DNA of 36,266 nucleotides from Ignavibacteria bacterium (lineage in GTDB: Bacteria > Bacteroidota > Ignavibacteria > Kapaibacteriales > Kapaibacteriaceae), in the NCBI GenBank assembly GCA_013204605.1, contig JABMNI010000008.1:1-36266 (forward strand), in the 5' to 3' direction. The position numbers were made by a program, and so were the translations under genes. Below the pieces are notes generated by a model. The model was given only the letters and a program-made list of their open reading frames with translations. It did not search any database and was not told the DNA's origin. Of the stretch, positions 1 to 36,266 are shown piece after piece. How positions within the stretch are numbered: position 1 is the first letter of the stretch; each line of letters starts with the position of its first letter.

Positions 1-51
1 CCGGCTTCTTCCCCGGCTAAAGTTCCCCGGCCAACCCGCTTCTTCCCCGGC
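1..51 (-). repeat. GC-rich CCGGGGAA intergenic repeat, copy 1
   Basis: Read on the minus strand this is GCCGGGGAAGAAGC, a GGTTGG linker, GCCGGGGAAC, a TTTA linker, and GCCGGGGAAGAAGCCGG. The same modules in the same order occur on the plus strand at 17688-17750. In both places the array lies just downstream of a gene and reads in that gene's direction. The window begins inside this copy, so its full length is unknown. It may be a dispersed intergenic repeat family; its function is not known. Confidence 0.8.
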
Positions 52-77
52 ACGTTCTCCCAGATGCACAAACACAA

Positions 78-109
78 AGCCCCTTGCCAGAATAATCCGG
101 TAAGGGGCT
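78..109 (-). terminator. Rho-independent terminator of the DUF1573 gene
   Basis: Arms 78-88 and 99-109 (AGCCCCTTGCC and GGTAAGGGGCT) pair over 11 bp with one G-T wobble and a 10-nt loop. On the minus strand the stem is followed by a T-rich tail, TTTGTGTTTGTG. It sits about 40 bp after the stop of the minus-strand DUF1573 gene. Confidence 0.75.
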
Positions 110-149
110 GCATGTTTCAAGCGATTGCTTGCGTTAGAGTTTCGAGAGA

Positions 150-872
150 TTACTTGGCTGTTGGAACCACGGCTGTTGGCGCTTCGGCGGCGTTGCCCCA
201 GGCACTTAGGGTGACATCTGGATTGTCTTCGTTAGAAGTTTTGAATGTGATGGTACCGGAGATTGGACCGGCCTTTGTAGGTGTGTATGACAGTACAAGT
301 TCGAGTTTTTCGCCGGCCTTGATAACTGTTCTTTTGTTCACGTTAAGAGTCATGTTGGGTTCGACATTAAAATCGCTGATTACGAGATCCTTCGTGTCGG
401 CGTTTGTAACAAAAACGGTCGACGTGATAGGTTGGCCCGAAACCGCACCGTTAAATGCGAAGTACGGCGACGGCTCGATGCGTACGGCACGATTAACATC
501 GGCCTTCAACCAGATTACTAACACGCTATCTGTTGCTGAGTTGCTGCGAACAGTAATGCTTTTTGTAATAGGACCAGATTGAGTTGCGGCGATATTCAAT
601 GTAACGCCCATGGTGCTAATCTCGCCGGCTTTCAATTCTGTTTTATCGGGATCGGTTTTTGTGCAACCGCATCCTGGCTTGATTTCGATAAGATTCAGTA
701 CGCCCGTTCCAATATTCTTGATTTGGATCTTGGCTTCAAGGTGACCCGATGTTGGTGGTTTTACTGAGCCCCAATCGTAAGTGTTGCCACCAACAATTTC
801 AATTTTTGGTTGAGCAAATACTGTAGCTGTTAGTAGAATGGTAGCTACGAATAGTGCGATGAATTTATTCAC
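150..872 (-). CDS. Secreted DUF1573 protein
   Basis: A 240-residue exported protein. The N-terminus (MNKFIALFVATILLTATVFA) is a clear Sec signal peptide. Residues about 25-120 match the DUF1573 pattern: a Y-D-W-G start, then a strand ending in GCGCT (the family's usual C-x-C element), then a KAGE turn. Residues about 130-230 form a second Ig/ASH-like beta domain with T-x-K-A-G-P-I-S-G-x-I. DUF1573 proteins are common periplasmic or surface proteins of Bacteroidota with no settled role. The start is GTG with GGAG 7 nt upstream (minus strand). A terminator follows at 78-109. The gene lies 86 bp downstream of the sigma-factor-linked gene in the same direction, so partial co-transcription is possible. 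It carries no T9SS sorting domain. Confidence 0.85.
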   Translation of the reverse strand: MNKFIALFVATILLTATVFAQPKIEIVGGNTYDWGSVKPPTSGHLEAKIQIKNIGTGVLNLIEIKPGCGCTKTDPDKTELKAGEISTMGVTLNIAATQSGPITKSITVRSNSATDSVLVIWLKADVNRAVRIEPSPYFAFNGAVSGQPITSTVFVTNADTKDLVISDFNVEPNMTLNVNKRTVIKAGEKLELVLSYTPTKAGPISGTITFKTSNEDNPDVTLSAWGNAAEAPTAVVPTAK

Positions 873-902
873 AATGTACTCCGAAAAAATAATGATTAAT
901 AA

Positions 903-950
903 TCGTTGAGTTGATACTCGTTGTTAGATAATTCGTTGAGGTGTTACTCG
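903..950. repeat. Imperfect 18-bp direct repeat in the DUF1573 leader
   Basis: TCGTTGAGTTGATACTCG (903-920) recurs as TCGTTGAGGTGTTACTCG (933-950), 16 of 18 identical, 30 bp apart. Each copy can fold on itself through GAG/CTC. The pair lies between the 3' end of the membrane-protein gene and the start of the DUF1573 gene, so it could be regulatory, but it may equally be a chance duplication. Confidence 0.5.
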
Positions 951-958
951 ATGTAATT

Positions 959-2299
959 CTATTCGACAATAATTTGACGAACCACGTGCTCGCCCTTGGT
1001 TGTTGTTATAGTAAGTAGGTAGAGTCCGGAGGCCACGCCATCAAACCGCAGCGGCAACGTATGCGTGCCCGCGCCATACTCTTGGCGTGCCGTAAGATCC
1101 GTCACATAGTTCCCGGCAGAACTGTACAACGACACACTTAACGTTGTAGTTCGAAGCAGTTCAATTGTAGCGTTGCCCACCGTGTGCACAGGATTCGGCT
1201 TCACGGTAACGCTGCGAATACTTGCAGCATCTAAGCGGCACATATCGAAATAACTTTGCGATTGCGGCAACGCCTTGCACGCATCGGCAGGCGACATGCA
1301 ACCACGCTGAACTTCCGAAAGCAAATTCAGTTCGATCATCAGCGGCACTCGGTAACGTTCCGGCAAATACGCGATAAGCAAACTTGTAGGCTTGTACCAA
1401 GTAATAGTTTCGGTTTTTGAATTGTTGTTCGTGGCAAACACTCTAACCGGAATGTACAGTGCGCGCCTTTGCACAAACTCTTCGCCATTGTATGTAACGT
1501 CGGGCGAATCTGTAGTAGGTATCAAACATTGAATTGATCGGGTGTCGGTAGTTGTGCCATCGGTAGCTGTTAATCGCACTCTATGCGTAACAATCTCCGG
1601 ACGCAAATCACGCGGCATTTCATCAAACTCAACCTGCGTTAAATCCAGATACCGAACTCCCGCAATCGTAGCCGATGCAGCTCTATTGGCTGTTAGGGGG
1701 CTTTGTGTTTTAGTAAGTTTCTCTGCTGCGAGTTTATCGGCATTTGGTGTCTTGGTAGAATTGGAAACCGATAGTGCACGGTTTGAGCTACTAGCGCTGT
1801 GTGTATCTCCGCTTGGTGCTGCTGCATTACTGGCTTGAGAGGCTTCACTGTTTACACTTGATTGTTCAGTGTTTTCAGTTGCTGGCTGAGCATTGACATC
1901 AGGAGATGAATTTTGTTGTGCAATCGAATTGACACGTTGTTCTTGAACGTCTGTCTTAGCCCCTTGCAAAACAGAATCATCGTTTAACGATGAAGAATCA
2001 AACAGCGAAGTGTTGGTGGCAAGCCACAAAGAAAGTACGGCAATGATAAGTGCTGAAGTAACCAATGCGCCGCGACGAAATCCGGAGGTGCTTTTTTTGG
2101 CAATGAGAGAACTATTTTCGGCAACGGGAGACCTGTTGTTTTGAATAGGAGAAGACTCATTTGAATGCTGAGACTTACTCGACAAACTGGACTGTGAGGC
2201 ATTAAGTAAATCAGGAATTTCTGATGCATTAATAAGCGGTTGTTTTGGGGTTGCGTTGCGAAGTGCATCGAACGCATTTTTCGACGAATGATTTTTCAC
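959..2299 (-). CDS. Sigma-linked membrane protein with T9SS-like C-terminal domain
   Basis: 446 residues, not recognised as a whole. Residues 1-75 are hydrophilic and Ser/Asn-rich with no signal peptide. One membrane segment lies at about 77-97 (ALVTSALIIAVLSLWLAT). A low-complexity Ser/Thr/Asn/Ala linker follows to about 190, then a beta-rich domain, a short Cys segment (GCMSPADAC), and from about 365 a PNP-containing domain ending in GLYLLTITTTKGEHVVRQI, typical of T9SS type A sorting domains. The GTG start overlaps the sigma factor stop (GTGA), implying translational coupling. This topology (cytoplasmic N-terminus, one helix, large outer part) and the position suggest an anti-sigma factor or other sigma partner, but no known anti-sigma domain is evident. 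A T9SS-like domain on an anchored protein is odd. Confidence 0.75.
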   Translation of the reverse strand: MKNHSSKNAFDALRNATPKQPLINASEIPDLLNASQSSLSSKSQHSNESSPIQNNRSPVAENSSLIAKKSTSGFRRGALVTSALIIAVLSLWLATNTSLFDSSSLNDDSVLQGAKTDVQEQRVNSIAQQNSSPDVNAQPATENTEQSSVNSEASQASNAAAPSGDTHSASSSNRALSVSNSTKTPNADKLAAEKLTKTQSPLTANRAASATIAGVRYLDLTQVEFDEMPRDLRPEIVTHRVRLTATDGTTTDTRSIQCLIPTTDSPDVTYNGEEFVQRRALYIPVRVFATNNNSKTETITWYKPTSLLIAYLPERYRVPLMIELNLLSEVQRGCMSPADACKALPQSQSYFDMCRLDAASIRSVTVKPNPVHTVGNATIELLRTTTLSVSLYSSAGNYVTDLTARQEYGAGTHTLPLRFDGVASGLYLLTITTTKGEHVVRQIIVE

Positions 2300-2841
2300 A
2301 CTAGCACCTCGCCAATTGGTTTAACTTTAGGAGTGGGATTGTTACGAGTAGGATCTGTTAACAATTCGCGCAGTTTTTTTCGAGCGCGGTGGAGCCGGAC
2401 TTTTACGGCGACAGAGGTACTGTTTTGTGCGGCTGCGATTTCCTTAACGTTGAGACCCATTACTTCGAACATTACAATAGCTTGATGTTGATCATGCGGC
2501 AGCAAGGCCATTGCCTCATACAGCAACACCACGTCGGTATGAACATCTGCTTGCAACGTGGTGCCAAAAATCTGATCGAAGGATTCGGGTTCGGTGGCTA
2601 CTTGGCGCCGGCGGGTAGACACTGTTTGTTTCCAGGATCTCGATGCAATGGTCAACAGAAAACTCAAAAAGGCTCTTTCATCTTTTATGGTGTGGAATCG
2701 TTCGTAGGCAGAAGCAATAGTATCGGCAACCAGTTCACGAGCCTCATCGCGGTTATGCGTTAAGTGCAGTGCAAATCTTTCCAGCGAAGGCTGGATAGGG
2801 CGTAGGGCCTGCATGAACTGTTCCTGACGTTGATTATTCAA
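2296..2841 (-). CDS. ECF-family RNA polymerase sigma factor
   Basis: 181 residues, normal for an extracytoplasmic-function (ECF) sigma factor. Region 2 covers about residues 15-75 (NRDEARELVADTIASAYERF, then FLSFLLTIASRSWKQ). Region 4 covers about 105-165, with the helix-turn-helix MGLNVKEIAAAQNSTSVAVK followed by VRLHRARKKL. It should direct RNA polymerase to a small regulon, usually under control of a membrane anti-sigma factor; the coupled downstream gene (overlap GTGA) is the obvious partner. The start is TTG with AGAAG upstream; an alternative is the internal Met at residue 10. ECF families are often autoregulated, but no promoter pair was recognised. Confidence 0.92.
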   Translation of the reverse strand: MNNQRQEQFMQALRPIQPSLERFALHLTHNRDEARELVADTIASAYERFHTIKDERAFLSFLLTIASRSWKQTVSTRRRQVATEPESFDQIFGTTLQADVHTDVVLLYEAMALLPHDQHQAIVMFEVMGLNVKEIAAAQNSTSVAVKVRLHRARKKLRELLTDPTRNNPTPKVKPIGEVLV

Positions 2842-2896
2842 TTGCTTCTAAGTGATTCGAGTGGTAGGTGGGAGAAGTACGGCAAAGGTTACAGTT

Positions 2897-3026
2897 CAAT
2901 GTGAGAATGTGAGAATTTGAGAATGCCAATTGGTCAATGTGAGAATTTGGAGATGTGAGAATGCCAATCAGTAAATGTGATAATGTGAGAAGCCAATGTG
3001 AAAATGCGGAAACATTTGAATGCCAA
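2897..3026. repeat. Degenerate GTGAGAAT / GCCAAT tandem repeat
   Basis: The space between the divergent sigma gene and the TANFOR operon is filled with variants of AATGTGAGAAT(G/T) interrupted by GAATGCCAAT at 2920-2929, 2959-2967 and 3018-3027. A shorter relative (AATGTGAGAATGTGAAGATG) lies at 30702-30727. It looks like an intergenic simple-repeat family, not a CRISPR, because there are no unique spacers. Confidence 0.7.
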
Positions 3027-3073
3027 TCCACAATTGCTAATTGCTAATTGTCTAGCGGCTGACAAATACCCCT

Positions 3074-3079
3074 TATAAT
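3074..3079 (+). promoter_or_regulatory. Possible -10 element of the TANFOR operon
   Basis: TATAAT lies about 95 bp upstream of the chosen TTG start of the 1419-residue gene. No good -35 at 16-18 bp was seen (TTGTCT is 20 bp away). This is a weak call from one hexamer. Confidence 0.25.
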
Positions 3080-3174
3080 GTTACCATGCAAATTAATACG
3101 TAAAAATTCAATCTGATTTTGTGATATGTTCGCTGGTTGGCCGAACGGTAAGTAAAAACTGGAGGGACACCAAT

Positions 3175-6100
3175 TTGAATTACGTGCGCCTTTGTTTGTT
3201 GTTTGTTATTGCTATGGGAGCAGCGGTTTCCGCGCAATCCCAATTGACCTCCACACTATTTGTGGTACCGAACTGGAGCCCGTACCTGTACGAGTGGAAA
3301 GGGCATCCCGAGTATGTTCAACTTCTGATTATCAATCCATTCCCTGAGCAGATTCTAGTTAGTCTGCAGGCGGAAATTCGCATTGGCGATCAATTAGCTG
3401 CGAAGTCGAAGACCGGACAGCCGGTTCCGTTTTGGATTCAGCCAGGCCCTACCAGACTTACCGGTAATGAAATTGTACGCTTTGAGGACATGGATTATGT
3501 ACGGGGCTATAGGGAGCAAGCTTTAAAAACAGGGATGTTGCCAGGTGGTGGATATACTTTTTGCGTAAAGATTGAGGGCATTTCCAAACCGGTGGTAACT
3601 GCCGCGTGCCGACCCATGCAAATTGGAAATTCGCGACCAGCAATGTTACTGCAGCCAACAGATGGTGGTCAGATAATCACGGCCATTCGGCCAGTTTTCA
3701 GATGGATTTCTCCTACGCCCCTTCCGTCGCCTCCGGCGGTGTACGACTTCACCTTAGTAAAAATGATGCCGGGCCAGACATCGGCTATAGATGCGTTTCG
3801 AACTAACGCACCGCTTATCACGCGCAGGGTAACACAAACCCAATTGCCCCTTCCCGCAGAATTACCACAGCTCGATACGGGTGTTCAATACGTGTGGAGC
3901 GTGAAAGCGGTAAACCCTGCTACTGAAATGCCACTTTCGGAACCCGACGGATGGGCAAAACCATTTACGTTTAGTATGAAGGGTCCACCGGCTATTCCGC
4001 GGCGCGACGATACCACGAACATTACGAAGAAGGACACAACAACCACTAAGTTGAACGATAGTGGAACGGTGGTTAAGGATACTGGAACAGTTGTTAATGA
4101 CACTGCAAACAAGAATGCCCTTCCTCCACGAAATTCTACGTCTTGCGGATCGTGCAATGTTGCATCGGTCACTAACACTACGCAGCTTGATAGAGATTTG
4201 ATTGTTGGTGATACGGTTCGGATTGGTGACTTTGATTTGATTGTAACTACGCTAACCAATGCTAGTGCCGGCAGTGCCGAGGGTACAGGGGCTGTTGCAA
4301 TTAGTTGGTTGTATTCGAGCGTTGAGGTATCGTTTAAGAGTCTTTTGGTGAATACCAACATGCAAATGGTGAGTGGTACGGTGAAGGCAGTGCGCGATGA
4401 CGATGCAGGTGCATTCCCAACACAGCTTGCAAAAAATACAGCTCTGAGTTCTGCATGGACGAAGGAGAAAATTGCAGCAATGGATTCGTATGTGTCCGCG
4501 AAAGGAAAAATTGTAAAGAAGGCGGAGGGTCAGATTGCGGCACTAAAGGTGCCAATAGGAATTCAGAATTTGCAGGGCTTCACAATTGCAATTTCTGATT
4601 TTGAATTTTCTCCCAAGTCTGCATACTTATCTGCAATGACATCGGTGCCAATTCCGGGGTATAACGATACAATAGCATTCGGTTTGTCGGGTATGGAATT
4701 CTGTAAAGAAGGAATTGCCAAGACTGCTACGTTGGAGCTTTTGCAAGACTTTGAGTTGCGCGGAATGAACCCAACGGCAAATTCATTTGTAGTTGTATTG
4801 AAAGGTAGAAGCAAGGATAGAGAAGGGTGTTACATATCGTGGAACTGTGGCAGCATTGATACAATGTCTATGGACGTTGACGTGCGCCTACCACGAACCT
4901 GGCTGCTGCCACAACCCGACACCGATCCAACAAAACAAGTTATTGCAAGTTTTGCCGCGAAGGTTGTTGAGTGGAAGGACTGGTTGTTGTCGGGCTCACT
5001 TTCTTCTTGTACCATTCCAAACACAAATGGAATGGGCTTGGAGATTAAAGACCTTACGTTGGATATGAGCGACATTGAAAATCCGAACGGAATTGAATTT
5101 CCAGAGAATTACGTGGGTGAGCAGTCGAGTGCATTTCGTGGACTCTACGCCAAGAATATCAAGTTGCGTTTACCAGATGGCTGGAGAACTTTCGACAATC
5201 CAAACGCAGCTCCGGAAGTTGGAGCGAAAAATTTAATTATTACTAAAACGGGCTTAACGGGAATATTTTACGGTGCCAACGTAATTCAATTTCCAAATGC
5301 AAACATTGCACGGTTATCGGCATCGGTTGATACAGTTGGTTTAGCACTTGTAAGCAGTTCGGTTAGCGAAGTGTTTATGAAAGGTCGGGTGATACTACCG
5401 ATAGTTGATGCCACCGATGAAAGATCGGCACTGGTGTATAAAGCAAGCTTTAACGTGCGCGATAAAAAATTCGACTTTGCAGTGTACCCCGAAGAGGATA
5501 TTGTATCGAACCTTTTTGCGGGTGCTCAACTGACGCTAAAAAGCACTTCCACGTTCTCGATATCACTAACAAAAACCGAAAAGAATTTTGCGCTGTCGTT
5601 GAACGGTTCGGTGGGATGGAACGACAAAACCATTCAAGTACCAGGAACTTCACGCAGTATTAAAGTGAGTTTTGCACCCGAGTTTCAAAATTTGGGATTT
5701 GCGTATAACGATATAGGGAATACCCCACCGCCCCTTCCCGGTGCAGGAACTACCACGTCGGGGAAATTTCGAATGTCGAAAGGCACGTGGAGTTTTGCAA
5801 GTCCCCAAAAATCTTTGTCGGGCTTTCCGGTAACCATTAAAGGACTGTCGTTCGAAGGCGTGGCCGCGCAGTCATCTGAGCTATGCCGGGCGCAAGTGAA
5901 ATTCACTCTCGCGGTAAATCTTCTGTCGGGCAAATTGAGTGGCGACGGTGTGTTCAGAATGGTGGGAGCAATTGATAAATCCAACTCAAGCAGTACGTTT
6001 AAATTCTTGCCAAAGTTTAAAGATTTTGCGGTAGATAAAATTACAGTGCGCGCAGATCTCAGTGCAGTAAAAATTGATGGCTACTTAGAGTTCTATAATT

Positions 6101-7434
6101 CTGATCGCACTTGGGGCGACGGATTTGCAGCCGGTATAAAGGCACGATTCAAAGCCGTGGGTGCAGACCTTACAGCCAACGCACGATTTGGAAGTGTGTA
6201 TGGCAAAAGGTATTGGTATATCGAGGCCAAAGCAATTCTGAAACGTGGAATTCCATTCATGACAGGCTGGGCATTTTACGGCGCCGGCATAGCCGCATGG
6301 CAAGGTGTCAATGTTGATATGTCGCGCGCAAAACCAAGCGCCACCGCTCCAGATGGATCAAGTGCCTCGTCGGGCGCGGTAATGCGCCCAGACGGAAACG
6401 TCGGCTTCGGCTTTAAGGTGCTAGGAGTTATTGGCACCTCGCCAGATCCCGCAAGATTTAACGCCGATATTTCACTCAGTGGACAGTTCAATAGTTCAGG
6501 GGGCTTATCCAAAATTGCTATCCAGGGTGATATGTGGATGATGGCAACCTTTACTGAGAGGAATTCAGCCCCAGTAAAAGGAAGTGTGACCATCAGTTAT
6601 GATTTTGCAAACGAGATATTTAATGTGAACGCTAACGTTAGCGTCAACCGTTCTCCCATTACCGGAAATGGTACGTTGGCTGCCTACGTGAACGGAAGAA
6701 ATCGGACATGGTATGTAAAACTTGGTGAACCAACAAGGCGAATTACCTTGTCGATGAATTTGTTCACCAGAGTGAATTCATATTCGTACTTGATGTTCGG
6801 TAACAGTATCTCAGCACCAACTGGTTTTTCGCAGACAACCATTAACGGACTGCGAGCTGCAGGCTGTTCAATAAATAGCAGCATGCTCTCCGGAGCAACC
6901 AGTAGTGCCAAATCAGGTCCAGGATTCGCTGCAGGTTTTGCAATTGGATTTCAGAAAAATGGCAGCATCAATCTTGGTGTAGCAAGTATTGATTGGGATG
7001 CTCGCGCCGGTGCAGAGTTGAACTTGTTGTTGAAGCGGGTAGAGGGCAGACCGTGCACTGGCTTTACAGGATATAACCAGTGGTACATGAATGGATCTAT
7101 TGCAGTTTATGGTGCCGTGTCTGTGGTGTTGCGAGCAAAGCCGTGGAGAATTCCAAGTGTTAATATCCACCACCCTTGCTGTGGCAATCCATTCCGAGGT
7201 TGCTTCTGGGATTGGAGTTGTTATTGGACCTCTCCGTCAATATGCCTGCACTGCTGTTCTGGTGGTTGCTCGTATACGCTAGTTAGCTTAAAAATTGGTG
7301 CCTACCTAGCCGGAGGAATACCAAACCCCAATTGGGTAAGTGGAGAGGTGGCTGGCCGGTACAGTGTGTTGGGCGGACTCATTTCTGGATCGTTTAAGGC
7401 GAACTTTTCTCAGGGGACAAGATGCACACCATAA
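3175..7434 (+). CDS. Giant TANFOR-like exported surface protein
   Basis: About 1419 residues. The start is TTG at 3175, because GGAGGG at 3161-3166 lies 8-9 nt upstream and the following residues (NYVRLCLLFVIAMGAAVSAQ) form a signal peptide; the longer GTG reading from 3121 puts 18 hydrophilic residues before it. Residues about 20-270 resemble the TANFOR domain of Bacteroidota surface proteins: a start like LTSTLFVVPNWSPYLYEW, a GGYTFCVKIEG turn, then LLQPTDGG...PVFRW and a VQYVWSVKAV strand. A Thr/Asp/Lys linker follows (about 280-315), then a long beta-rich body. Near the C-terminus (about 1330-1390) there is a cluster of ten Cys with several Trp. Its stop overlaps the next gene by 13 bp. 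A structural surface or gliding/adhesion role is inferred; substrate unknown. Confidence 0.8.
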   Translation: MNYVRLCLLFVIAMGAAVSAQSQLTSTLFVVPNWSPYLYEWKGHPEYVQLLIINPFPEQILVSLQAEIRIGDQLAAKSKTGQPVPFWIQPGPTRLTGNEIVRFEDMDYVRGYREQALKTGMLPGGGYTFCVKIEGISKPVVTAACRPMQIGNSRPAMLLQPTDGGQIITAIRPVFRWISPTPLPSPPAVYDFTLVKMMPGQTSAIDAFRTNAPLITRRVTQTQLPLPAELPQLDTGVQYVWSVKAVNPATEMPLSEPDGWAKPFTFSMKGPPAIPRRDDTTNITKKDTTTTKLNDSGTVVKDTGTVVNDTANKNALPPRNSTSCGSCNVASVTNTTQLDRDLIVGDTVRIGDFDLIVTTLTNASAGSAEGTGAVAISWLYSSVEVSFKSLLVNTNMQMVSGTVKAVRDDDAGAFPTQLAKNTALSSAWTKEKIAAMDSYVSAKGKIVKKAEGQIAALKVPIGIQNLQGFTIAISDFEFSPKSAYLSAMTSVPIPGYNDTIAFGLSGMEFCKEGIAKTATLELLQDFELRGMNPTANSFVVVLKGRSKDREGCYISWNCGSIDTMSMDVDVRLPRTWLLPQPDTDPTKQVIASFAAKVVEWKDWLLSGSLSSCTIPNTNGMGLEIKDLTLDMSDIENPNGIEFPENYVGEQSSAFRGLYAKNIKLRLPDGWRTFDNPNAAPEVGAKNLIITKTGLTGIFYGANVIQFPNANIARLSASVDTVGLALVSSSVSEVFMKGRVILPIVDATDERSALVYKASFNVRDKKFDFAVYPEEDIVSNLFAGAQLTLKSTSTFSISLTKTEKNFALSLNGSVGWNDKTIQVPGTSRSIKVSFAPEFQNLGFAYNDIGNTPPPLPGAGTTTSGKFRMSKGTWSFASPQKSLSGFPVTIKGLSFEGVAAQSSELCRAQVKFTLAVNLLSGKLSGDGVFRMVGAIDKSNSSSTFKFLPKFKDFAVDKITVRADLSAVKIDGYLEFYNSDRTWGDGFAAGIKARFKAVGADLTANARFGSVYGKRYWYIEAKAILKRGIPFMTGWAFYGAGIAAWQGVNVDMSRAKPSATAPDGSSASSGAVMRPDGNVGFGFKVLGVIGTSPDPARFNADISLSGQFNSSGGLSKIAIQGDMWMMATFTERNSAPVKGSVTISYDFANEIFNVNANVSVNRSPITGNGTLAAYVNGRNRTWYVKLGEPTRRITLSMNLFTRVNSYSYLMFGNSISAPTGFSQTTINGLRAAGCSINSSMLSGATSSAKSGPGFAAGFAIGFQKNGSINLGVASIDWDARAGAELNLLLKRVEGRPCTGFTGYNQWYMNGSIAVYGAVSVVLRAKPWRIPSVNIHHPCCGNPFRGCFWDWSCYWTSPSICLHCCSGGCSYTLVSLKIGAYLAGGIPNPNWVSGEVAGRYSVLGGLISGSFKANFSQGTRCTP

Positions 7435-9578
7435 AATTATTTCTTGTTTCAGTCTCATTTCTACTTGCTTCGTTATCCGTAGTAAGCGTTCTTCTTTTTC
7501 CGTCAACCGATGTTATTGCGCAATCTGACACACGGGTTAACGCAAATAGTAATGCACCAGTAGACGGTGTAAAAGTTTTAACGCGTAGGGTAGACAGCGG
7601 TGCAATTGTTCGTTGGGCACCGACATCAAGTAACGGATTCCAACGCGGCTTGAACGAAGGGTATTTGGTTGAACGGGCTGAAGCGGATAATTCTGGTAAC
7701 CCCATCACTGCGTTTCAGAATGTGCGCGGCGGAACAACCCGTGTAATGCCGTTCGACCAAGATGTGTTTATGTACTTCGCGATAAACAAGCAGAGTGATA
7801 AAGAAATTGTAACGTCGTACCGCCACTTTGCATACAGCATTTTATTCGACTCTGCAGATGCTATTGCCACCGAAGACCAAGAAGAATCGACGTCGATGCG
7901 TTATGGCTTGGCAATGTTAGCTGCCGACCGCGACACAATTTCTGCCATGGCCTTGGGCCTTGAATTTAACGATGGTGAAGTGCAACTCGGTAAGCGATAT
8001 GTGTACAGGGTTTCTATTGGAAACCCCAACGACGCAAACTACATGTTAGGACAAGGCACCGTGGCGTCTGCGATTTACCAGATTCCCAACAGACAAGCCT
8101 TGGGTACGGTGGTAGATGGTGATACCAAGGTGACTATTAAGTGGCCAATCTTTAATGAGTTCTCGGGCTACCTCGCCGAACGTTCCAGCGATAATGGTGC
8201 AACGTGGACATCTCTTTCTGATGCGCCGATGATTACGCTGATTACGGGCGATACCATTCCTGAAGGCGAGTTTCTTGCAGATACGGCCCTGGAAAATGGT
8301 GTGGTGTATTTGTATCGGATATATGGTTTAACTGCGTTCGCAGATCAGGAAATGATTGGCGAGTACGTGGGACGTCCGCACGACATGACCGCACCCGACC
8401 TTCCACTCTACGTTGAGGCCGATGAAATCAGTCCAGGCGTGGTTAACATCCGCTGGCAATTCGATCCAGAAAGTATAGCCGATATTGCTGCCATTTACGT
8501 GGCTAAAAGCGCAACAAATGAAGGGGGCTATACCAGGATATCACAGAAACTCTTGGCAACAGATACATCGTACACCGACAATTCTGGAGAGTATTTCCAA
8601 ACTACGTTTTACGCAATTCAAGTTGAGGATGCATTAGGAAATATTTCTGAATCGTTTCCAGCCTTTCTTGTGGTAGCTGATTCAACACCAACATCAAAAC
8701 CAGAGCTAATCAAAGGCACAATAGATACAAATGGAGTTGTGATAATCCTGTTTAAGCCCCCTTCAGAGATTGACTACATGGGGTACAGATTGCTGATGGC
8801 GAATGATACTACGCATGAGTTTAGTGTGGTACTTGAGAGTTTTACGAACGACAGCGTGAACTTTTCAAGGGATTCGATAGCGCGAGATTCGATTGAGCTG
8901 AACACGCTGACTAGTCATGTATACTACAAGATGGTTGCGCTGGATTATCATCATAATGAATCTGAACTGAGTAACATGATACAAATGCGTAGGCCGGATA
9001 TTGTTCCGCCGGAGACGCCAGTGATATCTGGTTCGAGAGTTACGGATTCAACCGTGGTGTTGGATATAATTTCAAGTACAAGTCCGGATCTCGCGTATCA
9101 GATAATTTATCGCGTGCCGGCTGATTCTGCGTTTACGGATTCGATTGGGGTCCACACGGGTGAGACGCTATCGTTTGTTGATGCAACCACAGCGTTAGGT
9201 GGCGAATATGATTACGCCGTTGTTGCGGTTGATAGTGCCGGTAACCGTTCGCAGTTTTCTAATTCGGTTCGTGCAAAGCGGTACGACAATGGAGTGCGTC
9301 CCATAGTAACAAACGTGTCGGCGGTTTATAGTGCGGCAAACAAAAATGTAGAACTCAAGTGGGACTACCCGAATAATTTTAACGACGTGCAGTTTTTGGT
9401 TTACAAGGGTGAAGGCGTTTCTTTGAAAAGTTATGCGGTGGTTGCTAGCGCTACCGATAGAACTTTTACAGACGCAACCGCAGAATCACTCGATAGTTTG
9501 AGATACTCCGTAAAAGTTGTCGCTGCGTCGGGCGCCGAATCGGCACTTAGCCCTCCGGTACAAGTTAGTCAGCGATAA
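7422..9578 (+). CDS. Secreted fibronectin type III repeat protein
   Basis: 718 residues starting MHTIKLFLVSVSFLLASLSV, a signal peptide. The rest is about six fibronectin-III-like beta sandwiches of 90-110 residues, each with a conserved W in strand B or C and a Y-x-hydrophobic strand (for example GAIVRWAP, VTIKWPIF, VVNIRWQFD, NVELKWDYP). It begins inside the end of the TANFOR gene (13 bp overlap) and ends 10 bp before the barrel gene, so the three are one operon. No T9SS sorting domain or enzyme motif was seen. TANFOR proteins in Bacteroidota often neighbour fibronectin proteins, from family knowledge. It is probably a cell-surface partner of the flanking proteins. Confidence 0.82.
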   Translation: MHTIKLFLVSVSFLLASLSVVSVLLFPSTDVIAQSDTRVNANSNAPVDGVKVLTRRVDSGAIVRWAPTSSNGFQRGLNEGYLVERAEADNSGNPITAFQNVRGGTTRVMPFDQDVFMYFAINKQSDKEIVTSYRHFAYSILFDSADAIATEDQEESTSMRYGLAMLAADRDTISAMALGLEFNDGEVQLGKRYVYRVSIGNPNDANYMLGQGTVASAIYQIPNRQALGTVVDGDTKVTIKWPIFNEFSGYLAERSSDNGATWTSLSDAPMITLITGDTIPEGEFLADTALENGVVYLYRIYGLTAFADQEMIGEYVGRPHDMTAPDLPLYVEADEISPGVVNIRWQFDPESIADIAAIYVAKSATNEGGYTRISQKLLATDTSYTDNSGEYFQTTFYAIQVEDALGNISESFPAFLVVADSTPTSKPELIKGTIDTNGVVIILFKPPSEIDYMGYRLLMANDTTHEFSVVLESFTNDSVNFSRDSIARDSIELNTLTSHVYYKMVALDYHHNESELSNMIQMRRPDIVPPETPVISGSRVTDSTVVLDIISSTSPDLAYQIIYRVPADSAFTDSIGVHTGETLSFVDATTALGGEYDYAVVAVDSAGNRSQFSNSVRAKRYDNGVRPIVTNVSAVYSAANKNVELKWDYPNNFNDVQFLVYKGEGVSLKSYAVVASATDRTFTDATAESLDSLRYSVKVVAASGAESALSPPVQVSQR

Positions 9579-9588
9579 AGGACCACGC

Positions 9589-11397
9589 ATGATACGTTGG
9601 ATAGTACTCTGTTTAGTAGTTACATATTTCTCAAGTGTAGGTGCTGTTGCTCAGTCGGTTACAGACCAGCAAGGCGTTCCGTTTTTCAAAATGACGGGCT
9701 CGATGTCTACCACTGCCGACTACTACGGTGTAAACTCGTCACGCGATAGTGCTGGCAATCCACTCTGGAAGGCCCGGCAGCCCGGCAGTATGTACAGGTT
9801 TGTAATTGCACCAACGTTTTCGTTTTTCGATGCGTTTGTGATTCCCGTGTATGCTTCATTTACGTTAACCGAAACCAACACCATTACGCCATCGATTAGT
9901 TCGCCGACTATCACCGATTTTTTGCAGAATCCGTTAAACACTATAAGTATTACGGTAAAGCCTGGAGTTGATTGGGCAACTGTTCAACTAGGTATGCATG
10001 TGCCGCAATACTCCGAACTGGCTGGAAGTCAGTCGCAAATTTTTGGATATGGCGCAAGAGTAACACCGCTGATTTTCAGAGCTGCATTTAACCGAGGAAT
10101 ATTTCAACGCGCGGCACCATCAGATACCGTAAAAGGAATTGGCGGAGCATGGCAAAGAAATTTGACGTTTTTCAGTGTAGGATTTGGAAAGCAAGACAGC
10201 ACGTATGTGGACTTGAACGTTGTGCGAATGACGGAAGACTCGACCAGTCTTGCGCCAGGACGCAGACCATTAAGTAGGCAGATCTCAAGGTCGGTTGAAA
10301 CACCAGAGCTACCTGCCCAGCCCATCTATCGCGAGACTGTTGTATGGGCGCCGAAAGCCATTAGTGAAGGACTTTTGTTGTCCATCAACACCAAGGTAAG
10401 CTTCGAAGAAGGATTGTATCTATTTGCTGAGGGGGCTGCATCATTCCAAACGAATGATGTGAAGTCTCCCGGTTTGGATATTGGAATTTCTCTGCCTTCG
10501 TACATACTCACCCCGCGCGAAAGCACGCATGGAGATGTGGCCGCTTTGGCCGGTCTTGGATTTAAAGCTGAGGATTGGGGGCTGATAGGGAAGGTGAAAT
10601 ACGTTGGGCCCGGCTTTACATCTTTTGCCACACCGTTTCAGCAATTTGATTTTCTCGATTTTACAGTATCGCCCCGACTGCAGCTTTTCAATTATCATTT
10701 TTTCTTCGACGGAACATTGGGATATAGAATTTCCAATTTGTCAAACAAGGTTGGTGAATCATTAAGCCAACAAATAGCATCATTAAACGCAACCATAATT
10801 CCTATTGATGAGCTAACAATATCGCTCGGATTCAACAACTTCCAACTTCGCAACTCCGTTGTTAATGATACAATGCGAATTCAAAACGTGTCGAGATCTA
10901 TATACATGTCAACCACGGCCATGATTCCAAAAGGCAAAGCCATGCACACAATATCAACTACTTTCTCATTAGATAGGTATCAGGATTTAAATGTGATTAG
11001 TAGTGCGTTGACTGACAATGACACCTACTCGGTTTACGGACAATACTCGTGGATGTTAGGAACCATTCCGCTTACATTAAATACCAATGCAAACTATCTG
11101 ACCAACACAGCACCAAATTTCGGATTCACTCAAGTTTCCGGAGGGATTGGCGGAAGTTATCTCATGTTCGACAATGATGTAACGCCCAGTGCTAGCCTAC
11201 AGTATTCAATTACAACTCAAGCCGAAGGATCGAAGGATCATCAAATAGTAACTCGCTTTGGTTTACGTTGGAGTATGATGAAGAGTCTTTCCATGTCTGC
11301 CGATGCCAGCCTAAACGTATACCGATACGGTGCATGGCGCAACAACGGTTCCTTCACCGAATCATTCCTACGTATTTCGCTTACGCAATCATTGTAG
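9589..11397 (+). CDS. Putative outer-membrane beta-barrel protein
   Basis: 602 residues. The start is ATG 9589, after AAAGGA and directly before the signal peptide MIRWIVLCLVVTYFSSVGAV; an in-frame start at 9517 would lie within the previous gene. The mature protein is a series of alternating hydrophobic and polar strands of 9-12 residues with aromatic ends (for example YHFFFDGTLGYRIS, YSVYGQYSWMLG) and ends in SFLRISLTQSL, as an outer-membrane barrel would. The family is not recognised. As the last gene of the TANFOR/fibronectin operon it could anchor or secrete the other two products. Confidence 0.75.
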   Translation: MIRWIVLCLVVTYFSSVGAVAQSVTDQQGVPFFKMTGSMSTTADYYGVNSSRDSAGNPLWKARQPGSMYRFVIAPTFSFFDAFVIPVYASFTLTETNTITPSISSPTITDFLQNPLNTISITVKPGVDWATVQLGMHVPQYSELAGSQSQIFGYGARVTPLIFRAAFNRGIFQRAAPSDTVKGIGGAWQRNLTFFSVGFGKQDSTYVDLNVVRMTEDSTSLAPGRRPLSRQISRSVETPELPAQPIYRETVVWAPKAISEGLLLSINTKVSFEEGLYLFAEGAASFQTNDVKSPGLDIGISLPSYILTPRESTHGDVAALAGLGFKAEDWGLIGKVKYVGPGFTSFATPFQQFDFLDFTVSPRLQLFNYHFFFDGTLGYRISNLSNKVGESLSQQIASLNATIIPIDELTISLGFNNFQLRNSVVNDTMRIQNVSRSIYMSTTAMIPKGKAMHTISTTFSLDRYQDLNVISSALTDNDTYSVYGQYSWMLGTIPLTLNTNANYLTNTAPNFGFTQVSGGIGGSYLMFDNDVTPSASLQYSITTQAEGSKDHQIVTRFGLRWSMMKSLSMSADASLNVYRYGAWRNNGSFTESFLRISLTQSL

Positions 11398-11701
11398 CGT
11401 AAACAACTTTACGTAACGCAAAAACTCTTAACATCTCCTTTCTCAATGAGAGTTAATGTCACCTGTCAGACACAACACCCGCCTTATTTCGACCTCAACT
11501 ATTTTCGACTAATTATTCGTACAGATTTTCTTTATGTTCAAGAAGCATGCAAAAGACTGCTGTACTACTTTGACATTAAAGCGCAAGTGCGAGTTGAGCG
11601 TGCTACGAATAGCAATTGAAAGTATCAACCGATCGGGGATGACGGCTGGTCATAGATGACTTGTATAACAGCGACTTGTATAACACAATTTAGGAGATTG
11701 C
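11398..11701. other. Intergenic region with a direct repeat GACTTGTATAACA
   Basis: About 300 bp without a convincing gene. The notable element is GACTTGTATAACA, present twice (11658-11670 and 11673-11685, 15-bp period), ending about 16 bp before the start codon of the small exported protein. The position suggests a regulator site or overlapping -10-like TATAAC elements. No clear terminator for the upstream barrel gene was seen. Confidence 0.45.
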
Positions 11702-11893
11702 ATGACGCGATTTATTACGTTATTGTTTGTATTTGCCATGGGGGTTGTTACCGTCACCGCCACCGATCTTGCTTTTGGCAAGTTGATATTTCCAGATGGA
11801 GATATCAAACATGGAGATGAAGTACAGATAAAATTCAGGAATGATAGTCCTAACAATACGGGTCCGGTACAAGCGGAGTTAAGGATACAGTGA
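11702..11893 (+). CDS. Small exported protein of unknown function
   Basis: 63 residues, with a strong AGGAG 5 nt before the ATG. Residues 1-20 (MTRFITLLFVFAMGVVTVTA) are a signal peptide. The mature part (about 43 residues, with KLIFPDGDIKHGDEVQIKF and a QAELRI end) looks like a few beta strands of an Ig-like domain. The gene ends with two close stop codons (TGA TAA). It could be a true small secreted protein or the N-terminal remnant of a larger one; no continuing frame was recognised downstream. It stands alone between two operons. Confidence 0.6.
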   Translation: MTRFITLLFVFAMGVVTVTATDLAFGKLIFPDGDIKHGDEVQIKFRNDSPNNTGPVQAELRIQ

Positions 11894-11914
11894 TAATGAA
11901 GAAGGTGGTGGTAA

Positions 11915-11962
11915 ACCACTAGTTAAAAAGCCTTACATACCACTGGTAAATTAGCCTTGCTT
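11915..11962. repeat. Imperfect 24-bp tandem repeat
   Basis: Two adjoining 24-bp units starting ACCACT and containing AGCCTT, 18 of 24 identical, lie 22 bp after the small exported gene. The surrounding 11894-12100 stretch also holds short hairpins: GTGG/CCAC near 11909-11919, and CGGGA-GTA-TCCCG at 12059-12071 in the leader of the next gene. None has a T-run that would make it a sure terminator. Confidence 0.4.
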
Positions 11963-12100
11963 ATCTTAAGCAGGTAAACTCACACAGAATGCCGCAAAGT
12001 TGAGTAACAATGCCTCACGGCTGGTGTCTGTCACATTTCTAGAATATCACCGATTTGCCGGGAGTATCCCGCTATCGCAGTAAACGGAAGGAATCGCTTG

Positions 12101-13567
12101 ATGAAAATTTTTTGGTTACTACTTTTTACGACCTTTTCGATTTCAGTTACGCCTGTGCATACCCAGGCGCAAATAGATCCAACCTTCATTTTCCCCAAAT
12201 CTGAAACTAATCGTCAATACCCGAAGGTTAAACGTGGCGATGACGGTACGTTGGTTGTAACGTACGTTGAATTAGTAGGAAATGTAACCACGGTGTATGT
12301 TTCTATCAGTACTGACTCTGGCGAGACCTGGTCGGAACCAACTTCGCCCGGAACTGTTAAATACGCGAGCATTGGTTTGCAAAGGCAGCCTTACACGATT
12401 GTCGACAACACAGGTGTGCTACATGGTTTGTGGGAGAACAATGAGCATGCTGGCAATCTGCTGTTGTATTACACTCGATCTGCCGATAACGGCGCCACTT
12501 GGACCACTCCTGCCAATGTGTATGTACCCACGCAAGGCACGCAGGACTTTTCTAGCATAGCATCGGACAGGGATGGAAACATTTACATAACCTATTTAGC
12601 CTACGAAGAGAAATTCTCGGATGGTAGCAAGCATGTTTTTATGTTAAGATCTTCTGATAGGGGGCTTTCCTGGGGATTCCCAGTTAGAGTAGATCGATTT
12701 ATTGTAGGGGGCTCATGCGAGTGTTGTATTCAAAACGTTGCAACATCCAGTAGCGGTGAAGTAGCTGTAGTATTCCGTTCGAACATTTCAAATCGTAGAG
12801 ACATTTTTGTTTGTAGATCTCAGGATAATGGTGCCACATTTGATGAACCCGTACTAGTGCAAGATGAAAAATGGATGATTAACGCTTGCCCATCTACTGG
12901 ACCAAGCCTGGCGTACGACGGAGCAGGAAATTTGCACATAGCTTGGCGAGACTCTCGAAATGCAGTTGGCCTTGACGCGGCATACTATGCACGGGTTCCA
13001 TTGGGAAGTAGGGAGACGCCGACGAATATTAGTTTGAGCGCTGGTTTTAGTCAGACGGCTGAGTATCCCGTACCGGCAGTATCAGATAAAAACTCCAATG
13101 AAGTTATGGTGGTATTCGAGTCTTCACTTGGTGTAGCTTACGCGTATTCGCGGGACGCAGGAGAGTCATTTACCACGGAAAAGTTAGATCCACTAGTGGT
13201 TCGTAGTTCCGGTGTTGCGGCTGTATTTACAGATGAACATAAACCACTAATCCTATGGCAGGCTGATCGAGATGGAGTGTTCGATATAGCTATGGCCCAA
13301 CCTGAAGAATTTTTACCAGTTTCCGTTCAAGAAGAGTCTGGAAATGGACTCTCAAGAATTTCTTACGTTGATGGGAACTTAGTTAGTAGTTCTCCGGACA
13401 GCTATATCAGCACCATTAGTATGCACAGCTTAACAGGAGAATTGATATTTACCACAAACACTACCGGCAATGCCTTTTCAAGGTCAATTCCAATTAATGG
13501 AGTTGCTTTTGTAACAGTTCAACTATCAAACGGCGCTCAGATTCGCCGAATGGTGATCAGGGAATGA
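12101..13567 (+). CDS. Secreted Asp-box beta-propeller with CxCC metal-site motif
   Basis: 488 residues. ATG 12101 is chosen over an adjacent TTG because it directly precedes the signal peptide MKIFWLLLFTTFSISV, with GGAAGG upstream. At least five Asp-box (BNR) motifs are visible: STDSGETW, SADNGATW, SSDRGLSW, SQDNGATF and SRDAGESF, giving a sialidase-fold propeller. Around residues 205-210 it has GGSCECC, and about 60 residues later NACPSTGP with a following HIAWRDSRN. This CxCC...CP pair occurs in a family of propellers usually auto-named sialidase family protein; true sialidase catalytic residues are not evident. The C-terminus (about 425-488) resembles a short T9SS sorting domain. It lies about 100 bp before the MbnP-like gene, so a metal-linked surface role is inferred. 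Confidence 0.8.
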   Translation: MKIFWLLLFTTFSISVTPVHTQAQIDPTFIFPKSETNRQYPKVKRGDDGTLVVTYVELVGNVTTVYVSISTDSGETWSEPTSPGTVKYASIGLQRQPYTIVDNTGVLHGLWENNEHAGNLLLYYTRSADNGATWTTPANVYVPTQGTQDFSSIASDRDGNIYITYLAYEEKFSDGSKHVFMLRSSDRGLSWGFPVRVDRFIVGGSCECCIQNVATSSSGEVAVVFRSNISNRRDIFVCRSQDNGATFDEPVLVQDEKWMINACPSTGPSLAYDGAGNLHIAWRDSRNAVGLDAAYYARVPLGSRETPTNISLSAGFSQTAEYPVPAVSDKNSNEVMVVFESSLGVAYAYSRDAGESFTTEKLDPLVVRSSGVAAVFTDEHKPLILWQADRDGVFDIAMAQPEEFLPVSVQEESGNGLSRISYVDGNLVSSSPDSYISTISMHSLTGELIFTTNTTGNAFSRSIPINGVAFVTVQLSNGAQIRRMVIRE

Positions 13568-13667
13568 GTTGCAAATGGAATCTAGGGATCAAGACGCAAT
13601 TCGCCGCGTACGCAGTTATATTGCACTACGAATTACATGTTCTCGACTTACATTTTCGAATAATATT

Positions 13668-14630
13668 ATGAAAAAACTTGTACTCTCCATGGTAACGCTT
13701 TTAATGAGTGTTAGCCTTTTTGCTCAATCCCCTTCCGTATCGTTAAACATACACGGATTATGTGCCGGGAAGCCCCTTGTACTAAATTCAAATGTTGCTT
13801 CGATGAATGATTCGTACTACTTCAGCATTTCAATGATGCGGTATTACATTACGGGGATCAGTATTATTCATGATGGTGGACAAATGGATGTTGTTCCCGA
13901 CGGTGTGATACTTGTAGATGAGGCCGATCCAACCGTGGTGAACCTAGGAAGGTTTCCTGTGAAAAACATTGAAGGCATCAAGTTTTTTATCGGAGTTGAT
14001 CAGGCTAGAAATCATTTAGATCCTACAACGTATCCGGAGGTTCATCCGCTGGCACCAAAGAACCCAACCATGCATTGGGGTTGGACCCCAGGCTATCGGT
14101 TTGTAACGTTGGAAGGTAAAGCGGGTAGCTCTCAAATGAACGTTAACACGGGATTTCAAATTCACTCGTTGGGCGATGAGTTGTATGGATCGGTAACCGT
14201 TCCGTTGCAATTGACAGTGATGGGAATTCAAACCACGATTGACCTTTATGCTGAGTATGGAAATCTGTTAAAAGGAATAGATGTTACGCAGGGTCCGGTA
14301 TCTCACGCATCAACCGGCATTTCAAAAACACTGATTACGAATTTTCTATCGTCGGTGTTTTCATCTAGCAATACCGCGGCAGTTAACAAAGATGCTACCC
14401 AAATTGTAAGCGTGTTTCCGAACCCTTCGGCCGATCAGGTTGTTGTAAATGCGCCCGACGTTGTGGGCGTTGCAAGACTTGTGAACGCTGCAGGCGTGAC
14501 GGTACAGACACAGAGCTTTTCGGGTGAAGCTACTTTTAACACCTCAGCACTGAGCAACGGTACGTGCACAGTGGTTCTTCAAAGCAAGCAAGGCGTGGTG
14601 AGTACTCATCGTGTTGTGGTTGCAAAATAA
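13668..14630 (+). CDS. MbnP-like copper-protein candidate with T9SS sorting domain
   Basis: 320 residues from ATG 13668, where the signal peptide MKKLVLSMVTLLMSVSLFAQ begins. Residues about 25-225 match the MbnP family: an early LNIHG, YFSISMMRYYITGISI, then IKFFIGVDQARNHLDP, then MHWGWTPGYRFVTLEG and FQIHSLG. In the Methylosinus MbnP, copper is bound by two histidines and a kynurenine made from Trp by the diheme enzyme MbnH. Here H29, H166 and W137 or W139 are the candidates by position (inference). Residues about 248-320 (FPNPSADQVVV ... STHRVVVAK) are a T9SS type A sorting domain, so the protein should reach the cell surface, unlike the proteobacterial form. The next gene overlaps its end and encodes the expected MbnH-like partner. 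Confidence 0.85.
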   Translation: MKKLVLSMVTLLMSVSLFAQSPSVSLNIHGLCAGKPLVLNSNVASMNDSYYFSISMMRYYITGISIIHDGGQMDVVPDGVILVDEADPTVVNLGRFPVKNIEGIKFFIGVDQARNHLDPTTYPEVHPLAPKNPTMHWGWTPGYRFVTLEGKAGSSQMNVNTGFQIHSLGDELYGSVTVPLQLTVMGIQTTIDLYAEYGNLLKGIDVTQGPVSHASTGISKTLITNFLSSVFSSSNTAAVNKDATQIVSVFPNPSADQVVVNAPDVVGVARLVNAAGVTVQTQSFSGEATFNTSALSNGTCTVVLQSKQGVVSTHRVVVAK

Positions 14631-15636
14631 ATTGTGGCTACGTAGTAGTCTGTGGCAACGCAATAGTTTGTGGCACTTGTTTGGGCTATACGTTCTTTGC
14701 GCAGTATTGCCTGCGTGTTCCACAGCACCTGATGCTGCTCAAACGCCATTGATTGCTGTTCCGCTGGGCTTGACCGAGCAGAGTTATCCGAGTGATAATG
14801 TTCCAACAGCCGAGCGCATTGAACTTGGCAGACAGTTGTTTTTCAGTGCGGCGCTCTCGCGGACGGGAGAAATATCGTGTGCCTCGTGCCACCGTCCAGA
14901 AAACTTTTTTGCCGACAACAAGCCAACGTCGGCCGGTGTGGAAGGCCGTCCCGGAACTCGAAACGTACCATCGCTGATCAACGTTGGGTATCAACCCTAC
15001 ATGCTTCGCGAAGGCGGTGTTCCAACTCTTGAAATGCAAGTACTCGTGCCCATTCAAGAGCACAATGAATTCGATGATAACATTTTAGTAGTGGTGGACC
15101 GGTTGGCCAAAGACACAGCAATAAATGCCCAGAGTATCAGGTGCTACAATCGTAAAATCGACTCGTACTCGTTAGTGCGCGCAATAGCAAGTTTTGAACG
15201 GTCGTTGGTTTCCACTACATCTAGATACGACGAGTACAATATTCGAGGCCGGGCAGCGGTGCTTACGAATGAAGAGCATAACGGACGCAACATTTTCTTT
15301 GGTGAAAAGGGGCGGTGTGGAACTTGTCATAATGGAATCCAACTAACAAACTTCTCATTTCAAAACAACGGACTCTACGATGTGTACCCAGATTCGGGTA
15401 GGTTTCGGGTGACAAAAAACGATGCAGACATTGGAGTGTTTAAAGTACCAAGTCTGCGTAACGTGAGCCACACAGCCCCCTACATGTTTAACGGTTCGGT
15501 TGCAACGTTGGAAGAAGTAGTGCTGCATTACAACAGTGGTGGAAAATCGCACGTGAATAAAAAGCCGATATTGAAGCCGTTGAATCTTACAGTTGAAGAA
15601 CAAAAACAACTGGTTGCATTTTTGAAAGCGTTGTAA
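14611..15636 (+). CDS. MbnH-like diheme cytochrome c peroxidase-family lipoprotein
   Basis: Up to 341 residues with two heme c sites, C90-A-S-C-H94 and C236-G-T-C-H240. Family motifs are present: ELGRQLFFSAALSRTGEISC, FNGSVATLEEVVLHYNSGG and the FKVPSLRNVSHTAPYMFNG segment. Cys36 in VLPAC is a likely lipoprotein anchor. The enzyme belongs to the bacterial cytochrome c peroxidase/MauG superfamily. Because it overlaps the MbnP-like gene it is probably the MbnH that oxidises the partner's tryptophan to kynurenine. The start is uncertain: GTG 14611 or TTGs at 14632 or 14668. All lie in an 18-nt repeat that gives a hexapeptide series LWxxxx (residues 2-25) before the membrane anchor. Confidence 0.88.
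   Translation: MLWLQNKLWLRSSLWQRNSLWHLFGLYVLCAVLPACSTAPDAAQTPLIAVPLGLTEQSYPSDNVPTAERIELGRQLFFSAALSRTGEISCASCHRPENFFADNKPTSAGVEGRPGTRNVPSLINVGYQPYMLREGGVPTLEMQVLVPIQEHNEFDDNILVVVDRLAKDTAINAQSIRCYNRKIDSYSLVRAIASFERSLVSTTSRYDEYNIRGRAAVLTNEEHNGRNIFFGEKGRCGTCHNGIQLTNFSFQNNGLYDVYPDSGRFRVTKNDADIGVFKVPSLRNVSHTAPYMFNGSVATLEEVVLHYNSGGKSHVNKKPILKPLNLTVEEQKQLVAFLKAL
14615..14686 (+). repeat. 18-nt tandem repeat across the MbnP/MbnH gene junction
   Basis: TGTGG(T/C) recurs at 14615, 14633, 14651 and 14669, exactly 18 bp apart, each preceded by TTG or CTG in the MbnH frame. The repeat runs from the last codons of the MbnP-like gene into the leader of the diheme gene and translates as LWLQNK, LWLRSS, LWQRNS, LWHLFG. 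It offers several alternative TTG starts for the lipoprotein. Confidence 0.75.
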
Positions 15637-15727
15637 ACGGTGCATCATCTCAACAGATACATTTTGATTGCTTAGTTTTAACACAACCTGTTCCCGTTTT
15701 GTTGCAAACAAATCGCTTATAAAACCT

Positions 15728-16813
15728 ATGAAATTTCAAATCGTAACACTTGCGTTAGCCGCGTCACTTTTTGTGTCTTGTTCGAACACCACAACCACGC
15801 CGGTAGAGCCCCCTAAATACGATGCCACGCCCTACTCTTTTGATGCAAAGGGGCTTCCTGTTCCAAAGTTGCCGGTAGATAATGCATTGACGCAACAAAA
15901 AGTGGAACTGGGAAGAATGCTGTTTCACGAAACGATGCTCAGCAAGGATAACACGCAAGCCTGCGCCAGTTGCCACAAACAAGCCGATGGCTTTAGTGAT
16001 ATCCGCCAGTTCAGTATTGGCGTACAGGGTCTGCCAGGCAAACGCCAAGCCATGCCGATTTTTAACATGGCGTGGCACACTGACGGATTTTTCTGGGATG
16101 GCCGCGCACCGTTGTTACGCGACCAAGCACTGCGTCCAATTCAAGATGTGTTAGAGATGAACGAAACGCTCCCCAACGTAATCAAAAAACTAAGCGACAC
16201 CGAGAAGTACCGGTTTCAATTTATTCGCGCCTTTGGTAACGACACAATTAACGAGCTAAAAATCTCGCTTGCGTTGGAACAGTTTATGTTGACGATTGTT
16301 AGTGGCAACAGCAAGTTCGACAAAATGAACAGAGGCCAGACAGTGTTCACTGACCAAGAGGAACGCGGACGCAAACTATTCTTTACCGAGTTCGATCCGA
16401 TGAATAAGGTGAAGGGGGCTGAGTGTTTCCACTGTCATGGAGGAACAAATTTTACAAACAACAATTACATAAACAATGGTCTTGATGACGATGCCGGAAT
16501 TACGGATCTCGGCAGATACGAAGTAACAAAGGTAAAACGCGATTGGGCAACCTTCAAGGTGCCATCTTTGCGCAACGTTGCACTCACGCCGCCCTATATG
16601 CACGATGGCAGGCTAGCAAGTTTAGAAGAAGTAGTAGATCACTACGCCACTGGCGTAAAGAAATCGATTAGTGTTGATTTTCAAATGCAATACAACCTGC
16701 AGCCCGGCGGATTAAAGTTGAGTGAGCAAGACAAAGATGATTTAGTTGCATTTTTAAATACACTTACCGATGCCGACCTCGCCGCAAATACAGCATTCGG
16801 TGCTCCGAAATAA
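15728..16813 (+). CDS. Second diheme cytochrome c peroxidase-like lipoprotein
   Basis: 361 residues from ATG 15728; the longer in-frame reading from 15668 adds 20 residues before the signal peptide. Lipobox FVSC18 follows a classic n/h region (MKFQIVTLALAASLF). Heme sites are C79-A-S-C-H83 and C233-F-H-C-H237. Conserved family segments include VELGRMLFHETMLSKDN, HTDGFFWDGRAPLLRDQAL and FKVPSLRNVALTPPYMHDGR. The intact WDGRA segment resembles peroxidase-type members more than the first paralogue does, so the pair may be non-redundant. It follows the MbnH-like gene by 91 bp, probably in the same transcript. Possible roles are H2O2 reduction, or supplying oxidising equivalents to or acting beside the MbnH-like enzyme. 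Confidence 0.9.
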   Translation: MKFQIVTLALAASLFVSCSNTTTTPVEPPKYDATPYSFDAKGLPVPKLPVDNALTQQKVELGRMLFHETMLSKDNTQACASCHKQADGFSDIRQFSIGVQGLPGKRQAMPIFNMAWHTDGFFWDGRAPLLRDQALRPIQDVLEMNETLPNVIKKLSDTEKYRFQFIRAFGNDTINELKISLALEQFMLTIVSGNSKFDKMNRGQTVFTDQEERGRKLFFTEFDPMNKVKGAECFHCHGGTNFTNNNYINNGLDDDAGITDLGRYEVTKVKRDWATFKVPSLRNVALTPPYMHDGRLASLEEVVDHYATGVKKSISVDFQMQYNLQPGGLKLSEQDKDDLVAFLNTLTDADLAANTAFGAPK

Positions 16814-16867
16814 ACTCGCACTACATCCAAAAACAGGCAACCCGATGTTGACAACATGTAGTCGACT

Positions 16868-17263
16868 TTACTGTGAATCTTTTGATTGTGAATTCTTGGT
16901 GTAGCTCGCCATTTCCTCGCGTAGGTGTTGCACTTCGCTCTGTAAAGTTTGAACCTGGCTAACCAGTTCAGTGGATTGGTCAGGGGGCTTTGGGGTTCTT
17001 GTTGTGGTGCCTATTCCAAGCAGCAACCAATCAATGCTAATACTGTGTTCCCGGGACAAATACAGCAGTAATTCAACTCCCACATTCACCTTGCCGGTAA
17101 TTACTCGAGATATGTACGATCGGGTCAAACCACTGCCACGGGCTATATCAGCGCCCGACAGACGCAGCATATTTTGCACGTACACAAAACGCTCATTTAT
17201 TTGACCTCTAACTCCCTCCACGTGTGGAAAAGAAGCGGGTCTTTGTTTATTATTAGTTGACAC
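16868..17263 (-). CDS. XRE-family helix-turn-helix regulator with coiled-coil tail
   Basis: 131 residues. Residues about 20-80 form an XRE/lambda-repressor-like domain (VYVQNMLRLSGADIARGSGL, then TRSYISRVITGKVNVGVELL and SISIDWLLLGIG). Residues about 95-125 (ELVSQVQTLQSEVQHLREEM) are a short coiled coil that should dimerise it. The GTG start itself lies in a GTGTCAAC element, and GTTGAC boxes at 17256 and 17277 surround the start, suggesting autorepression. It is divergent from another small DNA-binding-like gene across 177 bp and convergent with the peroxidase gene. Its target is unknown. Confidence 0.85.
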   Translation of the reverse strand: MSTNNKQRPASFPHVEGVRGQINERFVYVQNMLRLSGADIARGSGLTRSYISRVITGKVNVGVELLLYLSREHSISIDWLLLGIGTTTRTPKPPDQSTELVSQVQTLQSEVQHLREEMASYTKNSQSKDSQ

Positions 17264-17282
17264 TATGTTGCTTATGGTTGAC
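17256..17282. promoter_or_regulatory. Paired GTTGAC boxes at the XRE gene start
   Basis: GTTGAC at 17256-17261 and 17277-17282, 21 bp apart (two helical turns), overlap and precede the GTG start of the XRE gene. They are the reverse complement of the GTCAAC boxes at the other end of the same intergenic region. A regulator site is inferred. Confidence 0.55.
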
Positions 17283-17377
17283 TATATTTGATAGAGACGG
17301 TCCATTGGTTACTCGTAACACGCTGAATCCACTGCTTGTAAATGCTATCAGGACGGTAAGTCTTGATAATTCATTGT

Positions 17378-17424
17378 GTTAACTATATGTAACAATGTCA
17401 ACAGCACGTCAACTATTTGTCAAC
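17378..17424. promoter_or_regulatory. Helically phased GTCAAC operator array
   Basis: GTCAAC occurs at 17397, 17408 and 17419, exactly 11 bp apart, with a GTTAAC 19 bp further upstream at 17378. The array ends 16 bp before the GTG start of the 79-residue gene. Identical half-sites one helical turn apart on one face of the DNA fit cooperative repressor binding. Confidence 0.65.
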
Positions 17425-17440
17425 AATTTAGTGCAAACTC

Positions 17441-17680
17441 GTGGCTTCTTCAACTGATGCTGCATTTAAATCGCTTTGCGATTTGATGGACACCACTCCA
17501 TTCAACAAAAATCCATACCGAGGCATCCTTACCCGGGTTGGAGAAGCTATAGGGTACAAAGGCGGTAGGCGCTCCGTTTATCAGGCAATTAAAGTAAACC
17601 GTCAACCAAGCGTAATGATTGCAGTAGCCAAGGAGATCCGCGAAATCGAAGAGCAAATGACAAAGGCCTTGCAACGCTGA
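17441..17680 (+). CDS. Small putative DNA-binding protein
   Basis: 79 residues from a GTG start, the only plausible one after the operator array. The central part (RVGEAIGYKGGRRSVYQAIK followed by VNRQPSVMIAVAKEIREIEE) looks like a compact helix-turn-helix with a helical tail, similar in size to Cro-type regulators. No family is recognised. With the divergent XRE gene it makes a two-regulator module sharing GTCAAC boxes. A GC-rich repeat starts 8 bp after its stop. It could be the product of a small mobile or phage-derived switch; no other phage genes are near. Confidence 0.6.
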   Translation: MASSTDAAFKSLCDLMDTTPFNKNPYRGILTRVGEAIGYKGGRRSVYQAIKVNRQPSVMIAVAKEIREIEEQMTKALQR

Positions 17681-17687
17681 TTATCAT

Positions 17688-17750
17688 GCCGGGGAAGAAG
17701 CCGGTTGGCCGGGGAACTTTGGCCGGGGAAGAAGCCGGTTGGCCGGGGAA
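17688..17750 (+). repeat. GC-rich CCGGGGAA intergenic repeat, copy 2
   Basis: Two 34-bp units, each made of GCCGGGGAAGAAGCCGGTTG and GCCGGGGAAC plus a short linker, start 8 bp after the 79-residue gene. CCGGTTGGCCGG inside the unit can pair with itself. The same modules in reverse orientation form the left end of the window. A short hairpin AACAGC-TCAGAG-GCTGTT follows at 17752-17769. Confidence 0.85.
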
Positions 17751-17799
17751 CAACAGCTCAGAGGCTGTTAAATCGAGAAATAACGCTATTTTATAGGTT

Positions 17800-18375
17800 A
17801 TGCGAACTGTCCTTTTCTTGTTCTTTTGCGTTTGTACAACAACCGTGTTAGCTCAGGGTGATACCTGCGTTAAACAGTTGTGGGCGAACCTACCTATTGG
17901 CGAGAAAGAGCTCTTGAGCGTTAAGACAACTTGGCCCATTGCATCGGCGGTGGCCGAGGGCACGAGGAAGGATGCGTTTTTACGGAGCACGGGCTACACA
18001 AACCCAGAAGGGGCGTTGCCACAAAATGTGGTTGTGTTAGTCATTTCAAGCTGTGGCAGCAACGGTAGAACACTCGAGCTTGTGTATGTGAAAGGTCAGG
18101 AAGGCGAGCGAGATGAAAACGTGTACTTGGTTAGCTGGATTGGAGACAGTGTTGCGTCGAGGTCATTGATTGCCAGCCTACAAACAACGTGCGAGTTTAC
18201 GTTCTTGCGTGCTTGTCAGGTCGACGCTAACGGGAGTCTAATTATTCAACAGCTACAACATAATTTTAATTGCGAAACCGACGAGTTTATCAAGACAGAT
18301 ACATTGCCATCCTTCGTGGTGGTTTTAATAGAAGACAAAGAAATTCAAGAAATAGTTGAAGAGTTAAAAGAATGA
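17800..18375 (+). CDS. Secreted protein of unknown function coupled to a metalloprotease
   Basis: 191 residues with a signal peptide (MRTVLFLFFCVCTTTVLAQ). The mature protein has five to six Cys (DTCVKQ, SSCGS, TTCEF, RACQ, FNCET) likely to form disulfides, and an acidic C-terminus (IEDKEIQEIVEELKE). No family is recognised. Its stop overlaps the start of the next gene in an ATGA, so the two are translationally coupled. A small secreted protein fixed to a protease gene could be an inhibitor, chaperone or substrate, but the sequence does not show which. No T9SS domain is present. Confidence 0.75.
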   Translation: MRTVLFLFFCVCTTTVLAQGDTCVKQLWANLPIGEKELLSVKTTWPIASAVAEGTRKDAFLRSTGYTNPEGALPQNVVVLVISSCGSNGRTLELVYVKGQEGERDENVYLVSWIGDSVASRSLIASLQTTCEFTFLRACQVDANGSLIIQQLQHNFNCETDEFIKTDTLPSFVVVLIEDKEIQEIVEELKE

Positions 18376-21300
18376 AACATTACCACCTGCGAGTTTTACT
18401 GAGCCTTGTGCTTTTGTGCTGCATTGTTTGCACGCTGAGTGCGCAGCAGCAGTTACAGTTATTTACACCATCGAATAAACCGATGGAAGTGCAGTTACAT
18501 CACGCGGCGGAATTCATCAAGGTTGATCGCGGAGTGTTTGCATCAGCACAAACTTTATCGGTAGGTCAAATGATTCGGGTCACGGTTCCTCTGCCGGACC
18601 ACGGCAACGTTACCGCTGTCGTTTCGAAATTCGAAGTTTTTTCAAGCACAGCTACCATTATTGCCGAGACAAAAAATGGAAAGGTAAATGTGGCGCGTCC
18701 TGTTAGTTTACTACTTCGAGGGTTCATTCCATCGATACCTGGATCGTACATCATGCTTGCTGTGTATTCAGATTGGTGCACAGGTTATATCAGTGTTCCG
18801 AGCGGTACAGAAACTAAGCGGTATTTGGTAAGCCCCCTAAAAGAAATTGGCAACACTGAAGGGGGCATTGCAGGGCAGACAATGATTGTGTACGATGAGT
18901 TTTACGGAGTGCATCCGCAGGCTTGGCATTGCGCGGTTACTGATGAGGGAGTTGTGCAACCGCGAAAGAAAAATGGGGCAGCGCAAACGCAGGCAACCTA
19001 TGCAAACGTTGAACTAGCTATCGAAGCTGATTATGATATGTACTTAGATCATGGTGGGAACACCACCAAAACAACGGAGTATGCCGAGGCAGTTGTGGCT
19101 GCTTCGAGCGCTATTTATTCACGGGATGTGAATGCTTCGTTCACGATTGTGTACTATAAGCTTTGGACAGTAGCAGATCCGTATACGGGTACAACATCAA
19201 GCACCTTGTTATCGCAATACCGAACATATTGGCGCAACAACAACAATGGAATTGCGCGAGATATTTCAACGTTATTGAGCGGAATAAATAGTATTGGTGG
19301 AGTTGCATATTTGGATGGAATGTGCGGAACAAATCAAGGGTATTCAATCTGCGGTTTGAATAATAACATTACGTATCCTGCTACGGGATATGCTTGGGAC
19401 ACCGATGTGGTTTCGCACGAATTAGGACACAACATTGGGTCGCCCCACACGCACTCGTGCACGTGGTCGCCAGCTATCGATTCTTGCTATGCAGCTGAGG
19501 GCAGTTGTTTTTCTGGAACGAAGGCGCGCCAAGGTACTGTAATGTCGTACTGTCACCTAACCACATTTGGCACCAGTTTAGAATTTCATCCAACGGTGCA
19601 AACGCTATTGAAAAGTAAACTGCAGGGTGGTGCCTGTGTAGCCATGATAGCAGCTACCACTGTTAACGCCGGTAAGGATACCACCATTTGCAATGGCGCT
19701 TCGGTTCAGTTAACTGCAACAGTTTCAGGTGGCGTATCGCCGTACACATTTGTGTGGACGCCAACCACGGGCATGACGGGATCAACAACGGCAACACCAA
19801 CGGTTACGCCCACAGTTACAACATCATACATAGTTGAAGCAAGAGACAAGAACAGCGTATTGGCAAAAGACACGGTAAAAGTCACCGTCAATTCGTTGAT
19901 TACCATTGCAATGCCCGGCAAAGACTCCATTTGCGCCGGCACCGTCCGCGCCTACACCTCATCTGTAGTTGGCGGCACACTTCCGTATACTTTTTCATGG
20001 CGTCAAGACACCAGCACCTACGTTACAACATCAGCATCAATCACGTTTGCACCTCAAAAAACTGGAATGCTTTATTTAACCGCCACCGATGCAAAGGGTT
20101 GCAAAAGGACCGACAGTGTAAACATTAAGGTGTTTGAAAAACCAATTGTCTCAATCACAAACAACGATCAGTTACTCTGTCCAAGTACACTTACCACCTT
20201 GGAAGCCGTGCCTACGGCTGGTAGAGCCCCCTTCACATATACATGGTACGAGAACACTTTTAGGGTAGCCAATACGCTTCCGCAACACGTTTCGGTGCCC
20301 GCCACCACAACTACGTATCGAGTGATTATCGTGGATTTAAATGGTTGCGCTGACACGGCTGAACGCCAGGTCACGGTACGCAGTATTTCCGGAAAAACAA
20401 TTCCGTCAACACTTCCAATACCCAACCTAGCCGTTTGCGACGATGGATTTTCTGCTACCGTTGCAATTGAAAATACCGGCGCCGATACCATCGTGATTTC
20501 AAGTGTAAAAACAGGCACGGTGGTTGTTCAAACTTCCGATTTGCCTACAACTATTTTTCCAGGTCAACAAAAAACCATTGCAATGTTTATCAAGCCAAAT
20601 GCGGCTGGACAGATAACAGATACAATTGTATTTGCCGAATCGATTTGTAACAAAAAATTCACTACAATTTTATCGGGTAAGGTAGGGGGCTTTGTGTTAA
20701 CTAGCTCAATACCTGCAGATTTTCCCGCTACAACATTTTGTGTTACTCCTGCACCAAGACGAACGTCCGTTACGGTGTCCAACACCACGGGTCAGCCGGT
20801 TACCATGCTTACGGTTTCGTCGGCAAAATTTCCGGGACTCGTTACGTATGGCACAACCGACCTTACAATTGCACCTAATACTGTGAAGAGTGTTTTGTTA
20901 CTTGCTAATGTCTCGGTACCTGAGGGAGTTTTTAACGACACGCTGAAACTGAATTTTCTTACAGGGTCGTGTCAGTCATCACTCAATGTTCCAGCGAAGT
21001 TTACCACCACCAAACTCACCGTTTCCATTCCTGAATTAATTTCATTTGATACGGTGGCGGCGCAGAATTCGCCAAGTGTTACTAGGTCGTTTACAATACA
21101 TCCCGTTGTGACTGGATTGTCATCAGTTGTGGTGTCAGCAGTAACAATTACTCCGCCCTTCACAACCAAACTCACACCCGGCACAATTTTAACAACGAAT
21201 GCCGATAATACTTTCACGGCGCAGTTCAATCCGTCTTTGGCAACAAAGGTTGGAAACATTACAGGAACACTTACCCTGCGTTTAGACTCTTGTGGAACTG

Positions 21301-21584
21301 ACTATGCGGTCGCATTGTTTGCGAGAATTGGAATTGTTTCGGGCGTTGACACTGAAGGCGAAGATGAGTTTGATCGGATGTTGACAGTACACCATAATGA
21401 GATTGTAACGGGCGATGTAATTGCAAATCTGCGCGTACTTGATTTACGTGGCGCATTAATGTTGGAACGAAATATCGAAGGAAAATCAACGATCGATATC
21501 TCCAACATTCCGTCGGGCGTATATGTTGTTATGATTAGGCGAGATCTAGAAGTGCATTCAAGAATCATCTCACTGATACGGTAA
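18372..21584 (+). CDS. T9SS-exported M12-type metalloprotease with PKD-like domains
   Basis: 1070 residues. Signal peptide at 1-25; a beta-rich pro-region to about 190; a reprolysin-like catalytic domain at about 205-425 with H349-ELG-H353-NIG-S-P-H359 (HExxHxxGxxH zinc site) and a Met-turn VMSYCH. Two to three SprB/PKD-like repeats follow (about 430-670: GKDTTICNGASVQL, GKDSICAGTVRAY, then a third). Ig-like choice-of-anchor modules lie at about 690-985, and a T9SS type A sorting domain at the end (LRVLDLRGALMLERNIEG ... IPSGVYVVMIRR). It should be a cell-surface or released peptidase of metzincin type; substrate unknown. It is coupled to the preceding secreted protein by a 4-bp overlap. All catalytic residues appear intact. 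Confidence 0.92.
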   Translation: MKHYHLRVLLSLVLLCCIVCTLSAQQQLQLFTPSNKPMEVQLHHAAEFIKVDRGVFASAQTLSVGQMIRVTVPLPDHGNVTAVVSKFEVFSSTATIIAETKNGKVNVARPVSLLLRGFIPSIPGSYIMLAVYSDWCTGYISVPSGTETKRYLVSPLKEIGNTEGGIAGQTMIVYDEFYGVHPQAWHCAVTDEGVVQPRKKNGAAQTQATYANVELAIEADYDMYLDHGGNTTKTTEYAEAVVAASSAIYSRDVNASFTIVYYKLWTVADPYTGTTSSTLLSQYRTYWRNNNNGIARDISTLLSGINSIGGVAYLDGMCGTNQGYSICGLNNNITYPATGYAWDTDVVSHELGHNIGSPHTHSCTWSPAIDSCYAAEGSCFSGTKARQGTVMSYCHLTTFGTSLEFHPTVQTLLKSKLQGGACVAMIAATTVNAGKDTTICNGASVQLTATVSGGVSPYTFVWTPTTGMTGSTTATPTVTPTVTTSYIVEARDKNSVLAKDTVKVTVNSLITIAMPGKDSICAGTVRAYTSSVVGGTLPYTFSWRQDTSTYVTTSASITFAPQKTGMLYLTATDAKGCKRTDSVNIKVFEKPIVSITNNDQLLCPSTLTTLEAVPTAGRAPFTYTWYENTFRVANTLPQHVSVPATTTTYRVIIVDLNGCADTAERQVTVRSISGKTIPSTLPIPNLAVCDDGFSATVAIENTGADTIVISSVKTGTVVVQTSDLPTTIFPGQQKTIAMFIKPNAAGQITDTIVFAESICNKKFTTILSGKVGGFVLTSSIPADFPATTFCVTPAPRRTSVTVSNTTGQPVTMLTVSSAKFPGLVTYGTTDLTIAPNTVKSVLLLANVSVPEGVFNDTLKLNFLTGSCQSSLNVPAKFTTTKLTVSIPELISFDTVAAQNSPSVTRSFTIHPVVTGLSSVVVSAVTITPPFTTKLTPGTILTTNADNTFTAQFNPSLATKVGNITGTLTLRLDSCGTDYAVALFARIGIVSGVDTEGEDEFDRMLTVHHNEIVTGDVIANLRVLDLRGALMLERNIEGKSTIDISNIPSGVYVVMIRRDLEVHSRIISLIR

Positions 21585-21644
21585 GTTTTGCAGAGACTTT
21601 TGGATACGCTATTTATGCGTGTCGATTGATAACCCATGCCTCGT

Positions 21645-21675
21645 TAGGAATTCTTCATCTCGATTGAAATTCCTA
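21645..21675. other. Inverted repeat between protease and porin genes
   Basis: TAGGAATT (21645-21652) pairs with AATTCCTA (21668-21675) over a 15-nt loop, 12 bp before the porin ATG. No T-run follows, so it may act in the porin leader and not as the protease terminator. Confidence 0.4.
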
Positions 21676-21687
21676 AACTCAATTTGA

Positions 21688-22758
21688 ATGACAAAAACAT
21701 CCCTAAAATCAATGTTTTGTGCGGTATGTACCATTTGTTACGCAGCTTCACTTTTTGCACAAACCGGCGCAAACACACCGCCCCTTTCCATTAACGCAGT
21801 ACTCTCCACGTACTACTCAGTTAGCTCGCTAGGTGGAGGCGATCACTCGCGGAGTTACACAACCATGCCGGCGTTGGACCGTCAGATAAGTATCGATTTA
21901 GCCCTCGTAAATTTTGCGTACACATCTCCGCGGGTTTCGGCTGTTTTGGGATTGCAAGCAGGAACGTGGGCTAACGCTAATTATCTAGGGGCAGACGAAG
22001 GTTGGAAGTATGTGCACGAGGCCTCGGTGGGGATGAATATCGATTCGTCGATTTGGCTGAAGGTGGGAATTATGCCGAGTCACATTGGACAAGAGAGTTC
22101 CGTTAATAAAGACAACATGTTGTTTACGAGGTCGATGATTGCGGATGCTACGCCGTACTATTCCACTGGACTCCAAATTGGCTCGACAACTTCGAACACT
22201 TTCAAATTTTATTTCTACGTGTTGAATGGCTGGCAACGCATTACCGAAAACAACAACGATCTTTCGTTGGGAAGTCAGATAGTGTACACGCCCTCGAAAT
22301 CTGCCACCATTAATTGGTCAACCTACATTGGAAACGATGAGCCCTCGGGCACGGAATCGCGCACACGAATTCACAACGATTTGTGGTGGAGACAAGTTTT
22401 TTCGGATGCGTTCGAACTCGTGGCGGTGTTCGATGCGGCTGCAATGAAATCGCAATTCTCAAACACTGTTGACAAAGCATATTACGGCGCCCTCAAGGCA
22501 CGCTATGCGTTGTTGGATGAATTGAAAATCAATTCGCGAGTTGAATACATGCACGATCCGCATTCAATACTTACCGCTTCCACCGTCCCATTTAAAACTG
22601 TAGGGGGCTCTGTGGGTCTCGATTATTCACCAACATCTAACCTCCTCATCCGCGCCGAAGGCCGGGTGCTCCGCTCAAACCAAGAAAGTTTTCCGATCGG
22701 CGAAAACTCAAAAAGGTTGGATGCGTTTTTCACGGTCGGGATTTCGGTCTGGAACTGA
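21688..22758 (+). CDS. BBP2-like outer-membrane porin
   Basis: 356 residues with a signal peptide (about 1-24, ending SLFAQ). The mature part resembles the OmpL/BBP2 putative beta-barrel porin family: LSINAVLSTYYSVS at the start, RQISIDLALVNFAYTSPRVS, then WLKVGIMPSHIGQES and strand pairs throughout, ending in FTVGISVWN with a C-terminal aromatic pattern suited to barrel insertion. This family is typically found as general porins in Bacteroidota. It lies 103 bp after the protease gene and may be independently transcribed. A convergent repeat-rich stretch follows. Confidence 0.8.
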   Translation: MTKTSLKSMFCAVCTICYAASLFAQTGANTPPLSINAVLSTYYSVSSLGGGDHSRSYTTMPALDRQISIDLALVNFAYTSPRVSAVLGLQAGTWANANYLGADEGWKYVHEASVGMNIDSSIWLKVGIMPSHIGQESSVNKDNMLFTRSMIADATPYYSTGLQIGSTTSNTFKFYFYVLNGWQRITENNNDLSLGSQIVYTPSKSATINWSTYIGNDEPSGTESRTRIHNDLWWRQVFSDAFELVAVFDAAAMKSQFSNTVDKAYYGALKARYALLDELKINSRVEYMHDPHSILTASTVPFKTVGGSVGLDYSPTSNLLIRAEGRVLRSNQESFPIGENSKRLDAFFTVGISVWN

Positions 22759-22765
22759 TTTAGTC

Positions 22766-22892
22766 AATTACGAGTAAATTCAATTGCGAATTACGAATTA
22801 CGAATTACGAGTCTCTGAGCTCGACGGGTGGCACGTTTCGCAATTCGCAATTCGCAATTCGTAATTGTCAATTCGCAATTCGTAATTGTCAA
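22766..22892. repeat. AATTACG / AATTCGC simple-repeat hairpin
   Basis: Heptamer variants of GAATTACG run up to about 22809, and their near-complements (GCAATTC, TAATTGTCAATT) fill about 22840-22892. The two halves can fold into a long, imperfect stem around a 30-bp GC-richer centre. The stretch lies exactly between the convergent porin gene and the broken DUF547 copy and may serve as a two-way terminator. A related TTAATCC repeat lies at 30730-30765. Confidence 0.7.
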
Positions 22893-23215
22893 TTGATATT
22901 GAGTTTCCAATCGTATTCACCGTACTCAATCTTCCACTTGCTAGAATATTTAGCAAGGCTTTCGGCTACCAATGCAGGGGAGTACTTGCTAATGTATTGC
23001 ACAATCTCATCAGAGTTTGCACCAAAATCAGATGCATACCATTCAAATATTTTCGACAACGTAGCACGTTTTGTTTTGGCTTGGGTCGCCCATTTTTCGG
23101 AGAATGGAATTCTCAATCATTTCCAGCGTGTAGGTTTTACCGTCGATCTTAAATGAATATTTATCCCACACCTGACCACCCTCGATATCCATGATGGATT
23201 TTACAGGATAGCAAG
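22889..23215 (-). pseudogene. Broken DUF547 gene remnant
   Basis: Two minus-strand segments match the intact DUF547 gene at 26836-27591: KSIMDIEGGQVWDKYSFKIDGK...ILRKMGD (about 23090-23215) and KRATLSKIFEWYASDFGANS to the stop (22889-23080), in different frames. About 60 codons that hold the family's most conserved core (HFALVCAAMSCPPLR in the intact copy) are missing, with GTTTTG and GGCTTG/TCGCCC patches at the junctions that point to two deletions. The 5' half is also absent. A stretch of about 57 bp around 23104-23161 is identical to the intact gene, while other parts differ much more. The fragment marks the left border of the low-GC island. Confidence 0.85.
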
Positions 23216-23311
23216 GAATTATATATCTGTGGAGTGCCTTCATGAAATTACTTCGATCCACTTATAAGTCAGGAAAGTAATTGAAAAAGAAAAAAAGAAT
23301 TTGGAAAAGTT

Positions 23312-23322
23312 GGGGGGGGGGG
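23312..23322 (+). repeat. Poly(G) tract of 11 upstream of a secreted-protein gene
   Basis: Eleven consecutive G, preceded by an A-rich run (23284-23308), lie 73 bp before the ATG of the Cys-rich protein gene. Tracts of this length slip during replication and often control promoters of surface genes, so phase variation is possible. Length as assembled may be inexact. Confidence 0.7.
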
Positions 23323-23395
23323 TAAATTAAGAGAAAGATGGCCAGAGTCAATTGCAATAACAATCTCGGTCATTACGACCTGTTCGGAGAATAAT

Positions 23396-24058
23396 ATGCT
23401 ACGAGTACTCTTACTATTTGCAGTGCTAGTTTCAAGTACGGCAATGAATTCGCAACCTTCAATAGGGCTGCCGTGGGAGCCTCCCACAGATTTCGAACCG
23501 TGTCCGATTGTGCAAGGTGGCTGTCCTGAAGCTTGGTCGGCACTAAAATCGAAAGTGATATCAATCAGTTGCGGTGGTCAAACCTGCTCTGTCACTGTAT
23601 ATTTCAAGTGTCGTCTTGCATGCGGTTCGTTTATGGATATAAGTATTGGATGGATTGATGGCTACGGAGCATTCCTTTGCGGTCCATGCATGAGTAGTGT
23701 AAATCTGATAGAAATTGCTACTGCAAAGCTGCTTCAGTCTGGTACGTCCTTAGGTTGTCCGTTCGTATATCCGATCAATAATGACGAATGTATAACTACA
23801 TATCGAGCTCAATCTGGTGCATGTTTCGTGCAAGGGCCGAATCCATTCTCCAAGCCAATTGAATACATTCCGGAGAACTATTGGTGGCTTCCATGTAGGG
23901 GAGATGTATGCTGTGTTAGAGCTTGGCAAGTTTGTAAACGGTTTGGAGCACTGGTCGCTACACCTATTGGTGCACCTTCTTCGAATGCAAATCCAAATTG
24001 CCCGGCCCCAGATCCAGAGCACTTGGAGAACAACTGTTACAGAATATGTGGAGAATAG
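23396..24058 (+). CDS. Cysteine-rich secreted protein
   Basis: 220 residues. ATG 23396 has GGAGA 6 nt upstream. A signal peptide (MLRVLLLFAVLVSSTAMNSQ) precedes a mature part with 18 Cys, several in tight pairs (GGQTC, CGPC, GDVCC, QVCKRF), suggesting a disulfide-rich extracellular domain. No family is recognised. It starts a low-GC gene group, two bp before the next gene, and downstream of the poly(G) tract. The missing AGGGGGCT words and low GC here suggest acquired DNA. Confidence 0.7.
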   Translation: MLRVLLLFAVLVSSTAMNSQPSIGLPWEPPTDFEPCPIVQGGCPEAWSALKSKVISISCGGQTCSVTVYFKCRLACGSFMDISIGWIDGYGAFLCGPCMSSVNLIEIATAKLLQSGTSLGCPFVYPINNDECITTYRAQSGACFVQGPNPFSKPIEYIPENYWWLPCRGDVCCVRAWQVCKRFGALVATPIGAPSSNANPNCPAPDPEHLENNCYRICGE

Positions 24059-24060
24059 AA

Positions 24061-24564
24061 ATGAAAGTAATAATTGCAACCCTTGTGACTATCCTGGTCA
24101 TTCTTTTTCAAGTTACGATTTTGTACTCGCAGGTGGAGGGGAAATATAAGTATGTTACTTCGGAAGGTTACGTATTTACATCACCGGATAAGTTGCATTG
24201 GGAACTCGTAGACCGAATCGCAAATTTGGGTCGGTGCCCGTTGTTTTACAGTCGCTCAGGTTATGATTGGATAAAGAAAAATGGCATCTGGAGTTTAATT
24301 AGAGATTATAGGCTCAATTACAATGTCAATGATGGAGTTACTAGAAATGATAAAGTCCCAAGCCAACAATTATTTCGTGTATCAATTGATTCGCTCAAAA
24401 ACAATGAAGTAGCCAGTATCACATTGTATAACTCTATAGGTCAATCGGAAGTGACATTTCTATCACTGGATGAGTATATTCGTCACGATCGTTCAGCGTT
24501 TCAATTCTACTACCCTGTTGTACGACTCATTAATGGAAAACAATTGATAATTGAATCACGATAA
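24061..24564 (+). CDS. Small exported protein of unknown function
   Basis: 167 residues from ATG 24061, two bp after the stop of the Cys-rich gene; the longer reading from 23998 would lie within that gene. Residues 1-24 (MKVIIATLVTILVILFQVTI) are a signal peptide or anchor. The mature part is beta-rich with a single Cys (LGRCPLFY) and a segment SPDKLHWELVDRI. No family is recognised. It is in one operon with the genes on both sides. Confidence 0.65.
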   Translation: MKVIIATLVTILVILFQVTILYSQVEGKYKYVTSEGYVFTSPDKLHWELVDRIANLGRCPLFYSRSGYDWIKKNGIWSLIRDYRLNYNVNDGVTRNDKVPSQQLFRVSIDSLKNNEVASITLYNSIGQSEVTFLSLDEYIRHDRSAFQFYYPVVRLINGKQLIIESR

Positions 24565-24587
24565 TAAATCACACATTCTTGAGAACC

Positions 24588-26753
24588 ATGCGTAAACACA
24601 TGCCACACGTACTTCTATTTCCAGTATTCATCCTTGGTGTGTTTTCTTGTTTTAGTGCTGATGGTGAATTTGTTGAGATTGAAAAAGCGCGTACCTACTT
24701 CCTACCGTGGCAGGGAAATGTTAGTGGTGTACATTACAATTCAACTACAAAGACGACTATTGCTGTCTTGCAAACTGGAATGAAGATTTCCAAGAACGAT
24801 GAAACTGGAGATACTGATTTTAAATTGGATTTCATTCCAGAGCATGTCTATTCGTCGATTGATGAAGTATCTGAAGCAATTGTTTACTGTACTGAGGCAG
24901 GGTGGATTTACAAATTCGAACCAGGCCTAGGATCGACTAGACTGAATAATCTTCCATTTGAGAATGTTAGGTCGATCTCAGTTAGGAGAGGAATTCTGTA
25001 TGTGCTTCACGATAGCATCTCTGTTCTGAGCGAAGGTGCATGGAGGACAATTGTAGATGTTCCCTATTCCTCAGATGTGCAGTATAAGTTTAGTGACTCC
25101 GTACTCACCCTTTTCAATAAAGTCATGGGGTATTTTGTTTCATTGTCTGACTTCAGAGTAGAGTCTGTAACGCTGCCAAGCTTGAACTTAAGTATAGTTG
25201 GCTCAACGGATAGTGAAATATTCACATTTAGTGATAGTTTACTCATCGTGTGTAAACGAGAAATGGCTTTTGATACCATAAATATTGGCTTACAAGCTAG
25301 CGTTGCTGTCAATCGTATAGGAAACTACTTGGTCATGCTTTTGCAAGGTAAACCTAGTGGACTAGTGAGAAAAGTATCATACAACACGAATGATCGAAGT
25401 ATAACAATTCTCGGTGCAAATATCATTTCAGATGGGACAATACAAACGTACCAAAAGGATAGCGTTGCGATTGTGTTTGGAGGCTTAGGCTATGTTGAGA
25501 CTATGAGTTTGCGATCGGATGGAAAGTGGTCGACAAGCATCGGGGTAGTAAGTGAAGCCTGCATTGTTCATTGTTTTCTACCTCATCCTAGTTCGGATTC
25601 AATAAATGTAGTAATCCAAACGCAGCCACATTCTTATAGTGGTTTGTCACCAGCTTCGTTAGTAGTTACGGTTGGGACCATACCTTTAAGTGGGGGGGTC
25701 GTAAGTCCGATCAGTGTGCTGCAACTAGATGATGACGAGTCGCTTCAGAATGGGATGCATGCTTGCGATGGAAAACTATTGATCGGGACGACAAAAAGGA
25801 TTTATTCAGTTAGCCAGTCTGGTACTTCGGTGCTTTTGGAGAGTAAATCGCCCATACTTTCAGTTGTTGTTATGAATGATACACTGTGGTATTCAAACTT
25901 GGAGGGAGTATGGCAAATGAAAATTGGAGAGCAGCCATCCAACATTATCCAATATTCAGGTGACTCATTCTATAGTTATGACTTGTACCGTGCTAGTGGT
26001 TGCCTAAACTTTATTCAGTCAAAATTTGCGTCGCCCCCTATTAGAAGACTGGTTCGAAATTGTAATGGAGTATCAACTCGCGTTGATACGGAGGATGTCA
26101 TTGAAGCCACTGGACAGTTGTCAGTTCGAGATTCCACTTTTGTTCTGCGTAAATCGTGGTTAACAGGTATTGTTGACTCAACACTATTGATGATTTGTAC
26201 AATTGCAGAAAATAAACTTATTGTCCATAATGAGGCTTTGTTTGAAGGGTCGCCTCTCCCAATGTTTTCAGAATATACTCATGGGTTATGCACCATTTTG
26301 AGAACTTTAATTATCGGGATAATCGACACACGAAGCCTCGAACTCCTTCAATATGCGCGGAGAAATAGTATCGAGCCGACCTACTCTTTTGTAGCTATTA
26401 GTCAGTTGGGCGATGAGACATTTATACTTGCAAGCAGTGATCACAATATTGTACGAGTTCGAATTGCTGGTACTACTGATGTAAAGCAATATCCCCGATC
26501 CAGCCCTAGTGAGAAAATTGAATTGCGTTCAAACAACTGGGTTTTGTCGGCACATGGCCTATCATTTGAAGATGCTTGTACTATTTATGAGTTTTCTACG
26601 GACGGTCGAATGATTTCATCTCGGTCTTTGCAATCTGCATCCTCAGAACGCTTATCTGTGGAGGCCGGTAACTATGTTTACGGCGCTACGAGACATCGTA
26701 CTACTCCATTGTATCTTGTTGGCTCTGGCGGTCAACTTCTTGAATTGAAGTAA
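24588..26753 (+). CDS. Large lipoprotein, possible beta-propeller, unknown function
   Basis: 721 residues from ATG 24588, where the export signal begins (MRKHMPHVLLFPVFILGVFS) with a lipobox-like GVFSC. The mature protein consists of repeated short strands of the type found in propellers (GWIYKFEPG, GILYVLHDSISVLSEGAWR, KLLIGTTKRIYSVSQSG, SVVVMNDTLWYSNLEGVWQM), about 45 residues apart, but no named repeat is certain. It is low in GC. A run of seven G lies inside the frame at 25692-25698. It follows the small exported protein by 23 bp and ends the island operon. Confidence 0.6.
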   Translation: MRKHMPHVLLFPVFILGVFSCFSADGEFVEIEKARTYFLPWQGNVSGVHYNSTTKTTIAVLQTGMKISKNDETGDTDFKLDFIPEHVYSSIDEVSEAIVYCTEAGWIYKFEPGLGSTRLNNLPFENVRSISVRRGILYVLHDSISVLSEGAWRTIVDVPYSSDVQYKFSDSVLTLFNKVMGYFVSLSDFRVESVTLPSLNLSIVGSTDSEIFTFSDSLLIVCKREMAFDTINIGLQASVAVNRIGNYLVMLLQGKPSGLVRKVSYNTNDRSITILGANIISDGTIQTYQKDSVAIVFGGLGYVETMSLRSDGKWSTSIGVVSEACIVHCFLPHPSSDSINVVIQTQPHSYSGLSPASLVVTVGTIPLSGGVVSPISVLQLDDDESLQNGMHACDGKLLIGTTKRIYSVSQSGTSVLLESKSPILSVVVMNDTLWYSNLEGVWQMKIGEQPSNIIQYSGDSFYSYDLYRASGCLNFIQSKFASPPIRRLVRNCNGVSTRVDTEDVIEATGQLSVRDSTFVLRKSWLTGIVDSTLLMICTIAENKLIVHNEALFEGSPLPMFSEYTHGLCTILRTLIIGIIDTRSLELLQYARRNSIEPTYSFVAISQLGDETFILASSDHNIVRVRIAGTTDVKQYPRSSPSEKIELRSNNWVLSAHGLSFEDACTIYEFSTDGRMISSRSLQSASSERLSVEAGNYVYGATRHRTTPLYLVGSGGQLLELK

Positions 26754-26835
26754 GTCAAATTGACAAGTTGATACTTTGAACGTCTTCAGGAATTGTAAAC
26801 TCATCAAGCGAATTTGATGCCGCATCAAAAGTTTA

Positions 26836-27591
26836 CTATTGTGAGTTCAACGCCCAGTTGTACTCGGTGAATGCAAAGACCCACATTTTAGAATCTACGA
26901 CGAGACTTCTCGCTACTGGTTCTGGAGCATATTTGCCAACATAAGTCAAAATCCCCTTACTGCTTGCACCAAAGTCAGATGCATACCATTCGAATAATTT
27001 CGACAACGTAGCACGTTTTGTTATGGCGTTGAAGGAATTTACCGCTGTGTTACTTAGAAAAGTTTTGGCTTGATCTGTTAGTTGGAAGTCCAAGCGTGCG
27101 GCGGTGTAGGCTTCGGAGCGTAACGGTGGACAACTCATGGCGGCACACACAAGCGCGAAGTGAATTCGGGCGTCGCCCATTTTTCTAAGAATGGAATTCT
27201 CAATCATTTCCAGCGTGTAGGTTTTACCGTCGATCTTAAATGAATATTTCTTCCACACCTGACCACTCTCGATATCCATGATAGACTTAATCGGATAGTT
27301 GTCGCAAACTACTTTCAGCGTAAACGCATTGTATGCGTTTATCCAAAATGCCATTTCTTCAGCACCCTTTAACGCAGATGTTTCGCTCGCTTGAATTTCT
27401 CGCAAGTACGCCGGTAACCGATGGTCACTCTTCAGTGCGCGGTAATCAACCAGACCCTTGCTTACGTGCGCCTTCAAAACTGATGTTAACAATGCGTGAT
27501 TGGGCTGTCCTGCAATTGCAACACCGGCACTATTGAAAATCAATACCAGAATTGCCGACGCGACCGACAACAAACTTTTTAGTGCGCTCAT
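26836..27591 (-). CDS. Exported DUF547 protein
   Basis: 251 residues from ATG 27591 (MSALKSLLSVASAILVLIF, a signal peptide); a start at 27639 adds 16 residues and would run into the region of the divergent receptor start. DUF547 hallmarks are present: LKAHVSKGLVDYRALK, then MAFWINAYNAFTLKVV and the core HFALVCAAMSCPPLR. The domain is widespread in exported bacterial and plant proteins with unknown biochemistry. The broken copy at 22889-23215 is a paralogue or older homologue. Its start lies only 23 bp from the ATG proposed for the divergent TonB-type receptor, so promoters must overlap coding sequence. Confidence 0.88.
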   Translation of the reverse strand: MSALKSLLSVASAILVLIFNSAGVAIAGQPNHALLTSVLKAHVSKGLVDYRALKSDHRLPAYLREIQASETSALKGAEEMAFWINAYNAFTLKVVCDNYPIKSIMDIESGQVWKKYSFKIDGKTYTLEMIENSILRKMGDARIHFALVCAAMSCPPLRSEAYTAARLDFQLTDQAKTFLSNTAVNSFNAITKRATLSKLFEWYASDFGASSKGILTYVGKYAPEPVARSLVVDSKMWVFAFTEYNWALNSQ

Positions 27592-27614
27592 TTGATAAAT
27601 GGTTGCTGTTCTTG

Positions 27615-29936
27615 ATGGAATATTTTTCTTATGTATCATTGCACGTGAAATTACTGCGAATAATAGTTGTCGTTACTTTGATTTGCTTTTGGATGCCGAC
27701 GCACGCCAAGGGAACCTCCGATTCGCCTAACAACCCATCTCCAGCAAATTCTGAAAACCGCGGGTCAATTACCGGAACTGTGAGGAGCAAGGGAACACAA
27801 AGCCCCCTGCCGAATGTTAGCGTGAATGTTGTTGGAAGTGTGGTGGGAGTGGGTGGTGTGGAGGGAGCTAAAACGGATTTGCACGGACGCTACACATTAC
27901 GCGATGTACCGCTCGGAATTGTAAGTGTGCGTTTTTCTGCCGAGGGTTTGTACTCGTATGTGGCAACCTATGTGGCTGTTGGCGCGGATGCGCCGGCGGT
28001 GTTGGATGTGGACCTGCGTGATGATGTAGCATCGGACACGGCGAGCGTTTCCGCCGATCTTTATTTTGGTGGTAGCATGGCAGCAGATTTGACGCTGACT
28101 GAGCAAGAGGTGCTCCGATCGCCGGCCTCGGTGAATGATCTGAATAGAGCGCTAATGATTTTGCCCGCAGTGACATCGGTGGAGGACGCAACGAACGATC
28201 TGATTATTCGTGGGGGCTCGCCCGCCGAGACCGGCTACTACGTTGATGGAATGTACATGCAAAACATTTCGCATTTTCCGCAGTTGGGTGCGAGTGGTGG
28301 GCTGATTACCATTTTGAATATGGACTTCGTGCGCAGTGTTGATATTTCGGTAAGGGGCTTTTCAGCTTCCATGGGGAATGTGATGTCGGGCATTGTAGAT
28401 ATACGGCAGCGCGACGGTAGGGCGGATGCCTTGCACGGTCAGTTGGATTTGAATGCTACGGGCTTCGGTGTGAACATCGAAGGACCCATCACGGCTTCGA
28501 CAACAATTCTTGCTTCTGCACGCAAGAGCTACGTTGATGCATTAATTGCGCTTTTGAATGTTGGTGATGCGCCAAACTATTCTGATGTGCAGGGAAAAAT
28601 TGTACACAAGTTTTCTGATGATCATTCGATGGCGTTGATGGGAATCTATGGGTACAACAATTTTAACCGGACACCAAGTAGTTCTGCCGATGATAATTTT
28701 CCAACGTTCGGTACTGAGAACTATAAACAGTTAACAGCAGGTGCAACGTTCACGGACATATGGAGTACAGACTTCAGCTCACAAACCACGGTGAACATTC
28801 AAAGCACTAACGCGGGGTATGCGTGGCAGCGTCTGACAGATAGTGTGTTGGTTGACAGTGCTACAACAACCAACACCTTGTGGAACCTGCGTCATGTTAG
28901 TACGCTTCAAGCTACCAGCAACGTAATGATTAGCGGTGGCATTGAGTTCCGAAACATTGCAACTGCGCAACAGAACCTACAACGCAGCTCGTCTGCCAAC
29001 TCGGGCTTCATGGCCGCGTTTGCTGATGTCACAATGGGCGACGATAACCTTGGTGCGTATGCCGGTGTTCGCATGCAAGCATACACCAATTCCGCGCCTC
29101 TCACACTCGACCCACGATTGCGGATATGGATAGCCCCTTTCAATAAAATGCTTTTCTCTGCGAACGCTATGTATGTTTCGCAAACATTACCAACCTACAT
29201 CGCGTTGGGAAGTGGAAATGCGTTATCGCAGTCCACGCCGCGTTGCTTGCATTTATCTGTGCAGGTGGAATACTCGCGCGTGCCGGGTGAGCGAATTACG
29301 CTCAGTGCATACAGCAAGCAATACACCGGTATGCCGCTAGCAGCGGCTGCACCTCAGAGTTTTCTGTTCGACCAAGTTGCGGGCACGCAGCTAACGTTTT
29401 CAACTTTTGATAGTGTGCAAACAAGTGGTACCGCTCTGACAAACGGAATAGAATTGTGGTATCAAAAAAAACTCAGCAACAATTGGATGGCCAATGCCGG
29501 AGTGTCGGTTTTTGAATCTACGTATCGCGATTGGAACGGTGAGCAGCGTGACCGTTCGTTCAACAACAGAGTGGTAGCCTTTGCCCAGGTGGCGTGGACA
29601 CCAACTGCCAGCATTACTGTGAGTGGAAGATATTCATTGGCAGGGGGCCGACCCTACACGCCGATAGACCGCGGCGCCTCGGTTGCAACTGGAAATGAAG
29701 TGCTGAATTACACCTTAACGAATCGACAAAACTTACCCACGTACCACTCGCTAAGTATGCGCGCAGACAAACGTTGGTTTTACGAATCGTCATCGCTCAC
29801 TGTGTATCTCAGCGTGATGAATTTGTTAAACACGCAAAATGTAAAAGGCTACGTGTGGGATTCGGTTGAGAATAAAATTAAGGCGAACCCAATGTGGGGA
29901 ATCATCCCCGTGTTTGGCGTAGAATTCGATTGGTAG
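27615..29936 (+). CDS. TonB-dependent receptor-like outer-membrane protein
   Basis: 773 residues. The start is uncertain: ATG 27615, or GTG 27645, which gives the neater signal peptide (KLLRIIVVVTLICFWMPTHA). Residues about 50-140 are a carboxypeptidase-regulatory-like domain (SITGTVRSKG ... DLHGRYTLRDVPLG). A plug domain follows (LNRALMILPAVTSVEDATND, LIIRGGSPAETGYYVDGMYM, FVRSVDISVRGFSASMGNVM). The rest is a beta-barrel of about 550 residues ending in PVFGVEFDW, a typical aromatic barrel end. Such receptors import chelated metals, cofactors or glycans with TonB energy. Ligand unknown; the metal and redox genes nearby make a metal chelate plausible, which is inference. Confidence 0.9.
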   Translation: MEYFSYVSLHVKLLRIIVVVTLICFWMPTHAKGTSDSPNNPSPANSENRGSITGTVRSKGTQSPLPNVSVNVVGSVVGVGGVEGAKTDLHGRYTLRDVPLGIVSVRFSAEGLYSYVATYVAVGADAPAVLDVDLRDDVASDTASVSADLYFGGSMAADLTLTEQEVLRSPASVNDLNRALMILPAVTSVEDATNDLIIRGGSPAETGYYVDGMYMQNISHFPQLGASGGLITILNMDFVRSVDISVRGFSASMGNVMSGIVDIRQRDGRADALHGQLDLNATGFGVNIEGPITASTTILASARKSYVDALIALLNVGDAPNYSDVQGKIVHKFSDDHSMALMGIYGYNNFNRTPSSSADDNFPTFGTENYKQLTAGATFTDIWSTDFSSQTTVNIQSTNAGYAWQRLTDSVLVDSATTTNTLWNLRHVSTLQATSNVMISGGIEFRNIATAQQNLQRSSSANSGFMAAFADVTMGDDNLGAYAGVRMQAYTNSAPLTLDPRLRIWIAPFNKMLFSANAMYVSQTLPTYIALGSGNALSQSTPRCLHLSVQVEYSRVPGERITLSAYSKQYTGMPLAAAAPQSFLFDQVAGTQLTFSTFDSVQTSGTALTNGIELWYQKKLSNNWMANAGVSVFESTYRDWNGEQRDRSFNNRVVAFAQVAWTPTASITVSGRYSLAGGRPYTPIDRGASVATGNEVLNYTLTNRQNLPTYHSLSMRADKRWFYESSSLTVYLSVMNLLNTQNVKGYVWDSVENKIKANPMWGIIPVFGVEFDW

Positions 29937-29944
29937 AATCTTTA

Positions 29945-29972
29945 AACGACCGGGACAAAACGACCGGGTCAA
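29945..29972. repeat. 14-bp tandem repeat before the pirin gene
   Basis: AACGACCGGGACAA is followed directly by AACGACCGGGTCAA (one mismatch). It fills most of the 53-bp gap between the receptor and pirin genes. Confidence 0.6.
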
Positions 29973-29989
29973 ATTAACAGAAATAAATT

Positions 29990-30697
29990 ATGAAAACCGT
30001 TCTTCACAAAGCAAACACGCGCGGCCACGCCAATCACGGCTGGCTTAATAGTTTCCACACCTTCAGTTTTGCTGAATACCACAATCCGGAACGAATGCAC
30101 TTTGGAGTAATCAGAGTATTGAACGATGACACCGTAGCAGGGGGAATGGGCTTTGGAATGCACCCGCACGAAAACATGGAGATAATTTCCATTCCATTGG
30201 AAGGTGACTTGCAGCACTCCGATAGCATGGGCAACGCCACGGTAATTCGTAACGGTGACATTCAAGTGCTGAGCGCGGGCACCGGCATAACACACAGCGA
30301 GTTCAATGCAAACAAAGAAACCCCAGTAAAATTTTTACAGATTTGGGTGATTCCAAATAAACGAAACGTTGGGCCGCGGTATGGTCAAATATCGCTCCGC
30401 GACATCGCCACGAAAAATTCTTTCTACCAAATTCTCTCACCATCGCCCGACGACCAAGGCGTATGGATCCATCAGGATGCATGGTTCCACATGGCCGATT
30501 TTGATAAGGGGCTAGGTGGTACATACACGTTCAAAAATTCAACAAACGGTCTGTACATTTTCGTGCTCAGTGGCTCCATTACCGTCGGCGATGAACAATT
30601 GGAAGCACGTGATGGTTACGGGGTGTGGGATGTAGATTCGGTACAGATTACAGCAACTGAAGATACTCACGTGTTACTAATGGAAATACCGGTCTAA
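29990..30697 (+). CDS. Pirin family protein (YhaK-like)
   Basis: 235 residues, the usual length of the short bicupin pirins. The metal-site residues of the N-terminal cupin are visible: H58-P-H60 in FGMHPHENMEI and H102, E104 in GTGITHSEFN. Other family blocks include RGHANHGWLNSFHTFSFAEY and FLQIWVIPN. Some pirins act as quercetin 2,3-dioxygenases or redox-sensing cofactors; the role here is unknown. It follows the receptor gene by 53 bp and is probably co-transcribed. It has no signal peptide, so it is cytoplasmic. Confidence 0.93.
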   Translation: MKTVLHKANTRGHANHGWLNSFHTFSFAEYHNPERMHFGVIRVLNDDTVAGGMGFGMHPHENMEIISIPLEGDLQHSDSMGNATVIRNGDIQVLSAGTGITHSEFNANKETPVKFLQIWVIPNKRNVGPRYGQISLRDIATKNSFYQILSPSPDDQGVWIHQDAWFHMADFDKGLGGTYTFKNSTNGLYIFVLSGSITVGDEQLEARDGYGVWDVDSVQITATEDTHVLLMEIPV

Positions 30698-30765
30698 TGT
30701 GGAAATGTGAGAATGTGAAGATGTGAAAATCCTTAATTCTTAATTTTCAATCCTTAATCCTTAAT
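30698..30765. repeat. Mixed simple repeats AATGTGA and CTTAATC
   Basis: AATGTGGAAATGTGAGAATG variants (about 30698-30729) are followed by CCTTAATTCTTAA/TCCTTAATCCTTAA repeats (30731-30765). They recall the repeats at 2897-3026 and 22766-22892 and again lie between two convergent genes. Confidence 0.65.
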
Positions 30766-30793
30766 TGCTTGTCGACTTCTTAGTCGACAAGCA
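30766..30793 (-). terminator. Perfect 12-bp hairpin at the DtxR gene end
   Basis: TGCTTGTCGACT (30766-30777) and AGTCGACAAGCA (30782-30793) are perfect inverted repeats around a TCTT loop. The stem includes the last codons and the stop of the DtxR-type gene. No T-run follows on the minus strand, so it may be a terminator or an mRNA-stabilising structure. Confidence 0.6.
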
Positions 30794-31433
30794 GGCTGTC
30801 TGCAAACTTCTTCGAAACCGACTTATGAGGTTGGTTGCCGATTTTCACCACCAAGGTATCATCGAACTCAATTCGATCAATCACCTTAATCGACGTGTGA
30901 ATATTTACGCCGAGCTGTTGTAGATATTGAAGGAAAATTGGTGAGGTGTCTTTAACGGCGACTACCTTACACGACTTACCGGTAGGCACATCCGAAAGTG
31001 TTGTGCGCACCGTTAATGGAATTTTTCCGCTGCGCATTGGTATGGGATCGCCATGCGGGTCGTACTGAGGATTGCCAAGAAACGTATCCAATCTATCAGC
31101 CAACTCAGGATGTTTAACGTGTTCCAACTGTTCCGCTATTTCGTGAACCACATCCCAAGAATATCCGAGTTTCTCTAATAAGAATACTTCCCACAGACGG
31201 TGGTTGCGCACAATTCCAAGTGCTGTTTTAAGCCCCTTTGCAGTTAGCTTCATGCCCGTGGTTTTATGATAGGTGATTAATTTTTTGACCGTCAGTTTTT
31301 TTATCATGTCAACAACCGAGGCTGCATTCACCTGCAGGTCGTCAGCCACCACCGTAGGGGATATCTTACCTGCATGACTCAATGAGAGCAGGTAGACAGC
31401 CTTTACATAGTTTTCTTCCGTTAAAGAATTCAT
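30780..31433 (-). CDS. DtxR/MntR-family metal-dependent repressor
   Basis: 217 residues. An N-terminal winged helix (about 1-65: LTEENYVKAVYLLSLS, VVADDLQVNAASVVDMIKKL) is followed by the dimerisation and metal-binding domain (about 70-135: RNHRLWEVFLLEKLGYSWDV, HEIAEQLEHV) and a C-terminal SH3/FeoA-like domain (about 140-217). H78, E101, E104 and H105 match the metal ligands of MntR-type members, with E82 and H97 also available. It should bind DNA when Mn2+ or Fe2+ is present. It is divergent from the DHOR/Rieske/porin operon across 138 bp that hold two palindromes, so it probably controls that operon and itself. Confidence 0.93.
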   Translation of the reverse strand: MNSLTEENYVKAVYLLSLSHAGKISPTVVADDLQVNAASVVDMIKKLTVKKLITYHKTTGMKLTAKGLKTALGIVRNHRLWEVFLLEKLGYSWDVVHEIAEQLEHVKHPELADRLDTFLGNPQYDPHGDPIPMRSGKIPLTVRTTLSDVPTGKSCKVVAVKDTSPIFLQYLQQLGVNIHTSIKVIDRIEFDDTLVVKIGNQPHKSVSKKFADSLLVD

Positions 31434-31507
31434 TTAGCAGCCATGGTTACGTTGAGTAAAGATCGACAACCACAAAAATACGAGTTGCGTTGATCTACCC
31501 CACAAAA

Positions 31508-31521
31508 TTAGACGAGTCTAA
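31508..31521. promoter_or_regulatory. Palindrome TTAGAC-GA-GTCTAA, candidate DtxR-family operator
   Basis: Six-base perfect arms around a 2-bp centre, in the shared region between the DtxR-type gene and the DHOR operon. TTAG..CTAA arms are common in DtxR/IdeR operators. It lies 51 bp before the DHOR ATG. Confidence 0.6.
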
Positions 31522-31540
31522 CTATTTTAGTATGGTGTAT

Positions 31541-31561
31541 CAAACATATGTAGTATGTTTG
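31541..31561. promoter_or_regulatory. Palindrome CAAACATA-TGTAG-TATGTTTG, candidate MntR-like operator
   Basis: Perfect 8-bp arms around a 5-nt centre, ending 10 bp before the DHOR ATG. The AAACATA/TATGTTT arms equal those of the E. coli MntR operator as I recall it, but the spacing is shorter by 3 bp. Position would block translation or transcription start. Confidence 0.6.
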
Positions 31562-31571
31562 CTCGATCAAC

Positions 31572-32789
31572 ATGAATACGACTTTTACAATACCCCATGT
31601 GACAAGTAACGTGATTGCGATGTTTTGCGCCGCAATACTGTTAATCGGCTGCGATGCCATATTGCCTTCGGCTCCGAATGATGCCGATGTGTTGGATGGT
31701 CCGGTCGACGCACTATCGTCTGCCCAACATGCGCAGTTTTTACGCGGTGACGTGGCGTTTAATGATGATGTGTTTACGGCTGCAACGGGTTTGGGACCCA
31801 TTTTTGTTGCCACGAGCTGCGGGTCGTGTCACGCCGGCGATGGTAAGGGGCATCCGTTTACCACGTTAACACGGTTCGGTCAGGGCGATGAGAATGGAAA
31901 CGCGTATCTCGACCGCGGCGGACCTCAGCTTCAGAACCGCGCGCTACCCGGATACACTCCCGAGCAAATTCCTGGGGGAGCCCCTTTTACAAAACTCACT
32001 CCACCGGCAAATACCGGGTTGGGTTTTATGGAGTTGGTGAGCGATGCGGATATCATTGCAATGTCGGATGAAAACGATGCTGACGGCGATGGCGTTTCCG
32101 GTGTTCCAAATTGGCGTCCACTTGTATCGTATTTGAGCGCTCATCAAAATTCAATTCCAACTAATGAGCAGTACATTCACAGATTCGGAAAGAAAGCCGC
32201 TGCGTACAATTTATTGCACCAAACGGTGAACGCGTACAATCAGGATATTGGGATCACTTCAATCTTCGAACCGAAGGATGTGTATAGTGGCGTAAACATC
32301 GAACCCGAAGTCAGTGCAAGTGTAATACATGACGTAGTGTTTTATTTGCAGACTCTAAAAGTGCCCGTTGAAAGAAATCCGAATGATGAAGCAGTGAAAA
32401 ACGGCAAGCGGTTGTTCATCCAAATAGGTTGCGACAATTGTCATAAGCAAACATTGAAGACGGCGTATTCACCAGTTGCAGCGTTACGTAACAAGGAATT
32501 TCATCCATATACGGATTTGCTGCTGCACGATATGGGAAAGGGGCTCGATGATGGTTACACCGAGGGAAGTGCAAAGACGTATGAGTGGCGAACGCCAGCG
32601 CTGTGGGGGTTGGGTCTGTCACAAAACTCACAAGGCGGCGAGTATTTTTTACTCCACGACGGACGTGCCAAAAGCATCACTTCAGCCATCGTGATGCATG
32701 GCGGTGAGGCCGCAATGAGCACACAGAAATTTCAAGCGCTAACTGAGGCGGAGAAACGCGACATATTAAAGTTTTTGGAGCAGTTGTGA
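31572..32789 (+). CDS. DHOR-family diheme oxidoreductase lipoprotein
   Basis: 405 residues. A lipoprotein signal ends LLIGC27. Heme c sites are C83-G-S-C-H87 and C287-D-N-C-H291. A DENDADGDGVSG calcium-loop-like segment (about 167-178) and the closing blocks HDMGKGLDDG, EWRTPALWGLG, FLLHDGRAKSI are typical of the DHOR (former DUF1111) family, distant relatives of diheme peroxidases. In Bacteroidota these genes often sit in iron-linked clusters; the biochemistry is not settled. The gene starts the operon next to the DtxR-type repressor and its 3' end is part of a 20-bp tandem duplication. Confidence 0.92.
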   Translation: MNTTFTIPHVTSNVIAMFCAAILLIGCDAILPSAPNDADVLDGPVDALSSAQHAQFLRGDVAFNDDVFTAATGLGPIFVATSCGSCHAGDGKGHPFTTLTRFGQGDENGNAYLDRGGPQLQNRALPGYTPEQIPGGAPFTKLTPPANTGLGFMELVSDADIIAMSDENDADGDGVSGVPNWRPLVSYLSAHQNSIPTNEQYIHRFGKKAAAYNLLHQTVNAYNQDIGITSIFEPKDVYSGVNIEPEVSASVIHDVVFYLQTLKVPVERNPNDEAVKNGKRLFIQIGCDNCHKQTLKTAYSPVAALRNKEFHPYTDLLLHDMGKGLDDGYTEGSAKTYEWRTPALWGLGLSQNSQGGEYFLLHDGRAKSITSAIVMHGGEAAMSTQKFQALTEAEKRDILKFLEQL

Positions 32790-32810
32790 AGTTACTGGAG
32801 CAGTTGTGAA
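32771..32810 (+). repeat. 20-bp tandem duplication at the DHOR gene end
   Basis: TTTTTGGAGCAGTTGTGAAG-like and TTACTGGAGCAGTTGTGAAA units (32771-32790, 32791-32810) repeat the last codons and stop of the DHOR gene. The second copy provides the GGAG and possible GTG start in front of the Rieske gene. Confidence 0.75.
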
Positions 32811-32811
32811 A

Positions 32812-33345
32812 ATGGATCGGAATATGTTTTTGAAGAGTTGTGGAGTGGCTTGCGTGAGCGGTGCTGCAATTACTGCACTTCTTGAAGGATGTACTTCTGC
32901 GAACTACTATGCAAAAACATTGATAGCTGGAAACAAAATAGTAATTCCAAAAACTGAGTTCGAATATGTTGATGATGGACAAAAAATTAATCGACAGTTT
33001 GTGTTGGTTCGGTCCGCAAAAAACAAGTATCCGATTTGCGTTCATAACAACAGCACTGGTCAGAGCATAGGTGATTACAACACTGCGGAAAAAATAACCG
33101 CTGAACAAAAATTCGCCGATCATAAATCTGCTGAACTATCAACTGCAAACACACCATATACGGCACTGTTAATGGAGTGCACACACAAAGGTTGTGAGCT
33201 TCGAGTAAATGGCGAGTATCTTGTTTGCCCGTGCCACGGCAGTGAGTTTACTAACAAAGGGGTTGTACAAAATCCTCCTGCCGAAAAAAATCTCCGCACA
33301 TTTATCGTCACTGCCGACAATGAGAATATCTATGTCGAAGTGTAA
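32812..33345 (+). CDS. Rieske [2Fe-2S] lipoprotein
   Basis: 177 residues from ATG 32812; a GTG at 32806, closer to GGAG, adds two residues. The N-terminus (FLKSCGVACVSGAAITALLEGC) is a signal with a possible lipobox at LLEGC. The cluster-binding motifs are C-T-H-K-G-C and C-P-C-H-G-S-E-F, spaced about 15 residues, giving Cys/His pairs plus the disulfide Cys of high-potential Rieske proteins. It should carry one electron between a donor and the DHOR heme enzyme (inferred from the operon). A 33-residue insert of charged residues precedes the cluster domain. No quinol or arsenite oxidase subunit is nearby. Confidence 0.9.
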   Translation: MDRNMFLKSCGVACVSGAAITALLEGCTSANYYAKTLIAGNKIVIPKTEFEYVDDGQKINRQFVLVRSAKNKYPICVHNNSTGQSIGDYNTAEKITAEQKFADHKSAELSTANTPYTALLMECTHKGCELRVNGEYLVCPCHGSEFTNKGVVQNPPAEKNLRTFIVTADNENIYVEV

Positions 33346-34663
33346 GATCCTCACAATTGTATGCCTCTGCAACGCCATAGTTTTCATGCAATGGCCTAAC
33401 GCTACAGCGGCCGGCGCTGCAGATTTTACGCAAGCAAATTCCACGCGATCTGATTCCACGCGATCTGATTCTACGCAAGCAAATTCTATGCAAACTGATT
33501 CTGCACAAATATTCAAACGAATTCCTGTTGACACAGCGCCCGACAAACTGAATATGGACGCCGTGTACAACCGACCGTTTCTCACAGCGGGTGTGCTTCC
33601 TGTTGCGATAGGGGGCTATGTGGAAGCAAACACAAATTACCGACAGACCAACGGAATCTCAGAAGGAACTTCATTTCAAGCGCGACGCTTTACGTTGTTT
33701 GTTTCGTCGACAATTGCCAGCAGAATTAAACTACTTACCGAACTTGAGTTTGAAGATGGAACGCGAGAAATAAATTTGGAATTTGCGGCGGTCGATTTCG
33801 AATTTCATCCGCTGCTGAATTTGCGTGGTGGAATTTTGATGAATCCTATAGGAGCGTTTAATCAAAACCACGACGGACCGAAATGGGACTTCATAGATAG
33901 ACCACTTTCAGCAACCACGTTGCTACCGGCTACGCTTTCCAACGTTGGTTTTGGACTTCACGGAAAGCATTACCAACACAACTGGGTGTTGGGTTACGAA
34001 GCATATTTAACAAATGGCTTCGACGATAAAATAATTTCCAACACACTCAATCGCACTTCATTACCCGAAGGCAAAATGAACCCGGCGCGGTTCGAAGAAA
34101 ACGCCAGCGGTCTGCCAATGTATACCGCAAAGTTTGCCGTGCGCCACCGCCAGATTGGTGAGCTCGGACTTTCCGTAATGTCGGGCGTGTACAACAAGTG
34201 GAAATCCGACGGCATCGTACTCGACAAAAAACGCTCCGTCACCGCTCTCGCCCTCGACTTCAACACCACCATGTTGTCTGGCGATCTCTACATCACTGGC
34301 GAAGTCGCAAAAATATTTATCGACGTCCCCGACACGTATTCACAAACTTTTGGAAGTGAGCAGTTAGGGGGCTTTGTAGACATTATAGGAACAGTTTTCA
34401 AAGGCTCGATATTCGATTGGGAAAATGCAAGACTCAACCTCGGCGTCCGCCTTGAGTATGTCGACTACAACCAAGGCACCTTCAACGAAACCAACGGCAA
34501 CATCGCCGACGATCTATGGTCGATAATGCCAACGTTTGCATTCCGTCCAACCGCGACCACCGTTCTACGCCTCAACTACCGCTACCAACACCAACGCGAC
34601 CTGCTGGGCAACCCACCCGCCAAAACTGGTGCCATCCAGTTCGGAATTTCAACGTATTTCTAA
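33332..34663 (+). CDS. Porin-like outer-membrane protein of the DHOR/Rieske operon
   Basis: 443 residues from ATG 33332, with GAGA upstream and the signal peptide MSKCKILTIVCLCNAIVF; ATG 33320 is an alternative. It overlaps the Rieske gene by 14 bp in another frame. Residues about 30-50 are a low-complexity STRSDSTRSDSTQANS stretch, encoded by a 15-bp repeat (about 33422-33508). The rest resembles phosphate-selective porin/OprO-like barrels: GGYVEANTNYRQTN, SFQARRFTLFVSSTIASRIK, LLTELEFEDG, LRGGILMNPIGAFNQNHDGP, and ends IQFGISTYF with a terminal aromatic. It may pass the substrate of the redox proteins or a metal ion. Confidence 0.83.
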   Translation: MSKCKILTIVCLCNAIVFMQWPNATAAGAADFTQANSTRSDSTRSDSTQANSMQTDSAQIFKRIPVDTAPDKLNMDAVYNRPFLTAGVLPVAIGGYVEANTNYRQTNGISEGTSFQARRFTLFVSSTIASRIKLLTELEFEDGTREINLEFAAVDFEFHPLLNLRGGILMNPIGAFNQNHDGPKWDFIDRPLSATTLLPATLSNVGFGLHGKHYQHNWVLGYEAYLTNGFDDKIISNTLNRTSLPEGKMNPARFEENASGLPMYTAKFAVRHRQIGELGLSVMSGVYNKWKSDGIVLDKKRSVTALALDFNTTMLSGDLYITGEVAKIFIDVPDTYSQTFGSEQLGGFVDIIGTVFKGSIFDWENARLNLGVRLEYVDYNQGTFNETNGNIADDLWSIMPTFAFRPTATTVLRLNYRYQHQRDLLGNPPAKTGAIQFGISTYF

Positions 34664-34724
34664 ACTCCGTCTTTTCAGTCCTGGTAGACGTATTTCTAAT
34701 GCCGTCTTTTCAGTCCTGGTATAG
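34652..34724 (+). repeat. 36-bp tandem duplication of the porin gene end
   Basis: A unit starting ACGTATTTCTAA and ending TTTTCAGTCCTGGTAG occurs at 34652-34687 and again, slightly changed, at 34688-34724. It repeats the last three codons (T-Y-F) and the stop of the porin gene. The rest of the 34664-34822 gap shows no gene. Confidence 0.75.
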
Positions 34725-34822
34725 TTTACAGGGTAGTTTTCTACTAGTCTGATATGAAACTGTGGTTATATTTGTATTCCGACCGACGGGTCGGTTTAAC
34801 ACCACAATACATCCTGAGGCTT

Positions 34823-34906
34823 ATGAGACGCTTTCGTGTACTACTTTCTGCGCTGTGCTTTTTTGCATTACAAATGAACGTTTTTGCTGGTACGATTACC
34901 GGCACG
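34823..34906 (+). pseudogene. 5' fragment of an exported-protein gene cut by an IS256-family element
   Basis: ATG 34823 begins a good signal peptide (MRRFRVLLSALCFFALQMNV, cleavage after VFA) and then GTITGTG, where the IS left end starts at about 34907. The frame continues only by chance into the element to 35035. The remainder of the gene should lie beyond the right end of the window. Confidence 0.65.
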
Positions 34907-34945
34907 GGGAATGTCCAAAAGCTAGTTGAAATAAAAACGAGGTTC
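34907..34945 (+). repeat. Left terminal inverted repeat of the IS256-family element
   Basis: GGGAATGTCCAAAAGCTAGT, then TGAAATAAAAACGAGG. It pairs with 36229-36266 with a few mismatches and a one-base gap. Confidence 0.75.
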
Positions 34946-35003
34946 GAGCTACGTCGTAGATTAACGGAAAGTAAGCCAATAATCAACAACAAGCAGGAAC
35001 CTC

Positions 35004-36239
35004 ATGGACGAACATACAAAACCCCGCGGACTTGAATGGCTGATGAAGCAGCCACAGTCTACACAAACGGCGATCATTCAGGATTTATTAGAATTGGGAC
35101 GGATAGTTGCGAACGGTGTTATGCAACAAGAGGTCTCTAGTCTGGCTGGTGAGCGGTACACGCACGAGAAACCACATGACGGGAGATACTCACGGCACGG
35201 AACGAATCCGGGTAGCATTCAGATTGGGAATCAACGGTTGCCGATCGAGGTGCCACGCGTGCGTGACACGAGCAACGAGGAGTGCATACGGCTTCAGAGC
35301 TATGCCGAGCTTCATAAGGCAGACCAGCCAGGAGAAGAGTTGCTCAACGCCATAGCTCTAGGTGTGGGTACACGCAACTACCGATCGATCGTGGAGACGA
35401 CGGCCGATGCCTTTGGTTTGAGTAAATCACGAGTCAGTACGCTCGTGGTTGAACAGACAGCGGCGGCATACAAACACTTGCAGGAGCGGTCACTGAGCGA
35501 GCGAACATTTGTAGCATTGATGATCGATGGTAAAACATTCCAGAGAGAGCAGATCATTGTGGCCCTCGGCTACGACCTCGATGGGGTGGGGCATGTCTTG
35601 GACATGATACAGACCAGTACGGAGAATGCACGAGCCGTCGGCGACATGCTTCGCAAACTTGTACGGCGAGGAATGAAGCATGGCACAGGTATGCTGGTGG
35701 TGTCTGACGGAGGTAAAGGCATCATTGCGGCGATGAAGTCCGTGTTTGCCGGAATGCACGTGCATCAACGGTGTCGTTTTCACAAAGCGGAGAACGTGGC
35801 ATCGTATCTGCCCGAGGCAATTCAAGCAGAATGGAAGATGCGGCTTTTCACCATCTGGAAGATTGACGATTACAATGAGGCGCGTGCACAGTTGCAGCAA
35901 TGCGTAGATCAACTGAGCCTTATCAACCTCAGCGCGGCCAACAGTCTGCGCGAAGGGTTCGAGCAAACGCTGACGTTACAACGCATTGGTATGAACAAGC
36001 TCTTTGCACGGTCACTCGGAACTACAAATCGTATTGAAAACCTCAACCGACAAATGGCTAGATTGACACGAAATGTAACCAATTGGTGCACGACAGATCA
36101 GCGTCTGCGTTGGGCTTCATTTGCAGCATTAACAGCCGAACGACGAATGAACAAACTTCACAATCACAAACACGTTAAAAATCTAGCGAACTCTATTTCA
36201 GAATTTCTTCGTAAATCGAAGCGTAGTAAAACCTCGTGA
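35004..36239 (+). CDS. IS256-family (Mutator-type) DDE transposase
   Basis: 411 residues, full length for the family. ATG 35004 has AGGAAC upstream. Family blocks are present: PRVRD, then the DDE residues in FVALMIDGKTF (Asp), MLVVSDGGKGI (Asp) and TTNRIENLNRQMARLTRN (Glu), plus HQRCRFHKAENVASYLP with the conserved C-x2-H. The C-terminus is basic (LRKSKRSKTS). No frameshift or stop is seen, so it looks active. The protein cuts at the 34907 and 36266 ends and moves the element by a copy-out route. Confidence 0.95.
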   Translation: MDEHTKPRGLEWLMKQPQSTQTAIIQDLLELGRIVANGVMQQEVSSLAGERYTHEKPHDGRYSRHGTNPGSIQIGNQRLPIEVPRVRDTSNEECIRLQSYAELHKADQPGEELLNAIALGVGTRNYRSIVETTADAFGLSKSRVSTLVVEQTAAAYKHLQERSLSERTFVALMIDGKTFQREQIIVALGYDLDGVGHVLDMIQTSTENARAVGDMLRKLVRRGMKHGTGMLVVSDGGKGIIAAMKSVFAGMHVHQRCRFHKAENVASYLPEAIQAEWKMRLFTIWKIDDYNEARAQLQQCVDQLSLINLSAANSLREGFEQTLTLQRIGMNKLFARSLGTTNRIENLNRQMARLTRNVTNWCTTDQRLRWASFAALTAERRMNKLHNHKHVKNLANSISEFLRKSKRSKTS

Positions 36240-36266
36240 TATTTCAACTAAGATTTGGACACTACC
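36229..36266 (-). repeat. Right terminal inverted repeat of the IS256-family element
   Basis: Read inward on the minus strand it begins GGTAGTGTCCAAATCTTAGT and continues TGAAATATCACGAGG, matching the left end. It overlaps the last codons of the transposase gene. Confidence 0.75.

Follow-up and report, generated by a model that had tools for sequence, protein, structure and literature searches.

A conserved gene trio for a predicted T9SS-exported MbnP-family protein and two MauG-like diheme enzymes, adjoined by a CxCC propeller gene

Gene content of the locus

The window, that is, the whole stretch of DNA analysed (36,266 nucleotides), comes from a Kapabacteria-type Bacteroidota genome. Four genes follow each other on its plus strand at the positions given by an earlier sequence-only reading:

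12101 to 13567, plus strand: Asp-box (BNR) beta-propeller with CxCC and CP motifs; BNR_2 match, signal peptide, weak T9SS-like tail
13668 to 14630, plus strand: MbnP-family protein with a T9SS C-terminal sorting domain; PF20243, TIGR04183, AlphaFold model
14611 to 15636, plus strand: MbnH1, diheme (two CxxCH) MauG/MbnH-like lipoprotein with REGG; CCP_MauG, TIGR04039, 6E1C, LPAC lipobox
15728 to 16813, plus strand: MbnH2, second diheme MauG/MbnH-like lipoprotein with FWDGR; CCP_MauG, TIGR04039, 6E1C, FVSC lipobox

The MbnH1 gene starts with GTG, and its first 20 bp lie within the MbnP gene, while the MbnH2 gene starts with ATG. The gene set described in the sequence-only reading, namely a propeller carrying GGSCECC and NACP, an MbnP-like protein with a T9SS domain, and two diheme lipoproteins, the first overlapping the MbnP gene, was thus confirmed; the interpretation attached to it is partly supported. 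As that reading had also stated, no methanobactin biosynthesis genes were found in a Pfam scan of the larger ORFs of the window, a few of which lacked any match.

The MbnP-family protein and its two diheme neighbors

Kynurenine and one bound Cu(I) are features expected of the MbnP family. In known MbnPH pairs, MbnH converts a Trp of MbnP to kynurenine, completing a periplasmic copper site. The window protein matched PF20243 with 105.3 bits (cut-off 27), and so did all 82 homologues. Its score against the NCBIfam equivalog model TIGR04052 was 41 bits, below the cut-off of 140, and therefore it lies outside this narrow equivalog and inside the wider Pfam family. A single-sequence search of PDB gave no useful match. 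Residues 20–237 of the AlphaFold2 model (pLDDT 93) could be superimposed on MbnP of Methylosinus trichosporium OB3b (7L6G) with Z 17.1 and rmsd 2.9 over 202 aligned residues, and the profile alignment placed M-x-WxW and a conserved His opposite GMAWNW and HVG of 7L6G. M135, W137, and W139 were invariant in all 84 homologues, and H166 was kept in 83 of them; H116, H126, H136, and H213 are further conserved histidines of the window-type proteins. The profile, the fold, the WxW motif with its neighboring Met and conserved His, and the adjacent MbnH-type diheme enzyme are all marks of the MbnP family. The two tryptophans and H166 had been proposed as site residues from the sequence, and their conservation agrees with this. 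The third candidate, H29, was rejected: His occupies this position in only 15 of the 84 homologues, so it lies outside any conserved site. The invariant M135 was absent from the earlier residue list.

The C-terminal part matched TIGR04183 (T9SS type A) with 30.4 bits (cut-off 23) and scored 25.2 against the Pfam T9SS tail model, just under its cut-off of 27. Model residues 240–320 resembled the T9SS C-terminal domains of PorZ, mirolase, and NucA (Z about 10). The tail was present in 78 of 82 homologues, and the same genome encodes the T9SS translocon protein SprA (contig C42, 875 bits in total). The MbnP-family protein is therefore predicted, from its sequence and modeled fold, to be exported to the cell surface by T9SS.

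MbnH1 and MbnH2 matched CCP_MauG with 148 and 177 bits, respectively, and MbnH 6E1C was the best solved relative of both. TIGR04039, the MbnH equivalog model, was the best NCBIfam match of each, but the scores of 227.5 (MbnH1) and 236.3 bits (MbnH2) were below the equivalog cut-off of 362.85. All readable rows of the alignment, 65 for H1 and 69 for H2, had Tyr rather than Met at the position that we take to be the second-heme axial ligand, given the alignment to 6E1C and the known structures. As judged from the motif strings REGG and FWDGR in the alignment, MbnH2 keeps the inter-heme Trp, while MbnH1 has Arg, conserved across the H1 clade. The inter-heme Trp was long considered essential for this diheme chemistry. 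It is not indispensable, because the diheme enzyme BthA has Ser instead (PMC6405878). In the phylogenetic tree, MbnH1 and MbnH2 formed deeply separate clades, and MbnH2 was sister to MbnHs of lone pairs; an origin by recent tandem duplication was therefore rejected.

Distribution of the trio, the propeller, and copper genes

The MbnP-MbnH1-MbnH2 trio was found in 14 of 17 same-family relatives with a T9SS-type MbnP and at 62 of 80 T9SS-MbnP loci in the wider Bacteroidota. It occurs in Kapabacteria, Saprospiraceae, Flavobacteriales, and Bacteroidales, in the orders P-H1-H2 and P-H2-H1. The genes are also present in the culturable Phaeocystidibacter luteus. In some genomes, T9SS-MbnP is accompanied by MbnH1 alone.

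The propeller matched BNR_2 with 54 bits (cut-off 31.4). Its CxCC (C206, C208, C209) and CP (C263) cysteines, as well as R, D, W, and GP, were invariant in 14 aligned propeller homologues. With only 13 bits against a cut-off of 23, its T9SS tail is weak. The structure model built with five sequences was poor (pLDDT 55.7), and no result rests on it. A limited literature search found no reports on a CxCC propeller or on T9SS-MbnP. The co-occurrence of all four genes, suggested from the sequence alone, holds for the trio at most loci but not for the propeller, whose gene lies away from MbnP in every same-family relative possessing it; a fixed four-gene operon was therefore rejected. Five distant genomes do have the propeller gene next to T9SS-MbnP (loci L104, L123, L136, L142, and L132).

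Copper genes (CusB with HMBD, CusA, CopA, HMA-AraC, and CopZ) were located within 6 kb of T9SS-MbnP at 25 of 80 loci in a uniform phmmer search and at 32 of 80 loci when counted by clusters, versus none of 20 random control regions. Elsewhere, CxCC propellers adjoin genes for CopA, multicopper oxidase, and cupredoxin. No copper-efflux gene was found in the window itself, nor next to the cassette at 18 loci of the window's own order, which means that the link to copper comes from homologous loci. The previously proposed copper role is thus backed by the gene context of homologous loci, but not by that of the window.

Proposed function and alternatives

We consider it fairly probable that the product of the three-gene cassette is a Cu(I) protein that depends on kynurenine, matures in the periplasm, and is exported by T9SS, with the propeller as an optional partner. 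MbnP would be secreted to the periplasm and fold there. Lipid-anchored MbnH1, MbnH2, or both, being MauG-like with a His/Tyr-ligated second heme, would then use peroxide to oxidize the first Trp of WxW (W137) to kynurenine, which together with M135 and H166 would complete a Cu(I) site. The T9SS domain would carry the matured protein across the outer membrane, where it could be displayed or released and could scavenge or sequester copper. The CxCC propeller may be a copper-associated protein of its own, at the surface or in the periplasm, that would become an optional partner once its gene adjoins the cassette, as in the window. We counted four observations against this explanation: the copper link comes from homologous loci and not from the window, the MbnP and MbnH scores are far under the NCBIfam equivalog cut-offs, MbnH1 has no inter-heme Trp, and T9SS-MbnP with MbnH1 alone exists in some genomes. 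A more speculative and rather improbable extension is that the two enzymes perform different chemistry on the one exported protein, acting on different residues (e.g., W137 and W139) or in successive steps. The copper site would then be doubly modified, unlike the sites known from MbnP and MopE, and the CxCC propeller would pass copper to it or take copper from it extracellularly.

The diheme proteins could instead be ordinary peroxidases removing hydrogen peroxide, with MbnP a surface protein independent of them, as would fit their place in the CCP_MauG superfamily and the bCcP-type FWDGR motif of MbnH2. The MbnH-like Tyr at the second heme of both, MbnH as the nearest relative of both, and the conserved gene coupling with MbnP make this very unlikely. 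It is less far-fetched, although still doubtful, that the second enzyme is a relic of an ancestor with two tandem MbnP-MbnH pairs. One MbnP would have been lost, and MbnH2 would now only back up MbnH1 on the remaining MbnP. One genome (G023, locus L051) still has the order MbnP(lipoprotein)-MbnH2-MbnP(T9SS)-MbnH1, MbnH2 groups with MbnHs of lone pairs apart from MbnH1, and it is absent from three genomes (G002, G004, and G011). However, its retention at 62 loci, in four lineages and both gene orders, would hardly be expected of a mere leftover.

The propeller may likewise be functionally unrelated to MbnP, a bystander placed next to it in the window by chance. Its location elsewhere in same-family relatives points this way, as do its presence, mostly without MbnP, in 83 of the 296 Bacteroidota genomes sampled and a close paralogue of the window copy far off in the genome (contig C5, 53% identity). 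On the contrary, the gene was within 6 kb of MbnP at 5 of 80 T9SS-MbnP loci (four of them directly upstream on the same strand) versus 0.07–0.13 expected (Poisson P from 1.5e-8 to 3e-7), the adjacency arose independently at least three times (one-clade test, p-AU 0.00026), and T9SS tails exceeded the cut-off in three of the MbnP-linked copies. We therefore regard a chance neighbor as unlikely. As to purpose, the exported protein may serve copper acquisition rather than resistance, like MopE under copper limitation; we put this forward only tentatively. MopE and CorA are copper-repressed and thus made under copper limitation (PMC3912023, PMC3621798), whereas the proximity of the efflux and export genes CusA, CusB, and CopA at homologous loci suggests copper stress, although such islands can serve both.

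Relation to known systems

MopE with SACCP in Methylococcus capsulatus and CorA with CorB in Methylomicrobium album are known precedents (PMC3912023, PMC3621798): in each, a surface-located Cu(I) protein contains kynurenine derived from Trp, and a diheme peroxidase is co-transcribed with it (PMC3912023). Surface display of a kynurenine-copper protein is thus less new than the sequence-only reading implied; the differences lie in the T9SS route and in having two enzymes instead of one. MopE and CorA are reported not to be markedly similar to MbnP in sequence (PMC3621798), and they were absent among the structure matches listed, an absence that is no proof. MauG and BthA are likewise diheme enzymes in which one heme has His/Tyr ligation, and both reach a bis-Fe(IV) state, but their substrates are different; unlike BthA, the H1 clade has Arg at the inter-heme place and a Trp-keeping paralogue alongside. 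T9SS type A cargo (NucA, mirolase, gingipains) shares the sorting-domain fold and the TIGR04183 match, but the window cargo is a predicted post-translationally oxidized copper protein.

MbnPH is known as a pair, while here one substrate has two MauG-like enzymes that are deeply diverged from each other, and this holds for much of the phylum. The export tag on this substrate raises the question of whether Trp is oxidized to kynurenine before T9SS exports the folded protein. Likewise raised are the role of Arg between the hemes of a MauG-like enzyme beside a Trp-bearing partner and the task of the four invariant cysteines in a propeller often encoded beside copper genes.

The MbnP-MbnH pair of M. 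trichosporium OB3b (7L6G, 6E1C) has the same fold, M-x-WxW, conserved His, and adjacent diheme MauG-like enzyme with a Tyr ligand. The window MbnP differs in having the T9SS domain and the four extra conserved histidines and in lacking the four-Cys motif that the 7L6G record mentions, and its locus differs in having two enzymes of different clades and no methanobactin genes. A second, ordinary MbnP-MbnH pair, without a T9SS tail, is encoded on contig C51 of the same genome.

MbnP with a T9SS tail and two diheme enzymes

The window is the entire contig C72 (36,266 bases) of a 2.69-Mb genome. The four plus-strand genes that the sequence-only reading had joined into a copper system are present at the coordinates it gave, including the overlap of the first diheme gene with the MbnP gene:

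12101-13567, plus strand, CxCC propeller
13668-14630, plus strand, MbnP gene, T9SS-type
14611-15636, plus strand, first diheme gene (MbnH1), with a GTG start within the last 20 bases of the MbnP gene
15728-16813, plus strand, second diheme gene (MbnH2), with an ATG at 15728

A Mutator-family transposase is encoded at the contig end (35004-36239).

Profile searches bore out both the MbnP-like identity and the T9SS sorting domain: residues 23-210 match PF20243 (105 bits; cut-off 27), and residues 249-318 match TIGR04183 (30.4 bits; cut-off 23). The AlphaFold2 model, built from 82 sequences (mean pLDDT 93), had MbnP of Methylosinus trichosporium OB3b (7L6G) as its top Foldseek match; VIA-align gave Z 17.1 against 7L6G for residues 20-237 and Z ~10 against the T9SS C-terminal domains of PorZ, mirolase and NucA for residues 240-320. 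An MbnP match was found in 82 of 82 homologues and a T9SS tail in 78 of them, and the genome of the window encodes SprA.

MbnH1 and MbnH2 both match CCP_MauG and have lipobox-type N-termini, in agreement with their description as diheme lipoproteins; such N-termini occur in 66/73 and 58/70 of their homologues, respectively. The best NCBIfam match of both is TIGR04039 (MbnH), under its equivalog cut-off, and the best solved relative is MbnH of strain OB3b (6E1C). At the position presumed to ligate the second heme axially, both enzymes have Tyr. The inter-heme Trp, conserved in bCcP and MauG (PMC6405878), lies in FWDGR in the MbnH2 clade, and this position reads (T/L/M)REGG in the MbnH1 clade, with very few exceptions over the whole sample. 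Arg in MbnH1 is no sign of inactivity, since BthA, likewise devoid of this Trp, carries Ser there and nonetheless forms bis-Fe(IV) (PMC6405878). In the tree, MbnH1, MbnH2 and the MbnHs of ordinary pairs form three well supported groups, with MbnH2 joining the ordinary pairs instead of MbnH1; the two enzymes are therefore not products of a recent tandem duplication.

Conservation of the trio and the presumed copper site

Scanning 84,980 species genomes yielded 348 T9SS-type MbnP loci; both enzymes were present in 62 of the best 80, in the order P-H1-H2 or P-H2-H1. Within the window's family, MbnP(T9SS)-MbnH1-MbnH2 occurs in 14 relatives and MbnP-MbnH1 only in three, where no MbnH2 orthologue was found elsewhere. 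A genome of a different family (G023; L051, 5878-9671) has two MbnP-MbnH pairs in tandem, MbnP(lipoprotein)-MbnH2-MbnP(T9SS)-MbnH1, which suggests that MbnH2 formerly had an MbnP of its own. One trio (L112) is in a MAG labelled Phycisphaerales, probably through a binning error or transfer.

M135, H136, W137, G138, W139 and H213 are kept in 84/84 alignment rows and H166 in 83/84, so the expected conservation of W137 and W139 held; H29, also proposed as a site residue, is His in 15/84 rows and drops out. In a profile of ordinary MbnPs, GMAWNW and HVG of 7L6G align with the M-x-WxW and HxG positions. In the abstract of a 2021 PNAS paper on MbnP, the site is reported to use the kynurenine formed from the leading Trp of WxW, together with His, Met and a solvent ligand; by alignment, the roles of Met, His and kynurenine-forming Trp would suit M135, H166 and W137. 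The lipoprotein MbnP of L051, paired with MbnH2, has Leu replacing the otherwise conserved Met ahead of WxW. Variants with NWWSWN (L067, L068) lack this Met and adjoin an MbnH1-side enzyme with Trp kept between the hemes.

Copper genes and the CxCC propeller

Neighbour clustering at the best 80 of the 348 loci found copper-related genes at 32: CusB-like adaptors with a heavy-metal-binding domain (15), HYC_CC_PP proteins (14), CusA (11; representative above the TIGR00914 cut-off), CopA (10; representative above the TIGR01511 cut-off), AraC-family regulators with an N-terminal HMA-like NMVCxRC stretch (10, e.g., L099, L125, L136, L139 and L155), which look like copper-sensing regulators, and CopZ-MauE fusions (7). 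A stricter uniform search gave 25/80, against 0/20 arbitrary 12.9-kb regions from the same kind of genomes. The same search gave 0/18 for loci within the window's own order, and the window itself holds no such gene; thus, a copper link for this genome would be by homology only.

The grouping of four genes stood in part: MbnP-MbnH1-MbnH2 stay together in most homologues, but the propeller lies apart from the cassette in the window's relatives. The CxCC/CPxxGP propeller family occurs in 83/296 sampled Bacteroidota genomes, mostly as one copy, and MbnP matches in 29/296. The propeller is directly upstream of T9SS-MbnP at four loci (L104, L123, L136, L142) and downstream at L132; family density predicts 0.07-0.13 copies in that much sequence, against these five. 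The linked copies are not one clade (p-AU 0.00026); three have a T9SS tail above the cut-off, and that of the window propeller is under it. About one third of 28 unlinked loci adjoin CopA, multicopper oxidases, cupredoxin or HMA-AraC regulators, and others TlpA-like and TonB receptor genes. Because of these neighbours, the family likely handles copper, and it could plausibly be a loose partner of MbnP.

Proposed maturation and other gene neighbourhoods

Pairs of MbnP and MbnH occur widely (PMC3621798), and MopE and CorA are already known as surface kynurenine-copper proteins that have a diheme partner (PMC3912023). Our literature search, mostly outside subscription papers, found no description of an MbnP fused to a T9SS domain, of the trio with its two enzymes or of the CxCC propeller. 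From the conserved parts we infer each chemical and topological step, most likely in this sequence: MbnP would be exported by Sec and fold, either or both of the lipid-anchored enzymes would oxidise W137, copper would be loaded, and T9SS passage would then lead to display or release. The two enzymes may face either the periplasm or the cell exterior; in the latter case, MbnP would be modified after export, as may also hold for surface-located SACCP with MopE (PMC3912023).

A second, ordinary MbnP-MbnH pair of this genome (contig C51, 2-3477; L001/L032) is preceded by genes for an ECF sigma factor, possibly a small anti-sigma factor, and a small exported protein that resembles CpxP/Spy by eye and has no Pfam match. 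This order, seen again in L062, L063 and partly L069, suggests stress-controlled expression of the pair. Window positions 17800-21584 hold a 191-aa gene of no known family and an M12B metalloprotease with a T9SS tail. Beside the MbnP cassette, 8 relatives (L033, L038, L039, L043, L045, L047, L048, L050) carry a divergently oriented homologue of this protease, which makes it a steadier neighbour than the propeller. A metal-flavoured cluster at 27552-34663 encodes a TonB plug protein, pirin, a Rieske protein, a porin-like gene, a DtxR/MntR-like repressor with a FeoA domain (minus strand) and a third diheme protein, DHOR (PF06537).
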